The notes under the pieces were generated by a model, which saw only the letters and a list, made by a program, of their open reading frames with translations, made no database searches and was not told where the DNA came from. Made by a program: the position numbers and the translations under genes. Positions 1-64,000 of a stretch of 64,000 bases of DNA are shown one piece after another (position 1 is the stretch's first letter; each line of letters opens with the position of its first letter). The DNA comes from Terriglobales bacterium (GTDB lineage: Bacteria; Acidobacteriota; Terriglobia; Terriglobales; Acidobacteriaceae): the NCBI GenBank assembly GCA_035651995.1, contig DASRER010000014.1, positions 62,001 to 126,000 on the forward strand, written 5' to 3'.

Positions 1-123
1 ACCAGTATCCCGCTGCACAAGCGCATCGTGAACGACGCCGACTTCATCGCCGGGCGCTTCGACACCAAGTTCATGGAGCGCTTCCTGGCCGGGCCCAAAG
101 AGAAAGAGCAGGGAGCGGCATGA
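1..123 (+). CDS. accC: Biotin carboxylase subunit of acetyl-CoA carboxylase, C-terminal end only
   Basis: Frame 1 is open from the window edge to a TGA at 121-123 and gives the last 40 residues of a protein. The segment containing [16 protein letters not shown] and then FMERFL matches what I know of the extreme C-terminus of AccC, the ATP-dependent biotin carboxylase of acetyl-CoA carboxylase, the first step of fatty acid synthesis. The catalytic ATP-grasp region lies outside the window, so the call rests on this tail alone. thiE follows about 40 bp later on the same strand. A lysine/glutamate-rich tail ([11 protein letters not shown]) ends the protein. Confidence 0.75.
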
Positions 124-130
124 CACGATT

Positions 131-165
131 GCGGAATTGCCGAATTGCGGAAGCGCGGAATTGAA
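131..165. repeat. Octamer-period degenerate tandem array before thiE
   Basis: The 35 bp between accC and thiE are built of diverged 8-bp units of the form ATTGCGGA (ATTGCCGA, ATTGCGGA, AGCGCGGA and so on). This is the same period-7/8 architecture found in many other gaps of this window. I see no inverted partner here. Confidence 0.6.
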
Positions 166-918
166 ATGCTTCCGCGACTGTATGCGATCGTTGACGCAGG
201 CCCCTTCGCGCGTGAGCCCGATCCCACGGCGGCGCTGCTGACTTTCACCCGTGAGCTGCTGGCCGGCGGAGCGACGCTGATCCAGTATCGCAACAAGCAG
301 GGAAGCGCGCGGCAGATGCTGGCCGAGGCGCGGGAGCTGCGGCGGATCGTATGCGCCGCCGGGCCGCGCCCGGAGGAGACGTCCGGGCCTGCGCATGCCC
401 GCGCTCCTCAAAGGCCTCCGGGCCGGGCAACGCGAGATGAACGTTCAGCGGTTTTCCTGATCATGAACGACCGGGTTGACCTGGCGATTGCGGCCGGGTT
501 CGACGGCGTGCACCTGGGGCAGGATGATCTGTCGCCGGAGGCGGCGCGCAGGATCCTGGCCGCCGCACAAGGCCAGCAAACTGCACAATCGCCGGATTCG
601 GCAACCCTCCAAAAGCCGCTCTGGATGGGCGTTTCCACGCATTCGGCGGAACAGGTCGCGGCGGCCGACCAGACTTCGGCGGACTACATTGCGGTCGGGC
701 CGGTGTTTGCAACCGCGTCGAAGGCAAGTGCCGATGCAGTGATTGGGCTTGCGGGCGTGCGCGCGGCGCGGCGCGCAACGGCAAAGCCGCTGGTGGCGAT
801 TGGCGGCATCACGCGCGCGAACTTCCGCAGCGTGCTGGATGCGGGCGCGGATTCGGTGGCCGTTATCTCCGATCTACTGCTCGAACCGAGAGCGGCGGCA
901 CAGGAGTTCCAGAGCTAG
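166..918 (+). CDS. thiE: Thiamine-phosphate synthase
   Basis: Joins HMP-pyrophosphate and thiazole phosphate to make thiamine phosphate in the cytosol. ThiE signatures are in order: QYRNK (40-44), MNDRVDLA (100-107), GVHLGQDD (114-121), GVSTHS (155-160), VAVGP-like IAVGPVFATASK (175-186) and VAIGGI (210-215). The ATG at 166 is preferred to the in-frame TTG at 145 because the extra residues would be encoded by the octamer array. At 250 aa it exceeds the usual length of roughly 210. The excess is a Pro/Arg-rich stretch at about 65-95 and a Gln/Ala-rich stretch at about 134-150, both apparently surface loops. No thiazole or HMP gene is adjacent. Confidence 0.93.
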   Translation: MLPRLYAIVDAGPFAREPDPTAALLTFTRELLAGGATLIQYRNKQGSARQMLAEARELRRIVCAAGPRPEETSGPAHARAPQRPPGRATRDERSAVFLIMNDRVDLAIAAGFDGVHLGQDDLSPEAARRILAAAQGQQTAQSPDSATLQKPLWMGVSTHSAEQVAAADQTSADYIAVGPVFATASKASADAVIGLAGVRAARRATAKPLVAIGGITRANFRSVLDAGADSVAVISDLLLEPRAAAQEFQS

Positions 919-965
919 CCGATTGCCGATCAGTGATTCTCGTGTAACATTCCGCCACCCATTTC

Positions 966-1661
966 ATGTTCAGCTTGCTGATCAGCATCTTCGCGTCACT
1001 GCTGCCGCTGCGCTGGCGGCGGAGCTGGCTCGGCGACCAGGAAGTGGGGATGAAGCGCGGCGCCATTTTCTCCGGCGTACTGGAGCTGGTGGGCAGCGGG
1101 CTGACGCTGTGGTTCCGCTATCCGACGTTCATCCACGGGATGATGGCGGAGGCGGGCGCGCAGGTGGCAGCGCGCACCGCGAACGACAGGCTTTCGGCCG
1201 GCATTTCCGACTTCAGCATCGGCTTCCTCGGACTGTGGGTGTACATTCTCACGCCGATCAACCTCTTCCTTATCTATTGCTGTGCGGAAGGCGCGCTGCG
1301 GACGATGGCCGCGGTTGCGACCAGCGAAGTCGTGCCCTCGATGCCGTTGCAACTCATCGCCTGGCTGCAGGGAGCGGGGCGTCGCAAGTACGCGAGCCAC
1401 TCGCTTGGGCCGCGGCTGGTGGACACGGTGATTGCCGGCATCTCGCCCGAGTACGACCTGCGGATTGACGCCAGCCGTCCGAAGCAGTGGACGAAGCTGA
1501 CCACGATCCGCTACAACGACGAGCTGTTTGAAGTGGCCAAGGAGATGACGGGTCCGTTTCCGCACCGATACGTGTACTTCCTGAAGCGAATCCCGCCGGG
1601 GAAGGTCGTGCGCGGACTGCACGATTACGATCCGGAAGAGACACTGCAGCCCGATTCGTGA
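966..1661 (+). CDS. Conserved-looking membrane protein of unknown function
   Basis: 231 aa from the ATG at 966. It has hydrophobic segments at about 1-15, 32-50 and 84-108, then a soluble C-terminal half rich in charged residues that ends in an acidic tail (DYDPEETLQPDS). I do not recognise a family or any catalytic motif. The second hydrophobic segment is followed by a cytosol-like Arg/Lys region, so the C-terminal domain is probably cytoplasmic. A weak promoter (TTGCCG, 16 bp, TAACAT at 945-950) lies just upstream. Its coding frame is clean and it is flanked by same-strand genes, so the gene is probably real. Confidence 0.7.
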   Translation: MFSLLISIFASLLPLRWRRSWLGDQEVGMKRGAIFSGVLELVGSGLTLWFRYPTFIHGMMAEAGAQVAARTANDRLSAGISDFSIGFLGLWVYILTPINLFLIYCCAEGALRTMAAVATSEVVPSMPLQLIAWLQGAGRRKYASHSLGPRLVDTVIAGISPEYDLRIDASRPKQWTKLTTIRYNDELFEVAKEMTGPFPHRYVYFLKRIPPGKVVRGLHDYDPEETLQPDS

Positions 1662-1972
1662 TTTGCGGTTGAAGAGCGGTCAGGGCAGCGGCGTCCGTGG
1701 TTGAGACTTCCCGGATCGGGTGGCGGCGGCGCGGGCGGTTGTGGGGTCGTGCGACTCCGCGGACGATGCCGCGGAGCGGCCTCGCCCGCTTTCCGCTCAG
1801 GACAACTCGGTGAGGGGGTGATCGCGGAGCGACATTGTCCGTCAGGATGACCCGGTGAGTGCGGTCATCCCCGCGTCGGTCCTTTAGTTTGTGATTTCGC
1901 AATTCTGCTCGCCCAATTCAGGCAGTTTTGGGGTAAAACTGTGTTACAAGGGCCCAACGGACAGCCGCCCAT
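1662..1972. other. 311-bp gap before the amino acid permease
   Basis: No gene is visible. The gap holds a perfect 8-bp hairpin (CTCCGCGG at 1755-1762, CCGCGGAG at 1769-1776). It also holds two diverged direct copies of a TCAGGA.GAC..CGGTGAG sequence at about 1798-1814 and 1842-1858. The second copy contains the dispersed TCAGGATGAC motif seen in other gaps of this window. Confidence 0.5.
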
Positions 1973-3520
1973 TTGACGACTGAAGCCAAAACCCTCCCCA
2001 TGGCCGCGCGCGGCGCGGCCGCCCACGATCCCGAGCTGGTCAAAGGCCTGGGCCTGACCAGCGCCACCACGCTGGTCATGGGCTCGATGATCGGGTCGGG
2101 CATCTTCATTGTTTCCGCCGACATTGCCCGCCTGGTGGACTCGCCCGCGCTGCTGATCGGCGCGTGGCTGGTGACCGGATTCATGACGATCGTGGGCGCG
2201 CTCTGCTACGGCGAGCTGGCGGCCATGATGCCCAAGGCCGGCGGCCAGTACGTGTTCCTGCGCGAGGGGCTGGGGCCGCTGTGGGGCTTCCTCTACGGCT
2301 GGACATTGTTCCTGGTGATACAGACCGGGACGGTCGCGGCGGTCGGCGTGGCGTTCGGCAAGTTCCTCGGCTACTTCATGCCGTCGGTCTCGTCGACGAA
2401 CTGGATCTGGCACATCGCGCACGTGCCGCCCATCCACATCGGTCCCATGGTGCTGGGCAACATGGACGTGGGGCTGAACACGCAGAACCTGACCGCGATC
2501 CTGGTGGTGGCGGTGCTCACCGTCATCAACATTTTCGGGCTGAAGGGCGGGGCGCTGGTGCAGAACGTGTTCACCATCGCCAAGACGTCGGCGCTGCTGG
2601 GACTGGTGCTGATTGGCATTGCGGTGGGACGGAACCCGCAGGCGATCGCGCTGAACTACGGCGACTTCTGGCGCAATGCGTCGCTCGGAGCGCAGCACGC
2701 GGTGGCGGGCGGCGTGTTCGTGGGCACGCTGACGATCCTGGCGGTGGCGCAGGTGGGTTCGCTGTTTTCCGCCGACGCGTGGAACAACGTGACGTTCACC
2801 GCGGCCGAGGTGAAGAACCCGAGCCGGAACCTGCCGCTCTCGCTGGCGCTGGGCACGGGAATCGTGATCGCGCTCTACGTGGCGGCAAACTTCGTATACC
2901 TGGCCGTTCTCCCGATGGATGGGTCGGCGGCGGGGGCGACGGTGCTGGAGCGCGGCATCAAGTTTGCCGCCGAAGACCGCGTGGGCACGGCGGTGATGCA
3001 GCAGATCTTCGGTTCGGCGGGCGCGGCGCTGATGGCGGTGGCCATCCTGCTCTCGACGTTCGGGTGCTGCAACGGGCTGATCCTGGCGGGCGCGCGCGTG
3101 TACTACGCGATGGCCAAGGACGGGCTGTTCTTCGAGCGCGTGGCGCAGGTGCATCCCAAGTACAAGACGCCGGTGGTTTCGCTGATCGTGCAGGGGGTGT
3201 GGACGGCGATGCTGGCGCTGTCGGGAAGCTACGGGCAGCTGCTGGACTACATCATCTTCGCGGTGCTGGTCTTCTACATTCTTACGATCCTCGGCCTGTT
3301 CGTGTTGCGCAGGAAGCAGCCGGACGCGCCGCGTCCGTACCGCGCGGTGGGTTATCCGGTGTTGCCGGCGATTTACATCGTGATGGCGCTGTTCATTGAC
3401 GTTGTGCTGCTGCGCTACAAGCCGCAGTACACGTGGCCGGGACTGATCATCGTGTTGCTGGGCATTCCCGTGTACCTGCTGTGGTCGCGCCGTTCGCGGC
3501 ATGTCGCGGCCGACGCGTAA
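1973..3520 (+). CDS. APC-superfamily amino acid permease
   Basis: A 515-aa integral membrane transporter, probably a proton-coupled amino acid importer or exchanger. The first membrane helix carries the APC signature with GSGIF in MGSMIGSGIFIVSAD. Hydrophobicity suggests 12 helices, and there is a basic loop (VHPKYKTP) typical of the family before helix 9. The start is uncertain: TTG at 1973 lacks a good ribosome site, and an in-frame ATG lies at 2000. It is followed 24 bp later by a second APC permease that is only distantly similar, so the two probably form a transcription unit ending at the hairpin at 5064-5092. Substrate cannot be read from sequence. Confidence 0.88.
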   Translation: MTTEAKTLPMAARGAAAHDPELVKGLGLTSATTLVMGSMIGSGIFIVSADIARLVDSPALLIGAWLVTGFMTIVGALCYGELAAMMPKAGGQYVFLREGLGPLWGFLYGWTLFLVIQTGTVAAVGVAFGKFLGYFMPSVSSTNWIWHIAHVPPIHIGPMVLGNMDVGLNTQNLTAILVVAVLTVINIFGLKGGALVQNVFTIAKTSALLGLVLIGIAVGRNPQAIALNYGDFWRNASLGAQHAVAGGVFVGTLTILAVAQVGSLFSADAWNNVTFTAAEVKNPSRNLPLSLALGTGIVIALYVAANFVYLAVLPMDGSAAGATVLERGIKFAAEDRVGTAVMQQIFGSAGAALMAVAILLSTFGCCNGLILAGARVYYAMAKDGLFFERVAQVHPKYKTPVVSLIVQGVWTAMLALSGSYGQLLDYIIFAVLVFYILTILGLFVLRRKQPDAPRPYRAVGYPVLPAIYIVMALFIDVVLLRYKPQYTWPGLIIVLLGIPVYLLWSRRSRHVAADA

Positions 3521-3544
3521 CTCTCCAAGGAGCGGAAATACCGA

Positions 3545-5044
3545 ATGGCAAACCTGTTTGCAACCAAGAGTATCGATTCGCTGATGGGCGAGGCGCGCGA
3601 GACGGGCGAACACAGCCTGAAGCGAACGCTGGGGCCGGTGAACCTGATCATGCTGGGCATCGGCGCCATCATCGGCGCGGGCCTGTTCGTGCGTACGGCC
3701 GCGGCGATCGCCGACCGCGCGGGTCCGTCGGTGACGGTCGCCTTCATCGTGGCCGGCGCCGGGTGCGCTTTTGCCGGACTGTGCTACGCGGAATTCGCGT
3801 CCATGATCCCAGTGGCGGGCAGCGCTTACACGTACTCGTACGCCACCATGGGCGAGCTGGTGGCGTGGATCATCGGCTGGGACCTGGTGCTGGAGTATGC
3901 GGTGGGAGCGGCGACGGTTTCCATCGCATGGAGCGAATACGCCAATCGCGTGCTCAGCTGGTTCGGCCTGACGATCCCGTATCAGTGGAGCCATTCGCCG
4001 TTCGAGATGATGCATGAAACGGGCACGCGGGGCATCATCAATATTCCCGCGATCATCATCCTGGCGGTCCTCTCGCTGCTGCTGATCAAGGGCACGAAGG
4101 AATCGGCGATCGTGAACGGCATCATCGTGGTGCTGAAGGTTTCGATCGTGATTCTGGTGATCGCGATCGGCTGGGGCTTCATCAACCCGGCCAACCACAC
4201 GCCGTTCATTCCCGAGGCGACGAAATACGTGACGCCGACGGGCATTACGCACAACTACGGCGGAATCCTCGGCATCCTCGGGGCCGCGGGCGTGGTGTTC
4301 TTCGCCTACATCGGATTCGACGCGGTATCGACGGCGGCGCAGGAAGCGCGCAACCCGGGCCGCGACATGCCCATCGGCATCCTCGGATCGCTGGTGATCT
4401 GCACGGTACTGTACGTGCTGTTCGCGTACGTGCTGAGCGGCGTGGCCACGGTGCAGGACTTCCGTTCGAGCGGGCGCGAGGCGTCGGTGGCGTTCGCCAT
4501 CAGCAAGTACATGCACGGGTACGAGTGGCTGTCGAAGTCGGTGACGGTGGCGATCCTGGCGGGATTCTCGTCGGTCATCCTGGTGATGTTGCTCGGCCAG
4601 TCGCGGGTGTTCTACTCGATGAGCAAGGACGGGCTGGTGCCGCGGATCTTCTCCGAGGTGCATCCGAAGTTCCGCACGCCGTACAAGTCGAACATGCTGT
4701 TCTTCGTGTTCACCGGCCTGTTCGCCGCGTTCATTCCCGAGGACATCGTGGGAGAGATGACAAGCATCGGCACGCTGTTCGCGTTCGTGCTGGTGTGCAT
4801 CGGCGTGTGGATCCTCCGGCGACAGCGTCCCGACCTGCCACGCGCGTTCCGCGTGCCGGCGGTGCCGGTGGTCTCGATCATCGGCGTGGTGGTTTGCGGC
4901 TCGATGATCTACGGCCTGGGCTGGACGAACTGGATGCGGCTGCTGGTGTGGCTGGCAATCGGCCTGCTGTTCTACTTCACGTACGGCCGCAAGCACAGCC
5001 GCGTGCAGAGCGGGGAGCAGTTCACGGCAGCATCGCAGCGCTAA
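3545..5044 (+). CDS. APC-superfamily (cationic amino acid transporter-like) permease
   Basis: 499 aa from an ATG preceded by a clear AAGGAG about 12 bp upstream. Helix 1 reads GIGAIIGAGLF, the form usual in the CAT/YfnA-type branch of the APC superfamily. Later features are the IGFDAVSTAAQEARNP segment (about 258-273), diagnostic of that branch, and the SRVFYSMSKDGLVP loop. It therefore differs from the preceding permease in subfamily and probably in substrate. Twelve or more membrane helices are expected. A strong hairpin follows 20 bp after the stop. Confidence 0.9.
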   Translation: MANLFATKSIDSLMGEARETGEHSLKRTLGPVNLIMLGIGAIIGAGLFVRTAAAIADRAGPSVTVAFIVAGAGCAFAGLCYAEFASMIPVAGSAYTYSYATMGELVAWIIGWDLVLEYAVGAATVSIAWSEYANRVLSWFGLTIPYQWSHSPFEMMHETGTRGIINIPAIIILAVLSLLLIKGTKESAIVNGIIVVLKVSIVILVIAIGWGFINPANHTPFIPEATKYVTPTGITHNYGGILGILGAAGVVFFAYIGFDAVSTAAQEARNPGRDMPIGILGSLVICTVLYVLFAYVLSGVATVQDFRSSGREASVAFAISKYMHGYEWLSKSVTVAILAGFSSVILVMLLGQSRVFYSMSKDGLVPRIFSEVHPKFRTPYKSNMLFFVFTGLFAAFIPEDIVGEMTSIGTLFAFVLVCIGVWILRRQRPDLPRAFRVPAVPVVSIIGVVVCGSMIYGLGWTNWMRLLVWLAIGLLFYFTYGRKHSRVQSGEQFTAASQR

Positions 5045-5063
5045 CCGTTCGGCTGGAGTTGTG

Positions 5064-5092
5064 GCGGCCCTTCGCTACCCGCGAAGGGCCGC
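5064..5092 (+). terminator. Hairpin terminator after the permease pair
   Basis: A perfect 12-bp stem (GCGGCCCTTCGC / GCGAAGGGCCGC) with a 5-nt loop is followed by a short T-containing stretch (GCTGTTTG). It lies 20 bp after the second permease stop. Its position argues against starting the next gene at the GTG at 5061. Confidence 0.75.
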
Positions 5093-5111
5093 GCTGTTTG
5101 TGACTTTGCAA

Positions 5112-5570
5112 ATGATGAATCGTTGGGCGCCCGCCGGGCTGTTGCTCATCGCGCTGGCCGCATTTGTGGCGCCGATGCTGCGCGTGAGCGGGAACGCGCC
5201 GATTCACTTCACTGGAACCGAACTCGTCATGGGGACGACGTTCCAGCCGGGCAGTCCACTGGCATTTCTGGGGCATGTGCAGCCGGAGCCAGCGGCGCAA
5301 CTGGCGGCTGCTGGGTGTCTGCTGGCGCTGGTGGCCGCCTCGTTGGGCGATGCGCGCTGGCGGCGGCTCGGATCGCTTTTGGCAGCCGGTGGAGTGGCGG
5401 CGATGTTGCTGCTGCCATGGCGCTCGGTGAGCGTGGCGCCGCGGCTGGTGACGCGCGGCATGGAGATCGCTCCGGAAACGGGCTACTATGTCGCGCTGAT
5501 CGCGCTGGCGGCAGCGTCGGTTTGGCTGGCGGTAATGCCGGGCGCCGCGGCGCGCGGCGAGCACCGATGA
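5112..5570 (+). CDS. Small four-helix membrane protein, function unknown
   Basis: About 152 aa, with ATGs at 5112 and 5115. An upstream in-frame GTG at 5061 is rejected because it would place the terminator hairpin inside the gene. The sequence has four hydrophobic segments spaced across its length and a short basic C-terminus (AARGEHR). No motif is recognised. The stop overlaps the ATG of the K+ channel gene by 4 bp (ATGA at 5567-5570), so the two proteins are likely co-translated and may work together at the membrane, but this is inference. Confidence 0.7.
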   Translation: MMNRWAPAGLLLIALAAFVAPMLRVSGNAPIHFTGTELVMGTTFQPGSPLAFLGHVQPEPAAQLAAAGCLLALVAASLGDARWRRLGSLLAAGGVAAMLLLPWRSVSVAPRLVTRGMEIAPETGYYVALIALAAASVWLAVMPGAAARGEHR

Positions 5571-6580
5571 GGGCACTCCGTAACCTGAAGCTGATCGCGG
5601 CGGCCCTGCTGCTGCTCACCCTGGTGGGCATGGCCGGCTTCCACTTCATCGAAGGCTGGCCGTGGTTCGACGGCTTCTACATGGTGGTGACCACGTTCAC
5701 CACGATCGGCTACCAGGAAGTGCATCCGTTGTCGCATGCGGGGCGGGTGTTCAATGCGGGACTGATCATCACCGGCGTGGTGCTGGTGTTTCTCGGCATC
5801 GGGTCACTGACGCAGGCGCTGTTAGAATTCGAACTCGGAAACTTCTTCGGCAGGCGGCGCATGGAGCGCGATATCGGCCGGCTGACCGGCCACACCATCA
5901 TCTGCGGAGCGGGACGCGTTGGGCGAAGCGTGGCGCGTGAGCTGGCGCGCAAGCCGGCGCCGTTTCTGGTGGTGGACACGAAGCCCGAAAAGCTGGAGCG
6001 GCTCGAGCCGGAGTGGCTCTCGCTCGTCGCCGACGCCACGCAGGAAGAGGCGCTGCGGCGGGCGCGGATCGAGCAGGCATCGGGGTTGGTCGCCGCGACG
6101 ACGCTGGATGCGACCAATATCTATATTGTGCTCACCGCGCGCAGCCTGAATCCGAAGCTGAAGATCATCGCGCGGGCCAGCGAAGAGGGCGCGGAGAAGC
6201 ACCTGCTGACGGCGGGGGCGGACTCGGTCATTTCGCCGTATCTGTTCGCGGGACATCGGATCGCGCAGGCGTTTCTGCGTCCCAATGTGCTCGACTTCCT
6301 CGATGTGGCGACGGCGCGCGCCGGCAAGCCGGGACTGGAGATCGAAGAAATTCGAATCGCAGGGGGCTCGGCGTTTGTCGGGAAGACGCTGGAGGCCTCG
6401 GGCATCCGGCAGGACACAGGCGCGATCGTGCTCGCCATCCAGCGCGAAGGGCAGGCGATGCGCTTCAATCCCGCGCCGGATGATCGCATCCAGTCGGGCG
6501 ACTTTCTGATCGCCATGGGCGAGCCGGCGGCGCTGCGCCGGCTGGAGCAGCAGGCGGCAACTTCCAGTCACCGCGGATGA
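5567..6580 (+). CDS. Two-TM potassium channel fused to TrkA-N/TrkA-C (RCK) domains
   Basis: 337 aa. Residues 8-28 and about 60-88 form the two membrane helices of an Ion_trans_2-type pore, with a pore loop between them. A Rossmann RCK/TrkA-N domain starts at 110 (ICGAGRVGRSVA, GxGxxG) and a TrkA-C domain lies near 245-330. The selectivity filter reads TTIGYQE (45-51), with Gln50 where K+ channels normally have the second Gly of GYG. That is either a subfamily variant or altered selectivity. The start at 5567 overlaps the upstream membrane protein stop. The stop codon (6578-6580) lies inside the left arm of an inverted repeat. Confidence 0.9.
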   Translation: MRALRNLKLIAAALLLLTLVGMAGFHFIEGWPWFDGFYMVVTTFTTIGYQEVHPLSHAGRVFNAGLIITGVVLVFLGIGSLTQALLEFELGNFFGRRRMERDIGRLTGHTIICGAGRVGRSVARELARKPAPFLVVDTKPEKLERLEPEWLSLVADATQEEALRRARIEQASGLVAATTLDATNIYIVLTARSLNPKLKIIARASEEGAEKHLLTAGADSVISPYLFAGHRIAQAFLRPNVLDFLDVATARAGKPGLEIEEIRIAGGSAFVGKTLEASGIRQDTGAIVLAIQREGQAMRFNPAPDDRIQSGDFLIAMGEPAALRRLEQQAATSSHRG

Positions 6581-6664
6581 ACGCGGATCAACACGGACCA
6601 AAATCAATTAGAGTGGTTCCGGTCAGGTGTTGAAGTCCGCGTTTATCCGCTTCATCCGCGGTAA
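6568..6664. repeat. Inverted repeat, period about 10, in the channel/nnr gap
   Basis: The left arm (6568-6597, beginning TCACCGCGGATGAACGCGGA) and the right arm (6635-6664, ending TTCATCCGCGG plus TAA) are near-complementary and separated by 37 bp. Each arm is itself made of repeated GCGGATNAAC-type units. The left arm includes the stop codon of the channel gene. It could form a long stem in RNA of either strand. Confidence 0.75.
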
Positions 6665-6679
6665 GAATTGCTTTCACCT

Positions 6680-8332
6680 ATGAAGATCGTGACGGCTGCC
6701 GAGATGCGCGAGATTGACCGCGTCACCGTCGAGCGCTTCGGCGTGCCGTCGCTCACGCTGATGGAGAACGCCGGCAGCGCCGTGGCGGAGTTCTGTTTAC
6801 AGCAGCATCCGGAGGCGCGGAGCTACGGCGTGATCTGCGGCAAGGGAAACAACGGCGGCGATGGAATGGTGGCGGCGCGGAAGCTGCATGAGGCGGGGAA
6901 GAGGGTTCGCGTGCTGCTGCTCGCCGATCCGGCCGAGGTCAAGGGCGATGCGGCAGAGATGCTGCGGCGGCTGCCAGTCGAGCCTGCGATTGCGCGGAAC
7001 GAGCAGGAGCTGGCGGGGGAGGCGGCGCAGGGCGTGTTGGCGGCGGATCTGCTTGTGGATGCGATCCTGGGGACGGGATTCAAGCCGCCGGTGAGCGAGT
7101 TTTACGCGGCCGTATTCGAACGGATGGAGGGAGCCTGCAAAGTCTGCGTTGACGTCCCGAGCGGCGCCGATGCGGACGCGCGAATGCCGACGCATTCGGG
7201 AAGGCGAGTAGAGGGAGGCGACACGGTTACGTTCACCGCGCCCAAGCCTATACACGTTTACAGTCCCGCGATGGGTACAGTGGTGGTAGCGGAGATCGGG
7301 TCACCGCCGGAGGCAATCGTTTCAGCGTCAGGGCAGGAAGTGATCACCAACCGGGAAACTCTGGCAACGGTAGCGCCGCGAGTTCCGTGGGCCCACAAAG
7401 GCGACTTTGGACATGTCCTGATCATCGGCGGCTCGCTCGGCAAGGCTGGGGCCGCAGCAATGGCGGGCATGGCGGCGCTGCGCGCCGGAGCTGGCCTGGT
7501 AACGGTTGCGTGTCCGCGGCCGGTGCTGGCGACCGTTGCCGGCTTCGCGCCGGAGATCATGACCGAGCCGCTGCCGGAGACCGAGCAGGGAAGTATTGCG
7601 CTGGCCGCGCTCGACTACGGCCTCCTCGACAAGCTGCTGGCCGGGAAGACCGTCGTGGCGATTGGGCCGGGGGCGTCGCAGCATCCCGAGACGGCACAAT
7701 TCATCCGCACGGCAGTCAAGCGTGTGAAGGTTCCCGTGGTCCTCGATGCCGACGGGCTGAACGCTTTCGACGGTCACACGGACGAACTGAACGGTCGCGA
7801 TCGGCAAATCATCATCACGCCGCATCCCGGGGAGATGTCGCGGTTGACCGGTCTGCCGACAGACGTCCTCGCGGGGAAACCGGAAGACTGGATGCATCAG
7901 GAGCGCCATCGGGCGGCACAACAGTTCGCCGACCAGCATGAAGTCACAGTCGTCCTGAAAGGCCACCGTACGGTGATTGCGCGGCCGGGCGGCGATTGCG
8001 TTTGGGTGAACACCACCGGGAACGCCGGCATGGCGACCGGTGGCACGGGCGACATCCTGACCGGCATCATGGCGGCGTGCGTGGCGCGCGAATGGCGGCG
8101 CGGGCGGAAGCCGCCCGCCGAACCGTCTCGCGACTTCGGCGAGGCCGTTCTCTCCGCAGTGTACCTGCACGGACTGGCGGGAGATTTTGCGGCTGAGCGG
8201 TACGGAGAACACTGCATGGCTGCGACCGACCTGATGCGCTCCGTGCCGCCGGCATTTTCTCGTGCAGGAGCCCTGCCGCGTTCGCGTTTCACCTGGGTGC
8301 GGGGAGCTCATCTGGCGCGTCTAGGCTGCTGA
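6680..8332 (+). CDS. nnr: Bifunctional NAD(P)H-hydrate epimerase/dehydratase
   Basis: 550 aa repair enzyme. The N-terminal YjeF epimerase domain (about 1-210) interconverts R- and S-NAD(P)HX and carries GKGNNGGDG at 54-62. The C-terminal ribokinase-like dehydratase domain (about 225-520) converts S-NAD(P)HX back to NAD(P)H using ADP or ATP, with the GTGDILTG nucleotide motif near 452. The ATG at 6680 is preferred to the TTG at 6668, as the MKIVTAAEM start is typical of this family. The stop overlaps the tsaE start (TGATG), a common bacterial arrangement. The last 25 residues after the conserved domain look like an unconserved tail. Confidence 0.95.
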   Translation: MKIVTAAEMREIDRVTVERFGVPSLTLMENAGSAVAEFCLQQHPEARSYGVICGKGNNGGDGMVAARKLHEAGKRVRVLLLADPAEVKGDAAEMLRRLPVEPAIARNEQELAGEAAQGVLAADLLVDAILGTGFKPPVSEFYAAVFERMEGACKVCVDVPSGADADARMPTHSGRRVEGGDTVTFTAPKPIHVYSPAMGTVVVAEIGSPPEAIVSASGQEVITNRETLATVAPRVPWAHKGDFGHVLIIGGSLGKAGAAAMAGMAALRAGAGLVTVACPRPVLATVAGFAPEIMTEPLPETEQGSIALAALDYGLLDKLLAGKTVVAIGPGASQHPETAQFIRTAVKRVKVPVVLDADGLNAFDGHTDELNGRDRQIIITPHPGEMSRLTGLPTDVLAGKPEDWMHQERHRAAQQFADQHEVTVVLKGHRTVIARPGGDCVWVNTTGNAGMATGGTGDILTGIMAACVAREWRRGRKPPAEPSRDFGEAVLSAVYLHGLAGDFAAERYGEHCMAATDLMRSVPPAFSRAGALPRSRFTWVRGAHLARLGC

Positions 8333-8769
8333 TGCGGGCCCTGGAACAAACAACGCACTCGCCCGAGCAGACGGTTGCCCTTGGCCGCGAACTGGCGGCA
8401 GAACTGACTCCGCCGAAGCTCATCCTGCTGCGAGGCGAACTCGGCGCCGGCAAGACCACGCTCGTGAAGGGGATTGCCGAGGCGTTCCAGGCTGCCGAGC
8501 AGCATGACGTCACCAGCCCCACGTTCACGCTCATCCACGAGTATCGCGGGCCGGACGTGACCGTGTACCACATTGATCTTTACCGCATTGAGACCGAACG
8601 CGAATTGGCCACGCTGGGGATTGACGAGTTGCTGCGCGACGAGCGCGCGCTGGTGCTGATCGAGTGGGGCGAGAAGTTTCCGCGCTTCGCGCGCGAGCGG
8701 GACGTGGAGATTGCGATTTCGTCGGTCGGGCCGACCGCGCGGCAATTCACCGTGACTCACAAGCACTGA
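8332..8769 (+). CDS. tsaE: tRNA threonylcarbamoyladenosine biosynthesis ATPase
   Basis: 145 aa P-loop ATPase that acts with TsaB and TsaD to place t6A at position 37 of ANN-decoding tRNAs. It shows Walker A GELGAGKTT (about 35-43), the TSPTFTLIHEY segment (about 61-71) and the LIEWGEK motif near 110-116, all characteristic of TsaE. It overlaps the last base of nnr, so the two are translationally coupled, a frequent gene order. tsaB and tsaD are not in the window. Confidence 0.95.
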   Translation: MRALEQTTHSPEQTVALGRELAAELTPPKLILLRGELGAGKTTLVKGIAEAFQAAEQHDVTSPTFTLIHEYRGPDVTVYHIDLYRIETERELATLGIDELLRDERALVLIEWGEKFPRFARERDVEIAISSVGPTARQFTVTHKH

Positions 8770-8823
8770 CGGGTGTAACATCGGCGGCGCGCGGGCCCTT
8801 CATATCTCACCCCTGGAGGCCCC

Positions 8824-9366
8824 ATGGCTGAGTTGGACGCCCAGGTCCGGCAACTCGCGGAGAGAGAACTCGACAGCGGCGATCAAATACTGGAGGTATG
8901 TACGGCGGGTAGCGCGGGATCGATCCTGCCGCAACCGTGGCAGTTCCTGATCCCGGCTAGCATCATCGGGTTCGCGATTCTATCGACGAAGATCGGCGCG
9001 CTCTCGCTGGTGTCAGTGGGCATCATCGTCTTTTCGATCGTTTGGTACTTCAAGAACTACCGGCGATACATCCTCGCGCCCACCGAGCGCTGCCTGCTGA
9101 TAATCCAGGTGGCAAGCAATCTTCAGGATCGCATTGCGTCGCGCAAGCTGCCTTACGAAAAGATCCTCTCCCTTTCGGAGACGGGCTCCGGCGCAATCAA
9201 GAACTTGGAGATCATGACGTCGGAGGAGACGATCAAGCTGATGCTGGCGACGAAAGAGCGCCGGATCAGCGACAGTGCGGAACGCAGCCGCCGGGTGGCG
9301 AACCTGCTGCGAACGAAGACCTCAAGTGGCAGCTCGAAGGCGAAGGGCAGCGCCCTCGGGATATAG
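8824..9366 (+). CDS. Small membrane protein with a C-terminal cytosolic domain, unknown function
   Basis: 180 aa, with GGAGG 8 bp before the ATG. A short acidic N-terminus is followed by two closely spaced membrane segments at about 42-57 and 60-77. A basic soluble domain then runs from 78 to 150, containing YRRYILAPTERCLLIIQ and suggesting a bacterial PH-like fold, though I cannot show this. The C-terminus is Ser/Lys rich (RTKTSSGSSKAKGS) and looks disordered. It is convergent with fabI, with only 19 bp between the stops. Confidence 0.65.
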   Translation: MAELDAQVRQLAERELDSGDQILEVCTAGSAGSILPQPWQFLIPASIIGFAILSTKIGALSLVSVGIIVFSIVWYFKNYRRYILAPTERCLLIIQVASNLQDRIASRKLPYEKILSLSETGSGAIKNLEIMTSEETIKLMLATKERRISDSAERSRRVANLLRTKTSSGSSKAKGSALGI

Positions 9367-9385
9367 CTTTCTCAGCAGCCCATTC

Positions 9386-10153
9386 TCAGAAGCCCATGAT
9401 GTTGTAGCCGCAGTCCACGTGGATGACTTCTCCGGTGATGCCGGTGCTCATGTCGGAGGCGAGGAAGACGGCGGCGCCGGCGACCTCGTCGACTTCCACG
9501 TTTCGCTTGAGCGGGGCGCGCTCGGCGTGCGCCTTCAGCATGTCCATGAAGCCGGAGATGCCGCGCGCGGCCAGGGTTTTCACCGGGCCGGCGGAGATGG
9601 CGTTGACGCGTACGTTGTGCTTGCCGAGATCGGCGGCGAGATAGCGGACGGTGGCTTCCAGCGCGGCCTTGGCCACGCCCATGACGTTGTAGCGCGGGAC
9701 GACTTTTTCGGCGCCGTAGTAGGTGAGCGTCATGATGCTGCCACCGCCGGTCATGAGCGGCAGGGCGGCGCGCGAGACGGCGATGAGGGAATAGACGCTG
9801 ACGTCGTGGGCGATACGGAAGCCCTCGCGCGAGGTGAGGACGAAATCGTTTTTTAGCTCGTCGGCCGGCGCGAAGGCAATGCTGTGCACCAGGGTGTGGA
9901 GCTTGCCGTAGCGCTCCCTGAGTTGGGCGAAGAGCTGGGCGATTTCTTCGTCGCGCGAAACGTCGCAGCGAAAGGCCTCGGCGCCGGGGAGTTCGGCGAC
10001 CAGCGCCTTCGCGTCTTCTTCGAGCCGCTCGTTCTGGTAGGTGATGGCGAGCTTGGCGCCGGCCTGCTGGAGCTTCTGCGCGATTCCCCAGGCGATGCTG
10101 CGCTTGTTGGCCAGGCCGAAGACGACAGCCGTGCGTCCGTCAATGCTGCACAT
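9386..10153 (-). CDS. fabI: Enoyl-[acyl-carrier-protein] reductase I (NADH)
   Basis: 255 aa SDR-fold enzyme that reduces the enoyl-ACP double bond, the last step of each fatty acid elongation cycle and the triclosan target. Evidence is the FabI-specific nucleotide motif GLANKRSIAWG (13-23), Tyr145/146, and the catalytic pair Tyr155-x6-Lys162 in RYNVMGVAKAAL. ISAGPVKTLAARGI follows downstream. The ATG at 10153 has a strong CGGAGGA site. A longer in-frame start at 10228 is rejected because the extra residues (NHQITQSPN) are translated repeat DNA. Confidence 0.96.
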   Translation of the reverse strand: MCSIDGRTAVVFGLANKRSIAWGIAQKLQQAGAKLAITYQNERLEEDAKALVAELPGAEAFRCDVSRDEEIAQLFAQLRERYGKLHTLVHSIAFAPADELKNDFVLTSREGFRIAHDVSVYSLIAVSRAALPLMTGGGSIMTLTYYGAEKVVPRYNVMGVAKAALEATVRYLAADLGKHNVRVNAISAGPVKTLAARGISGFMDMLKAHAERAPLKRNVEVDEVAGAAVFLASDMSTGITGEVIHVDCGYNIMGF

Positions 10154-10193
10154 GGGTGCCTTCCTCCGAGGGCGAACGGACAGGATAACAAAG

Positions 10194-10378
10194 CGATTTG
10201 GTGATTGGGTGATTTGGTGATTCGGCATTTAGCAGTTAGCAATTAGCACTTGGCCGTCGACGTCCGATGTGCTCAGGGGCCAAAATGCCAAATGCCGAGT
10301 GCTAAATGCCGCACCGCGGTCGAGTCGCTCAATCGCCAAATCACGAAATCGTCAAGTCACGAAATCACCAAATCAGAC
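10194..10378. repeat. Nested inverted repeat of octamer and heptamer arrays between fabI and the Rsm22-like gene
   Basis: Left half: octamers of GATTTGGT type (10195-10224), then heptamers of CATTTAG type (10226-10250). Right half, inverted: GTGCTAAATGCC-type units (about 10279-10311), then octamers of AATCACGA type (10330-10376). The order A-B then B'-A' makes one large palindromic array. Its right end overlaps the stop codon of the minus-strand methyltransferase (10373-10375). Confidence 0.85.
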
Positions 10379-11341
10379 ATCGCTCCACTCGTCTCCCCAT
10401 TCGGCCTTGCGGGCGGCGCGGTAGCGTTGCTTGTCGCTGCGGGTGACGACTTCGCGCTGGAGGCCGGCGGGAGCGCAGAGGAGCAGTTCGGTGTGTCCCT
10501 TGTGATGTCGCGGGTGGCGAACGATGCGAGCAGCGGCCGGGTCCGGCGGTCGGCGGCTGAGGGCGACGTAAGAGAACTTTTCGTCTTCGTAGCCGAGTTC
10601 GGCCTGCTTCAACCGGCGATGCGCGGCGGTGCGCTCCAGGCGCGCGGCGAAGTGGCACCAGTCACCGGCCGTTTCCATGGGACAACGGCCGCCATGCGGG
10701 CAGGGAGCAACCATGGCGGCGCCGGAGGCAAGCAGTGCCTTGCGAGCAGCGATGATGTTGGCGAATCCTGGAGGCGTGCCCGGTTCGACGATGACGAGCA
10801 GCTCTCGCGCCGCGGCCCAGGCGCGGGCGATCAAGGCGGCCTGCTGACGAGGCGACAGCTCGTTGAGCGCATAAGAGACGATGACGAGATCGGCGCTCGG
10901 GAGCGGTTCGGGGAGAGTGAGGTCGCGCGCAATCCAGTTCGCGTTGCGCAGGGGTGCAAGCGGCGAGTGAGCGGCGAGGCGTTTTCCGGCGGCGATGAGC
11001 TCGGTGTCGCGTTCGATCAGTGTTGTGAACCCGACGCTGGGGAAGGCGTCGGCCGCGGCCCAGAGCGCGGCGCCGGGGCCGGCGCCGAGGTCGAGCAGCG
11101 TGCGGACGTCTGCTCGAGGAGCGCGCGCGTGAACTTCATCGAGCACGCGGCGCACGGCGGCGTAGGTTGCCGGCAGGCGCAGGGCGATGTAGGCGGCGCG
11201 GTCGGCGGCGGCGCCGAGCGCGCCGGAGGAGCGTCCCGATTTGTAGCGCGAGGTGAGCTCGGCGGCAGCGCGGGCGAGGGTTTTTTCGGGGAAGGGCGCG
11301 AGCTCGGCGGCGATGGCGGCGCGCAGTTGTGAAGGAAGCAT
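10373..11341 (-). CDS. Rsm22-like small ribosomal subunit methyltransferase
   Basis: 322 aa. SAM-binding motif LLDLGAGPGAALWA is at about 82-95, followed by VIVSYALNEL (about 153-162). After the Rossmann part comes the cysteine cluster CPHGGRCPM...DWCHF (about 218-237), the RTAAHRRLK segment and EKFSYVAL, all features of the Rsm22 family (mitochondrial and bacterial ribosome-associated methyltransferases). The Cys cluster probably binds metal or an Fe-S cluster. The substrate in bacteria is not established. The stop codon sits inside the repeat array at 10194-10378. Confidence 0.88.
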   Translation of the reverse strand: MLPSQLRAAIAAELAPFPEKTLARAAAELTSRYKSGRSSGALGAAADRAAYIALRLPATYAAVRRVLDEVHARAPRADVRTLLDLGAGPGAALWAAADAFPSVGFTTLIERDTELIAAGKRLAAHSPLAPLRNANWIARDLTLPEPLPSADLVIVSYALNELSPRQQAALIARAWAAARELLVIVEPGTPPGFANIIAARKALLASGAAMVAPCPHGGRCPMETAGDWCHFAARLERTAAHRRLKQAELGYEDEKFSYVALSRRPPDPAAARIVRHPRHHKGHTELLLCAPAGLQREVVTRSDKQRYRAARKAEWGDEWSDV

Positions 11342-11470
11342 TCCGGGAAAAGAGTACCTCAGCGGCTAGAGCCGGAGTGTTTTCGAGCTTCGACTTTCCA
11401 GTTGCCAGTTTCGTGCATGGACAGTCGTGGCCGAGAAGCCTGGAGCGCTTGCCGTGGTGCGTGGCTGTCC

Positions 11471-11500
11471 GGGGTCCTTCGCTTTGCTCAGGATGATTCC
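11471..11500. repeat. Copy of the dispersed TCCTTCGCT..GCTCAGGATGA element
   Basis: Contains GGTCCTTCGCTTTGCTCAGG followed by ATGATTCC, upstream of the MFS gene stop (11517). Related copies lie at 12995-13012, 16801-16819, 48957-49031 and in part at 1841-1856, always outside genes. Confidence 0.5.
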
Positions 11501-11516
11501 GCGGGGGTCCGTCGAT

Positions 11517-12782
11517 CTAATCGGCTACCGTCGTCGGGACGGCGACTTCGGCCTGCCTGGGGGCGTCAACGGCGGCGAGTGCGGCGACTGCTGCGACCAG
11601 ATACATGCTGCCCACAATCGCAAAGCCGCCGCTCAGGGCAATGTGGTGCGAGACTGCGCCGACGAGCGGGGCGATGACGATCTGCAACACGGTGCCGAGA
11701 AAATAGAAAGTGTTCTGCACGCGTCCCATGAAGTGCTTGGGCACGATCTCCATGATGCTGGACTGGATGGCGACGCCGGAGATGCCGCGCGCCGAGCCCA
11801 TCATGGCGTAGATGGCCACGCCGATCCAGAGCCAGGCGAAGAAGGGCATGACATAGAGTCCGAGGGCCATGACGCTCATGGAGACAATCGTGGCCAGGCG
11901 CGGCGACCAGCGCCTGATGAGCAGTGGCGAGTAGAGCGCGCTGATGAAGGCGCCGGTGCCCCATCCGCCGTTGAGCCAGCCGTAGCCGACGGCGCCGGCA
12001 TGGAGGATGCGGTCGCTGAAGGGAGCGGTGAGCACGCCCTGCGCCATCATGCCGGCGATGAAGAGCGAGAGCGCCGTGCCCATCAGCATCAGGTAGCGGT
12101 TGGAGCGGACGTAGATCCAGCCTTCGTGCAGCTCGTGGAGATACTTTCCGACGGCGGTCTCGGCGGCGTGCAGCCGCTCAGAGATGGCGTGCTCGTGCTT
12201 GACGACGTGGCGGCCTCTGCGGACAAACAAGTAGCAGACGAAGGAGACGACGTAGGTGCTGACGTCGAGCAGCAGCACGCCGCCGAGGCCGATGTGGTTG
12301 TAGACAAAGCCGACGACGGCGCCGGCGAGCAGCCATCCACCTTGCACGCCGGCGAGCAGGAAGGTGTTGGAAGTTACGAATTGGGCGTCGGGCGTGAGTT
12401 CCTGGATGAGCGCGGTGACGGTGGGCCAGAACATCCAGAAGCCGGCGGCCACGAGCACGGCCATGGCGTACAGATGCCAGACCTGCGCCTGTCCGCGCAG
12501 CGCGAGGGTGGCGACAGCGAGAATAACGATGGCGCGCGCGGCGTCGAGGAGCATTACCAGGCGGCGGCGGTCTTCCCGGTCGATGATCACGCCGGTGAAC
12601 GGCAGCATGAGCATGGCCGGCAGCGTTTGCAGCATGACAAGGGTGCCGAGCGCGGTTTCCGAGCGCGTGGCCTGGAGGATGAACCACGTCACCGCGGCGG
12701 CGTTCATCCCGCTCCCGAGCATGGAGATGAGATTGGCGGTGAACACGAGCCGCAAGGCGCGATGTTTGAGGATGGAGCGCAT
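11517..12782 (-). CDS. MFS exporter, EntS/MFS_3-like
   Basis: 421 aa, twelve predicted helices. The loop after helix 2 reads PFTGVIIDREDRRRL, matching the G-x-x-x-D-R-x-x-R-R/K motif A of the major facilitator superfamily. The overall pattern (short loops, FWPTVTALIQELTP between helices 4 and 5, and a central cytosolic loop near 190-215) resembles the EntS-like branch that exports siderophores or drugs. It stands alone on the minus strand with no siderophore genes nearby, so the substrate is unknown. Confidence 0.87.
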   Translation of the reverse strand: MRSILKHRALRLVFTANLISMLGSGMNAAAVTWFILQATRSETALGTLVMLQTLPAMLMLPFTGVIIDREDRRRLVMLLDAARAIVILAVATLALRGQAQVWHLYAMAVLVAAGFWMFWPTVTALIQELTPDAQFVTSNTFLLAGVQGGWLLAGAVVGFVYNHIGLGGVLLLDVSTYVVSFVCYLFVRRGRHVVKHEHAISERLHAAETAVGKYLHELHEGWIYVRSNRYLMLMGTALSLFIAGMMAQGVLTAPFSDRILHAGAVGYGWLNGGWGTGAFISALYSPLLIRRWSPRLATIVSMSVMALGLYVMPFFAWLWIGVAIYAMMGSARGISGVAIQSSIMEIVPKHFMGRVQNTFYFLGTVLQIVIAPLVGAVSHHIALSGGFAIVGSMYLVAAVAALAAVDAPRQAEVAVPTTVAD

Positions 12783-12994
12783 TTATTTGTGCGGAGTTCG
12801 CGGCCGCCGGCACATTCAATGTAGCGCGGAAAGGCGGGGCGCGCCAGTTGCGAAGAGTGATTGAGGGAGGTCGCGATTCCGGAGGGGCCGAAGCAAAATC
12901 GAGTGCGGCCGGAATGCCCTGGCGCAGAGGGAAAGGCGCGGGCGACCACGGGGTCCTTTGACTCGGCAATCAGCCCGCCCGTGGCGAGCTGATT

Positions 12995-13012
12995 GGCTTC
13001 GCTCAGGATGAC
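12995..13012. repeat. Copy of the dispersed CTTCGCTCAGGATGAC element
   Basis: GGCTTCGCTCAGGATGAC lies between the divergent MFS and methyltransferase genes, just upstream of a TATAAT at 13026-13031. Confidence 0.5.
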
Positions 13013-13025
13013 TCGGAGGCAATCA

Positions 13026-13031
13026 TATAAT
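13026..13031 (+). promoter_or_regulatory. Candidate -10 hexamer TATAAT before the methyltransferase
   Basis: A perfect TATAAT lies 18 bp before the proposed TTG start at 13050. No recognisable -35 box is at 16-18 bp. The same pattern recurs before the AAA+ gene (45340) and the thiolase (60324). Confidence 0.4.
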
Positions 13032-13049
13032 CCCCTGCACGGAGCGACT

Positions 13050-13700
13050 TTGAAGCTGAAGGAACTGTTCGGCAAAAAAGAGAAGAACGAGCACCGCATC
13101 ATCCGGCGGGTGGAGCGCACGGGGGACGTGCTGCAGCCGGAGTATCACCGGGCCACACTGGAGTGTCCCGAGCCGGCGCGCTGGAGCATGTTCGACTCGA
13201 TGACGGCCGAGGTCGAGGTGCTCGAGTTTCTGCGCGCCGTGGTCACGACCATCAAGCCGAAATTGGTGGTGGAGACCGGAACATTCATGGGCATCTCGAC
13301 GCTATGGATCGCAGAGGCCCTCAAGCAGAACGGTTTCGGACGGGTCGTGACCTGCGAATTCGATCCGTTGGTTTTCGCCAAGGCGAAGGAGCGTTTCGCG
13401 GCGTCGCCGCTCAGTGATCTGATCGAGGCGCGCTGCCAGTCGAGCCTGGAACTCGATGTTCCGGGGCAGATTGACCTGCTGTTCAGCGACAGCGACATGC
13501 CGGTGCGCGAGCAGGAGGTGCGGCGCTTTTTGCCGCAGATGAATCCGAACGGCGTGATCCTGATGCACGACGCCAGCTCGCATCTGAAGGTGGTGCGCGA
13601 GGCGGCGCTGCGCCTGGAGCAGGAAGGGCTGATCTCGGTGCTGCTGCTGCCGACACCGCGAGGGTTAGTGATGGCGCAGAAAAGGCAGGGCAGGAAGTAG
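13050..13700 (+). CDS. Class I SAM-dependent methyltransferase (Methyltransf_24/CmcI-like)
   Basis: 216 aa from TTG 13050 (KLKELFGKK), chosen because GGAG lies about 7 bp upstream. A longer frame to 12993 would read through the dispersed GGATGAC element. The motif VVETGTFMGISTLWIAEAL is the family's motif I, followed by VVTCEFDPLVFAKAKERF with the acidic ribose-binding residue, LLFSDSD and ILMHDASSH. Such proteins often modify small molecules or sugars, but the substrate is unknown. The TAG stop (13698-13700) overlaps a heptamer array. Confidence 0.82.
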   Translation: MKLKELFGKKEKNEHRIIRRVERTGDVLQPEYHRATLECPEPARWSMFDSMTAEVEVLEFLRAVVTTIKPKLVVETGTFMGISTLWIAEALKQNGFGRVVTCEFDPLVFAKAKERFAASPLSDLIEARCQSSLELDVPGQIDLLFSDSDMPVREQEVRRFLPQMNPNGVILMHDASSHLKVVREAALRLEQEGLISVLLLPTPRGLVMAQKRQGRK

Positions 13701-13719
13701 TTGCCAGTTGCCGGTTGCC
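13699..13719. repeat. Heptamer array AGTTGCC x3 overlapping a stop codon
   Basis: Three 7-bp units (AGTTGCC, AGTTGCC, GGTTGCC) begin within the TAG of the methyltransferase gene. The same unit occurs twice in CAGTTGCCAGTT at about 11399-11410. Confidence 0.7.
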
Positions 13720-13822
13720 ATCACCCCTCGAGAGCCGGGCTCCCCACTTGCACCTTGCCGGGCGTCGGGACTAGGATGCGCGCGAAAAGAGCAGCACGGC
13801 GCGGCACCCTCCGGAGGTCCCC

Positions 13823-14977
13823 ATGCAGAAGCGCAATGTAGTCATTGCCGCACTCGCGATTTTTCTGATTGCCGGTCCGGCCGCGGCGCAGTTGCAGGAC
13901 ATCGTGATCACCGCGGGCACGCCGGAAGACCAGGCGACGACGGCGATCGGCAAAGAAGAGGACGGTAACAAGCGCGCCGCGATGTGGTCCGAGTTCGTGA
14001 CCAAGTTTGCCGACAACAAGGGCGCGGTGGCCTACGGGAACCTGCAACTGGCGCAGCAACTCCAGTCCAATGGCGATGCGGTGGGCGCGCTGGCGGCGGC
14101 CGAGAAGGCCTACGCCGCCATGCCGAACAACATGGAGATCATCACCACGGCCGTGGGCGCGGCGCAGCAGGCGAAGAACTGGAGCAAGGCCGCGCAGTAC
14201 GCCAATGCGGGCGGCAGGGCGTACAACGGCATCGGCAAAACGAAGCCCGAGGGAATGAGTGATGCGGAGGCGGCCGCGCAGGCCGAGCAGCAGCGCAAGA
14301 ACCTGGCGGCGCAGTACGAATTCCTGGAAGCGGCGTCGTACAACGCGATCGCCAGTGAACAGGACCCGAAGAGCCGCTTCGCGGCGATCGAGCAGTTCAC
14401 CGAGGCCTTTCCCAAGTCGAAGTACGCGGAGCCGACGACGCAATTGGCGATCGTGTCTCTGGCGCAGATCAACGACATGACGCGGCTGGCGGCTTTCAGC
14501 GAAAAGGCGCTCGCGGCCAATCCGAACAGCCTGGCGACGCTGGCCATCGTGGCCAACGCGTTTTCGCAAGAGCAGTCGGGCGCGCACCTGGCGAAGGCGA
14601 CCGAGTACGCCAAGCGGGCGATTGAGCTTTCGAAAACGCAGGCCGACGCGAACGGCGTGATGGTGGGGCTGGCGCACTCGGCGCTGGGGTACACCATGCT
14701 GCGTCAGGATGGGCTGACGGCACCGCGTCCTGGACCGAAGACGCCGGGCGCGATCGCGGAGCTGAAGCTGGCGTCGGCGGCGCTGAAGAGCGATCCGGGA
14801 TCGTATGCCATCGCGCTGTACTGGCTGGGGTTTGCGTGCGCCAAGAGCAATCGCATGGACGAAGCGCGCAGCGCGCTGAGCGAAGCGGCCGGCATCCCGG
14901 GACCGTACCAGGCGCTGGCGCGCGATCTGCTGGGCAAGGTGAACAGCGCCCGGGCGCCGCGAGCGGCGGCGAAGTAG
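13823..14977 (+). CDS. Secreted TPR-repeat protein
   Basis: 384 aa with a good ribosome site (CCGGAGG, then ATG 13823). Residues 1-22 are a Sec signal peptide ending AAA-Q (GPAAAQLQ). The rest is alpha-helical with TPR-like repeats, for example GNLQLAQQLQSNGDAVGALAAAEKAYAAMPNNMEII in the 70-105 region (described, not quoted in full), then around 190-215 and 290-360. It is probably periplasmic and likely a scaffold. No enzyme domain is visible. It converges with another, unrelated TPR protein at 15024-16634. Confidence 0.8.
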   Translation: MQKRNVVIAALAIFLIAGPAAAQLQDIVITAGTPEDQATTAIGKEEDGNKRAAMWSEFVTKFADNKGAVAYGNLQLAQQLQSNGDAVGALAAAEKAYAAMPNNMEIITTAVGAAQQAKNWSKAAQYANAGGRAYNGIGKTKPEGMSDAEAAAQAEQQRKNLAAQYEFLEAASYNAIASEQDPKSRFAAIEQFTEAFPKSKYAEPTTQLAIVSLAQINDMTRLAAFSEKALAANPNSLATLAIVANAFSQEQSGAHLAKATEYAKRAIELSKTQADANGVMVGLAHSALGYTMLRQDGLTAPRPGPKTPGAIAELKLASAALKSDPGSYAIALYWLGFACAKSNRMDEARSALSEAAGIPGPYQALARDLLGKVNSARAPRAAAK

Positions 14978-15023
14978 CGCGCCGGTCAGGCGGTCGGCGA
15001 GTCGGCCGCCGCCACGTGCGCCT

Positions 15024-16634
15024 TCAGTTCACCGGACCGTCAATGATGATGCCCGCAGCCTTGCGGGCGAACTCAATCTGCTTGCGCTCGCCGTTGCGCG
15101 CCACGTCGTGGAGCTGCGTGTAGTACGTGCGCGCCTTTTCCTTGTTGCCCGCGAGTTCGGCGGCGCGGGCCGCGCCGTAGAGCGAGTTGAAGCGGCGAGG
15201 CGCCGACTGGAGCGAGGCTTCGTATTCCGCAAGCGCTTGCGCCGGCTGCTTCAGCTCGAGAAGCAGGTCGGCCAGGAGCTCGCGCGCGGGGAGGACCGAG
15301 CCGGGAGTAATGTTCGACTTATCGGCCGAGTCTTCCTTGTCGGCGGCGGCGCGGGCGAGTTCGAGTGCGCCGGGCTCCTTCTCAGCGAGGGCGAGCCACG
15401 ACGCGGCCTCGAGGCGCATGATCTCGACCTGGCCGGACCAGTACGGTTCCTGTTTGGCGAGAGCGTCACGCATGGCCGCGAGCTGAGTTACGCCGGCGCG
15501 CGCTTTGTCGAGCTGATTGCTGCGCGCTGCGCCGATGGATCGCGCCCACAGCCGGATGGCCGGTGGGACGGCGGGTGCTCCGGGAGCCGGCTGCAGCGCG
15601 GCGGCGGCTTTCCAGTCGCGACGCTCCAGCGCGTAGCGCGCCGGAATCGCGGCGAGCGGGTAGCCGGCCTTGAGCGATCCGTCGCCGGCGCCGATCTCAG
15701 CAGCTTCACGCACTACCGCCAGGGCCCTGGAGTCCTGTCCGGATTGCAGGTAGGCGTAAGCGAGGTAGTCGAGCGCGTGCAGCGCTTCGGTCCAGCCGGC
15801 GGTAGCGTGTTCGGCGCGCGCGTAGGCCTCGCCGGCGCTGGCAGCGGCGCGGTTGCTGGCGATTGAGTCTTCCCAATATCCCAGACGCGTGAAGATGTGC
15901 GAGGGCATGTGCAGGGCGTGCGGCACCGAGGGCGCGATCTGGGCGTAGCGGCGCGCGGCGGCGAGGCCCATGTGGGCCAATGGCGGAGCGTCACAGGCGT
16001 GAATCACGTAGTGCGCGACGCCGGGATGGCCGGGCTGGCGGTCGAAAATCGGAATGAGGAGTTCGCCGGCGCGGCGATACTGCGCGTACGTCTTGTCGGT
16101 GGGCGACTGAATGGCGATGAGCGAGAGCGCGTAAAACATGGTCGCCTCGCTGTCGTCGGGTGAGTGCTGATGAGCGCGCGCCATTGCGTCAGACCAGGCG
16201 CGGGCGCGCTCGGCGTGGGGACGATGGCGGTAGTCGCGGTAGAAGTCGGCGAGGGCGGCGATGAAATCGCGCTCACGCTGGGTGGGCGCGCTCAGCTTAC
16301 CCGCCTCCGCAATGAACGCACTGCCCGCCGCCAGCTCGGCCGGTGTGGGCGGCTCCCACAGCGGATGGTAGTGCGAAGCCGCCATGCCCCACCAGGCGAT
16401 GCCGCAGTGAGGATCAGCCTGCGCGGCGTCATGGAACGACTTCTCCGCCTGCTCGAACCAGAACGAGTGCAGCAGGGCAAGGCCGCGCTCAAAATCCGAC
16501 TGCGCTTTCGCGGAACAGGAAGTGACGAAGTTCACGCGTCCGAGCTTTTCCGGCGGCTTGCCGGTGTGCTGGTGGCCGTCGTCGGCGGTGAGGAGGAGAG
16601 AGGAAGCGAGAAAAACAGCAGCCAACGTACGCAT
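15024..16634 (-). CDS. TPR-repeat protein of unknown function
   Basis: 536 aa. A short signal-like N-terminus (MRTLAAVFLASSLLLTADDG) suggests export. The conserved N-terminal segment is ALLHSFWFEQAEKSFHDAA, then HCGIAWWGMAASHYHPLW, with many His and Trp residues. This arrangement recurs in proteins I associate with Acidobacteria. Helical repeats cover the remainder, including a PHALHMPSHIFTRLGYWEDS segment at about 240-260. The clustered His residues could bind metal, but I have no direct evidence. It is preceded on its strand by a purine-rich leader and no clear operon partner. Confidence 0.78.
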   Translation of the reverse strand: MRTLAAVFLASSLLLTADDGHQHTGKPPEKLGRVNFVTSCSAKAQSDFERGLALLHSFWFEQAEKSFHDAAQADPHCGIAWWGMAASHYHPLWEPPTPAELAAGSAFIAEAGKLSAPTQRERDFIAALADFYRDYRHRPHAERARAWSDAMARAHQHSPDDSEATMFYALSLIAIQSPTDKTYAQYRRAGELLIPIFDRQPGHPGVAHYVIHACDAPPLAHMGLAAARRYAQIAPSVPHALHMPSHIFTRLGYWEDSIASNRAAASAGEAYARAEHATAGWTEALHALDYLAYAYLQSGQDSRALAVVREAAEIGAGDGSLKAGYPLAAIPARYALERRDWKAAAALQPAPGAPAVPPAIRLWARSIGAARSNQLDKARAGVTQLAAMRDALAKQEPYWSGQVEIMRLEAASWLALAEKEPGALELARAAADKEDSADKSNITPGSVLPARELLADLLLELKQPAQALAEYEASLQSAPRRFNSLYGAARAAELAGNKEKARTYYTQLHDVARNGERKQIEFARKAAGIIIDGPVN

Positions 16635-16800
16635 GGGAATCCTCCACCTCGCGGGCGGGTCTTCATTGTACCCAAACCGCTACCGGGAGGACTTGCGGAG
16701 GCTGGAGGGCGCTTGGGCACGCCGTGACATGCCCGCGCGTGACGAAATCGAGCTTGGCCAGAATGCCTTGGGACGACAAAGATGGCGCCAGCGGTACTGG

Positions 16801-16819
16801 GTGCTTCGCTCGGGATGAC
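16801..16819. repeat. Copy of the dispersed CTTCGCTCGGGATGAC element
   Basis: GTGCTTCGCTCGGGATGAC in the 244-bp gap upstream of the TPR gene. The rest of the gap carries a GAGAACC/GAGAACG heptamer array at about 16838-16874, ending 5 bp before the lipoprotein stop region. Confidence 0.45.
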
Positions 16820-16878
16820 TGGTCCACGTGTGGACGGAGAACCGAGAACGGAGCTGAGAAGCGAGGATCGAGAACCGC

Positions 16879-17547
16879 TTACTTCACCATTTCGTCGCTG
16901 AGCAGGTGCGCCTTCAACGCGAGCGTGTGGGCGCGGACGAGATCGCCATCGGTGGTCGCGGTGCGGGACTGGGTCATGTAGAGGCGAATCTGCTGCACCA
17001 TGGCCTGCTGGTCCACGGTGAGCGGCGAGCGGAGCGTGGACAGATTCTGCTCGGCGGATTGAAGCAGCTGTTCGGTTGTCTGCCGGGCGTGCATGGCCTG
17101 GTCGTGAGGAAGACCGGGAGCGACCTGCACGGTGTTCTCCGGCGGAGCGGGCGGTTTGGCGCTGGCGGTGGTGGATGGCTGCGTGGACGGCGTCGCGGGC
17201 GGCGCCGGCGAGGGCGTTGCGCCGGCAGGCTGCGAGCCGGTCGCAGCGGTTGTGCTGGGCGGCTTGCGCGTGGTGGTGGTGTGCGCCGCCGAAGGCTTGG
17301 TCCTGGGACGCGGCTTCGTCGTGGTGCTTGTGCTTGGGGCCGGCCCTGGAGCAGGTTCGGCGGGAACCGGCTTGGCCGGCTCGGGCTCGGTCACCGTGGG
17401 TGGAGCAGGAGCGGGCTCGGCTGGAGTCGCGATCGTGGGCGCCGTCGCCGCGGGCTGCGGCACGGGCGGCTTTTTTTTCTTGCAGCCCGCCAGGACCGCC
17501 ATCAGGGCGATGAGCGCGAGCAGCGTGAGCTTACGAAGTGGCATCAT
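16879..17547 (-). CDS. Proline-rich lipoprotein
   Basis: 222 aa. The N-terminus has a lipoprotein signal with lipobox LAGC (Cys at about residue 22), followed directly by KKKK. Residues 30-150 are a low-complexity Pro/Ala/Thr linker with an internal basic stretch (KPRPRTKPSAAHTTTTRKP). The C-terminal 70 residues form a compact helical domain (QAMHARQTTEQLLQSAEQN, LTVDQQAMVQQIRLYMTQS). This looks like a lipid-anchored periplasmic domain on a long wall-spanning stalk. The function is unknown. It lies directly downstream of the histidine kinase gene on the same strand, about 110 bp away. Confidence 0.75.
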   Translation of the reverse strand: MMPLRKLTLLALIALMAVLAGCKKKKPPVPQPAATAPTIATPAEPAPAPPTVTEPEPAKPVPAEPAPGPAPSTSTTTKPRPRTKPSAAHTTTTRKPPSTTAATGSQPAGATPSPAPPATPSTQPSTTASAKPPAPPENTVQVAPGLPHDQAMHARQTTEQLLQSAEQNLSTLRSPLTVDQQAMVQQIRLYMTQSRTATTDGDLVRAHTLALKAHLLSDEMVK

Positions 17548-17655
17548 CGGCCGATCGATTGCGACTTACGAATTGCGAGGTTGAGAAACCCAGAGCATCA
17601 TCAGCAACCTCATCCATGATACTTCGTCTTTATGATTCGTACTTCGAGCCCAAAT

Positions 17656-19515
17656 TTATCCGCGTGCCGCCATCTCTTCTGTCTCAGCGCTCATGGCGCC
17701 GGCGGCCGGGAAGCGCAAATGGAACGTGGCGCCGGCTCCGGGCGCCGAGTCGAACTCGACCGCGCCGTGGTGGAGCTGCATCACGCGGAACGTCATGGCC
17801 AGGCCGATACCGCTGCCGGCCTTCTTGGTGGTGAAGTAGAGATCGAAGATCTTCTCCCGAATTTCAGGCGGGATGCCGGGGCCGGAGTCCTGTACCACAA
17901 GTTCGGCGCCGCCACCGAAGCGCGCAGCTTCCAGGCGCAGGGTGCCGCCGTGCTCCATGGCCTGCACGCCGTTGAGGACGACGTTGAGGACGGCCTGTTT
18001 CACCAGGTCGGCGTCAATCTTTGCGACCAAGGGCTCGGGGGGCGACTGCTTCTGGATGTGCACGCCGTGGCGCTCAGCGTCGGGGGAGGCGAGCATGGCG
18101 ACCTCGTCGAGGACGCGGCGCAGGTCCACGTCGGCGAGCCGCAACTCGACCGGGCGGGTGAAGTCCACCAGCATCTGCACGACGCGGTCGAGGCGCTGAA
18201 TCTCGCTGCCGATGACGTCCATGTGCCGGCGGGTATCGGGATCAATCTCTTCCAGTTTCTGCCGCAGGATCTCGAGATGCACGACGATGGCGTTGATGGG
18301 ATTCTTCACTTCGTGAGCAACGCCCGAGGTGAGCCGGCCGATGGCGGCGAGGCGGCGCGAAAGCTCGATTTCGCTCTCGATGCGGCGCACGGACTCGGCG
18401 TCGCGCATGGTGAGCAGGGCGCCGATACGCTCGCCGCCCTCTTCGATGAAGTCAAGCGAGACCTGGAGGCGGCGGCCGTTTTCAGTCAGCACTTCGCGCG
18501 CGGCGATGGCCTCGTGGCCCTCGAAGGCATTCAGCACGACGGAGCCGAGCTGCGTTTGCGACGAGAAAATCTGGGCGACGCTGGAGCCGAGCATCTGGCC
18601 GCGGGGCTGCGCAAGGAAGCGCTCGGCGGAGGCGCTCACGAGCACGGCGCGCGAGTCGCGCGTGAAGAGCATCAGGCCGTCCTGAAGCGTGGACATGATC
18701 TGGTCAAGGTTTTCCTTCAGGGCGGAGAAGACGTCTTTGACGTCGCGGAACTGGCGGCCCAATCGGTCAATCCTGGTGGTGACCAGGCCAACTTCGTCGC
18801 GCGGTCTATTTTCACCCTCGACCGGCGGGCCGGTCACGAGGTCGAGTTGCCGGGCGATGGCCATGAGCGGGCGGAAGGCAAGGTTCGAGAGCCCGGCCGC
18901 GAGCACGAGCGAAACCAGCACGGCGATGCCGGAGAAGGCGATGGCGCGGTTCAGCACCGGCTGCAGCTCGTTCTTCATGAACAGCGTCTGGATGCCGATG
19001 CGGATGTAGCCGAAGGGCGCGCCGGCGCGGTTGAGCGGCATGCGAATGTCGTAGGCGTGCGGCTCGCCGTAAACGATCTGCAACTGGCGCCACATGCCCT
19101 GGTGGAGCAACTCGTCGAAGCTGTCGCGGCCAGGAATGAGCTTGCCGTTCAAGCTGGGATCGGTGTGCAGGAGGGCGCGGCCCTGGAGGTCGGTGATGGC
19201 CACGTCGTACACGACCTTGGAATAGCCGGTGTCAGACTCGAGCAGCGAGTTGACGCCGGCATCGGTCTGAAGCGCTTCGGCGATGGCATCGCGGACGGCG
19301 TCAGGATTGTTGAAGTCGAGGCGAGTGCTGCTGAAATCGGTGTCGAGAGCGTCCTGGGTGGCGTGCAGGACCTGGTTGCCGATGAAGACGCCGGTTTCGT
19401 AGTCGGCGTTGATGCGCTGGTGCACGATCTGCGCGATGTAAATGGACGAGAGAGTGGCCACCAGCGCCACCACCATGGCGCTGATCGCGAGAACGAGTTT
19501 GGTCCTAAGACGCAA
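17656..19515 (-). CDS. Membrane sensor histidine kinase, NtrB/AtoS-type
   Basis: 619 aa. Helix 1 is at about 8-30, a periplasmic double-Cache-like sensor at 31-185, and helix 2 at 190-212. Then come HAMP (about 213-265), a PAS-like domain (268-375), HisKA with the phosphoacceptor His401 in GVAHEVKNPINA, and an HATPase_c domain with DSGPGIPPEI near the end. The HEVKNP H-box is typical of kinases that pair with sigma54 activators, and the cognate gene lies just upstream at 19628-21028. The start is a TTG at 19515. The next Met would delete helix 1. The cytosolic C-terminus ends MAARG. Confidence 0.92.
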   Translation of the reverse strand: MRLRTKLVLAISAMVVALVATLSSIYIAQIVHQRINADYETGVFIGNQVLHATQDALDTDFSSTRLDFNNPDAVRDAIAEALQTDAGVNSLLESDTGYSKVVYDVAITDLQGRALLHTDPSLNGKLIPGRDSFDELLHQGMWRQLQIVYGEPHAYDIRMPLNRAGAPFGYIRIGIQTLFMKNELQPVLNRAIAFSGIAVLVSLVLAAGLSNLAFRPLMAIARQLDLVTGPPVEGENRPRDEVGLVTTRIDRLGRQFRDVKDVFSALKENLDQIMSTLQDGLMLFTRDSRAVLVSASAERFLAQPRGQMLGSSVAQIFSSQTQLGSVVLNAFEGHEAIAAREVLTENGRRLQVSLDFIEEGGERIGALLTMRDAESVRRIESEIELSRRLAAIGRLTSGVAHEVKNPINAIVVHLEILRQKLEEIDPDTRRHMDVIGSEIQRLDRVVQMLVDFTRPVELRLADVDLRRVLDEVAMLASPDAERHGVHIQKQSPPEPLVAKIDADLVKQAVLNVVLNGVQAMEHGGTLRLEAARFGGGAELVVQDSGPGIPPEIREKIFDLYFTTKKAGSGIGLAMTFRVMQLHHGAVEFDSAPGAGATFHLRFPAAGAMSAETEEMAARG

Positions 19516-19622
19516 GTTTCACGTTTCCCGTGTTCACGTTTCACCCACTTGCGCGTGCAGCGTCGACTCGGGAGGACGGAGGAGAGCGCGCGAACAAGAA
19601 CATGCAACGTGAAGCCTGAAGC
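19516..19622. repeat. Heptamer dyad filling the kinase/regulator gap
   Basis: The left arm 19516-19544 (GTTTCAC, GTTTCCC, GTTTCAC units) begins at the base next to the kinase start codon. The right arm 19602-19622 carries the inverse units (CGTGAAG, CCTGAAG). The two arms face each other within the 112-bp gap. Confidence 0.65.
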
Positions 19623-19627
19623 TGCCG

Positions 19628-21028
<1,401 letters not shown>

Positions 21029-21477
21029 AGGGGCGGTCTGACACTCCATTTTCAGCGCTTTGGCGCTGCCTGGCAAACCTGCCGAGCAGGGCGTGCCTGC
21101 CATGAGTTCCCAGAAATCAGGCCCGGCGCTCTCTAGGATGCGACTTTGGCCCGGAACTGTCACTGAAAACGTGTGTTTTTTACATTACGCCAGTCCGAGC
21201 CGGTACCAGGGCAATCCGCCCGGCTTTTGGCCCCTTGGGATGGGCCGGTGCGAGCGCCGGGAAATCGAGCTCGGGAACAAAGTTGAAGCAACACGCGGCG
21301 CGGATAGTAACTCAGTAAACACTGTGCTTTGACGAGAGGCGCGCGGTTTCGCAAACCAGAGCGCGTTGCGGTATCATTTTCCGTTTGTTAAGGTCCGGTG
21401 AAAGCCTTAGTCATGGGCCCCTTCCTTTGCTTTGTCGTCTGAGCGGATCGTCTTTATAGATTTTCGGAGGATCGCAC
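21029..21477. other. 449-bp divergent gap between the NtrC-type regulator and the OmpA-like gene
   Basis: No gene is visible. Short open frames on both strands lack homology-like features. It must hold the regulator promoter (minus) and the OmpA-like promoter (plus, see 21432-21460). I looked for GG-N10-GC sigma54 sites and found no convincing one. Confidence 0.5.
21432..21460 (+). promoter_or_regulatory. Candidate sigma70-type promoter of the OmpA-like gene
   Basis: TTGTCG (21432-21437), a 17-bp spacer, then TATAGA (21455-21460). It gives a leader of only about 10 bp plus the CGGAGGA ribosome site before ATG 21478. Each box matches the consensus at four of six positions. Confidence 0.4.
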
Positions 21478-23070
21478 ATGCAAATGCAGAACGCAGGCTG
21501 GTGCAGCCGCGGACTTGGGTTGTTGCTGACGGCGCTATTGCTCACAGGCATGGCGGCCGCGCAGGACAATAACGCATACCGTTCCGAGGTGTTTGGCGGG
21601 TACAGCTGGTACAGTCCGGGACAGAGATTTGGAACCACCCAGGTGGGCGGGATGAACGGCTTCAATGTTTCGTCTGCCTGGTTCTTTAATCGCAACTTCG
21701 GCTTCAAGGCGGACGTGGGCGCCTACTTCAAGGACCGCCGCGCCAACGCCACCACGCTGCTGTTCGGTCCGGTGGTGAAATTTCCAAGCGAGAATGTCAC
21801 GCCATTTCTGCACGTCCTGCTGGGGCTGAACCGGATGATGCCGGCCTCGGGTTTTCCCGGGAATCCGGAAGATAAGAGCGGATTGGGGCTGGCGGTCGGC
21901 GGCGGGCTCGATCTGAACATCTCGGAGCATTGGGCGATACGTGCTGTGCAAGCCGACTACATGTGGGCGCACCACAACTACGCGCAGGCGGTCGGCAGCC
22001 GCGACATCGAGGGCGGCCGCATCGGCGGCGGTATCGTGCTGAAGCTTGGCTCGCTGGGTCCGCCACCGGCGCCGCCGGCCCTGGCGTGCTCGGCACAGCC
22101 CACCGAAGTGATGGCGGGTGAGCCGGTCACGGTGACGGGCAATGCCTCGAACTTCCATCCGAAGGCTACCCTGACGTACACGTGGACGGCCAGCGGGGGG
22201 AAGCCTTCCGGGAACGCCGCGACGACCCGGATCGACACCACCGGCCTGGCGCCGGGCAGCTACACCGTGCGCGGCACGGCAACGGACGGCAAGAAGGCGT
22301 CGGCGGACTGCACGACGTCGTTCACCGTGAAGGAGCCGCCGAAGAATCCGCCGACCATCTCGTGCTCGGCGAACCCGACTTCGGTGAAGTCGGGCGAGCC
22401 CTCGACGATCACGGCGCAGGCCGCGAGTCCGGACAACCGGCCGGTGACGGTCACCTACTCGGCAACTGCCGGCCGGGTGACCGGCAGCGGCAACCAGGCG
22501 ACGCTCGACACGGCAGGCGCGGCGCCGGGTCCGATCAATATCACCTGCAACGCGGCTGACGATCGCGGACTGACGGCCACGGCCAACACGAGCGTGAACG
22601 TAGAGTCGCCGCCACCGCCGCCGCCGCAGGTGAGCAAGCTGAACGAGATCCAGTTCAAGAACAAGCAGAAGCCGGCCCGGGTGGACAACGAAGCCAAGGC
22701 CATCCTCGACGACGTGGCGCTGCGCCTGCAGCGTGACGCCGACGCCAAGGCCGTGGTGGTTGGCTACACCGATCCGGAAGAGCTGAAGAGCAAGGCGCTG
22801 GCGAAGAAGAATGCGAACCTGGCCGCGCAACGCGCCGTCAACACCCGCGACTACCTGGTCACGGAGAAGGGCATTGACGGCAGCCGCATCGAGGCCCGGT
22901 CCGACGGCACGTCGGCCGCGAAAGCGGAGATCTACCTGGTGCCTGCGGGCGCAACCTTCGACCAGGCCGGCACGCAGCCGGTGGACGTGAGCAAGGTGAA
23001 AGCGCAGCCGCGCACTCCTGCTCCGCCGAAGAAGTCCGGCGCGAAGAAAAAGGCGGCGCCAGCGCAGTAG
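21478..23070 (+). CDS. Outer-membrane protein: beta-barrel, two Ig-like domains and an OmpA-family C-terminal domain
   Basis: 530 aa. There is a signal peptide at 1-28 (GMAAAQDN). A barrel-like N-terminal domain (about 30-195) contains FGGYSWY, alternating aromatics and GLGLAVGGGLDL. Two Ig/PKD-like domains follow at about 200-285 and 290-375, each starting with CSAxPTxVxxGEP. A Pro-rich linker (ESPPPPPPQ) then leads to an OmpA/MotB-like peptidoglycan-binding domain (about 385-490) with ANLAAQRAVNTRDYL and the KGIDGSRIEARSDG motif. The C-terminus is Lys-rich (KKSGAKKKAAPAQ). It probably anchors the outer membrane to peptidoglycan. It has a strong ribosome site and ends at a textbook terminator. 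Confidence 0.88.
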   Translation: MQMQNAGWCSRGLGLLLTALLLTGMAAAQDNNAYRSEVFGGYSWYSPGQRFGTTQVGGMNGFNVSSAWFFNRNFGFKADVGAYFKDRRANATTLLFGPVVKFPSENVTPFLHVLLGLNRMMPASGFPGNPEDKSGLGLAVGGGLDLNISEHWAIRAVQADYMWAHHNYAQAVGSRDIEGGRIGGGIVLKLGSLGPPPAPPALACSAQPTEVMAGEPVTVTGNASNFHPKATLTYTWTASGGKPSGNAATTRIDTTGLAPGSYTVRGTATDGKKASADCTTSFTVKEPPKNPPTISCSANPTSVKSGEPSTITAQAASPDNRPVTVTYSATAGRVTGSGNQATLDTAGAAPGPINITCNAADDRGLTATANTSVNVESPPPPPPQVSKLNEIQFKNKQKPARVDNEAKAILDDVALRLQRDADAKAVVVGYTDPEELKSKALAKKNANLAAQRAVNTRDYLVTEKGIDGSRIEARSDGTSAAKAEIYLVPAGATFDQAGTQPVDVSKVKAQPRTPAPPKKSGAKKKAAPAQ

Positions 23071-23098
23071 ACGTGTGAACTGAAGTTGGGGAAAACCG

Positions 23099-23128
23099 AG
23101 CCCGGCCGGAAACGGCCGGGCTTTCTTT
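23099..23128 (+). terminator. Rho-independent terminator after the OmpA-like gene
   Basis: A perfect 10-bp stem AGCCCGGCCG / CGGCCGGGCT with a GAAA tetraloop is followed by TTCTTT. It lies 29 bp after the stop. Confidence 0.9.
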
Positions 23129-23155
23129 GGACGTTTTTGGAGTGAGTGGCGCAGC

Positions 23156-23184
23156 GCCGACGGGCGAGGGCGCCCGTCGCTACA
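23156..23184. repeat. Dispersed hairpin element GACGGGC...GCCCGTC-GCTACA
   Basis: GCCGACGGGCGAGGGCGCCC followed by GTCGCTACA contains a 7-bp stem (GACGGGC/GCCCGTC). A diverged copy lies at 49058-49085. Both are intergenic. Confidence 0.6.
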
Positions 23185-23316
23185 TAGGTTGCGCACCTTT
23201 CGCGACGGTCCTTGGGCCTTTCGTAACGTGTAAGATTCCAGACGGCCGTGGCAATCTGACGGGGTCCCAAAACATCCAATTGCCTGTCAGGGGGGCGAAG
23301 AGGAGAATTGCCCGTG

Positions 23317-25347
23317 ATGACCAGGACCCAGCCAGCCCGGCCCATTGCCTTCGTCCTTCTTCTGTTGCTGGCCGTCGCGTCGCTTCCGGCGCGGGCGCAG
23401 TGGCTGCCTATCGGCCCTGACGGCGGCGACGTCCGCAGCCTGGCCTACGATCCCGCGAATCCCGACCACATCCTGCTCGGCACCAGCGCGGGACAACTGT
23501 TTTCTTCGCGCGACAACGGCGCGAGCTGGTCGCGCCTGGCGCATTTGGGCGAGAACGACGACTATGTCCTCGATCACATTTTGTTCCAGCCGAGTGATGG
23601 CGTGATTTACGTCTCGGCATGGAGCGTGGAGGACAACACCGGCGACATTTTCCGCAGCCGCGATGGCGGACGCACCTGGGAGGCGCTGCCGGGAATGCAC
23701 GGCAAATCGGTCCGGTCGCTGGCAATGGCGGCGAGTGATCCGCGTGTGCTGGTGGCCGGGGCGCTGGATGGCGTCTTCCGGTCGAACGACGGCGGCGAAA
23801 CGTGGCAGCGCATCTCGCCGGCGGGACACGCGGAGATCAAAAACATCGAATCGCTGGCGGTGGACCCGAGAAATCCCAACGTGATTTACGCCGGTACCTG
23901 GCACCTGCCGTGGAAGACCAGCGACGGCGGCGCGACGTGGCAGCACATCAAGCAGGGCGTGATTGACGACTCCGACGTTTTTTCCATCATCATCGACCGC
24001 AATCATCCGCAGACGGTCTATGTGAGCGCGTGCTCGGGAATCTACAAAAGCGAGAGCGCGGGCGACCTGTTCCACAAGGTACAGGGCATCCCGTTTTCCG
24101 CGCGGCGGACGCGCGTGCTGCAGCAGGACCCGGGGAATTCCAACGTGGTCTATGCGGGCACGACCGAAGGTCTGTGGAAGACGGTGGACGCGGGCAAGAC
24201 GTGGCAGCGCGTCTCGGCGGCCAACATCATTGTGAACGACGTGCTGGTCGATCCGCGGCGCCCGTCGCGCGTGCTGCTGGCGACGGACCGCAGCGGCGTG
24301 CTGGCGTCGAATGACGGCGGCGGCAGCTTTGTGGCGTCGAACCGCGGCTTTGCGCACCGGCAGGTGACCTCGCTGCTGGTGGACCGCGGCGACAGCAGCG
24401 TGATCTACGCCGGGCTGGTCAACGACAAAGAATTCGGCGGCGTGTACATGTCGCGCGACGGCGGCTCAAGCTGGGAGCAGCGCAGCACCGGCCTCGGTTC
24501 GCGCGACGTGTTCGTGCTGCGGCAGATCGCCTCCGGCGACCTGCTGGCGGGCACCAACAGCGGCGTGTTCATGCTGAACGGAAACGACGGCGCATGGAAG
24601 CCGCTGAACGAGGTTGTGGGCGAGAAAACGAGCCAGGTGAAACTGGCGCGCCCGGTCAAGGGACAGCGCACCCGCACGGTGCGCAGCGTAGAACGCTCCG
24701 AGTTGAACGCGCGCGTGTTCGATGTGGAAGAGTTTGGCGGCCGGTTGTATGCCGCGACGAGCGCGGGCCTGTTCGTGAGCCAGGGGTCCCCGGCTGAGGC
24801 GACCGGCCGCAGGTGGACCGGCGGGCCGGTGATGGGTCAGCAGTTCTTCACAACGGTGCGCGCCACGCCGCGGATGCTGGTGGCGGCCAATCACCACGCG
24901 CTGCTGGTCTCGGTTGACCGTGGAGTGAACTGGTATCAGCCGAAGCTGCCGCACTACCTGACGATGCTGAACGGCGTGGCGATCACTGCCGACGGCGTGA
25001 TCTGGCTGGCGACGCGCGAAGGAGCTTTCCGCAGCAGCGACGGCGGCGACAACTGGGAGCATGTGCTGGCGGGCCTGCCGCATCGCAACCTGCTGAGCAT
25101 CACGGTTGACGAGGACGGCGGGCGCTTGCTGGCGACAGCCAGCGATACCCGCGATTTGTACGAAAGCACCGACTCGGGCCGATCGTGGCGACGCACGCAG
25201 ACCGGCTTCGCGCTAAGGCGGGTTGTTCCGGTGCACGGCCGGGTGCTGGCGACGACGTCGTATGACGGCATTGTGGCGCAGCCGGTCGCGTCGAGCGAGT
25301 CGCGGCGGAGCGCTGGACAGACGGCGGCCGGATCGCAGGAGCAGTAG
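23317..25347 (+). CDS. Secreted BNR/YCF48-type beta-propeller protein
   Basis: 676 aa from ATG 23317 (alternatives are GTG 23314 and TTG 23308; AGGAG lies at 23301-23305). A signal peptide ends near RARAQW. At least ten Asp-box repeats of the form S.DGG.TW follow (SRDNGASW, SRDGGRTW, SNDGGETW, TSDGGATW, SSDGGDNW, STDSGRSW and so on), spread along the whole chain, so one or two seven-bladed propellers of the sialidase/sortilin/YCF48 kind are expected. Catalytic sialidase Arg-Asp-Tyr residues cannot be placed, so I do not call an enzyme. The perfect hairpin at 25374-25395 terminates it. Confidence 0.85.
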   Translation: MTRTQPARPIAFVLLLLLAVASLPARAQWLPIGPDGGDVRSLAYDPANPDHILLGTSAGQLFSSRDNGASWSRLAHLGENDDYVLDHILFQPSDGVIYVSAWSVEDNTGDIFRSRDGGRTWEALPGMHGKSVRSLAMAASDPRVLVAGALDGVFRSNDGGETWQRISPAGHAEIKNIESLAVDPRNPNVIYAGTWHLPWKTSDGGATWQHIKQGVIDDSDVFSIIIDRNHPQTVYVSACSGIYKSESAGDLFHKVQGIPFSARRTRVLQQDPGNSNVVYAGTTEGLWKTVDAGKTWQRVSAANIIVNDVLVDPRRPSRVLLATDRSGVLASNDGGGSFVASNRGFAHRQVTSLLVDRGDSSVIYAGLVNDKEFGGVYMSRDGGSSWEQRSTGLGSRDVFVLRQIASGDLLAGTNSGVFMLNGNDGAWKPLNEVVGEKTSQVKLARPVKGQRTRTVRSVERSELNARVFDVEEFGGRLYAATSAGLFVSQGSPAEATGRRWTGGPVMGQQFFTTVRATPRMLVAANHHALLVSVDRGVNWYQPKLPHYLTMLNGVAITADGVIWLATREGAFRSSDGGDNWEHVLAGLPHRNLLSITVDEDGGRLLATASDTRDLYESTDSGRSWRRTQTGFALRRVVPVHGRVLATTSYDGIVAQPVASSESRRSAGQTAAGSQEQ

Positions 25348-25373
25348 AGCCGTTTCAGGCAGCAGGACGGAGA

Positions 25374-25402
25374 AGCCCGGCCCCGGGGCCGGGCTTTGTT
25401 GT
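25374..25402 (+). terminator. Rho-independent terminator after the BNR-repeat gene
   Basis: A 10-bp perfect stem AGCCCGGCCC / GGGCCGGGCT with a 2-nt loop is followed by TTGTTGT. It lies 26 bp after the stop. Confidence 0.88.
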
Positions 25403-25451
25403 ATGGCGTCCGCTTGCACGATAATGCGCGCTGGCAAAAAAGGGGGAGCAC

Positions 25452-25616
25452 ATGGCGTCGATTCCCGAAATTCTCCAGCCGATGGTTGAGAAGTTCGATC
25501 TCCTGGGCGATTACATCACCGCGGGGGAGTACGCTCGCGCCAGGGAACTCGCGCTCGAACTCCGTAAGATCTACGACACGGGCGTGGAGCGCGCGACCAG
25601 CGGGCGCGTGAGCTGA
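25452..25616 (+). CDS. 54-aa microprotein, unknown function
   Basis: The ATG at 25452 is preceded by a strong GGGGGAG 5 bp upstream. The frame ends with TGA at 25614-25616. The product is a predicted amphipathic, acidic two-helix peptide: MASIPEILQPMVEKFDLLGD followed by a second helix with ARARELALELRKIY. Codon use is like that of the neighbouring genes, and it sits alone after a terminator and about 50 bp from it, so it has its own promoter or reads through. I do not recognise the family. The helix pattern suggests a small dimer or an adaptor. Confidence 0.65.
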   Translation: MASIPEILQPMVEKFDLLGDYITAGEYARARELALELRKIYDTGVERATSGRVS

Positions 25617-25790
25617 GTCGCGACCCGGTGCAAAAGAGGGTTGTGGAAACGGCCCTCCCCTGGGCTGATCGGAAAAATCTACACGGCCCGACAGCCCTGG
25701 CTTGACGTAAGTCACTGAAATCAAAGGCTGGCGGATGGCAGCCTCCGTGCCCTTTCAAGGGTGATTTGGAACGTGTTCGGGAGGTAAGCC

Positions 25791-26510
25791 ATGAAGCGAC
25801 TTACCGGTCTTTCCTTGATTGTTTTGCTGGCGGCGGTGCTGTTCACGACCGCGTGCGGACAGCATCTTGCGCCGGATTCGGATGCGGCCACCACGGCCAG
25901 CGACGCCTCGTCGTCGCAGCCGGCGCCGTTTAACGACAACTCCGACAAGACGAAGCAGGAGAGCCTGCTTCAGCGGCTGCTGCCCAAGTCGATGCAGCCG
26001 GCGATAACGGTGCCGGCGGGAACGCCGATTGCCGTGCGGTTGCAGGCAACGGTCTCCAGCGAATCGGCGGTTTCAGGCCAGATGTTCGACGCGGTGCTGG
26101 CCGAGCCCCTGGTGGTTGACGGCAAGACAGTGGCGCCGGCGGGCGCGGCCGCAGTGGGCCGCGTGGTCACCGCGAAGCGCTCCGGCCGGCTGAAGAGCCC
26201 GGGCTATCTGCGGCTCACGCTGGCTTCGGTGACGATTGACGGCAAGAGCGTTCCGGTGCAGACCTCGAGCATCTTCGCCGCGGGCGCATCGCACAAGAAG
26301 CGCAATTTCGCGCTCATCGGCGGAGGCGCCGGAGCGGGCGCGCTCATTGGCGCGCTGGCCGGCGGAGGCAAGGGTGCGCTGATCGGCAGCGCCATCGGCG
26401 CGGCCGGCGGCACCGGTACGGCGTACGTCACCGGAAAGAAAGATGTGGCGTTTGCCGCCGAGCGGCGGTTGACGTTCCGGCTGATGCAGCCCGTCAATTC
26501 ACGGGGCTAA
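25791..26510 (+). CDS. Lipoprotein with a glycine-zipper segment
   Basis: 239 aa. GGGAGG lies before ATG 25791, and the lipobox TTAC (Cys22) follows a hydrophobic signal. A Ser/Ala-rich linker leads to a beta-rich domain (about 70-165, VPAGTPIAVRLQATVSSES) resembling the TrbI/YdgA-type 'SPOR-like' stabilising domain found in many acidobacterial lipoproteins. A glycine-zipper membrane-like stretch follows at 175-215 (GGGAGAGALIGALAGGG). The zipper may insert in the outer membrane. The function is unknown. A strong terminator follows 40 bp after the stop. Confidence 0.78.
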   Translation: MKRLTGLSLIVLLAAVLFTTACGQHLAPDSDAATTASDASSSQPAPFNDNSDKTKQESLLQRLLPKSMQPAITVPAGTPIAVRLQATVSSESAVSGQMFDAVLAEPLVVDGKTVAPAGAAAVGRVVTAKRSGRLKSPGYLRLTLASVTIDGKSVPVQTSSIFAAGASHKKRNFALIGGGAGAGALIGALAGGGKGALIGSAIGAAGGTGTAYVTGKKDVAFAAERRLTFRLMQPVNSRG

Positions 26511-26550
26511 GGAAAAGTAAGGGCAAAGAAAGCGTCAAGCTGAAATGAGA

Positions 26551-26583
26551 GCGAGCCCGGGGGTTCCCGGGCCCGCTTTTTCC
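26551..26583 (+). terminator. Terminator after the glycine-zipper lipoprotein
   Basis: GCGAGCCCGGG, a short GGTT loop, then CCCGGGCCCGC pairs with a one-base asymmetry. A T5 run (TTTTT) follows directly. Confidence 0.8.
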
Positions 26584-26675
26584 ATTTAGGAACCAACTCA
26601 CGCGATGATTCCCAATTCGGGAAGTCCCGATTAATCAGGTAGATGCCATGCCTGACGCATCATTGCGTTTCATTT

Positions 26676-26691
26676 TGGGAACCACGTCGCA
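26676..26691 (+). promoter_or_regulatory. Possible sigma54 (-24/-12) promoter
   Basis: TGGGAACCACGTCGCA has GG at 26677-26678 and GC at 26689-26690 with the exact 10-bp spacing. About eight of twelve consensus positions match TGGCAC-N5-TTGCA. It is upstream of a sigma54-activator gene, so autoactivation is conceivable. Confidence 0.3.
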
Positions 26692-26849
26692 TTAAAGTCC
26701 ACCCAAGCACGGCGTCGTTCTCGAGACTAACTCGCTGCTTTGCGGGGAGTTAGCTGCGTCGAGCTCAAATCGGAACGCGACCTGCGAAGAGGGACAGCAG
26801 TAAATCTTCAGTGTGTGCGGCCCGAAAGGGCACGGGGGCGACGTCCAGC

Positions 26850-28247
26850 ATGGCGGCGAATTCCAGATCGGCTCCGGACGGGACCGCGGCAGTTGGGCTT
26901 CGTCTCGTGTTGCTCGGTCCCGGCGACACGTTGCGGGAGGCGGCGCGCGAATTGGCGCCTTCGGTGGGTTTCAGCGTGCAATCGTCGGCGCGTTCGGACG
27001 ATGTGCTGCGGCTGCTGGAGGCGCAGCGGGTGGATGCGCTCATCGTGGAATCGACGGCGAGCGACGGGACGCTGCTCGACCTGCTTCGTGAGATCAAGAC
27101 GCGGCGCCCGGACTGCGAAGTGGTGGTCATCAGCGAGAGCGCCTCGGTGTCGCTGGCGGTGCAGGCGGTCAAGCTGGGGGCCTATGACTTCCTGCCCAAG
27201 CCTTTCGACCTGCAGGACCTGAACGCACTGCTGCAGCGGCTGGCGGCGCACGTCCGCATGACGCAGGAGAGCCGGCTGCTGCGCGACAGCATGCGGACGC
27301 GGCAGGGCTTCGGCTCCATCGTGGGGCGCTCGCCGGAGATGGAGAAGCTCTACCGCATCATCTCCAAGGCGGCGTTCAGCACGCATCCGGTGCTGGTGCT
27401 GGGCGAAAGCGGGACCGGGAAGGAGCTGGTGGCGCGCTCCATCCATTATTCAGGGCCGAACCAGGACAAGCCGTTCATCCCGGTGGACTGCGGATCGCTG
27501 GTGCCGACGCTGATCGAAAGCGAGTTGTTCGGTTACGTCCGCGGAGCGTTCACGGGCGCGGTGCGCTCGAAGGAGGGGCTGCTCTCGATCGCCAACGGCG
27601 GCACGGTATTTCTCGACGAGGTCGGCGAGCTTCCGGTGGACTTGCAGGCGAAGCTGCTGCGCGCGCTGCAGGAGAAGGAAATCCGGCCGGTGGGCAGCAC
27701 GCACTCGGTGAAGATTGATGTCCGAGTCCTGGCCGCGACCAATCGCGATCTGGAAACAGCGGTGGAGAAGGGCGCCTTCCGCAAGGACCTGTTCTACCGC
27801 CTGAATGTGCTGACGCTGCGCATTCCGCCCCTGCGCGAACGCCGCGGCGACATTCCCATGCTGGCCGAGTATTTCCTGGAGCGGATCACGAATGCGGGCG
27901 GCGGTCCGCGGACGATCTCCAGCGAGGCGATGGAACTGCTGATGGCCTACGACTGGCCGGGCAACGTGCGCGAACTGGAAAACTGCATTGAGCGCGCCTG
28001 CGCCATGAGTTCCGGGCCGGGCCTGCATGTGGGCGACCTGCCGACATCAATCCAGAACTCGCGGCTCGGCGTGGCGCCGGTGGCAACAGACGCGAGCGGC
28101 ATCGTGCCACTGCTCGAGCTGGAGCGGCGCGCGATTGTCTCGGCGCTGGAGCGGCTGAATGGCGACAAGCTGCTGGCGGCGCGCCTGCTGGGCATCGGCA
28201 AGACAACGCTGTATCGCAAGCTGAAGGAATATAGTTTCCGCGACTAG
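26850..28247 (+). CDS. NtrC-family sigma54 activator with a degenerate (non-phosphorylatable) receiver
   Basis: 465 aa from ATG 26850 (an in-frame GTG at 26811 lacks a ribosome site). The receiver-like domain (about 15-130) reads LVLLGPGD where the acidic pocket should be, and VES (66-68) where the phosphoacceptor Asp should be. Lys117 (PKPFD) is retained. The AAA+ part is intact: Walker A GESGTGKE (185-192), GAFTGA (232-237), [10 protein letters not shown] as Walker B and AATNRDLE. A Fis-type HTH closes the protein. It should drive sigma54 transcription constitutively or through a binding partner rather than by phosphorylation. A degenerate kinase/receiver-like protein follows 119 bp downstream. 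Confidence 0.9.
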
Positions 28248-28366
28248 ACGCCCCGGATTGAATCTATACCGTTCCACAACGGGACGCGGCAGGCTGGCCG
28301 CCGCACGGCAAGGGCAGTGTTTTCAGTCGGAGCACAACTGGCCTGCGGTTTGCATGTCACCGGGAC

Positions 28367-28849
28367 ATGATTCTCGTCATAGGACTGCACGGTGGAGCAG
28401 AGAAGTGCGCGACGGCGCTCTCGGGCGCGCTCGGGCAGCCGGTGGACACGGCGCACGCGATGCAGGCGGCTGTTGCATTGGCGCGCGCGAACGAGTATGC
28501 CGCCGTAGTGATGGACCAGCAGATGCTCGACCGCGAGGGGCCGGGCGTGGAGACGCTGTTCCGTTACACGAAAACGGCGGTACCGGTGCTGGTGAACATG
28601 GCCATCTCCAGCGCCGACCGGGTACTGCGGGAAGTCCGCTCGGCGCTGCAGCGGCGCGACCGCGAGCAAGCGGCCGCGCTCGATGCTGCCGCGCGCACGC
28701 TGCGTACCGAGCTGAAAGGGGACATTACCGGCATCCTGCTGTCGTCACAGCTTGCGCTCAACGATCCCGCCTTGCCTGCGACGGCGCAAGCGCGCCTGCG
28801 TTCGGTGTGCATGCTCGCCGAGAAAATGCGCGCGCGTCTGGAAGCCTGA
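28367..28849 (+). CDS. Degenerate receiver plus HisKA-like dimerisation protein
   Basis: 160 aa. The N-terminal half (1-95) resembles a receiver with VVMDQQML (47-54, Asp50 retained) but no acidic pocket (MILVIGLHGG). Residues 103-160 resemble a HisKA four-helix dimerisation segment: TELKGDITGILLSSQLAL, where the usual phosphoacceptor His of the H-box is Thr114 and the Pro is Asp119. No ATPase domain follows, so it cannot act as a kinase. It may be a partner or anti-activator for the neighbouring receiver-less sigma54 activator. This is inference from adjacency and matching degeneracy. Confidence 0.75.
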   Translation: MILVIGLHGGAEKCATALSGALGQPVDTAHAMQAAVALARANEYAAVVMDQQMLDREGPGVETLFRYTKTAVPVLVNMAISSADRVLREVRSALQRRDREQAAALDAAARTLRTELKGDITGILLSSQLALNDPALPATAQARLRSVCMLAEKMRARLEA

Positions 28850-29034
28850 TCACGCCCCGCCGTTGATGCGTCAAGGCGCGCCGCAGTGCGCCGCCGCACT
28901 TCCGGCGTTGTCGCCCGCGTTCAGCCCATCCGCACGCAAGTCCTTGCAAGGGCAACGCCCAAAATACGCCAGCATCTAACCTTGCGTTCGGCAAAGGCCG
29001 CATCGGTCGCGGCCATTTACAGGAATTGAGACGA

Positions 29035-29883
29035 TTGCGCATTTTGCTTCAACCCAACGCACCGTCACCAACATCGACCCCAGTAACTGAGAAGGAGGCG
29101 CCGGCCTCGCTCGCGGCGACTGCGCTGGAAACCGAACGCGCGGCGCTGGAGCGCCGCGTGGCCGAGCTCGGGGACTGGTTCCACAACCTGGACCTGCACG
29201 GCGTGGCCACTGCGCCCAATCACTTCCTCGGGGACTATCCACGGGTGAAGTGGAAGAGTCTTGCAGCGTCGATTCCCGCCGACCTGACGGGCGCGACCGT
29301 TCTCGACGTGGGCTGCAACGGCGGCTTCTATTCGGTGGAGATGAAGCGGCGCGGCGCCGAGCGCGTGCTCGGCATCGACGTGGACCAGCGTTACCTGGCG
29401 CAAGCGCGCTTTGCCGCCGAAACCCTGGGACTGGAGATCGAGTTCGAAACGCGCTCGGTGTACGAGGTGGACCAGATCGCGGGGCAGTTCGACTACGTCC
29501 TCTTTATGGGCGTCCTGTACCACCTGCGATATCCGATGTTCGCGCTCGACAAGGTGGTGAAGAAGGTCGGCCGCCAGCTCATCTTCCAAACCATGGTGCG
29601 CGGCTCGGAGAACGCACGCGCATGGGAGAAGGACTATCACTTCTGGAACAAAGGCGTGTTCGCCGACCCGGATTTTCCCTGCATGTATTTCGTGGAGCAC
29701 TCCTACGCGGGAGATCCGACGAACTGGTGGATCCCCAACCGCGGCGCAGCGGAGGCCATGCTGCGCAGCTCCGGGCTGGAGATCGTGGCGCATCCGGAGG
29801 CGGAGACATGGATCTGCGAGCCGCGCACGGCGCGGCGCAATGGGCGCTACGTGCTCGATCTAGAGCTGGAAGGAACGCTGTGA
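29035..29883 (+). CDS. SAM-dependent methyltransferase (CmoB-like fold), first gene of the glycan locus
   Basis: 282 aa. Starts here are TTG 29026 or TTG 29035. The second has AGGA at a better distance. A coiled, charged N-terminus (1-45) precedes WFHNLDLHGVATAPNHFLGDYP. Motif I is TVLDVGCNGGFYSVEM, followed by VLGIDVDQRYLAQA and FDYVLFMGVLYHLRYP, as in the CmoB/TylF-type methyltransferases that recur beside glycosyltransferases. It leads a run of eleven same-strand genes to 42155. Likely substrate is a sugar or a glycan intermediate. Methyl transfer chemistry follows from family. Confidence 0.82.
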   Translation: MRILLQPNAPSPTSTPVTEKEAPASLAATALETERAALERRVAELGDWFHNLDLHGVATAPNHFLGDYPRVKWKSLAASIPADLTGATVLDVGCNGGFYSVEMKRRGAERVLGIDVDQRYLAQARFAAETLGLEIEFETRSVYEVDQIAGQFDYVLFMGVLYHLRYPMFALDKVVKKVGRQLIFQTMVRGSENARAWEKDYHFWNKGVFADPDFPCMYFVEHSYAGDPTNWWIPNRGAAEAMLRSSGLEIVAHPEAETWICEPRTARRNGRYVLDLELEGTL

Positions 29884-29917
29884 TGCTGCCCGCCGGCATG
29901 GCTGCCAAGGAGGTCCC

Positions 29918-30829
29918 GTGGTTGAGGCGGTGATGCTCTGGAACGAGCCCAACAACCTTTCGCACTGGGATTTCAAGATCGATCCCGACTGGCGAATGTT
30001 TGCCGAGATGGCGATCGCGGGAGCGCGAGCGATCCGCCGGACGCATCCCGGGCTGAAGCTGGTGCTGGGAGGCATTTCGCCGATCGATGCGAATTTCATC
30101 CGGCTGCTGGGCGGCCACGGCGTGCTGGACCACGTGGACGTGGTGGCGGTGCACGGCTTTCCGCTGGACTGGAACCACTGGAAGATCGGCGAATGGCCGG
30201 CCAAGCTGGAGGAGATTCGCGCGGTGACGCCGCTGCCGGTGTGGGTGTCGGAAGCGGGCGCGTCGTCGTTCGGGGCGGAAGAAGTGCAGGTGTTCGGGCT
30301 GGAGCGCACCGCCGAGCTGCTGCTGCCGCAGGTGGAACGCGTTCACTGGTACAGCCTGTTTGACCTTCCCGCCACGTGGACGGCGACAACGCGCCACAAG
30401 GAGTCGGAGGGGAGCGCTTACTACCGGCACTATTACATGGGCCTGGTGCGCGAAGACGGAACGCCCAAGCCGGCGGCCGAACGTTTTCCTGAAGGAATGG
30501 GAATCTGCCAGTGGTTCCACTTCGAAGATCCACGGCTGGATGCAGCGGTGGGGTGGATGCGCAAGCTGGGTGCGCGGCGTCTGCGCACCGGAATCAGCTG
30601 GGCGGATTGGTTCCGGCCGAATGCGGAGGCGTGGTTCGACCGGCAGATGGCGGCATTGGAGGACTTTGACGTCACGCTCACGCTGTGTTTCACGCCCGAG
30701 CACTTGGGCATTGCTCCCCACTACACCAGCCCGCCCAAGAACGCGCAGGACTTTGCCGACTTTGCCAGGTGGGCGGTTGGGCGTTATGCGGGCGCCGGGG
30801 CGGCCGCCTGCGGCGGAGGCGGACGATGA
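29918..30829 (+). CDS. Glycoside hydrolase clan A-like (GH39-type) protein, apparently circularly permuted
   Basis: 303 aa. GTG 29918 has an AAGGAGG ribosome site. The chain begins with the beta-4 acid/base motif WNEPNN (Glu10), continues to the nucleophile-type strand VSEAGASSF (Glu112) and HWYSLFDLP. Only then, from about 190, does it show strands that normally open the TIM barrel (FHFEDPRLDAAVGWM, LRTGISWADWF, LTLCFTPEHLG, then FADFARWAVGRYA). The order looks permuted relative to GH39 enzymes. The Gly-rich C-terminus (GAGAAACGGGGR) abuts the next gene with an ATGA overlap. Substrate is unknown. Confidence 0.75.
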   Translation: MVEAVMLWNEPNNLSHWDFKIDPDWRMFAEMAIAGARAIRRTHPGLKLVLGGISPIDANFIRLLGGHGVLDHVDVVAVHGFPLDWNHWKIGEWPAKLEEIRAVTPLPVWVSEAGASSFGAEEVQVFGLERTAELLLPQVERVHWYSLFDLPATWTATTRHKESEGSAYYRHYYMGLVREDGTPKPAAERFPEGMGICQWFHFEDPRLDAAVGWMRKLGARRLRTGISWADWFRPNAEAWFDRQMAALEDFDVTLTLCFTPEHLGIAPHYTSPPKNAQDFADFARWAVGRYAGAGAAACGGGGR

Positions 30830-31944
30830 GCCGCCGCGTGCTGGTCACAGGTGGCGCCGGGTTCGTGGGTTCGCACATGGTGGACGCCCTGCTGGCGCGC
30901 GGTGACGAAGTCACGGTATTCGACAGCCTGTCGCCGCAGGTGCACGGCGCGGCGTTCCCGCGGTACCTGGCGCGCGAAGCCGAGTTCGTGCGCGGCGACA
31001 TGCGCGACATCCGCGCGCTGCGTCGCGTCGTACGCGGGCAGGATGCCGTGTTTCATCTTGCGGCTGCCGTTGGCGTCGGGCAATCGATGTACGAGATCAC
31101 ACACTACGTGGGCGCGAACACGCAGGGAACGGCGAACCTGTTGCAGGCGATCCTCGACGAGCGGCGCCCGCTGGAGAAGCTGGTGGTGGCCTCTTCGATG
31201 TCGATTTACGGCGAGGGGCAGTACCGGTGTGATGCCTGCGGTCCGGTCGCGCCGCCGCCGCGCCCGGCGCTGCAATTACGCGCGCATGACTGGGAGGCGC
31301 TGTGTCCGGCGTGCGGAAGTGTGCTTGCGCCGGTCGCCACGGACGAGAGCAAGCCGCTGCAGTGCACGTCGTACTACGCGCTCTCAAAAAAAGACCAGGA
31401 GGAAATGGTCCTGCTCTTCGGGCGCACGTATGGCGTGCCGGCGGTGGCGCTGCGGTACTTCAACATCTACGGCACGCGGCAGGCGCTTTCCAACCCGTAC
31501 ACGGGTGTGGCGGCGATCTTCGCAGCGCGGCTGCTGAACCGGCGCGCGCCGCTGGTATTCGAAGACGGCAAGCAGACGCGCGACTTCGTGAGCGTGCACG
31601 ATGTCGTGGCCGCCAATCTGCTGGCACTGGACAGCGCGACGGCCGATCAGCAGGCCATCAACATCGGGTGCGGCGAGCCGGTGACCATCCGCGAAGTGGC
31701 GGAGGTGCTGGCGGAGGCCCTGAACATCGAGACGATGCCCGAGATCACGGGCAAGTATCGCGCCGGCGACATTCGGCATTGTTTCGCCGACATTGCGCGG
31801 GCGCGGCAACTCCTGGGCTACGAGCCCAGGCATACGTTCCGCAGCGGCGTGGGCGAGCTGGTGCAGTGGCTGGGCTCGCAGTCAGCAGAAGACCACGCCG
31901 CGGAAGCGGCACAACAGCTCAACGCGTATGGTCTGACGGCCTGA
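30826..31944 (+). CDS. NAD-dependent sugar-nucleotide epimerase with a four-Cys insertion
   Basis: 372 aa extended SDR. It has GGAGFVG (9-15, Rossmann), active-site Ser/Tyr with YYALSK (Tyr184, Lys188), and RYFNIYGTRQ. Between strands it carries an insertion with CDAC (135-138) and CPAC (160-163), a zinc-ribbon-like pair. I recall such an insertion in dTDP-L-rhamnose 4-epimerase-type proteins. The start overlaps the previous stop by 4 bp (ATGA). Likely reaction: C4 or C2 epimerisation of a nucleotide sugar that feeds the glycosyltransferases downstream. The exact sugar cannot be read. Confidence 0.87.
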   Translation: MSRRVLVTGGAGFVGSHMVDALLARGDEVTVFDSLSPQVHGAAFPRYLAREAEFVRGDMRDIRALRRVVRGQDAVFHLAAAVGVGQSMYEITHYVGANTQGTANLLQAILDERRPLEKLVVASSMSIYGEGQYRCDACGPVAPPPRPALQLRAHDWEALCPACGSVLAPVATDESKPLQCTSYYALSKKDQEEMVLLFGRTYGVPAVALRYFNIYGTRQALSNPYTGVAAIFAARLLNRRAPLVFEDGKQTRDFVSVHDVVAANLLALDSATADQQAINIGCGEPVTIREVAEVLAEALNIETMPEITGKYRAGDIRHCFADIARARQLLGYEPRHTFRSGVGELVQWLGSQSAEDHAAEAAQQLNAYGLTA

Positions 31945-31971
31945 ACCAGCGCGGTGGCGTACGAGGGAGTT

Positions 31972-33075
31972 ATGGAAAGCAAAGACCGCGCTCGCTCTGT
32001 CCTCATTTTCGGTGGCGCAGGATTCATCGGCTCGAACTGGGCCCATCGGTTGCTGAAGACGACCGGCGCCGCAATTCATATCTACGACAACCTTTCCCGT
32101 CCTGGGGTTCGCAACAATTTAGAGGGTCTGCGTGAAGCAGCCGGAAAATCGGGCCGGCTGAAGGTCACCGTGGCCGACGTGCGTGACGCGGCGCGGGTGG
32201 AGCGCGCCGTACGGCAGGCCACCGAGATCTATCACCTGGCCGCGCAGGTGGCGGTCACCAATTCGGTGACGAACCCGCGCTACGACTTCGAAGTGAATCT
32301 GATGGGCACGTTCAACGTGCTGGAAGCGGCGCGACGGGCAGGACGTCGTCCGTTTGTTCTGTTCACGTCCACCAACAAAGTCTACGGCAACCTGGAAACG
32401 CGGGCGCGGGTTGCGCGCGGGAAGCGCTGGGAATTCGTCGCGGGTGAGGGCGTGGACGAACGGCAACCGCTCGACCTGCACTCGCCCTATGGCTGCTCGA
32501 AAGGCGCGGCCGACCAGTACGTGCACGACTACGGGCGCATGTACGAGATTCCGACGGTGGTCTTCCGCATGTCGTGCGTAGCCGGACCGCGGCAATTCGG
32601 CAACGAAGACCAAGGCTGGGTCGCGCACTTTCTCTACTCGGCGCTGGCGGGAGCGCCGGTGATCGTGTACGGCGACGGCCGGCAGCTGCGAGACGTTCTC
32701 TACGTGGACGACCTGCTGCGCGCGTTCGAAGCGGTGCGCGACAACCTGCACAGGACTCGGGGGCAGATATACAACGTGGGCGGCGGAGCGGAGAACACCA
32801 TTTCGCTGCTCGAGCTGATGGAGCAGGTGGAACGGCTGACCGGCAAGCCGCTGGAATACGCCTTCGACGATCGGCGTCCCGGCGACCAACTGGTTTACGT
32901 GACGGACACGTCGAAACTGCAGCGCGATACCGGATGGAAGGCGCATGTGAATCCCGCGCTGACGCTGGCACGGATCTACGACTGGTGGAAGCACAACCGC
33001 GAGCTGTTTCCGGTGGCGGCGCCGCGCCGCGCGGAAGTCGTGCCCTGGCCGCATATGTTGCCGAGGCCGGCATGA
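31972..33075 (+). CDS. NAD-dependent epimerase, CDP-paratose 2-epimerase-like
   Basis: 367 aa from ATG 31972 (GGAG 5 bp upstream; the in-frame GTG 31954 is less likely). The dinucleotide motif GGAGFIG is at 14-20. STNKVYG, SPYGCSKGAADQYV (Tyr/Lys active site) and FRMSCVAGPRQFGNEDQGW are the CDP-tyvelose/paratose 2-epimerase hallmarks. With the previous epimerase it would supply two different nucleotide sugars. The stop overlaps the B12-radical SAM start by 4 bp. Confidence 0.87.
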   Translation: MESKDRARSVLIFGGAGFIGSNWAHRLLKTTGAAIHIYDNLSRPGVRNNLEGLREAAGKSGRLKVTVADVRDAARVERAVRQATEIYHLAAQVAVTNSVTNPRYDFEVNLMGTFNVLEAARRAGRRPFVLFTSTNKVYGNLETRARVARGKRWEFVAGEGVDERQPLDLHSPYGCSKGAADQYVHDYGRMYEIPTVVFRMSCVAGPRQFGNEDQGWVAHFLYSALAGAPVIVYGDGRQLRDVLYVDDLLRAFEAVRDNLHRTRGQIYNVGGGAENTISLLELMEQVERLTGKPLEYAFDDRRPGDQLVYVTDTSKLQRDTGWKAHVNPALTLARIYDWWKHNRELFPVAAPRRAEVVPWPHMLPRPA

Positions 33076-34361
33076 AGTACGCCTTGGTCAATCCGAACTG
33101 GAACTTTACCGGCTCGACCTATTTCGGTTGCGCTGATCCTCATCTTCCGCTGGAGCTGATGTTTGCGGCACAGCACCTGCAGCGCACAGGTCACGATGCG
33201 GTGCTCATCGATGCGCAACTGGAAAATCGGACGGCGGGAGAGGTGGGCGAGCAGGTGCGCGCGTTCGCGCCCGATTTCGTGGTGATCCCGACCGCGCCGT
33301 CGTACTTGTTCTGGCGGTGTCCGCCGCCCGAGCTGCGCGTGCCGCGGGAGTGGTTTGCGGCGGTGGCGCCGATGGGCGCGCTGCGAGTGGCGATCGGGCC
33401 GCATCCTTCCGCTACTCCGCTGGCAACTCTTCGCAAGCTGGAGTGCAACGTAGTCATGCGGGGCGAGCCGGACCATGCGCTGGCCGAGCTTGCTTCGAAG
33501 CCCTGGGGCGAAGTGCCGGGCGCGTGCTGGCGGGACGACGAGCGCGACCACGTCTCGCCCGATCTCGCGGTGGTCGATATGAGGCAGCTTCCGTCCCTGG
33601 AGTTTGGCGGCTATCCGCTGGAGCTGCGGCGGCATCGGCATCACGTGTTTCAGGGCGAAGGGCGCGGGGCGGAGCTGGAGTTTGCGCGCGGGTGTCCGTG
33701 GTCGTGCAACTTCTGCAACAAGACGCTGTTCCGCAACAAATTCCGCGAGCGCGAGGTGAACGCCGTACTCGCCGAAGTGGACCAGCTGATCGCGCGCGGG
33801 ATCGATTATGTGTACTTCATCGACGAAACTTTTGGCGCCGGCAAGAACGCGCGCCTTCTGCTGGAAGGGATGGCGGAGCGCAACATCAACATCGGTTTGC
33901 AGACGCGCATCGACCTGTGGAACGAAGAAGCGCTCGACCTGCTGCGGCGGGCACATTGCATTTCGGTGGAGTGCGGCATCGAGTCGATTACCGAGAGCGG
34001 CCGCGATGAGCTGAACAAAGGATGCGGCATGAGTAGCGAGAGGATGGCGGAGCTGCTCATCCACGCGCGGACGCAGATTCCGTGGGTGCAGGCGAACCTG
34101 ATCCTGACCGAGCATGACGATCGCGAGCAGATACGCGCGTTCCAGGAGCGGCTGAAGGCGCGCGGCGTTTGGGTGAGCGAGCCGGTGCCGATGTTTCCGT
34201 TTCCCGGCACGCCGCTGTATCAGCAGATGTTCGGCACGCCCGACGACCGCGCCTGGGAGCGCGCGCACCACTACTACACGTCGGCGTTCGCCGGCAAGGG
34301 ATACAGCGACATTCAGGAGCAACGGCCCGCGGCGATCGAGGACCTGGAATGCACGTACTAG
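33072..34361 (+). CDS. B12-binding-domain radical SAM enzyme of the glycan locus
   Basis: 429 aa. The N-terminal B12-binding-like domain (1-170) has VNPNWNFTGSTYFGCADPH, although a classic DxHxxG is not clear. The radical SAM domain begins at about 200 with the CxxxCxxC motif CPWSCNFC (Cys208, 212, 215), followed by DYVYFIDETFGAGK and a sulfur/Fe-S-poor C-terminus. In this class the cobalamin usually mediates methylation or ring rearrangement of a sugar, lipid or peptide. The gene start overlaps the epimerase, and its stop lies within the next glycosyltransferase (13-bp overlap), so it is tightly coupled to glycan synthesis. Confidence 0.85.
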   Translation: MKYALVNPNWNFTGSTYFGCADPHLPLELMFAAQHLQRTGHDAVLIDAQLENRTAGEVGEQVRAFAPDFVVIPTAPSYLFWRCPPPELRVPREWFAAVAPMGALRVAIGPHPSATPLATLRKLECNVVMRGEPDHALAELASKPWGEVPGACWRDDERDHVSPDLAVVDMRQLPSLEFGGYPLELRRHRHHVFQGEGRGAELEFARGCPWSCNFCNKTLFRNKFREREVNAVLAEVDQLIARGIDYVYFIDETFGAGKNARLLLEGMAERNINIGLQTRIDLWNEEALDLLRRAHCISVECGIESITESGRDELNKGCGMSSERMAELLIHARTQIPWVQANLILTEHDDREQIRAFQERLKARGVWVSEPVPMFPFPGTPLYQQMFGTPDDRAWERAHHYYTSAFAGKGYSDIQEQRPAAIEDLECTY

Positions 34362-35458
34362 TCACGGCAGACACGCTGGGCGGCGTATGGACCTACGCGC
34401 GCGAGCTGGTGACGGGCCTGGTGCGCCGCGGCGTGCGGGTCACGCTGGTGAGCCTGGGCAACATCCCGTCGCCCGAGCAGGCGCAGTGGCTCGAAGGCCA
34501 GCGCGATGTGGATTTTCGTCCCACCGCATTTCGCCTCGAATGGATGCAAGAGGCGCAGCAGGACCTGGATGCTTCCCGTGAGTACCTGCTCGGCGTGGTG
34601 CACGATGTGAAGCCCGACCTGCTGCACCTGAGCCAGTACGCCTACGGAAATCTTGCTTGTGATGTGCCGCGGCTGATGGCGGCGCACAGCGACGTGGTGA
34701 GTTGGTGGGTGAGCGTGCACGGCGAGGAGCCGCGCGACACGGCGTGGATGCGCTGGTATCGCGGCGTGGTCGGCGAAGGTCTGGCTGCGGCCGACGCAGT
34801 GGTCGCGCCGACGCGCTGGATGCTCGATGCACTCGGCGCGTTCTACGCGAGGCCGCGCTGCGGTTCGGTGATCTACAACGGGCGGTCGCCGAACCTGTTC
34901 AATCCGCACCTGAGCAAGGAGGAGATGGCGATCAGCGTGGGCCGCCTTTGGGACGGCGGCAAGCAGGTTTCGCTGCTGGCCGGGCACGAACATCCGCTGC
35001 CGGTGTGGGTGATCGGGCAGGAGAAGCATCCGGACAACGCGCTGGGCGGGGAAGCCGGGTTCCGGGCGGCGGCGAAGAAGAGCGTCTTCTTCAAGGGCGA
35101 GCTGACGCAGTCGCAGCTGCGGCACTGCTACAGCCGCGCCGCGATCTACGCCGCCACGTCGCGATACGAGCCGTTTGGGCTGGCCCCGCTGGAGGCGGCG
35201 CTTTCGCGCTGCGCGCTGGTGGCGAACGACGTGCCCTCGCTGCGCGAGGTCTGGGGGGAGGCGGCGTGTTACTTCCGTCAAAATGATGCCGCCAGCCTGG
35301 CGCAGCAGATTGCGCGGCTGCATGGCGATCGCGACCTGCGCCTTACATATGCCAACCTGGCGTACCAGCGCGCCAAACAGCGCTACTCGGCCGAGCGCAT
35401 GGTGGACGATTACTTGTGCCTGTACCACTCGGTGGTCGGAGCGGAGGTGGCCGCGTGA
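34349..35458 (+). CDS. Glycosyltransferase, GT4 (GT-B fold)
   Basis: 369 aa. It starts MHVLVTADTLGGVWTYARE, a GT-B nucleotide-sugar glycosyltransferase N-terminus with the GG glycine loop. The donor-binding half carries SRYEPFGLAPLEAA (about 272-285), the E(x7)E motif of GT4. Cytoplasmic. It overlaps the radical SAM gene by 13 bp and the next gene by 4 bp (GTGA). Donor and acceptor are unknown. Confidence 0.87.
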   Translation: MHVLVTADTLGGVWTYARELVTGLVRRGVRVTLVSLGNIPSPEQAQWLEGQRDVDFRPTAFRLEWMQEAQQDLDASREYLLGVVHDVKPDLLHLSQYAYGNLACDVPRLMAAHSDVVSWWVSVHGEEPRDTAWMRWYRGVVGEGLAAADAVVAPTRWMLDALGAFYARPRCGSVIYNGRSPNLFNPHLSKEEMAISVGRLWDGGKQVSLLAGHEHPLPVWVIGQEKHPDNALGGEAGFRAAAKKSVFFKGELTQSQLRHCYSRAAIYAATSRYEPFGLAPLEAALSRCALVANDVPSLREVWGEAACYFRQNDAASLAQQIARLHGDRDLRLTYANLAYQRAKQRYSAERMVDDYLCLYHSVVGAEVAA

Positions 35459-36567
35459 AGCCGCTCACCATCCGCTACTTCGCGCATTCATGGGTTTCGG
35501 ACTGGAACCACGGCAACGCGCACTTTCTGCGCGGGCTGGCGCGGGCGCTCGTGCGACTGGGCCATCGCGTGCGCTGCTACGAGCAGCTTGGCGCCTGGTC
35601 GCTGGCCAACCTGATGCGCAGCGAGGGCGAGCGCGCCATCGGCGCGATTGATCAATTTCGCCGCGGGTTTCCGGAGCTGGACATCTGGTTCTACAACAAC
35701 GACGAACACTTCAGCGCGTTCGCGCACCGCGAACTGCGGCACGCCGACCTGGTGATCATCCACGAGTGGAACGACCCGCGCATCGTGAACCAGGTGCTGG
35801 CGCTGAAGGACCAACTGGGATTCCGCGTTCTGCTGCATGACACACACCACCGGGCCTACACCAGTCCGCGCGAAATTCTGAAATTCCATCTGCATCGCTT
35901 CGACGGCGTGCTCACGTTCGGCGAGGCCATCACGCGCATCTATCGCGACGGCTTCGGCGTGCCGCGCGCCTGGACGCTGCACGAGGCGGCGGACATCACC
36001 AGTTTCGTCCCGCTCGACAGGCCGAAGACGAACGACGTGGTCTGGATCGGGAACTGGGGGGATGAAGAGCGCACGCTCGAGCTGGAGGAATTCCTGCTGC
36101 GACCTGCCGAGCAGGTGGGCGCCCGAACCGTGGTGCACGGTGTGCGCTATCCGAGGGAAGCCGTGGAGCGAATGCGGAAAGGCGGGATCGAGTATCGCGG
36201 TTACCTGCCGAACCTGGAAAGCCCGCGCGTCTACGGCGAAAGCAGGGTGACGGTGCACGTGCCGCGGCGGCAGTACAACAATGGCCTGAGCGGCATTCCG
36301 ACGATCCGCGTTTTCGAAGCGCTGGCCTGCGGCGTTCCGCTGGTGTGCGCGCCCTGGCCGGACACAGAAAATCTTTTTTCCGCCGGGCAGGATTACCTGA
36401 CCGCCGTGGACGGACGGGCCATGGGCGCCATGCTGGCAGAACTTAGGCGCGATGACGCGGCACGGCGGCAACTGGCCGCGGCCGGCCTGGCGACGATTCG
36501 CGCACGGCACACGTGCGCGCATCGGGCCGAGCAGTTGGTGAGCATGGTGGAGGAGCTGGGACGATGA
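35455..36567 (+). CDS. GT-B-fold glycosyltransferase
   Basis: 370 aa from GTG 35455 (GTGA overlap). The N-terminal domain has TIRYFAHSWVSDWNHGNAHF, and LHDTHHRAYTSPREI carries several His. The C-terminal domain includes IPTIRVFEALACGVPLVCAPWPDTE, the E...G...P glycosyltransferase loop. It resembles the CgeB/GT1-like proteins that follow, but its central part differs. Substrate unknown. Confidence 0.82.
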   Translation: MKPLTIRYFAHSWVSDWNHGNAHFLRGLARALVRLGHRVRCYEQLGAWSLANLMRSEGERAIGAIDQFRRGFPELDIWFYNNDEHFSAFAHRELRHADLVIIHEWNDPRIVNQVLALKDQLGFRVLLHDTHHRAYTSPREILKFHLHRFDGVLTFGEAITRIYRDGFGVPRAWTLHEAADITSFVPLDRPKTNDVVWIGNWGDEERTLELEEFLLRPAEQVGARTVVHGVRYPREAVERMRKGGIEYRGYLPNLESPRVYGESRVTVHVPRRQYNNGLSGIPTIRVFEALACGVPLVCAPWPDTENLFSAGQDYLTAVDGRAMGAMLAELRRDDAARRQLAAAGLATIRARHTCAHRAEQLVSMVEELGR

Positions 36568-37664
36568 AGATCTTCGTGTTCGGCTCCAGCATCGTTTCGT
36601 CTTACTGGAACGGGGCGGCAACGTACTATCGCGGCATTTACAAGAACCTGGCCGCGCTGGGGCACGAAATTGTCTTTGCCGAACCGGACATCTACCGGCG
36701 GCAGCAGCATCGCGACGACGGCGACTTCAGCTACGTGGAGAGCATCGTCTATCGAACGCCGCGTGACATCGATGCGCTGCTGCAGCGCGCGGCCGACTGC
36801 GACCTGGTGATCAAGCACAGCGGCGTGGGCGCCGATGACGCACTCCTGGAGCGCCGCGTCCTAGATTGCCGCGGACCTGCGCGCGTCGCGTTCTGGGACG
36901 TGGATGCGCCGGCAACGCTGGCGCGCGTGGAAGCCGATCGCGACGACCCGTTTCGCGCGCTCATCCCTGAGTACGACTTCATCCTTACTTATGGCGGCGG
37001 AGCGCCGGTGGTGGACCACTACATGCTTCGCGGGGCGCGGCACTGCATCCCGATTTACAACGCGCTCGATCCGGAGGCGCACTTTCCGGTGCCGGCCGAT
37101 CCTGAGCTGGCGTGTGACCTTGCGTTCGTGGGAAATCGGCTGCCGGATCGCGAGCGGCGCGTGGAGGAGTACTTTCTGCGCGCGGCCGAACTGGCCCCGG
37201 AAATGCGCTTCCTGCTGGGCGGCGAAGGATGGGCAGCGAAGCCTCTGCCGCGCAACGTACGCTGGATCGGGCACGTGGCGACCGCCGACCACAATCGAGT
37301 GAACTGCTCGGCGCGCGTGGTGCTGAACATCAATCGCGAATCCATGGCCGAGGTTGGGTTTTCTCCGCCCACGCGCGTGTTCGAAGCCGCCGGCGCGGGC
37401 GCGTGCCTGATCACTGACGCGTGGTCCGGGCTTGGCACGTTCTTCGAGCCGGGCGCGGAGGTCCTGCCGGCACGGAACGCGCAGGAAATTGTCCAGCTGT
37501 TGCGGAGAACGCCGGAGGGAATGGCGCGAGCGATTGGCGAGGCGATGCGGTCGCGCGCGCTGCGCGAGCATACCTACGAGCGGCGCGCGCGGCTGGTGCA
37601 CAGCGTGCTGTGCGGCATCGGGGCCGAGGCAATCGCGGAAGTCAGCGAAGTCAGAGCAGCATGA
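36564..37664 (+). CDS. CgeB-like glycosyltransferase
   Basis: 366 aa. MKIFVFGSSIVSSYWNGAAT opens a GT-B fold that parallels the next gene (MKIVIFGLAISSSWGNGHAT). They share PxTxVFEAA in the C-terminal half (FSPPTRVFEAAGAGACLITD here), DVDAPATLARV and a mid-protein FVGNRLPDRERRVEEYF. The pair looks like a tandem duplication. Overlaps the preceding stop by 4 bp. Confidence 0.82.
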   Translation: MKIFVFGSSIVSSYWNGAATYYRGIYKNLAALGHEIVFAEPDIYRRQQHRDDGDFSYVESIVYRTPRDIDALLQRAADCDLVIKHSGVGADDALLERRVLDCRGPARVAFWDVDAPATLARVEADRDDPFRALIPEYDFILTYGGGAPVVDHYMLRGARHCIPIYNALDPEAHFPVPADPELACDLAFVGNRLPDRERRVEEYFLRAAELAPEMRFLLGGEGWAAKPLPRNVRWIGHVATADHNRVNCSARVVLNINRESMAEVGFSPPTRVFEAAGAGACLITDAWSGLGTFFEPGAEVLPARNAQEIVQLLRRTPEGMARAIGEAMRSRALREHTYERRARLVHSVLCGIGAEAIAEVSEVRAA

Positions 37665-38764
37665 AGATAGTCATTTTTGGGCTTGCGATCAGTTCGTCGT
37701 GGGGCAATGGACACGCCACCACGTATCGGGCGCTGGGGCGCGCGCTGCATGCGCGCGGGCACCGGATCGTGTTCTTCGAACGCGATTGGGAGTGGTACCG
37801 CGACAACCGCGACCTGCCCGAGCCCGATTTCTGCGATCTCCGGATCTATGAGGAGTGGCCAGACGCGTTGCCGGCGGCGCGACGCGCGTTGCGCGATGCC
37901 GACCTGGCGATAGTCGGCTCGTACTTTCCCGACGCGGCGCGCGCGGTCGGGCTGGTGCTGGATTCAGCCGCGCTGAAGGCGTTCTACGACATCGACACGC
38001 CGGTCACGGTGGCCGAGCTGCGCCGCACTGGCCACGCGCCGTACCTGCGGCGCGAGGAGATACCGGGATTCGATCTGTACCTGAGTTTTACCGGCGGCCC
38101 CATGTTGCGCGAGCTGGAGACGGTGTTCGGGGCGCGGCTGGCGGCGCCACTTTATTGCTCGTTCGACCCGGCAATGTACCGGCCGCGGCCGCCGGCGCGC
38201 CGCTTCACCTGCGACATGAGCTACATGGGCACGTATGCCGCCGATCGCCAGCCGAAGGTCGACGAACTGCTGGGGCGGACGGCGACCGGAATGCCGCACG
38301 GCAAGTTCATTGTGGCGGGTTCGCAATATCCAAAATCGGTTCGCTGGCCGGCGAACGTAAAACGCATCGTCCACCTGAATCCGAGGTGGCATCCGCTGCT
38401 CTACAGCTCTTCGCGGCTCACCCTGAACGTGACTCGTCGCGACATGGTGCTGGCCGGATACTCACCGTCGGTGCGTCTGTTCGAAGCAGCCGCCTGCGGC
38501 GCGACAATCGTTTCCGACAACTGGCCAGGGCTGGAGGCATTTTTTGTCCCCGGGAAAGAGATCCTGCTGGCCAGCAGCGCCGACGACGTGCGCCGTTACC
38601 TCGACGGCATGGACGCAGCCGAGCTGCGCCGCATGGGCGCCGCCGCCCGCGAGCGCGTGATCGCCGAACACACCAGCGATCGGCGGGCGCGGCAACTCGA
38701 ACTGCTGGTGGAGCGCGCGTCGCTGCGGGCGGCGGAGGCCGCGTCGGCGCTGGCGCCGGCGTAG
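37661..38764 (+). CDS. CgeB-like glycosyltransferase, paralogue of the previous gene
   Basis: 367 aa. Same architecture as the 36564 gene: FVGSS-like start, DIDTPVTVAELRRTG, TCDMSYMGTYAADRQPKVDEL, YSPSVRLFEAAACGATIVSD and a RERVIAEHTSDRRARQLE C-terminal helix. ATGA overlap with the previous gene. Residue identity looks moderate by eye, so the duplication is not recent. A 104-bp gap before the next gene is the only real break in the locus. Confidence 0.82.
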   Translation: MKIVIFGLAISSSWGNGHATTYRALGRALHARGHRIVFFERDWEWYRDNRDLPEPDFCDLRIYEEWPDALPAARRALRDADLAIVGSYFPDAARAVGLVLDSAALKAFYDIDTPVTVAELRRTGHAPYLRREEIPGFDLYLSFTGGPMLRELETVFGARLAAPLYCSFDPAMYRPRPPARRFTCDMSYMGTYAADRQPKVDELLGRTATGMPHGKFIVAGSQYPKSVRWPANVKRIVHLNPRWHPLLYSSSRLTLNVTRRDMVLAGYSPSVRLFEAAACGATIVSDNWPGLEAFFVPGKEILLASSADDVRRYLDGMDAAELRRMGAAARERVIAEHTSDRRARQLELLVERASLRAAEAASALAPA

Positions 38765-38868
38765 CCCGCGTCCAACGGATTCGGAACCTGGCGCATCCTA
38801 AGGTATGTCCCCGCCCTTCGTCTCACGCTTGGGGCACGCACGCATACTTTTGTCAGAAAAGGAAGCGC

Positions 38869-39945
38869 ATGCGAGTCGCTCTGATCGCGCCCCCGTTCAT
38901 CCCTGTGCCGCCGAAGGTGTATGGCGGAACCGAGCTGTTCATTGCGCACCTGGCGGAGGGTCTGCGCGAGGGCGGGATCGAGCCGGTGGTGTACTGCAAC
39001 GGCGAGTCTACGGTGAACGTGGAGCGGCGCTGGATGTACGAGCGGGGGGAGTGGCCGATCCGCGGTGAGATCTACGACAACCTGAAAGACATGAACCACA
39101 CCGCGTGGGCAGTGGCCGACGCCCGCAAGAGCTGTGACCTCATCCATCTGAACAACGCGTCCGGGCTGGTGGCTTCGCGTTTTGCGACCCAGCCATTCGT
39201 TTACACCATTCACCATCCGCACAACGACGGGCTGAGCAGCTTCTATGAATGCTTCCCGCAGACGCAGTACGTCACCATCAGTGAGTTTCAGCGGCGGCGT
39301 GAAAGCATGCCGAGGGTGCGCACCATCCACCACGGCATCGATGTCTCGTTTTACAGTTTCCGCGAGAAAAAGCAGCCGTACGTCAGCTTTATCGGGCGAA
39401 TCGCGCCCATCAAAGGCACGCATTTGGCGATTGCGGCGGCGCAACGCGCCGGCGTCCCGCTGAAGATAGCGGGCGAAGTGCAGCCCGTCTTCCGCGACTA
39501 CTTCGAGCGCGAGATCAAGCCGCACATCGACGGGACATTTATCGAATACATCGGCGAAGCGGACCTGGCCGCCAAGAACGAATTACTGGGCAATTCGCGC
39601 GCCATGCTGTTCCCGGTGCAGTGGGATGAGCCCTTCGGCCTGGTCATGGTGGAAGCGATGGCCTGCGGAACGCCGGTGCTGGCACTGCCCGGTGGATCGG
39701 TGCGCGAAATCGTTGCGGAGGGCATCTCCGGGTACGTGTGCAAGGACGTGGAAGAGATGGCGGCGCGCATCGGCAACCTGGAAATCGAGCCCGGGCTGGC
39801 GCGCCAGTACGTGGAACAGAACTTTTCGCTGGCGCGCATGGTGGCCCAGTACGCGGAGTTGTACCGCGAGATACTCGAGCATCCGCAACCGCCGGCGAAG
39901 ACCTCCCGGAGCAGCGCGCTGTCGGAGCAATCGGCGATCGCATGA
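38869..39945 (+). CDS. Glycosyltransferase, GT4
   Basis: 358 aa with AAAAGGAAG before the ATG. The N-terminus IAPPFIPVPPKVYGGTELF carries the Pro-rich and GGxE loop of GT4 enzymes. FIGRIAPIKGTHLAI and FPVQWDEPFGLVMVEAMACG supply the donor-site motifs, including the E(x7)E signature. The stop overlaps the amyloglucosidase-like start by 4 bp. This is a textbook GT4 and is better conserved in motif than the four before it. Confidence 0.9.
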   Translation: MRVALIAPPFIPVPPKVYGGTELFIAHLAEGLREGGIEPVVYCNGESTVNVERRWMYERGEWPIRGEIYDNLKDMNHTAWAVADARKSCDLIHLNNASGLVASRFATQPFVYTIHHPHNDGLSSFYECFPQTQYVTISEFQRRRESMPRVRTIHHGIDVSFYSFREKKQPYVSFIGRIAPIKGTHLAIAAAQRAGVPLKIAGEVQPVFRDYFEREIKPHIDGTFIEYIGEADLAAKNELLGNSRAMLFPVQWDEPFGLVMVEAMACGTPVLALPGGSVREIVAEGISGYVCKDVEEMAARIGNLEIEPGLARQYVEQNFSLARMVAQYAELYREILEHPQPPAKTSRSSALSEQSAIA

Positions 39946-42155
39946 GCACGCAGTTTGCCCCATCACCAGAGGGGCTGATTGAAATTCCGTCGCCGTACGT
40001 CGAGCCGCGCGTCGCCTTCCAGGCGCAGGAGCCGCGGAAGGTCAACAACCTCACCCTGATCGACGGCAAGACGTTTCTCTCCACCACCGTTGCGGGCGAC
40101 ATCTCGCCGGCCGGCGCGCCCGATGTGGGCTTTTTCCACGACGACACGCGCTTCCTCAGCCACCTGGAGCTGCGCGTGGGCGGCGCTCGCGCGGTGGTGC
40201 TTTCGTCGAGCACCGAAAAAACCTTCACCTCGCACATCGAGCTCACCACCGGGAATCTCGCGCTGCGCGAGTCGTTCGACCTGCCCGAGAACACGGTGCA
40301 CATCCGGCGCGAGCAACTGCTGGTGAACGACGTCTTCTGCGATTCGATCAGCTTTGACAACTACAACCGCGTGCCGGTGGAGTTCATGGTGGAGATGGCA
40401 TTCGGCGCCGACTTCGTAGACGTGTTCCAGGTGCGTGGCTGCGTGCGGCGGGTTCATGGCAAGTACTTCAAGCCGGTGCATCACGGGAAGCTGCTGGAGT
40501 TCCATTACGCCGGGCTGGACGGCACGATGCGGCAGACCCGAATCGAGATGGCGCCCGCGCCTTCACACACGGAAGACTACGCGGCGCACTGGGACGTGCG
40601 GCTGGAGCCGGGAAAGCGCGTGCAGTTGCAGATATGGGTAACGCCCAGCGTGCAGGGCCGGAAGTCGCGAGCGCGCCAGGTGGAGTTCGCCGAAGGCGAG
40701 AGCCTGCGCCGGCGGACCCAGGGCGAGTGGGAAGCGCAATCAACGCATTTCTCCAGCAATCAGAAGGTGTTTGACGCGGCGCTGGCCACGGCCACCGGCG
40801 ACTTCCACGCGCTGCTCATTCCTGACGGAGACCAGCGCATCATCGCGGCCGGCATACCCTGGTTTGCCACCATCTTCGGGCGCGACTCGATTGTTGCCGC
40901 GTATCAAACGCTGGTGCTGAATCCGCAACTGGCCTGCGACACCCTGCGCGTCCTGGCGCGGCGCCAGGGCACGCGCTATGACGACTGGCAGGACGAGGAA
41001 CCCGGCAAGATCCTGCACGAGTATCGCGAAGGCGAGATGACGCTGGACGGCGAGATGCCATTCCATCCGTACTTCGGCACGGTGGACGCAACTCCGTTGT
41101 TCCTCATCCTGCTGGGCGAAACCTGGAACTGGACCGGTGACGAGCAGCTGGTCCGCGATCTGCTACCGGCGGCGTACAAGGCGCTGGACTGGATTGACCG
41201 TTACGGCGATTTGGACGGCGACGGTTTCGTGGAGTATCAGCGGCGTTCGAAACAGGGTCTGACCAATCAGGGATGGAAGGATTCCTGGGACGCGAACATG
41301 CATCGCGACGGCACGCTGGCGCGTTCACCCATCGCGCTGGTCGAGGTGCAGGGCTACGTTTACGACGCGAAGTACCGGATGGCGTCGGTGCTGCGCGCGA
41401 TGGGAGACTCGAAGCGCGCCGATGCGTTGCGCAACGAGGCCGCTGCGCTGGCCAAACGCTTCGAGAAAGCCTTCTGGATGCCGAAGGAAGGCTTTTATGC
41501 GATGGCCCTGGATGCCGACAAGCGGCAGTTGCAGGTCATATCGTCGAATCCCGGGCACCTGCTGTTCACGCGCATTCTCGGCCGCGAGCGGGCGCGGACG
41601 GTTGCCGCGCGCATGATGCAGAGCGACATGTTCACCGGCTGGGGATGGAGGACGCTCTCGTCGGCGGAGCCGGTGTTCAACCCGCTCAGCTACCACCGCG
41701 GATCGGTGTGGCCGCACGACAACTCGATCGTGGCGCACGGCATGGCGCTGAATGAAATCCGCAAGCCCGCCCTGCAGTGCATGACCACGCTGTTCCAGGC
41801 GGCGCTGAACTTCCGCGACTACCGCTTGCCGGAGCTGTTCTGCGGCATCCAGCGGCGGCAGCACGATGCGCCGGTGCACTACCCGGTGTCGTGCTCTCCG
41901 CAGGCCTGGGCATCGGGAGCATTTTTCCTGATGCTGGCATCGGTGCTCGGTATTCGCCCGAGCGCGCACAAGCGGGAGCTGAACATCGTGAACCCGATTC
42001 TGCCGGACTGGATGGAACACTTCAGCATTCGCAACCTGCGCATCGGCAACAGCCGCGTGGGTCTGGACTTCAACCGCCATGGCGAGCGAACGTTCTGCAA
42101 CGTGGTGGACGTGGGGGGCGAGAGACTCTCGGTGAACGTGGTGTTCAGGCGCTAG
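39942..42155 (+). CDS. Amylo-alpha-1,6-glucosidase-like glycosidase (GDE_N_bis + six-hairpin domain)
   Basis: 737 aa. The N-terminal beta-domain (about 30-245, TLIDGKTFLSTTVAGDISP, FFHDDTRFLSHLEL) corresponds to the GDE_N_bis module. The C-terminal alpha-toroid domain holds GIPWFATIFGRDSIV, WKDSWDANMH, MPKEGFYAMALDADKRQ and SPQAWASGAFF. Such proteins trim alpha-1,6 branches or act on trehalose-like glycans. With the glycosyltransferases it may process the product of the locus. Convergent and overlapping with the thioesterase by 4 bp. Confidence 0.9.
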   Translation: MSTQFAPSPEGLIEIPSPYVEPRVAFQAQEPRKVNNLTLIDGKTFLSTTVAGDISPAGAPDVGFFHDDTRFLSHLELRVGGARAVVLSSSTEKTFTSHIELTTGNLALRESFDLPENTVHIRREQLLVNDVFCDSISFDNYNRVPVEFMVEMAFGADFVDVFQVRGCVRRVHGKYFKPVHHGKLLEFHYAGLDGTMRQTRIEMAPAPSHTEDYAAHWDVRLEPGKRVQLQIWVTPSVQGRKSRARQVEFAEGESLRRRTQGEWEAQSTHFSSNQKVFDAALATATGDFHALLIPDGDQRIIAAGIPWFATIFGRDSIVAAYQTLVLNPQLACDTLRVLARRQGTRYDDWQDEEPGKILHEYREGEMTLDGEMPFHPYFGTVDATPLFLILLGETWNWTGDEQLVRDLLPAAYKALDWIDRYGDLDGDGFVEYQRRSKQGLTNQGWKDSWDANMHRDGTLARSPIALVEVQGYVYDAKYRMASVLRAMGDSKRADALRNEAAALAKRFEKAFWMPKEGFYAMALDADKRQLQVISSNPGHLLFTRILGRERARTVAARMMQSDMFTGWGWRTLSSAEPVFNPLSYHRGSVWPHDNSIVAHGMALNEIRKPALQCMTTLFQAALNFRDYRLPELFCGIQRRQHDAPVHYPVSCSPQAWASGAFFLMLASVLGIRPSAHKRELNIVNPILPDWMEHFSIRNLRIGNSRVGLDFNRHGERTFCNVVDVGGERLSVNVVFRR

Positions 42156-42661
42156 CGGAGTCCGGCGTTCTTTTTGCGGGCGCGTTCGGCATTGCGCTGC
42201 TCGCGGCGGCGCCCGGCGTCTTCATAGCGGCGTTTCTGCTCGGGAGTTTGCGGGACCACGGGCGGGACGGGCAGATGGCGTCCTTCGCGGTCCACGGCGA
42301 CAAAGGTGAGATACGCGGAGCTGACGTGCTTGCGCGTGCCCTCGAGGTAGTTCTCCACGAAAACCTTCACGCCGACCTCCATCGAAGTATTGAAGGCGCG
42401 GTTTACCGACGAGCGCAGAATCACAAGGTCGCCGACGCGCACCGGCACGAGAAAATCCAAATGATCGATGGAAGCGGTGACGACGTACGCGCGGGCGTGG
42501 CGGTGGGCGGCGAGCGCCGAAGCCAGGTCCATCCAGTGCATCAAACGCCCGCCGAGGAGCGCGTTCAACGGGTTGGCGTCGTTGGGCAGGACGATCTCTG
42601 CCATCTCGGACTGCGATTCACTCACTGGGCGGGGCGTCAGGTCGGGTTTGCTTTCGGTCAT
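42152..42661 (-). CDS. Acyl-CoA thioesterase, hotdog fold (YciA/BACH-like)
   Basis: 169 aa. The hotdog domain covers about 15-135, with NPLNALLGGRLMHWMDLASALAAHR (helix with the catalytic Asp region) and SSVNRAFNTSMEVGVKV. It hydrolyses acyl-CoA thioesters. The C-terminal 35 residues are basic and helical (QKRRYEDAGRRREQRNAERARKK), perhaps an RNA- or membrane-associated tail. Its last four coding bases overlap the end of the amylo-alpha-1,6-glucosidase-like gene on the other strand. Confidence 0.87.
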   Translation of the reverse strand: MTESKPDLTPRPVSESQSEMAEIVLPNDANPLNALLGGRLMHWMDLASALAAHRHARAYVVTASIDHLDFLVPVRVGDLVILRSSVNRAFNTSMEVGVKVFVENYLEGTRKHVSSAYLTFVAVDREGRHLPVPPVVPQTPEQKRRYEDAGRRREQRNAERARKKNAGLR

Positions 42662-42675
42662 TGTTTTCTTCGAGG

Positions 42676-43116
42676 TCAGGCGTTGGACAGGGTAGCAGTG
42701 CGGGGCCGGCGTTCCAGATAGGTCGCGACGAAACGCTCGACCTGGCGCGCCATTCCGGGCAGCGGCAGATCGGCATGGGCAAGGCGATGCGCGGCGCAGT
42801 CGTAGTCCACGCGTCCGTGCGCGGCAGGCGCGTGGTCACGCTCGGCGCACCAGGAGATCACGAGCCGCCCGTCGCTTTCCAGGGCGACGGCGTAGCGCAC
42901 AGCGTCGGCGGCGCGCTCGGCGGGCAGGCGAGGACAGTTCCGCGCGTAACCGATGTTGCAGTTCGACTTGAGCTCATCGTCGCGGAGCTGCTCGCCTTCG
43001 TGGCCGGCGGCGCAGCAGCTTCCGCCGAATCCGGAGCCCAGCGGGAGACGGGCCGGATGCGGCCAGAGGAGATCGTCGCGCTTTTCCGAGGGAAGAAAGT
43101 AAGGACAGGCCATCAC
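42676..43116 (-). CDS. Cysteine-containing protein of unknown function
   Basis: 146 aa, starting MMACPYFLP. Cys at about 4, 34, 35, 53, 61, 90 and 106, with the first part (CPYFLPSEKRDDLLWPHP, LPLGSGFGGSCCA) suggesting a metal- or Fe-S-binding cluster. No family is recognised. Some residues around RVDYDCAAHR may be surface. It ends 15 bp upstream of the thioesterase start on the same strand, so the two may be co-transcribed. Confidence is lower because the sequence has no diagnostic motif. Confidence 0.6.
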   Translation of the reverse strand: MMACPYFLPSEKRDDLLWPHPARLPLGSGFGGSCCAAGHEGEQLRDDELKSNCNIGYARNCPRLPAERAADAVRYAVALESDGRLVISWCAERDHAPAAHGRVDYDCAAHRLAHADLPLPGMARQVERFVATYLERRPRTATLSNA

Positions 43117-43222
43117 GGCTCCGTTTGCGGCAATTGTAGCGCGATGGGCAACCTAAGACAGAAAGGACCCGGAAGACACGGAGGAAAAGAGGCTGAACGT
43201 GCAGGCGGTTGACCGATAGAAC

Positions 43223-43246
43223 AGAGACGTAGCAAGCTACGTCTCT
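43223..43246. repeat. Perfect 11-bp hairpin AGAGACGTAGC-AA-GCTACGTCTCT
   Basis: The two 11-bp arms are exact complements with a 2-nt AA loop, 7 bp upstream of the TPR gene start. From memory, GTAGAGACGT..ACGTCTCTAC hairpins are a dispersed element in several phyla. Whether it is dispersed in this genome needs a search. Confidence 0.7.
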
Positions 43247-43253
43247 ACTCCTT

Positions 43254-43568
43254 ATGAATGCTGAACGCGTGGGGATGCTCAACGAAGTGCTCGCGCAGAA
43301 CCCGGACGACGCCTTTGCGCGCTACGCGCTGGCGCTGGAGTATGCAAATTCGGGCGAGACGGAGACCGCGCTGGCGGAGTTCGCACGCCTGCTCGAGACG
43401 AATCCCAACTACGTCCCTGGATACCAGATGGCCGCGCAAACATTGCTGCGCGCAGGCCGGACTGACGAGGCGCGCGCGATGCTGGAGCAGGGAATCGCCT
43501 GCGCCGAGAAGTCGAACAACGCGCATGCGCAGTCGGAGATGCAGGGGATGCTGGATGAATTGGGTTAG
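43254..43568 (+). CDS. Short TPR-repeat protein
   Basis: 104 aa from ATG 43254. It has two or three TPR units: DDAFARYALALEYANSGETETALAEFARLLE, then NYVPGYQMAAQTLLRAGRTDEARAML. It is soluble with no signal and is probably a small protein-protein adaptor. The last 4 bp overlap the stop of the convergent SDR gene. An 11-bp perfect hairpin lies immediately upstream and could sequester or modulate the start. Confidence 0.82.
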   Translation: MNAERVGMLNEVLAQNPDDAFARYALALEYANSGETETALAEFARLLETNPNYVPGYQMAAQTLLRAGRTDEARAMLEQGIACAEKSNNAHAQSEMQGMLDELG

Positions 43569-44392
43569 CGCTTCGCTGCCGCCTGCTGCGCAGCAATGAC
43601 TTCGTCGGCGGGAGCGAGCGAGCGCGCCATGGACTTCTCCACCAGCCGCGGCACGTTTTCGTAGAGCTTCACAAACAACCAGTACCACCACGGCACCACC
43701 GCCTGGCGTTTGCCGCCCAGCCAGGCCTTGAGAACGGCGCGGGCGACGACGCCGGCCGGAACGCTCCACTTGGCTGAGCGTCCTACGCGCATGGCGCCGG
43801 GCGCGCGCACCGCGTTCACGCCGAAGTCTGTGCTGATGTAGCCGGGGCAGACCGAAATCACGTTCACGCCCGTTCCGCGCAATTCCAGGCGCGCCGCGTA
43901 GCTGAGAGCATTGAGCGCGAACTTGCTGGCCGAGTAGATGCTCATGTGCGGCGAGGCAATATGTCCCGAGACGCTGGAGATGTTGATAATCGCGCCCGAG
44001 CCCTGGCGCTTCATGACGGGAATCGCGACCTGCATGGCGTCGATCACGCCGAAGAAGTTGGTATCGAACAGGTCGCGGGCGCCGCTCATCGGAAGCTGCT
44101 CGACCGAAGCCATCATGCCGAAGCCGGCGTTGTTCACCCAGGCGTCGACACGGCCGAAGCGCTGAAGCGTAGCGGCCATCAGCGCTTCGAGGTCAGCGCG
44201 GCGGCGAACGTCGCATGCGACGGCGAGCGTACGTTCGGTGTGGCCGATGCGGGCGCGCGCGGCCTCGGCACGCGCAGGGTCGCGGGAGGTGATCACCACG
44301 GCCGCACTCTCATCGGCGAACAGCTTTGCGATGGCTTCGCCGATGCCCATGGAACCGCCCGTAACGACGGCAACCTTGCCCCTGAGCTTCAT
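43565..44392 (-). CDS. Short-chain dehydrogenase/reductase
   Basis: 275 aa classical SDR. TGGSMGIG (about 11-18) binds NAD(P). NNAG is at about 88-91, with catalytic Ser in SSVSG and Tyr-x3-Lys in YSASK (about 153-157). The C-terminal part has a hydrophobic WWYWLFVKLYENVP segment (about 228-241) that suggests membrane association. Substrate unknown. The heptamer array 44400-44428 ends 7 bp upstream of its start. Confidence 0.9.
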   Translation of the reverse strand: MKLRGKVAVVTGGSMGIGEAIAKLFADESAAVVITSRDPARAEAARARIGHTERTLAVACDVRRRADLEALMAATLQRFGRVDAWVNNAGFGMMASVEQLPMSGARDLFDTNFFGVIDAMQVAIPVMKRQGSGAIINISSVSGHIASPHMSIYSASKFALNALSYAARLELRGTGVNVISVCPGYISTDFGVNAVRAPGAMRVGRSAKWSVPAGVVARAVLKAWLGGKRQAVVPWWYWLFVKLYENVPRLVEKSMARSLAPADEVIAAQQAAAKR

Positions 44393-44399
44393 GCAGGCA

Positions 44400-44428
44400 G
44401 TTTCAGGTTTCGAGTTTCAGGTTTCAAG
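44400..44428. repeat. Heptamer array GTTTCAG x4
   Basis: Units GTTTCAG, GTTTCGA, GTTTCAG, GTTTCAA (period 7) between the divergent SDR and LON genes. No inverted partner in the gap. Confidence 0.7.
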
Positions 44429-44573
44429 TGGTTTGTGGCGGCGTTGGCGGCGGTTGTGCGGCGCAACCGCTGTTGGGGCGCAAGCTGGACATACCGATTC
44501 AGCGCGGGACCCGGCATGACACCCTGCAAGGATGACCAATGCGCCCTGCCTCTCACTTGCACAACACGAAGCG

Positions 44574-44579
44574 TACAAT
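44574..44579 (+). promoter_or_regulatory. TACAAT -10 element placed for a leaderless transcript
   Basis: TACAAT ends 6 bp before the ATG at 44586. There is no ribosome site in the gap. If this is the -10, transcription would start at or next to the A of ATG, as in leaderless genes. Confidence 0.35.
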
Positions 44580-44585
44580 CGCGAA

Positions 44586-45194
44586 ATGGCGCAACTGCTG
44601 CCGCTTTTTCCGCTGGAGATGGTGCTGTTTCCCGGCGTCGGTGTGCCGCTGCACATCTTCGAGCCGCGCTACAAGGAGATGATCGGCGAGTGCATCCAGC
44701 AGCGGGAGCCGTTCGGCATCGTGCGGGCGCAAGAAACGAGCCTGTCGCGGGTGGGATGCTCGGCGGAAGTTGTGAACGTGGTGAAGCGGTACGACGATGG
44801 CCGGATGGACATTATCGCCGGCGGCGTGCGCCGCTTCGAACTGCTCGAAGTGGACCAGCAGCGCAGCTTCCTGCGAGGCGACGTGCGCTTCTTCGACGAC
44901 GAACCCGGTTCGGCGTCGCGCACCGGAATCGAGAAGGCCCTGGGATTGCACAAGCAGGCGCTTGCGCTGCTGGGCGCGGAGGCCGAGCCGCCGGAGAGCG
45001 ACTCTCCGCACGTGACGTTTCAGCTGGCGGCGGGTCTGCCGACCGACCTGGACTTCAAGCAGGCGCTGCTCACCATGCGCTCGGAAGACGAGCGCCTTTC
45101 CGCTTTGCTGGAGTACTACGAAGCGATCATTCCCCGGCTGGAGAAGATGCGTGTGGCCCGCAAACGGGCCGGCGGGAATGGGCATGTCCACTAG
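44586..45194 (+). CDS. LON-protease N-terminal-domain protein (no peptidase)
   Basis: 202 aa. MAQLLPLFPLEMVLFPGVGVPLHIFEPRYKEMI is the LON substrate-binding (PUA-like) domain start. The later DMIIAGGVRRF-type segment (DIIAGGVRRFELLE) and FQLAAGLP complete the fold. No ATPase or peptidase domain follows, as is usual for this stand-alone family. ATG 44586 is chosen because residues before it (MTNAPCLSLAQHEAYNRE) fall in the promoter region. The function is unknown, and substrate selection or regulation is inferred from the domain. Confidence 0.87.
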   Translation: MAQLLPLFPLEMVLFPGVGVPLHIFEPRYKEMIGECIQQREPFGIVRAQETSLSRVGCSAEVVNVVKRYDDGRMDIIAGGVRRFELLEVDQQRSFLRGDVRFFDDEPGSASRTGIEKALGLHKQALALLGAEAEPPESDSPHVTFQLAAGLPTDLDFKQALLTMRSEDERLSALLEYYEAIIPRLEKMRVARKRAGGNGHVH

Positions 45195-45199
45195 AGCAG

Positions 45200-45305
45200 C
45201 ACTCAGCAATCAGCATTCGGTCCCCGAACGATCGGGCGGGGCAAGAATTCGTTGCCGGCTGCAATCGTCCGGGGGCTGCGTGCTGAATGCTGAGTGCTGA
45301 CTGCT
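45200..45305. repeat. Heptamer dyad between the LON-domain and AAA+ genes
   Basis: The left arm 45200-45220 (CACTCAG, CAATCAG, CATTCGG) starts 6 bp after the LON-domain stop. The right arm 45282-45305 carries the inverse (GCTGAAT, GCTGAGT, GCTGACT). The arms are near-complementary and 61 bp apart. Confidence 0.8.
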
Positions 45306-45339
45306 TCCGCGCGCGACCGAAGCGCGTTGCGACGCATCG

Positions 45340-45345
45340 TATAAT
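45340..45345 (+). promoter_or_regulatory. Candidate -10 hexamer TATAAT before the AAA+ gene
   Basis: A perfect TATAAT lies 24 bp before ATG 45370, with CTGGAGG as ribosome site between them. No -35 is recognisable. Confidence 0.4.
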
Positions 45346-45369
45346 CGGCGTTCTGGAGGTCCCGGGCCC

Positions 45370-46862
<1,493 letters not shown>

Positions 46863-46866
<4 letters not shown>

Positions 46867-47210
46867 ACCGCGGAGACACGGAGACGCGGAGAAAACTGAT
46901 TCACGAAGACCTCACCGAGCAAATCATAGGGGCTGCCATCGAGGTGCATCGAATTCTCGGCCCAGGTTTGCTGGAGTCGGCCTACGAGGAGTGCCTGTGC
47001 AGGGAGCTAAACCTGCGACGCCTCTCATTTCAACGCCAGGTGGAAGTCCCAGTCGAATACAAGGGAGTGAAACTTGATTGTGGTTACAGGATCGACCTAC
47101 TGGTCGAAGATCGTGTCGTCGTCGAGCTCAAATGCGTTGATCGTGTCCTGCCCGTGATTGAGGCGCAGCTGTTGACCTACATGCGAATGCTGAACATTGA
47201 GTCGGATTGA
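46863..47210 (+). CDS. GxxExxY protein (PD-(D/E)XK nuclease-like superfamily)
   Basis: 115 aa. The start may be TTG 46863 or a later codon, since the first nine residues (NRGDTETRR) are encoded by the flanking inverted repeat. The motif [10 protein letters not shown] (G-x-x-E-x-x-Y) is followed by [14 protein letters not shown] and [16 protein letters not shown], giving the D-x(9-11)-E-x-K of the PD-(D/E)XK nuclease superfamily. No biochemical role is established for the family. It sits inside a two-gene operon and is bounded by 28-bp inverted repeats. Confidence 0.88.
46866..46893. repeat. Left inverted-repeat arm of the GxxExxY unit
   Basis: Begins AACCGCGGAGACACGGAGAC and pairs with the complement of 47280-47307 at 26 of 28 positions. 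Octamer-like internal units (GCGGAGAC, ACGGAGAC). It overlaps the stop codon of the AAA+ gene by 1 bp. Confidence 0.9.
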
Positions 47211-47279
47211 TCTTCAACTTTCACAGCAATGTTCTGACAAGGGGCGGCGTGATTCGTAAGGTGCTTTCAATGCCCGAAG

Positions 47280-47307
47280 TTCTCCGCGCCTCCGCGTCTC
47301 CGCGGTT
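47280..47307. repeat. Right inverted-repeat arm of the GxxExxY unit
   Basis: Begins TTCTCCGCGCCTCCGCGTCT and is the reverse complement of the left arm except at two positions. It ends 12 bp before the VWA gene start, after 69 bp of unassigned sequence following the GxxExxY stop. I see no clear target-site duplication. Confidence 0.9.
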
Positions 47308-47319
47308 ATAGATCGGTAT

Positions 47320-48555
47320 ATGCGCCGCATACGCTACAGCAAATACGTCCCCGACCTGGCCTCGGAGATGTCGATGGAGGACCTGCTGCAGGCGCTCTCC
47401 GACTATCTGCTGAACTCCGGATTTCAGGACCAATACTTCTACGACATGAACCAGCAGACGCTGGAAGAGCTGCGCCAGGCGATCGAGCAGGCGCTGATGT
47501 CGGGCGATATGTTCGACGACGAGCAGGTGCAGCAGCAGCTCGAGCAGATGCAGCAGGAAGGGCGGCTCGACGAGCTGATCGAGCAGATCATCCGGCGAAT
47601 GGAGCGGGAGGATTACGTCTCCATTGACCAGCCGCACGAGCCGTCGCAGCGGTCGAGCGTCGGCGGACAGGTGGGCGAGAACCAGGCGCAGGCGAAGTTC
47701 GAGATCACCGACAAGAGCCTCGACTTCCTTGGCTACAAGACGCTGCGCGACCTGCTCGGGTCGCTGGGCAAGTCGAATTTCGGGCGGCACGACACGCGCG
47801 ACCTGGCGACGGGCATTGAGGCTTCGGGCGCGTCGCGGCAGTACGAATTCGGCGACGCGCTGAACCTCGACATCACCGCCACGCTCTCGAGCGCCATCCA
47901 GCGCGACGGGCTGAAGCTGCCGCTGAACATCGAGTACTCTGACCTGCAGGTGCACCAGTGCGAGTACCAGTCGTCGTGCGCGACCGTGATGATGCTCGAT
48001 TGCTCGCACTCCATGATCCTGTACGGCGAAGACCGCTTCACGCCGGCGAAAAAAGTGGCGATGGCGCTCTCGCAGCTGATCCGCACGCAGTATCCGGGCG
48101 ATTCGCTGTCGCTCGTCCTGTTTCACGACTCGGCCGAAGAAGTGCCGCTCTCGCAACTGGCGCGCGTCAAAGTCGGACCGTACTACACCAACACGCGCGA
48201 GGGGCTGCGCCTGGCGCAGCGCGTGCTGCAGAAGCAGAACAAGGACATGAAGCAGATCGTGATGATCACCGACGGCAAGCCCTCGGCGCTCACGCTCGAA
48301 GACGGCCGCATCTACAAGAACGCCTTCGGCCTGGATCCGCTGGTGGTGAGCCAGACGCTGGAAGAAGTTTCAAAGTGCAAGCGAGCGGGAATTCTGATTA
48401 ACACCTTCATGCTGGCGTCGGATTACGGACTGGTGCAGTTCGTCCAGAAGGTGACCGAGATGTGCCGCGGGAAGGCGTACTTCACCACGCCCTACACGCT
48501 GGGGCAGTACCTGCTGATGGACTACATGAGCAGGAAGACCAAGACGATCCACTGA
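47320..48555 (+). CDS. VWA-domain protein, partner of the AAA+ ATPase
   Basis: 411 aa. The N-terminal half (1-215) is acidic and Gln/Glu rich with a helical [20 protein letters not shown] segment. The VWA domain (about 220-405) carries the MIDAS motif DCSHSM (DxSxS, about 228-233), an essential Thr-containing TNTREGLRL loop (about 292-300) and MITDGKPSA. It resembles the ChlD-type subunit that cooperates with ChlI. The 453-bp interval back to the AAA+ gene is the GxxExxY insertion. It is convergent with the CDGSH gene (6 bp apart). Confidence 0.87.
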
Positions 48556-48561
48556 GCTCAC

Positions 48562-48825
48562 CTACGCTTTTGGCGGCTGCCCCGTCTCTTCCGCCCGAAC
48601 CGCCGCCTCGGCCGCCTGGAAGCCAATCCTGGAGTGAGTTCCGTCGCAGAACGGCTTGTTGACCGATGCGCCGCAGCGGCAGAGCGAGAATGCCTGCTGG
48701 CCGTCTTTGACCTTGGCGCTCAGGTCGTATTCGTTTCCGTTGGCGTCAACCAGTTTGACGCTGCCGATGGGGGCCTCCACGCGATACGGGCCGTTGGGGC
48801 GGACGGTGATCTTCACCTCTGCCAT
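48562..48825 (-). CDS. CDGSH iron-sulfur domain protein
   Basis: 87 aa from ATG 48825 (GGAGGACTC site; an upstream in-frame ATG at 48846 has none). It contains CRCGASVNKPFCDGTH, the CDGSH-type CxCx2(S/T)x3PxCDGxH motif that binds a redox-active 2Fe-2S cluster. The N-terminal AEVKITVRPNGPYRVE is the typical bacterial mini-CDGSH strand. A role in redox or Fe-S trafficking is inferred from family. Confidence 0.92.
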   Translation of the reverse strand: MAEVKITVRPNGPYRVEAPIGSVKLVDANGNEYDLSAKVKDGQQAFSLCRCGASVNKPFCDGTHSRIGFQAAEAAVRAEETGQPPKA

Positions 48826-48956
48826 GAGTCCTCCGGAAAAGTTCACAGTTTACAGTTAACAGTTCACAGTTGGGAACCCGGTCGTTCCGGCATTCTCGTC
48901 GGCGCGGCGGGCGCCGATAGCGTAGGCGGAATGCAGAGATCCCGAGCCGCACAGAA

Positions 48957-49031
48957 CGCGGCTCAGGATGACCCCTCTTTAGGTCAGCTCTTTCGGCTCA
49001 CGATGACCCTCTTTAGCCCAGGATGACCACT
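48957..49031. repeat. Three degenerate copies of the GCTCAGGATGACCC element
   Basis: GCTCAGGATGACCCCTCTTT, then GCTCACGATGACCCTCTTTA, then CCCAGGATGACCACTTTT. The spacing is about 21-35 bp. Also matches single copies at 11471, 12995 and 16801. Confidence 0.6.
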
Positions 49032-49057
49032 TTTCAAAAGAGGGTCCGGGGTTAGGT

Positions 49058-49085
49058 GCCGACGGGCGCGGCGGCGGTCGCTACA
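49058..49085. repeat. Diverged copy of the GACGGGCG...CGCTACA element
   Basis: GCCGACGGGCGCGGCGGCGG followed by TCGCTACA matches the element at 23156-23184, but the inner stem is disrupted by substitutions. Confidence 0.5.
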
Positions 49086-49218
49086 GCGTCAAGAGCGGCG
49101 AAGGGTTGCGTGCCGAGGGCGAGGCGCGCGTCGTCGTCAAAACGGGCGGAGATGGTGTGCAATGCCGTTGTTGTTCTCGCGCTTTCTGTAAACTGTGAAC
49201 TGTAAACTGTGAACTGAG

Positions 49219-50061
49219 ATGAGTGCACACGGACATCCAGGAATGCAGCCACCTACGCCGCAGCCGCTGCCTGGCGTGGGGAGCATCATTGCGGTCGGAT
49301 CGGGGAAGGGCGGCGTGGGCAAGACCACCGTCGCGGTGAATCTCGCCCTGGCGCTGGCGAAGCTGGGCTTCAAGACCGGGTTGCTCGACGCCGACGTATA
49401 CGGCCCCAACGTTCCGCTGATGATGGGCGCAACGGCGACCCCGGTGGTGAACGCTGAAAACCGCATCATCCCGCTGGACCAGCACGGCGTGCGCCTGCTG
49501 TCGGTGGGCCTGCTGAATCCGGGCGACCGGCCGCTGATCTGGCGCGGGCCCATGCTGCACTCCATCATCCGGCAGTTCCTGCAGCAGGTGAATTGGGGCC
49601 AACTCGATTATCTCGTGGTCGACCTGCCTCCGGGCACGGGTGACGTGGCGCTGTCGCTCATCCAGACCGTGCCGCTCACGGGCGCGATCGTGGTCTCCAC
49701 GCCGTCCGACGTGTCGTTGCAGGACGCGCGCAAGGCGATCGAAATGTTTCGCCAGGTGAAGGTGGACATTCTCGGCATCGTCGAGAACATGAGCCACTTC
49801 GTTTGCCCGCATTGCCACCAGGAGATCGACATCTTTTCCAAGGGCGGAGCCGAGCGCACGGCGGGCGCCTTCGGACTGGCCTTCCTGGGACGAGTGGCGC
49901 TCGATCCAGCGGTGCGGGCCGGCGGCGATTCGGGGCATCCGGTGGCGCTGGCCGGCGAGGACGAGCACGCGAAGTCATTCTTCGACCTGGCGCGTCGGGT
50001 GGACGAGCGCGTGCGCGAGATCAAGTCGCGGCCGAGCGAGAGCGTGGTCGAAATCCAATGA
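49219..50061 (+). CDS. mrp: Mrp/NBP35-type Fe-S cluster carrier ATPase
   Basis: 280 aa. ATG 49219 follows the heptamer dyad by 2 bp. GSGKGGVGKTTVAVNLALAL (about 27-46) is the deviant Walker A, and LDADVYGPNVP and DLPPGTGDVALSL are the switch regions. A C-terminal CPHC pair (about 194-197) is the cluster-binding CxxC. The usual N-terminal MIP18/DUF59 domain is absent and is replaced by a short Pro/Gln-rich lead. It carries and delivers Fe-S clusters. The CDGSH protein lies nearby on the other strand. Confidence 0.92.
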   Translation: MSAHGHPGMQPPTPQPLPGVGSIIAVGSGKGGVGKTTVAVNLALALAKLGFKTGLLDADVYGPNVPLMMGATATPVVNAENRIIPLDQHGVRLLSVGLLNPGDRPLIWRGPMLHSIIRQFLQQVNWGQLDYLVVDLPPGTGDVALSLIQTVPLTGAIVVSTPSDVSLQDARKAIEMFRQVKVDILGIVENMSHFVCPHCHQEIDIFSKGGAERTAGAFGLAFLGRVALDPAVRAGGDSGHPVALAGEDEHAKSFFDLARRVDERVREIKSRPSESVVEIQ

Positions 50062-50308
50062 CGATTCGCCGACGGCTGTGCGCGGCCCGGGCGGGATTTC
50101 GCTGAGGCTTTCGCATTTTGTCCCTTAACCGGCTTCGAGTGGAACTCCAGCAGCCCTGCTGGGTTATTATGTTGCGTTTCATCTTGCAGCGCATGTGAAG
50201 CGAGCCGCGCGTTTCGGGCGCTTCGGGAGAAGCGCGCCCCGCGCCCAGGTTCGTCTTCACCGATGCAAGAACCACCTGGAACTCCGTCATAGACGTGGAG
50301 ACGCCTCG

Positions 50309-52330
50309 ATGAAGAAGCTCGCCCTGGCCGTGGCCGTATGCTCGATGTCGTTGTGGGTCGCCTGCGGCGGCGGCAAGTCGTCTTCCTCCTCCACGACCGT
50401 CACCATCACCATATCGCCCACCACCGCGTCGGTGGTTGGCGGCCAAACCGTGCTGTTCACCGCTACCGTGACCGGCAACAGCAACACCGCCGTCAACTGG
50501 CAGGTGAACAGCATTGCCGGCGGCAACAGCACCGTCGGGACGATCAGCACAGGGGGACTCTATACCGCGCCCAATACGGTGCCGAACCCGGCGACGGTCA
50601 CGATTACGGCGATCTCGCAGGCCGATACCACCAAGACCGCGACCGCTTCGGTCACCATCACCGGACCTGCGCCGCCCATACCCACGGCGTTCGTAGTGAT
50701 CAGCCCGCAGGTGGCGACGCTACCCGCCGGCGGCCAGCAGACGTTCAGCGCGACGGAGAACGGCGCGCCCATCGCGGTGACCTGGGGGGTCCGTTGCGAC
50801 AGCGCGACGGCCGGCGCGTGCGGATCGATCACCACCGCGGGTGTGTACACGGCGCCCCTGACGCCGCCGCCGGGGGGCAATGTGCGCATTACGGCGACGG
50901 CAAATGACGGCAGCGCGCCCACTGCGACGGCCAGCGTCACCATTCAGTTCGGCAACGGAAGCCTCAGCGGGCGGTACGCATTTACATTTTCCGGACAGAA
51001 ATCCGGCGCGCCGTTCATGGCGGGCGGCAGCATCGTCTTCAACGGCACCGGCGGAATCACCGGCGGCACGGAGGACGTGAACAACAACAACAACGGCGCC
51101 GCGAACGTGGCCATCACCGGTGGCAGCTACAACGTGGGCAGCAACGGACGCGGAACCGCAACCATCCAGACGGCGGCGGGCACGGAAAGCTGGCAGTTCA
51201 CGCTGGTGAACAACCTGCACGGGTTCGCAGCGCGCTTCGATGCCGGCGTCGCCAACGCCAGCGGCGTGCTCGACCGGCAAACGCCCTCGCAATTCACGCT
51301 GGCGTCGGTGCAGGGCGGCTATGCGTTCAACATTGGCGGGCAAAGCGCCGGGCGCACGGTGGCCATCGCCGGGGCGCTCGTTTCAGGCGGCGCCGGCGGG
51401 ATCACGAGCGGGCGGCTGGACGCAAATGTGGCGAATGTCGTCACGCCGGACAGCGCCCTTACGGGCACCTACACCGCGCCCGACGCGAACGGCCGCGGCA
51501 CGCTCTCGATCGTAAGCGGCCTTGGCACGCTGAACTTTGCCTATTACATTGTCGATACCAACCGGCTCAAGCTGGTCGGCACCGATACCGCGCAGGTACT
51601 GGCGGGTGACGTGGGCAAGCAGGCCGCCGGTCCGTTCAGCAACGCCAGCTTCTCCGGTGGATTCGCCTTCACGACGTCGGGCACGGCGGCGCTTACTCCG
51701 GTGGGCCAGGGCGGAATCTTTACGCTCGACGGCGGCGGACGCGTGGTGAGCGGCATGCTTGACCAGAACAGCAATGGCAACCTGCAGAGCAATGTGCCGC
51801 TGTCGGGCACGTACGCCGTCAGCGACACGGCCACCGGGCGCGCCACGCTGTCATTCACCGCCGGAAGCAGCACGCTGCAGTACGTGTTCTATCCACAGGC
51901 GGGTGGCGTGCTGAACCTGGTGGAAGTGGACGCGACCAACGTCACGCGCGGCGCCGCCATCGCGCAGGGCGTCTCAACGTTCAACGGATCTTCACTCGTG
52001 GGTGAGTTTGCCGGGCTGCTCACGGGCGCGGACCTCATCACCAACCGCGGACAAAGCGATGTGATCGGGCAGTTCACGCTGAACGGCGGCAGCGCGCTCA
52101 CCGGAATCGTGGACGTGAACAACAACGGCTCCACGTCAACGGCGCAGAATTTCACCGCTTCGTACCTGGTGGACTCCGCCACCGGACGTGGCGCCGCCAG
52201 CTTCACCAGCAACGCGGGCACGCTGCCCAACGGAGTTTTGGCGCTCTACATCGTGGACTTCAACAACGTCCTGTTTCTTGAGACGGACAGCAACCGCGTC
52301 CTCACCGGGACGATCCAGAAGCAGTTCTAG
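50309..52330 (+). CDS. Large lipoprotein: two Ig-like domains and four tandem ~110-residue repeats
   Basis: 673 aa from ATG 50309 (GGAG 9 bp upstream). A lipobox-like VACG ends the signal at about 19. Two Ig-like (Big_2-type) domains (about 25-115 and 120-215) contain VTITISPTTASVVGGQTVLF and the ISPQVATLPAGGQQTFS segment. From about 216 there are four diverged repeats, each with G.YAF, ...GG.......D.N...., ..G.Y.....GRGT and ..L....D...V. Asn/Gly/Thr-rich composition suggests a beta-rich surface structure. It looks like an acidobacterial outer-surface protein of unknown ligand. The CIRCE-like operator lies just after its stop. Confidence 0.8.
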   Translation: MKKLALAVAVCSMSLWVACGGGKSSSSSTTVTITISPTTASVVGGQTVLFTATVTGNSNTAVNWQVNSIAGGNSTVGTISTGGLYTAPNTVPNPATVTITAISQADTTKTATASVTITGPAPPIPTAFVVISPQVATLPAGGQQTFSATENGAPIAVTWGVRCDSATAGACGSITTAGVYTAPLTPPPGGNVRITATANDGSAPTATASVTIQFGNGSLSGRYAFTFSGQKSGAPFMAGGSIVFNGTGGITGGTEDVNNNNNGAANVAITGGSYNVGSNGRGTATIQTAAGTESWQFTLVNNLHGFAARFDAGVANASGVLDRQTPSQFTLASVQGGYAFNIGGQSAGRTVAIAGALVSGGAGGITSGRLDANVANVVTPDSALTGTYTAPDANGRGTLSIVSGLGTLNFAYYIVDTNRLKLVGTDTAQVLAGDVGKQAAGPFSNASFSGGFAFTTSGTAALTPVGQGGIFTLDGGGRVVSGMLDQNSNGNLQSNVPLSGTYAVSDTATGRATLSFTAGSSTLQYVFYPQAGGVLNLVEVDATNVTRGAAIAQGVSTFNGSSLVGEFAGLLTGADLITNRGQSDVIGQFTLNGGSALTGIVDVNNNGSTSTAQNFTASYLVDSATGRGAASFTSNAGTLPNGVLALYIVDFNNVLFLETDSNRVLTGTIQKQF

Positions 52331-52342
52331 CCCTCCTGCACG

Positions 52343-52374
52343 GATTGGCACTCTGGGTACCCAGAGTGCCAATC
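52343..52374. promoter_or_regulatory. CIRCE-like operator upstream of hrcA, spacer 10
   Basis: A perfect 15-bp palindrome: GATTGGCACTCTGGG / CCCAGAGTGCCAATC with a 2-nt centre. Inside it, TTGGCACTC and GAGTGCCAA resemble the HrcA operator CIRCE (TTAGCACTC-N9-GAGTGCTAA) but with 10 bp between half-sites. It ends exactly at the -35 box of the hrcA promoter, as expected for autorepression. Confidence 0.7.
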
Positions 52375-52403
52375 TTGACAGTCCGGCAGCGCGTTCCTAC
52401 AAT
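52375..52403 (+). promoter_or_regulatory. Near-consensus hrcA promoter
   Basis: TTGACA (52375-52380), an exact 17-bp spacer, and TACAAT (52398-52403). This is the best sigma70-type promoter in the window. The start codon of hrcA is about 100 bp downstream, leaving a leader that includes a perfect hairpin. Confidence 0.85.
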
Positions 52404-52461
52404 CGAGACCATCGAAGGTGCCGGGCGTCGCTAGCTAAGTTTTTGCATCTAAAGGATTAAG

Positions 52462-52489
52462 CTGCTGTCGGCGTCCGGACCGACAGCAG
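52462..52489 (+). promoter_or_regulatory. Perfect 10-bp hairpin in the hrcA leader
   Basis: CTGCTGTCGG / CCGACAGCAG with an 8-nt loop in the transcript leader, ending 16 nt before ATG 52506. Could act as an RNA structure that affects translation or stability. Confidence 0.55.
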
Positions 52490-52505
52490 GATTGTCTCTG
52501 GGCAT

Positions 52506-53552
52506 ATGCCGAACCAACCCAACATCGGAGAGCGCGAACGCGAGATCCTGACGGCGATCGTTTCCACCTTCATCGCCACCGGCGAGCCGGTAGGATCGCG
52601 GACGCTGGCGCGCATGAATGCCGAGGGCCTGAGCCCGGCGACCATCCGCAACGTCATGGCCGACCTCTCCGATGCCGGCTATCTGGAGCAGCCGCACACT
52701 TCCGCGGGCCGCGTGCCGACCACCGAGGCCTACCGCTACTACGTGGAACAGTTGACGGGGCGAGCGCGAATCTCGGAGAACGACGCAGGGCTGATCGAGG
52801 ACTCGCTGCACGGGATCAGCGATCCGCAGGAGTTTTTGGAGCGGACGTCGCAGGTGCTCTCGCTGATCTCGCACGGCGTGGGTGTAACGGTAGCCAGCAC
52901 GGGGCAGCGCAAGGCGCTGGAGCACATCTATTTTTCGCGTCTGTCGGAAAACAAGATTCTGGCGGTGCTGGTCACACGCTCGGGCGTGGTGCGCGACCGG
53001 CTGCTGCGGGTCGAACACGACCTGAGCCAGGCCGACCTGGACGTTGCGGCGCGCTACATCAACGAAAATTTTCAAGGCTGGACGATGGAAGCCGTGCGCG
53101 CAGAAATTGCGCGGCGGCTGGAAGAAGAACGCAGCGAGTACGACCGCATGATGCGGTCCCTCGAACAGCTCTACCGGCAAGGCGCGCTGGCGGCCGAGCC
53201 TTCGTCGCAAAGCGTGTACATCGGCGGCGCGGCCAACCTGGTGGGGAACGAGCAGGACACCGCGCGTCTTCGGCAGCTTTTGCAGACGCTCGAAGAGAAA
53301 GAGCGCGTTGCCGACCTGCTGGCCGCGTATCTCAACGCGCAGCAGGAAGCAGTGCGCGTCGTGATCGGCCTGGAAGACGCGATGCCGCACATGCGCAACT
53401 TCGTACTCATCGGGGCGCCGGCCCGTGTTGGCGACGAGGTGCGCGGATCGCTGGCAGTGCTGGGCCCCACGCGCATCGACTACGAACACACCATCACGGC
53501 GGTGAGCTATATCGCGCGGCTCTTCGACAAGATCCTCAACGAAGGCGAATAG
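52506..53552 (+). CDS. hrcA: Heat-inducible transcription repressor HrcA
   Basis: 348 aa. The N-terminal winged helix (about 5-85) contains REILTAIVSTFIATGEPVGS and LARMNAEGLSPATIRNVMADL, both diagnostic. The C-terminal part carries the GAF-like effector domain and dimerisation helix (SFIARLF). It represses chaperone genes by binding CIRCE and is controlled by GroEL. The operator and promoter lie immediately upstream. It heads the grpE-dnaJ-rsmE operon. No clean ribosome site, so translation may depend on leader structure. Confidence 0.95.
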   Translation: MPNQPNIGEREREILTAIVSTFIATGEPVGSRTLARMNAEGLSPATIRNVMADLSDAGYLEQPHTSAGRVPTTEAYRYYVEQLTGRARISENDAGLIEDSLHGISDPQEFLERTSQVLSLISHGVGVTVASTGQRKALEHIYFSRLSENKILAVLVTRSGVVRDRLLRVEHDLSQADLDVAARYINENFQGWTMEAVRAEIARRLEEERSEYDRMMRSLEQLYRQGALAAEPSSQSVYIGGAANLVGNEQDTARLRQLLQTLEEKERVADLLAAYLNAQQEAVRVVIGLEDAMPHMRNFVLIGAPARVGDEVRGSLAVLGPTRIDYEHTITAVSYIARLFDKILNEGE

Positions 53553-53560
53553 GGACGGTT

Positions 53561-54121
53561 ATGGCGAGAGGGAATGGCAAATCCGAACTTGACCAGGATG
53601 TCCGGCTGGATGCCGAGCGCGAGCTGACCGCGGGCGACGACAGCGCGGCAGCAGCCGAGGTTGCGCAGGAGGAGCTGCAGCGCACCCGAGCGGAGCGCGA
53701 CGCGCTGCTCGACCGCATGGCGCGGCTGCAGGCCGAGTTCGAGAATGCGCGCAAGCGCTCCGCGCGCGAGCAGGCCGACTTCCGGGACTACGCGCTGGTG
53801 GATGCCGCCCGGACGCTGTTGCCAATCCTCGACAGCCTGGACCGCGCGCTGAAAAGTTCGCGCGGCGGGGGCGATGAGTTCCGCTCCGGCGTGGAGCTGA
53901 TTCAGCGGCAGTTCAGCGACGCGCTGGCGAAAATGGGCGTGCGTCCCGTGCCTGCCCAGGGCGAGCCCTTCGATCCAACGCTGCACGAAGCGGTGGAAAT
54001 GGTGGAGCGCAGCGATGTCCCCGATCATCAGGTGATTGAGGAGTTGCAGCGGGGCTACAGGCTGAAAGACCGGCTGCTGCGTCCGGCGATGGTGCGGGTG
54101 GCGCGCAATCCGAAGGGCTAG
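53561..54121 (+). CDS. grpE: Nucleotide exchange factor GrpE
   Basis: 186 aa. Its helical first half (about 30-75, ERDALLDRMARLQAEFENARKR) and the C-terminal beta domain with EPFDPTLHEAV and RGYRLKDRLLRPAMVRVA are the GrpE signature. It removes ADP from DnaK. ATG 53561 is 8 bp after hrcA. Normally dnaK would follow, but here a 152-bp gap with a heptamer dyad intervenes before dnaJ. Confidence 0.95.
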   Translation: MARGNGKSELDQDVRLDAERELTAGDDSAAAAEVAQEELQRTRAERDALLDRMARLQAEFENARKRSAREQADFRDYALVDAARTLLPILDSLDRALKSSRGGGDEFRSGVELIQRQFSDALAKMGVRPVPAQGEPFDPTLHEAVEMVERSDVPDHQVIEELQRGYRLKDRLLRPAMVRVARNPKG

Positions 54122-54123
54122 TC

Positions 54124-54257
54124 CTCAGTTCTCGGTTCTCAGTTGGACCTGGGAGCGCCAACCGGAGTTCTTCCTGGCCCGCGCTGCTCCGAGGCCAGGC
54201 GCGCGAATGAGAGCCGAGACGTGATGTTGCCGGGCGAACCGAGAACCGAGAACTGAA
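54124..54257. repeat. Heptamer dyad in the grpE/dnaJ gap
   Basis: The left arm 54124-54144 (AGTTCTC, GGTTCTC, AGTT units) starts 2 bp after the grpE stop. The right arm 54237-54257 (GAGAACC, GAGAACT units) matches its reverse complement at 19 of 21 positions. Another copy, CCGAGAACTGA, follows the right arm to 54270. Confidence 0.85.
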
Positions 54258-54273
54258 AACCGAGAACTGAATT

Positions 54274-55404
54274 TTGGCAACCAACGCAAAACGCGACTAC
54301 TACGAGGTGCTGGGGGTGGCGCGCGGCGCCAGCGAGCAGGAAATCAAGAGCGCCTACCGCAAGCTGGCCATGCAGTACCATCCCGACCGGAATCCCGGCA
54401 ACAGCGATGCCGAAGAACGCTTCAAGGAGTGCAGCGAGGCGTACGCGGTGCTCGCCGACGGCGACAAGCGCGCGCAATACGATCGCTTCGGACACGCGGG
54501 CGTGAGCAGCGCGGGCGGTGTCGGGTTCGATCCCACCATCTTCCAGGACTTCGGCGACATCTTCAGCGACCTGTTCGGTTTCGGCGACCTGTTCGGCGCG
54601 AGCGGCGGCCGCCGGCGGAATCGCGCTCAGCGTGGCGCCGACCTGCGCGAAGACCTGAGCCTCGAATTCGAGGAAGCGGCGTTCGGGGTGGAGACCGAGG
54701 TGCACATTCGCCGCCACGAGGGCTGTGAGGCTTGCGGAGGCACCGGCGCGGCCAAGGGTAAAGAGCCGGCCACGTGCCGCACTTGCGGCGGGCGGGGGCA
54801 GGTGCGATATCAGCAGGGGTTCCTCACCATTGCGCGGACGTGCCCGGCGTGCGCGGGCGCGGGCCGCGTGATCGCCGATCCCTGCGCCAAGTGCCACGGC
54901 GAAGGGCGTGTGATTCGCGAGCGGCGGATCGAGGTCAAGGTCCCTGCGGGAGTGGAAGACGGGACACGCATGCGCTTCAGCGGACAGGGCGAGGGCGGCG
55001 TCAACGGCGGTCCGGCGGGCGACCTGTACGTGGTGTTTCACGTGAAGGAGCACAGCTTCTTCGAGCGCGACGGTAAAGACCTGCACTGCGCGATTCCGAT
55101 CTCGTTTTCGCAGGCAGCCCTCGGCGCGCAAATCACGGTTCCCACGCTGGACGGCGAGCACTTGCTGAGAATTCCCGAAGGCACGCAAACGGGGACGACG
55201 TTCCGTATCCGCAACAAGGGAATTGCCTCGCTGAACGGGCACGGCAAGGGCGACCTGTACGTGCAGGTCAAAGTTCAGACCCCAACCAGGCTGAGCAAGC
55301 AGCAGCGCGCGCTGCTGGAACAACTGGACGCGGGCCAGCCGATCGAAAACAAGCCAGAGAAGAATTCGCTTCTCGGCAAAGTCAAAGACATCTTCACTTC
55401 CTGA
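54274..55404 (+). CDS. dnaJ: Co-chaperone DnaJ
   Basis: 376 aa from TTG 54274. The J domain has [10 protein letters not shown] and [11 protein letters not shown] (the HPD motif, about 33-35). A Gly/Phe region ([12 protein letters not shown]) and four zinc CxxCxGxG motifs ([32 protein letters not shown]) follow, then the C-terminal substrate-binding domains. It delivers clients to DnaK and stimulates its ATPase. dnaK is not in this operon. rsmE begins 2 bp after the stop. Confidence 0.96.
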
Positions 55405-55406
55405 AC

Positions 55407-56138
55407 GTGACCCGCCGACGCTGGATGGCCGACGAGCATGACGGCGATACCGCGGCGCTCACCGGCAAACACGCGGCGCACCTGGCGCGCGTGCTGCGAG
55501 CGCGAGTGGGCGAGGAATTTGATATCGCGGTGGGCGAGCGTGTGCGCCTTGGACGCGTGACGCGGGTGAGCGACGATCGCGTGGAATTCGCTTTAGGAGA
55601 AGAGTTGCCTTCGGTGCGATCCGGCGCGATCACGCTCGCGCTTGCCATCTTCAAGTTTGATCGCTTCGAGTGGGCGGTAGAGAAAGCCACCGAGCTTGGC
55701 GCGTCGCGGATCGTGCCCTTTGCGGCGGCGCGCACGGATGCGCATCTTGCCAAGGCGGCAATCAAGCGGGTGGAGCGCTGGCGGCGCATCGCACGCGAGG
55801 CGGCGGAGCAATCGCGGCGGGTGGCGCCGCCGGAAATCACAGACCCGGCAAAGTTCGCGGACGTTGTGAAGTTGGAAAGCGGCGCGCGCGTGGTACTCGC
55901 CGAATCCGAATGCCCGCTCTCGCTTGGTGACGCGCTGGCGCAAGCGCCCGCCGGTTCGCTGGCGCTGGCGATTGGTCCCGAGGGCGGGTGGACAGAGCGC
56001 GAACTGGAGCAATTTGCTTCGGCCGGATGGCTGTGCGCGTCGCTGGGGGCAAACATCCTTCGTGCCGAGACGGCAGTGGTTGCGGCGCTTGCGGTTGCGC
56101 AGGCGTTTTCCGCAACCGCGGAAAGCGGCGCCTCTTGA
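55407..56138 (+). CDS. rsmE: 16S rRNA (uracil-1498-N3)-methyltransferase
   Basis: 243 aa from GTG 55407, 2 bp after dnaJ. The N-terminal PUA-like domain ends near 75. The C-terminal SPOUT/knot domain has AIGPEGGWTERELE (about 190-203) and LGANILRAETA (about 213-223), both RsmE hallmarks for SAM binding. It methylates U1498 of 16S rRNA. Its place after dnaJ is a common bacterial arrangement. Confidence 0.93.
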   Translation: MTRRRWMADEHDGDTAALTGKHAAHLARVLRARVGEEFDIAVGERVRLGRVTRVSDDRVEFALGEELPSVRSGAITLALAIFKFDRFEWAVEKATELGASRIVPFAAARTDAHLAKAAIKRVERWRRIAREAAEQSRRVAPPEITDPAKFADVVKLESGARVVLAESECPLSLGDALAQAPAGSLALAIGPEGGWTERELEQFASAGWLCASLGANILRAETAVVAALAVAQAFSATAESGAS

Positions 56139-56274
56139 GGCCTCTTCCGCGCCGCTAAACGTCATCTTGCGTCGCGCACGATCTCGCCTAAGGCAAAATC
56201 TGGGTTGCCGCCGGGTGCGGCTGCTTCGATAATCGGGCTTCGCGCCGCACTCTGGCGCATCTTCGCGCCGAATC

Positions 56275-59253
56275 GTGTACGACAGACTGAACCCGCAACA
56301 AAGGATTGCCGTCGATCACGGCCGCGGGCCCATGCTGGTGGTGGCCGGCGCCGGCACGGGCAAGACGACCGTGCTGGTGGAGCGGCTGGTGCGGCTGGTC
56401 TCGTCGGGCGAGGCCAAGCCGGAAGAGGTTTTCGCCATCACGTACACCAAGAACGCGGCACAGCAGCTCAAAGACCGTGTCCGCGAGCGGCTGGGCGCGC
56501 GGGGGGCGAAGATCTGGACGGGCAACTTCCATGCGTACTGCTACGAGCTGCTGAAACGCCATCGGCGCAACTTCGGGATCCTCGAGCCCAACGATCTGTG
56601 GGTGTACCTGCGGAGGCGGATGGCGCGTCGCGAGCTGCCGCTGGAGCGTTACATTCGCGCAGCCGCGCCCGCCGTTTTTCTAAACGACCTGCTCACCTTC
56701 TTTGAACGCTGCCACGACGAGCTGGTGGATGCCGCCCGTTATGAACTCTACGTGCAGCAGGTCGCGGCCGGTGAGCTTCCGCCGCCGCGGGTAGCGCGGC
56801 AGAAGGAGCAGGACGCGCTCAGCGATGACGAGAAGCTGGCGCGCTGCCGCGAAATTGCACGCGTGTTCCGCGCCGTGGAGCAGATGCTGGCGCGCGAGAA
56901 GCTGGGAACATTCGGGCACCAGATCACGCGGGCGGTGTCGCTGCTACGCGAGAAACCCGAGGTGCTCGACGCTGAACGCAGGCGTGCGCGGTATCTGCTG
57001 ATCGACGAGTTCCAGGACGCGAACTTCGCGCAAATCGAGCTGGCCACGCTGCTGGCCGGCGATGAACGCAACATCTTCGCCGTCGGCGATCCCGACCAGG
57101 CCATCTACCAGTTTCGCGGCGCGTCGAGCGCAGCCTTCGACGAGTTCCTCCGGCGCTTTCCGGAGACGCGCGCTGTGACGCTGCGCGAAAACCGGCGGTC
57201 GACGTCGCCGATCCTGACGTGCGCCCACAGCGTCATCCGCCGCAACCCTGAGATTTCCGGACCGAGCGCGCAAGTGAGCGAGCTGAAGCGGCGACGGCTC
57301 GAGTCGGGCAGGGAAGCGGACGCGAAAGAACGAAGCGAGACACTGCCTCGCGAGCCGGTGAACGTAGTCATCGCCACCAGCGTCGAGGAGGAGGCGGCCA
57401 ATATTGCCGAGGCGATCGGCCGGATGCAGGAGGCGAGCAGCTGCCGCTGCCCGGAGCAGCGGCACCTGTTCGGGTGGTGCAACTTTGCGGTGCTGTATCG
57501 CCAGCACCGGCACCGCGAAGAGGTGATTCGCGAGCTGGCCGCGCGGCGGATTCCGTTCGTCGTGAAGGCGCTCGATGTGCTCGACACGCCCGAGGGGCGC
57601 GATGCGATTGCGCTGATGCGCGCGGTCGCCACGGGCGACGGCATCAGCCAGTTCCGCGCGGCGGCGCTGCCGCAATACTCCATTCGCGGCGAGGAGTTCA
57701 GGGAGCGGCTGGCGCTGCATCGCGGGAAAGTTGCGGAGGCGCTGGCCGATCTGGAGGGCGGCAAGGCATTGCTGCAGGAAGTGGCCAGCACGCGCGAGGA
57801 GGTGCGGCGGCGGCAGCTGAGCGCGAGCGCTGCACTGCACTTCATCGAGCGGCGATTCGCATTGTCCGATTCAGAGCCGCTGCGCGTTCTGCGCGAGTTC
57901 GTGGAGCGCTGGCGCGAGAAGCCGCTGGCCGTGCGTGGCGATCTGGATGAGTTCCTTGAGTATCTGGATTGGTACGTTGAATCGGGCGGCAGGGTCGCGC
58001 GCCCCGAGGACGACGAAGACACCGCGGTGCCTGATGCCGTGCGCCTGATGAGCGTCCACGGCGCCAAGGGCCTGGAGTTCCAGCACGTGTTCGTGCTGCG
58101 GGTCATCAAGCCCGGATTTCCCACCAGCCACCGCGAGCCGTTATTCGAGATGCCGAACGAGCTGCGAGGGCCGGCCGCGCCGGCAACGGATCCCGAGCTG
58201 CAGCATTACGAAGAAGAGCGGCGGCTGTTCTACGTGGCGATGACGCGCGCGCGCGACACACTCACGCTCAGCTCCAAGCGGGGCGCCGGTAAGAAGGACC
58301 CATCGCCACCCGGATATTTGCGCGAGTTGCTCACCGATCGCGAGGCAGCTCCCTTCCTGCGCCAGCGTGCCGCCGAACCGTACGCCACCGGGTTGGCCGC
58401 GGCGGCGCCCGCCTCGGCAGTGGCCGCCTGGATGGAGCTGCCGCCAATGCGGCGCCTTGACCTCGATCCGCTGAGCGCCACCGCGATCGAGAATTACGAC
58501 CGGTGTCCGCTGAAGTACAAGATGGAGCGCGACTGGAAGCTGCCCGAGGAGCCTGCCGGCGCGCTGAGCAACGGCTGGGCAATGCACACCGCGCTCAAGG
58601 CTTTTTTCGATGCCGTGCAGGCGGGGCGGCCGATGACCGAGCCCGAGCTGCAGGCGTGCTTCGCCGCCGCCAGCGCCAGCGTGCAGTTCGAAGACGAATT
58701 CCAGCGCGAGTTGTACGCGCAGCAGGGGCGACAGCAGTTGCACGAGTTCTACGAACTGGTGACGCGCTCGCCGTTTCCGCGCGTGCAGGCCACGGAACAG
58801 CGCTTCCAGGTGGAAGTCGGAGGAGCGAAGGTGGTGGGCCGCTTCGATCGCGTGGACACGCTCGACGGCGCCGGCGTTGCGATCACCGATTACAAGTCGG
58901 GCAGGCCGCGAGACGACGACGATGCCGACCGGAGCTTGCAGCTCTCCGTCTACGCGCTCGCTGCCACCAAGCTGGGGATGCGGCCGGAGCGGCTGGCTTT
59001 CTTCAACCTGGAAAACAGCAGCACCGTGACCACTACGCGAAGCGCGAGCGATCTGCGCTCAGCGGAAAACAAGATTGCGGAAATCGCCTCGGCGATCGCC
59101 GCCGGAAAGTTTCAGGCGCGGCCCGGATATCACTGCGGCTGGTGTGGATGGCGCTCGCTGTGTCCGGAGACGGAAGAGCGGCTGTTTCAGATCGCGCCGC
59201 GATCGGATGCGGCATCGGCGGGCGCGGACGAAAGTCCGCAAACAAAAGACTAA
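56275..59253 (+). CDS. UvrD/Rep-type helicase fused to a RecB-like Fe-S nuclease
   Basis: 992 aa from GTG 56275. It has SF1A motifs: Walker A AGAGTGKTT (24-32), LLIDEFQDAN (motif II) and LMSVHGAKGLEFQHVFV (motif V). The C-terminal nuclease (about 740-960) has ITDYKSG with the catalytic Asp/Lys, and cysteines in YDRCPLKY and CGWCGWRSLC spaced as in AddB-type 4Fe-4S nucleases. This is a single-chain helicase-nuclease, plausibly for double-strand-break end processing. No AddA/B or RecC partner is seen. A GTG start and the 135-bp gap give no sure promoter. Confidence 0.92.
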   Translation: MYDRLNPQQRIAVDHGRGPMLVVAGAGTGKTTVLVERLVRLVSSGEAKPEEVFAITYTKNAAQQLKDRVRERLGARGAKIWTGNFHAYCYELLKRHRRNFGILEPNDLWVYLRRRMARRELPLERYIRAAAPAVFLNDLLTFFERCHDELVDAARYELYVQQVAAGELPPPRVARQKEQDALSDDEKLARCREIARVFRAVEQMLAREKLGTFGHQITRAVSLLREKPEVLDAERRRARYLLIDEFQDANFAQIELATLLAGDERNIFAVGDPDQAIYQFRGASSAAFDEFLRRFPETRAVTLRENRRSTSPILTCAHSVIRRNPEISGPSAQVSELKRRRLESGREADAKERSETLPREPVNVVIATSVEEEAANIAEAIGRMQEASSCRCPEQRHLFGWCNFAVLYRQHRHREEVIRELAARRIPFVVKALDVLDTPEGRDAIALMRAVATGDGISQFRAAALPQYSIRGEEFRERLALHRGKVAEALADLEGGKALLQEVASTREEVRRRQLSASAALHFIERRFALSDSEPLRVLREFVERWREKPLAVRGDLDEFLEYLDWYVESGGRVARPEDDEDTAVPDAVRLMSVHGAKGLEFQHVFVLRVIKPGFPTSHREPLFEMPNELRGPAAPATDPELQHYEEERRLFYVAMTRARDTLTLSSKRGAGKKDPSPPGYLRELLTDREAAPFLRQRAAEPYATGLAAAAPASAVAAWMELPPMRRLDLDPLSATAIENYDRCPLKYKMERDWKLPEEPAGALSNGWAMHTALKAFFDAVQAGRPMTEPELQACFAAASASVQFEDEFQRELYAQQGRQQLHEFYELVTRSPFPRVQATEQRFQVEVGGAKVVGRFDRVDTLDGAGVAITDYKSGRPRDDDDADRSLQLSVYALAATKLGMRPERLAFFNLENSSTVTTTRSASDLRSAENKIAEIASAIAAGKFQARPGYHCGWCGWRSLCPETEERLFQIAPRSDAASAGADESPQTKD

Positions 59254-59295
59254 GGGGACGCTCGTCGCGTCCCCTGTATCGACTTGGCGGCCAGT

Positions 59296-59337
59296 TTAGT
59301 GTTTCTTCTTCTTGGCCTTCTTCGCTTTCTTTGCCAT
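59296..59337 (-). CDS. Lys-rich 13-residue peptide MAKKAKKAKKKKH
   Basis: Minus-strand frame from ATG 59337 to TAA 59296, 13 aa, nine of them Lys. A purine-rich GGGAG sits 8 bp upstream. An in-frame ATG lies 27 bp further up. The length is at the limit of what can be called coding, so this is a tentative feature. Short Lys-rich peptides of this kind recur near gene ends in some genomes from memory. Confidence 0.35.
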   Translation of the reverse strand: MAKKAKKAKKKKH

Positions 59338-59531
59338 TGAACTATTCTCCCTTCGATTGTTCATCGAATAGCAACGATGCTCTGTTGCAATTGTTTGAAT
59401 GTATAGAGTGATTGAAAAACGATGTCAAGAGAAAAAATGTGACGCGCTGCGGCGAGTGTGCTCAGGTTACGCGCCGCGAAACAGAAAATGCAGCGCGCGA
59501 TGAAGTGCGCTGCGAGTTCGACGCACAACAA

Positions 59532-60284
59532 TTACTTCAGCAGTCGCAGTGCAAGGCCGCTGATGACGTCATGCCACGCGTGCGCGATCATTCCCGGCCG
59601 CAGGCTCTTCCGCCAGTAAGCGAGAACGCCGAACAGGATTCCATAAACGGCGATCACGACCATGCGCCTGGCGCCTTCGTATCCGTGCGAAAGTCCGAAC
59701 ACGATGCCGGAGGCGACGATGCCGATGACGGCGCTGCCGCCGCACAAGGCGGCGAACTGGCGCTGCAGATATCCGCGAAAGACGACTTCCTCGATGAAGC
59801 CGGCAACACAGCTGAGCGCGATGAAGAGCGCAAGCTCGGGCCGGGTGGAAGGTGCGAGCGCAAACAGAGTTTTTTTGGCCGCGTCCGCCTGCGCCTGGCC
59901 GGCGAGTCCGAGCGCGAACGAAAGACCCGCGAGAACGGCGATCGCGACGATCCAGTAGCCGGCGGCGATCGCCAGGTCGAGCAGGAAATCCTCCGGCGTC
60001 TTCCAGCGTCCGGCGATCAGCCTGCGAATGCTTTCGCCGCGGCGGCGAATTCCCAACCAGACCCAGCCGAGCAGCACCAACTCGTAGGCGATTGTGAAAG
60101 CGTAAGTGCGAATGCGGCCGTGGCGCGCGATGCTGGCGCCGACCGACGAACTGCCGGCGAGCGACACCGCAACGGCGACGAGAACCAGGACGGCGGTGTG
60201 CAGCGGCGACGCCAGCGGGCGCCTGGGCGGCTCAACGGCGGCAGCGGCGGGTGCGGCGGGAGCGGTGACGATGTTTTCGTTCAT
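59532..60284 (-). CDS. CPBP-family intramembrane metalloprotease
   Basis: 250 aa. About eight membrane segments. The active-site motifs are [10 protein letters not shown] (about 165-174, EExxxR), FGLSHGY (about 197-203) and HAWHD (about 235-239), as in Abi/CAAX-type proteases. The N-terminus is a low-complexity Ala/Pro stretch ([16 protein letters not shown]). It is divergent from thiolase, with the start about 75 bp away. Could process prenylated or small membrane peptides, or act in bacteriocin immunity, as the family does. Confidence 0.88.
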
Positions 60285-60323
60285 CGAGGATGGCGGCGAA
60301 TCGTTCGCCCGCGACGGCCATCT

Positions 60324-60329
60324 TATAAT
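60324..60329 (+). promoter_or_regulatory. Candidate -10 hexamer TATAAT before the thiolase
   Basis: TATAAT lies 31 bp before ATG 60360, with GGAAGGAG as ribosome site. No clear -35 box. Confidence 0.4.
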
Positions 60330-60359
60330 GAAAGGTCGCGGAGAGCGGAAGGAGCAGTT

Positions 60360-61544
60360 ATGGACGAGACGGTCATCATTTCCGCGGTGCGCACGCCGAT
60401 CGGAAAATTTCAGGGAGCGCTGGGTGAAGTGCCGGCGCCGGAGTTAGGCGCGATGGTGGTGCGCGAGGCGGTGAAACGCGCGGGGGTCGAGCCGAAGCAG
60501 GTCGATGAGTGCATCATGGGCCTGGTGGTCGCGGCCGGACTGGGGCAGAACCCGGCGCGGCAGGCGGCGCTGCGCGGCGGGCTTCTTCCGGAAGCCGGGG
60601 CGATGACGATCAACAAAGTGTGCGGCTCAGGCCTGAAGGCGGTGGCGCTGGCGGCGCAGGCGATCCAGACGGGAAACAGCGACATCGTCGTCGCCGGCGG
60701 CATGGAGTCGATGAGCAACGCGCCGTACCTGCTGCCGCAGGCGCGCAAGGGATACCGGCTGGGCAACGCGCAGATCGTTGACGCGGTGGTGAATGACGGC
60801 CTGTGGGACGTGTACAACAACTACCACATGGGCATGACGGCGGAGAACGTGGCCGAGAAGTACGGCATCACGCGCGCCGAGCAGGATGAGTTCGCGGTGA
60901 GCTCGCATCGCAAGGCAGTTGCCGCGCAGAAGGAGTGCCGGTTCAAGTCGCAGATCCTGCCGGTCGAACTGCCGGCCAAGAAGAAAGGGCAGCCGGCGGT
61001 CGTGGTCGAGAAAGACGAATCGCCGCGCGAGGACACCACGGCGGAAACTCTGGCGGCGCTGAAGCCGGTCTTCAAGAAAGACGGCACGGTGACCGCCGGC
61101 AACGCGCCGGGGATGAACGACGGCGCGGCGGCGCTGGTGGTGACCAGCGCGCTGCGCGCCAAGGAACTCGGCGCCGCGCCGATGGCGCGCATCGTGGCAC
61201 AGGCGACCAGCGGCGTGGACCCGGCGTGGGTGATGATGGCGCCGGTCTCGGGCGTGCGGAAGATCTGGCAGAAGACCGGGTGGAAGCCGGAAGATGTTGA
61301 CCTCTACGAACTGAACGAAGCGTTCTCGGTGCAGGCGCTGGCGGTGGTGCGCGAGCTGGGCATCGATCCGGCCAAGGTCAATGTGAACGGCGGGGCGGTG
61401 GCGCTGGGACATCCGATTGGCGCCAGCGGCGCGCGCGTGCTGACGACCCTCATCTACGAGATGATGCGGCGCGACGTGCATCGGGGCATCGCCGCGCTGT
61501 GCCTGGGCGGAGGGAACTCGGTGGCGATGGCGGTGGAGAGATAG
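60360..61544 (+). CDS. Acetyl-CoA acetyltransferase (thiolase)
   Basis: 394 aa from ATG 60360 with GGAAGGAG upstream. It has the nucleophile Cys88 ([10 protein letters not shown]), the His in [16 protein letters not shown] (about 345-360) and the second Cys in CLGGGNS (about 380-386). It condenses two acetyl-CoA to acetoacetyl-CoA or runs the reverse in beta-oxidation. Neighbouring genes are unrelated, so the pathway is not fixed. The insert [15 protein letters not shown] is normal for the biosynthetic branch. Confidence 0.95.
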
Positions 61545-61859
61545 CCAGAGTCGCTGACCCCCTTCCCCCCTCCTACCCTGTGATTGTTTGCAATGAGTTG
61601 GAGGCGCGGTTCCCCGGCAAAACACTGCGGATGCGCGGGTTGAGACCGAGGTGCTGACATGAGCGTTTTCAGCGCCGCTGGATTCGAGCCACGGAACACA
61701 TTGCGGCGCAGCCGTTTAAGTCCGTGGTCTTGAAAGCGCGGGACTTGTTGTCAAAGAACGTTCGTTTTGGGTCCTGCAACAAAGTCAAAGGCGTTTCCCA
61801 CAAAGGACGCGAAGGGCACACGCAGGAAGCCACTTCACGAGACGGCGATTGCAAACGGG

Positions 61860-61902
61860 GAAGGCCCCGGAAGCGGAATGCGCTTTCGGGGCCTTCTTAT
61901 TT
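61860..61902 (+). terminator. Terminator in the thiolase/DUF6496 gap
   Basis: GAAGGCCCCGGAAGCG / CGCTTTCGGGGCCTTC (16-bp stem, one G-T pair) with a 5-nt loop, followed by TTATTT. Confidence 0.75.
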
Positions 61903-62056
61903 CCAGCATAGCAACTTTGAGCGGGGCGATGGGAAGCGCGGCGGGAATTTTCTTGCCAGCAGAATGTGGCGGTTAGCGGGATTTGCGGGCTGGCGGGGGC
62001 TTGACACGGTTTGGGCGAGCCGGCCCGCGGGCAGGCGGGCGCGTGAAGCACGAAGA

Positions 62057-62077
62057 GCCCGCGCGATGAGCGCGGGC
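62057..62077 (-). terminator. Hairpin after the DUF6496-like gene
   Basis: GCCCGCGC / GCGCGGGC, an 8-bp perfect stem with a 5-nt loop, 18 bp after the stop on the minus strand. The U-rich tail is weak. Confidence 0.5.
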
Positions 62078-62094
62078 CTTCGGTCCGGAGATAC

Positions 62095-62589
62095 TCAGGC
62101 GGCGCGACGACGGGTTGCGGCCGCCCTGCGCGCGGCGCGCTGCATGCCCTTCCTGCCCCTGGTGCGCACAGCTTTCGCGGCGGCCTTAGGACGGCTGGCG
62201 GCGCCACGGCGGCGGGCGGCGGCGCGGGCCTGGCGCGACAAGCTGCGGCGTGAGGCAGCGCCGCGTCCCTTGCGGCGCAGGGCGCGCGTGGTCGCGCGCG
62301 AGCGACGCGCCGACGTCTTTCGGCGGGTGCGCCCGCGTCGCAAGTCGCGCCGCGCCTGTTTCCGCGTTCGAGCGGACGCCCGTCCGCGGCGGGGCGCGGG
62401 AAGCTTTACTCCGGCGCGTCTTGCTTTGGAGAGTCCGATGGCGATCGCCTGTTGCGGCGACTCGGCGCCGTGCTTGCCTTCGCGGACGTGTTCTATCTCT
62501 TCGCGGACGAATTCGCCCGCCTGGGTGCTGGGTGACTTGCCTTGACGCTCGTCTTCACGGGCACGTTCGATGGTTTCCTTCTCGGGCAT
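62095..62589 (-). CDS. Small basic DUF6496-like protein with an Arg/Ala/Lys tail
   Basis: 164 aa from ATG 62589 with a GAGGAGGAG site. The N-terminal 60 residues (PEKETIERAREDERQGKSPS, HVREGKHGAESPQQAIAIGLSKARRAG) resemble the DUF6496 domain. The C-terminal 100 are nearly all Arg, Ala, Ser and Lys, histone-H1-like. It probably binds DNA non-specifically, as inferred from charge. An upstream in-frame ATG at 62700 is rejected because residues there fall in the intergenic region. Confidence 0.7.
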   Translation of the reverse strand: MPEKETIERAREDERQGKSPSTQAGEFVREEIEHVREGKHGAESPQQAIAIGLSKARRAGVKLPAPRRGRASARTRKQARRDLRRGRTRRKTSARRSRATTRALRRKGRGAASRRSLSRQARAAARRRGAASRPKAAAKAVRTRGRKGMQRAARRAAATRRRAA

Positions 62590-62725
62590 CGATCTCCTCC
62601 TCTTTCTAGGGGTCCCCAGATGAAACGGATGCGTCGCCGCGGCTTCCGGGATGGACGAGCGGGGCGCAGGTACGTCAGGAAGCGTCATCCACAGGCCCAC
62701 CGCTCAGTTCCGGGCACAACCGGGC

Positions 62726-62731
62726 TATACT
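62726..62731 (+). promoter_or_regulatory. Candidate -10 hexamer TATACT before comM
   Basis: TATACT lies 52 bp before ATG 62784. No -35 box at the usual distance. Confidence 0.3.
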
Positions 62732-62783
62732 CGCGCGCTTCGCGCTTGCCAGCGTGAAAGCGCACAGGGATTGGCGTTTTCCA

Positions 62784-64000
62784 ATGCTCTACAAAACACT
62801 CAGCGCGGCGGTTTACGGGATTGATGCCAGCATCATCGAGGTTGAGGTTGACGTCTCCGGCATCAAGGAGGCGGAAGACCACTTCATGACGGTTGGGCTG
62901 CCGGACGCGGCGGTGCGCGAGAGCCGGGAGCGCATCCGGGCGGCGCTGAAGAACTGCGGCTACGATATTCCGCCAACCCACATCACGATCAACCTGGCGC
63001 CGGCGGACATCCGCAAAGAGGGTTCGGGGTTCGACCTGCCGATGGCGATGGGCATCCTGGGAGCGTACGGGGCGATCACGCGCAAGGACCTGAGCGATTT
63101 TGTTTTCGTAGGCGAGCTGTCGCTCGACGGCGGGCTGCGCGGCGTGCGGGGCGCGCTGCCGATCGCGATTGAGGCGCGCTCCAAGAAAATCAAGCAGCTG
63201 ATCGTGCCGGAGGCGAACGCGCGCGAGGCGGCGATGGTGACCGGCGTCGATGTGTTTCCGGTGCGCTCGCTGATCGACGTGGTGAAGTTTCTCAACCAGG
63301 GGAACGGCATCGCGCCGGTGCGTGTGGACATGCAGGCGGAGCTGGCGCGGGCGCGGCAGGGCGGCGTGGACTTCCGCGACGTGCGCGGACAGCAGACGGC
63401 GAAGCGGGCGCTGGAGGTGGCGTGCGCCGGCGGGCACAACATTCTGATGATCGGGCCGCCGGGATCGGGCAAGACGATGCTGGCCAAGCGCGTGCCGACG
63501 ATCCTGCCGCCGCTGACTTTCGAAGAAGCGCTGGAGACGACCAAGATCCACAGCGTGGCGGGCGTGCTGGAAGCGGGCGCGGGGCTGGTTGGAGCGCGTC
63601 CGTTTCGCGCGCCGCACCACACCATCAGCGACGCGGGACTGATTGGCGGCGGGATGGTGCCGCGTCCGGGAGAAGTTTCGCTGGCGCACAACGGCGTGCT
63701 GTTTCTGGACGAGCTGCCGGAGTTTCCGCGCAACGTGCTCGAGGTGATGCGGCAGCCGCTGGAGGATGGGTCGGTGTCGATCGCGCGGGCGGCGATGTCG
63801 CTGACGTTTCCGGCGCGCTTCATGCTGGCGGCGGCGATGAATCCGTGTCCGTGCGGATACTTCAACGACCGTTCGAGGGAGTGCCACTGCACGCAGCCGA
63901 TCATCCAGCGCTATGTGTCGAAGATTTCCGGGCCGCTGCTGGACCGCATCGACATTCACATTGACGTGCCGGCGGTGAACTACAAAGAGCTGCGCGGCGG
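62784..64000 (+). CDS. comM: YifB/ComM family Mg-chelatase-like AAA+ ATPase, N-terminal part
   Basis: Open from ATG 62784 to the window end (405 codons plus 2 bases, no stop). N-terminal domain: [19 protein letters not shown] with the family start, [20 protein letters not shown] (the S5-fold/Lon-like region). AAA+ starts about 215 with Walker [13 protein letters not shown] and [12 protein letters not shown] as Walker B. CPCGYFND is a zinc-like motif. ComM is needed for branch migration in natural transformation in some bacteria. The end lies beyond the window. Confidence 0.93.

Follow-up and report, generated by a model that had tools for sequence, protein, structure and literature searches.

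A conserved glycan locus of soil bacteria whose B12-fold radical SAM enzyme gives way to two dehydrogenases in some genomes

AprD4 of apramycin biosynthesis shares its two-domain fold with the radical SAM enzyme that is the subject of this report. The accessible part of PMC5461906 describes AprD4 as a diol dehydratase that acts on a pseudodisaccharide and is paired with a reductase partner. NeoN, BtrN and HygY, the radical SAM epimerases and dehydrogenases of aminoglycoside pathways, each work on one carbon in the ring of a sugar or cyclitol (accessible part of PMC10991966; for HygY, the title of a reference given there). Action on a single ring carbon is also the role proposed below for the enzyme of this locus. 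NeoN, BtrN and HygY fall into different radical SAM subfamilies, which lack the B12 fold, and related pathways use an NAD enzyme for the BtrN step. The families TIGR04295 (B12_rSAM_oligo) and TIGR04290 (meth_Rta_06860) are already catalogued, both as hypothetical equivalogs without a stated function; the model name B12_rSAM_oligo suggests that its curators had noticed an oligosaccharide context. Neither accession is named in the open-licence literature searched, which also gave no match for a B12-binding radical SAM enzyme in a glycosyltransferase, oligosaccharide, inositol or epimerase context.

Members of both families occur together in a locus of a Terriglobales bacterium, within a stretch of 64,000 nucleotides that is called the window here. 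The locus comprises the following genes:

MT, 29026..29883, + strand: SAM-dependent methyltransferase of the TIGR04290 family; start TTG 29026 or 29035
GH, 29918..30829, + strand: GH39-like glycosidase, circularly permuted, 303 aa; GTG start after AAGGAGG
SDR1, 30826..31944, + strand: NAD-dependent SDR of the sugar-nucleotide epimerase/dehydratase type with a CxxC...CxxC insert; Pfam Epimerase 1.9e-50
SDR2, 31954..33075, + strand: CDP-tyvelose 2-epimerase-like SDR; start GTG 31954 or ATG 31972
rSAM, 33072..34361, + strand: B12-fold radical SAM enzyme, TIGR04295
GTa, 34349..35458, + strand: GT4-type glycosyltransferase; Pfam Glyco_transf_4 4.1e-16, Glyco_trans_1_4 4.6e-15
GTb, 35455..36567, + strand: Glyco_trans_1_2 glycosyltransferase, PF13524 1.4e-34
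GTc, 36564..37664, + strand: Glyco_trans_1_2 glycosyltransferase, PF13524 3.3e-37
GTd, 37661..38764, + strand: Glyco_trans_1_2 glycosyltransferase, PF13524 3.4e-37; the conserved core ends here
GTe, 38869..39945, + strand: GT4-type glycosyltransferase, PF00534 2.9e-23; lineage-specific add-on
GDE, 39942..42155, + strand: amylo-alpha-1,6-glucosidase-like glycoside hydrolase, add-on; PF14742 GDE_N_bis 5.6e-52, PF22422 2.7e-17, PF06202 7.1e-11

Pfam and NCBIfam matches recover all eleven same-strand genes with the functions named in the first-pass annotation, and its remark that the set contains no flippase, polymerase or exporter holds. No such gene was recognised among the annotated recurrent neighbours either; the neighbour families c8, k9 and k10 have no Pfam match. 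The 13-bp overlap that had been reported lies between rSAM and GTa, but the 4-bp overlaps number six instead of seven (GH/SDR1, SDR2/rSAM, GTa/GTb, GTb/GTc, GTc/GTd and GTe/GDE). Nor is the locus gap-free, as had been stated: MT and GH are separated by 34 bp, SDR1 and SDR2 by 9 or 27 bp, depending on the start codon chosen, and GTd and GTe by 104 bp. The last of these gaps coincides with the end of the conserved core found by comparison, and the locus consists of a nine-gene core (MT, GH, SDR1, SDR2, rSAM, GTa-GTd) and a lineage-specific GTe/GDE add-on. GTe follows directly behind GTd in 7 of the 13 loci with both, all seven in the family of the window, and GDE adjoins GTe in 8/8 loci with both. 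An NtrC-type gene upstream of MT prompted a search for a sigma-54 promoter, which gave no match with two or fewer mismatches in 28850-29034; across the window, 69 matches were observed versus 84 expected, which is no excess. No sigma-70 promoter match was found in 28700-29100.

The core, whole or partial, is present in Acidobacteriota, Alphaproteobacteria, one myxobacterium, one gammaproteobacterium and one Nitrospirales genome. This comparison of neighbourhoods bears out the earlier suggestion of similar loci in proteobacteria and extends the range beyond them. The genes adjoin each other more often than expected by chance: among distinct loci holding both partners, SDR2 and rSAM are adjacent in 53/53, rSAM and GTa in 51/52, and GTa and GTb, like GTb and GTc, in 66/67. 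The counts cover 81 loci including the window, with L176, L180 and L205 left out as duplicates of L054, L058 and L067, and with L074-L131 (at most 30% identity) excluded. In a class-wide set of 399 genomes, rSAM occurs in 38 and GH in 41, and all 38 rSAM genomes are among the 41; the Fisher tests of association ignore the relatedness of the genomes. In seven of the 38, five of family f2 as well as G227 and G304, rSAM lies apart from the glycosyltransferases, a splitting first seen in this analysis. Homologues in contexts without glycosyltransferases had been named beforehand as the observation that would speak against a single functional glycan unit. All seven apparent cases retain GH and GTa-GTd at another genomic site, and the locus therefore passes as a functional unit; rSAM as an enzyme independent of glycosyltransferases was ruled out. 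A viral origin was also discarded, as the rSAM patterns had no match in viral contigs.

The radical SAM gene itself is exchangeable. Genome G232 has its genes in the order of the f6 clusters, except that an MDR dehydrogenase and a Gfo/Idh/MocA oxidoreductase occupy the place of rSAM between SDR2 and GTa. Nine rSAM-less Rhizobiales genomes with GTb, the marker of the cluster in genome searches, also carry this pair. It forms adjacent genes in all ten rSAM-less genomes with the glycosyltransferase core (E <= 1.4e-144), of which six supplied the search profiles, leaving G446, G522, G594 and G612 as independent cases, and nine came from a set selected for inositol-phosphate synthase. The pair is found in 0/49 rSAM genomes (best match there 5.5e-36), and none of the 59 tested genomes with either enzyme set carries both. 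On a quick tree of SDR1, GTb and GTc (60 rows, SH-aLRT support only), from which the fragments L051, L059, L070 and L204 and all loci lacking one of the three genes were left out, the state changes six times between rSAM and pair. Five of these changes are forced by starred branches, so that the exchange occurred at least five times on this tree, while the remaining gene set is alike between neighbouring branches. In NCBIfam, the pair comes closest to inositol 2-dehydrogenase and scyllo-inosose 3-dehydrogenase, with scores well short of either cut-off, and its best PDB relatives are DgpA and a ketose reductase, followed by inositol dehydrogenases and sorbitol dehydrogenases.

The exchange hints at what rSAM does, and its family and fold set the frame for reading it. 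The protein reaches 615.4 bits against TIGR04295 (curated cut-off 400), and MT 373.2 bits against TIGR04290 (curated cut-off 300); the second-best NCBIfam match of MT is CmoB with 71 bits, far under the CmoB cut-off. The cluster motif CxxxCxxC (residues 208-215) is present in 59/59 rows. The B12-binding Pfam family PF02310 matches at 26.2 bits, below its cut-off of 32.1, and DxHxxG, a motif often missing from radical SAM members, occurs in 7/59 rows. The closest folds to the predicted model (pLDDT 86) are AprD4, TsrM, MgmA and OxsB. In the PDB, the rSAM profile has its strongest sequence match in AprD4 (2.9e-13), which also heads the VIA-align ranking (Z 27.6, rmsd 3.1, 373 aligned residues, 21% identity), but TsrM, MgmA and OxsB tie with it in the structural comparison.

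The first-pass annotation had suggested that cobalamin radical chemistry gives the oligosaccharide an unusual C-C or methyl modification. In this reading, rSAM would be a C-methylase of the cobalamin-dependent kind (class B), and the locus would make a C-methylated glycan. The PDB titles of TsrM and MgmA name them as methyltransferases, and the fold therefore does not exclude methylation by rSAM; CysS has this fold as well, and a B12-binding match exists, though below threshold. The new finding that rSAM is repeatedly swapped for two dehydrogenases nevertheless favours an oxidation-reduction step over C-methylation, since MDR and Gfo/Idh/MocA dehydrogenases are not known to form C-C or C-methyl bonds. 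The locus already has a separate methyltransferase, the likely agent of methylation, and AprD4, the best sequence match, is described as a dehydratase in the accessible part of its source. C-methylation by rSAM is thus improbable. That same match and the first place of AprD4 by VIA-align would suit a diol dehydratase giving a deoxy sugar after reduction, with the pair reaching the same or a similar product otherwise. No dehydration by MDR and Gfo enzymes alone is known, however. AprD4 also works with a reductase partner (accessible part of PMC5461906), while no extra, AprD3-type reductase recurs across the surveyed rSAM loci, where single dehydrogenase families occur in at most four, and we consider dehydration unlikely.

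The pair could also yield a different product than rSAM, the two being alternative tailoring enzymes that create two glycan chemotypes, as in variable O-antigen loci. Mutual exclusion fits this equally, the pair occupies the rSAM slot only in G232 and lies on a contig other than that of GTb in G594 and G612, and two rSAM-less genomes with partial clusters and neither enzyme set (G285, G015) fit better here. Variable genes would, however, be expected to be absent or doubled at times, whereas the pair is present in 10/10 rSAM-less GTb genomes and never joined by rSAM, amid an otherwise similar gene set; we accord two chemotypes little probability. The redox step is most likely the inversion of a ring hydroxyl.

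Our favoured reading, held at about even confidence, is a pathway, probably cytoplasmic, to a small O-methylated (pseudo-)oligosaccharide, in which rSAM is a redox-neutral ring-carbinol epimerase that the MDR and Gfo enzymes replace functionally. SDR1 and SDR2 would prepare nucleotide sugars, GTa-GTd would join the units, the methylation would fall to MT, and the permuted GH may trim or remodel a beta-linkage. The radical enzyme would remove a hydrogen atom and return one on the opposite face, so that a single carbinol in the ring of a sugar or inositol unit is inverted. In the pair lineages, the same step would proceed by hydride transfer, the MDR dehydrogenase oxidising the alcohol and the Gfo/Idh/MocA enzyme reducing the ketone. 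The comparison demonstrates conservation, co-occurrence, splits, the permutation and the swap of one gene for two; we infer the equivalence of the exchanged enzymes, as well as the epimerisation, the substrate, the location and the order of steps. The earlier suggestion of a lipid-linked oligosaccharide finds no positive support, as no lipid-carrier sugar transferase turned up among the annotated genes. On this proposal, a gene set conserved in soil bacteria probably assembles a small sugar chain of an unusual kind within the cell; the glycan appears to be widespread in soil-dwelling and plant-associated bacteria, and no name for it was found. Annotation families known by number only would gain a testable function, and the same pathway would run with either a radical enzyme or two ordinary dehydrogenases. 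The exchange makes the reaction guessable and testable through soluble, presumably oxygen-tolerant proteins, sparing the difficult radical SAM enzyme. Only tentatively do we extend this to TIGR04295 as a whole, as a family for redox-neutral ring-carbinol inversion in a cyclitol or oligosaccharide, interchangeable with a two-enzyme NAD route, and to an undescribed O-methylated oligosaccharide of inositol and pentose made in several soil phyla.

Such a composition is prompted by neighbours newly noted here: most alphaproteobacterial loci carry an inositol-phosphate synthase and a UDP-xylose synthase. The former occurs in 10 of 11 Rhizobiales genomes with rSAM versus 45 of 238 without it, and within 11 kb of rSAM in 8 of the 11; UDP-xylose synthase lies behind GTd in 25/26 loci with both. 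The inositol link rests on Alphaproteobacteria because the synthase is nearly universal in the tested Acidobacteriota (59/61), where it was uninformative as a correlate. Two Bradyrhizobium loci from photosynthetic strains, L068 and L069, hold the synthase too, which would suit bradyrhizose, an inositol-fused monosaccharide of O-antigen, as the product. The accessible part of a 2016 paper called the bradyrhizose genes unknown and proposed one candidate cluster, about 40 kb from an O-antigen ligase gene (PMC4743980). In B. aeschynomenes (G400), the cluster lies on contig C1, where no Wzy_C match, and hence no neighbouring ligase, was seen; the cluster also spans several phyla and has four glycosyltransferases, all of which makes bradyrhizose a very remote candidate for the product.

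The glycosidase had rightly been called permuted. The best PDB match of its profile is PslG of Pseudomonas aeruginosa (2.2e-07), itself a GH39 enzyme, followed by GH39 beta-xylosidases (0.08 to 0.9). Profile positions 197-294 align with PslG 21-129 and positions 2-169 with PslG 131-306; the canonical GH39 order of barrel strands is thus rotated in the window protein, with the acid/base strand first. The two GH39 glutamate motifs (the NEP acid/base and the later nucleophile) are each found in 52/53 permuted rows, and E10 and E112 are invariant in a 26-row alignment (26/26). The predicted model (pLDDT 89) superimposes on PslG with an rmsd of 2.9 over 176 aligned residues at 24% identity. Foldseek gave weak part-matches, as expected of a permuted chain, so that absence of a family there is not exclusion. 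Of the family profiles, only PF11790 matches, below cut-off, and NCBIfam has none, and the protein is described as GH39-like without assignment to GH39. No circularly permuted GH39-like barrel is reported in the open-licence literature searched, and one that keeps both catalytic glutamates appears to be new here.

A zinc ribbon was rejected as a core feature of SDR1, because the insert with both CxxC motifs occurs in just 19/64 rows. The best PDB matches of SDR2 are 9rl0 (1.6e-75) and 1orr (2.7e-68), the former being the CDP-tyvelose 2-epimerase TaTyvE, which it matches end to end. Of the motifs given for CDP-tyvelose 2-epimerases in the accessible parts of PMC7851689 and PMC13098431, the Thr/Tyr/Lys triad and TNK segment are present in 62/62 rows (TNK and YGxSK). 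Among the CDP-binding residues Trp207, Trp210 and Phe211, the first and last are kept (DQGWxxxF, 62/62), but position 210 is His in 61/62 rows and Asn in 1/62. Because the CDP-binding Trp210 is replaced by His, SDR2 may use a nucleotide other than CDP.

The locus comprises eleven genes, for a methyltransferase (MT, TIGR04290), a glycosidase (GH), two epimerase-type proteins (SDR1, SDR2), a radical SAM enzyme (rSAM, TIGR04295), five glycosyltransferases (GTa–GTe) and a debranching-type hydrolase (GDE), in an assembly of 3.66 Mb and 48 contigs.

26811-28247: NtrC-type regulator, just upstream of the locus
28367-28849: small receiver-like protein, as read from the sequence, just upstream of the locus
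29026-42155, + strand: eleven-gene locus, in the order MT, GH, SDR1, SDR2, rSAM, GTa, GTb, GTc, GTd, GTe, GDE

The gene list of the first-pass annotation was right in substance, as the same eleven one-direction genes were recovered and assigned to families. Its 13-bp overlap was confirmed, but the 4-bp overlaps number six, one fewer than claimed, and "gap-free" is too strong a description, since the genes at the three other junctions stand 34, 9 (or 27) and 104 bp apart. Relatives of the NtrC-type regulator also occur upstream in loci L040 and L041; a search for a sigma-54 site before MT found none.

Of 399 genomes in the window's class, 38 have a TIGR04295 match, 37 of them exceeding the family cut-off. 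A scan of named genomes yielded at least 22 close loci (L052-L073), whose hosts are Acidobacteriota, Rhizobiales, Acetobacteraceae, Roseomonas, Caulobacteraceae, Polyangiaceae, an unplaced alphaproteobacterium, a Thiohalomonas and a Nitrospirales genome. Neighbourhood surveys defined a core of nine genes (MT, GH, SDR1, SDR2, rSAM and GTa–GTd). Of 81 distinct loci, 31 have all nine on a single fetched stretch; the others run into a contig end or the 20-kb limit, represent one half of a split locus or miss a gene. Where both genes occur, adjacency holds for SDR2-rSAM in 53/53, rSAM-GTa in 51/52, GTa-GTb and GTb-GTc each in 66/67, GTc-GTd in 62/65, SDR1-SDR2 in 49/56, MT-GH in 37/45 and GH-SDR1 in 23/49 cases. 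GTe immediately follows GTd in seven of the 13 loci with both, all seven from the window's own family. A nucleotidyltransferase (c10) and a family without Pfam match (c8) also recur.

The first-pass annotation had said that homologues in unrelated contexts without glycosyltransferases would refute the functional unit, and such cases seemed at first to have turned up. In five genomes of family f2, rSAM lies beside MT without glycosyltransferases, in four of them together with SDR2, and in G227 and G304 it lies beside SDR2 and UDP-glucose dehydrogenase, away from the glycosyltransferases. However, all seven split genomes hold GH elsewhere, next to GTa–GTd, and the unit stands; SDR1 is found there in five and was not seen there in G390 and G304. 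A GH profile search of the 399 genomes found a copy in 41, including all 38 rSAM genomes; the three without rSAM are G232, G285 and G015, the last with a weaker, canonical-order copy. GH and rSAM also lie on different contigs in G225, G093, G048 and G323, which may reflect a true split or an assembly break. Directly 5' of MT, two split f2 loci carry a GDPD-family phosphodiesterase gene (L048:7015-7896; L049:8069-8863). Each split f2 genome (G281, G322, G355, G384, G390) has two inositol-phosphate synthase matches, most tested f1 genomes having one, and one copy in G384 lies about 7 kb from GH.

In some genomes, rSAM is exchanged for two adjacent genes. The cluster of G232 reads SDR1-SDR2-X-GTa-GTb-GTc-GTd-phosphatase-GTd-nucleotidyltransferase-MT-GH, matching family f6, where X is an MDR alcohol dehydrogenase followed by a Gfo/Idh/MocA oxidoreductase; the rSAM search of the class genomes gave no match in this genome (88% complete). 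Among Rhizobiales, the order of Bradyrhizobium aeschynomenes, rSAM occurs in 11 of 249 genomes. A GTb profile was searched in 45 Rhizobiales genomes with inositol-phosphate synthase but without rSAM, together with four rSAM genomes, and matched at E <= 1.4e-150 in nine of the former and all four of the latter; the nine are conditioned on the synthase because the set was chosen for it. The fetched stretch contains the MDR gene in six of the loci from these nine genomes, and the Gfo gene too in five of the six.

When 80 whole genomes were searched, all ten rSAM-less GTb genomes had the two genes side by side at E <= 1.4e-144. No such pair was found in the 49 rSAM genomes, whose best paralogues score 6.5e-34 and 5.5e-36, in the two partial-cluster genomes G285 and G015, or in the 19 controls, whose GTb check covered nine in one search and three in another. 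The profile rows came from six of the ten pair genomes, G446, G522, G594 and G612 supplying none. In eight of the ten, pair and GTb are no more than 12 kb apart; in G594 and G612 they are on different contigs. On a tree of SDR1, GTb and GTc with 60 rows (49 rSAM, 10 pair, 1 neither; quick search, SH-aLRT only), six changes of state are counted, at least five of them forced by starred branches, and shuffles average 9.4. Alphaproteobacterial rSAM and pair clusters interleave on it, with otherwise similar gene sets.

The exchange itself is an observation; the reaction is what we infer. A single radical SAM enzyme would replace two enzymes of hydride-transfer families, and the pair would oxidise and then reduce, which on a ring alcohol would amount to epimerisation. 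K111, D192 and H196, which we take to be catalytic in the Gfo/Idh/MocA family, are invariant in the Gfo alignment. Aminoglycoside pathways include radical SAM enzymes that epimerise or dehydrogenate sugars and cyclitols, according to the excerpted text of PMC10991966. The nearest solved relative of rSAM by sequence is AprD4 of the apramycin pathway, whose substrate is given as paromamine in an excerpt of PMC5461906; by structure, AprD4 (Z 27.6), TsrM (27.2), MgmA (27.0) and OxsB (26.7) are not separable.

Candidate building blocks are indicated by accompanying genes. In Rhizobiales, inositol-phosphate synthase (PF01658) occurs in 10/11 rSAM genomes versus 45/238 others (Fisher p 1.3e-6, uncorrected for kinship), and in eight of the 11 it lies within 11 kb of rSAM. 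Of 31 distinct alphaproteobacterial loci, 23 carry the synthase and 24 a UDP-glucuronate decarboxylase (UDP-xylose synthase; PDB 2b69 match at 6.5e-115); L070, L173 and L202 have neither at the locus. Among loci with both genes, synthase and histidine phosphatase are neighbours in 20 of 21, and the decarboxylase comes after GTd in 25 of 26. The synthase is present in 59 of 61 Acidobacteriota tested, and a cluster copy would therefore be unneeded there. SDR2 shares its catalytic features with CDP-tyvelose 2-epimerases, but where these have the CDP-binding Trp210 it has His in 61 of 62 rows (features as in excerpts of PMC7851689 and PMC13098431). A relative converts several nucleotide sugars back and forth between their gluco and manno forms, according to the former excerpt. 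Together, these findings suggest inositol, pentose and hexose as candidate units.

GH (303 aa) begins at the barrel strand bearing the acid/base glutamate. A profile of 26 relatives matches its closest PDB relative, Pseudomonas aeruginosa PslG, in two blocks of swapped order (whole-sequence E 2.2e-07): positions 197-294 correspond to PslG 21-129 (weak, 9.1 bits) and 2-169 to 131-306 (22.9 bits). In the predicted structure (pLDDT 89, pTM 0.88), residues 1-220 superpose on PslG 156-360 with 176 aligned residues, 24% identity and an rmsd of 2.9, and other barrels equal or slightly exceed PslG in Z. The permuted form is found in one piece in 53 of 81 loci, each glutamate motif being present in 52 of the 53. 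Six loci (L033, L035, L036, L055, L150, L173) hold a paralogue with canonical-order matches, which, alongside permuted copies within clusters, is independent evidence for the permutation. In all except L150 it shares one open frame with SDR2, as in four f6 loci:

L033:7919-9844: canonical GH39-like domain and SDR2 in frame
L035:10329-12245: the same
L036:10556-12496: the same
L055:8020-9975: the same

These f6 fusions have lost both catalytic glutamates (acid/base Q, H or R; nucleophile Q or A), which marks them, as judged from the residues, as a dead glycosidase domain joined to a sugar-nucleotide epimerase; the L173 fusion keeps both. The unfused L150 copy has lysine at the nucleophile position. 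L150:5427-11900 (f8) is a reduced cluster of SDR1, canonical GH, GTb, GTc and a hydrophobic membrane-like protein, and searches of its genome found neither rSAM nor the pair.

TIGR04295 and TIGR04290 are both already in NCBIfam, and this kind of locus had therefore received curators' notice; neither accession was found named in the open-licence papers searched. New here are the core and add-on structure, the genome splits, the GH permutation, with canonical paralogues that have degenerated, and the finding that the pair repeatedly takes the place of rSAM. The locus was rated as a glycan pathway with unusual enzymology, not as a new kind of system.

SDR1 (30826-31944) contains a CxxC...CxxC insert, present in only 19 of 64 SDR1 rows, that may bind zinc. 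An acidic protein of 90 aa that matches no Pfam family (L180:12659-12937 and relatives) occurs in nine distinct alphaproteobacterial loci, near CBS, DUF2267, DUF1003 and histidine-kinase genes, each in single loci, which look like stress genes.
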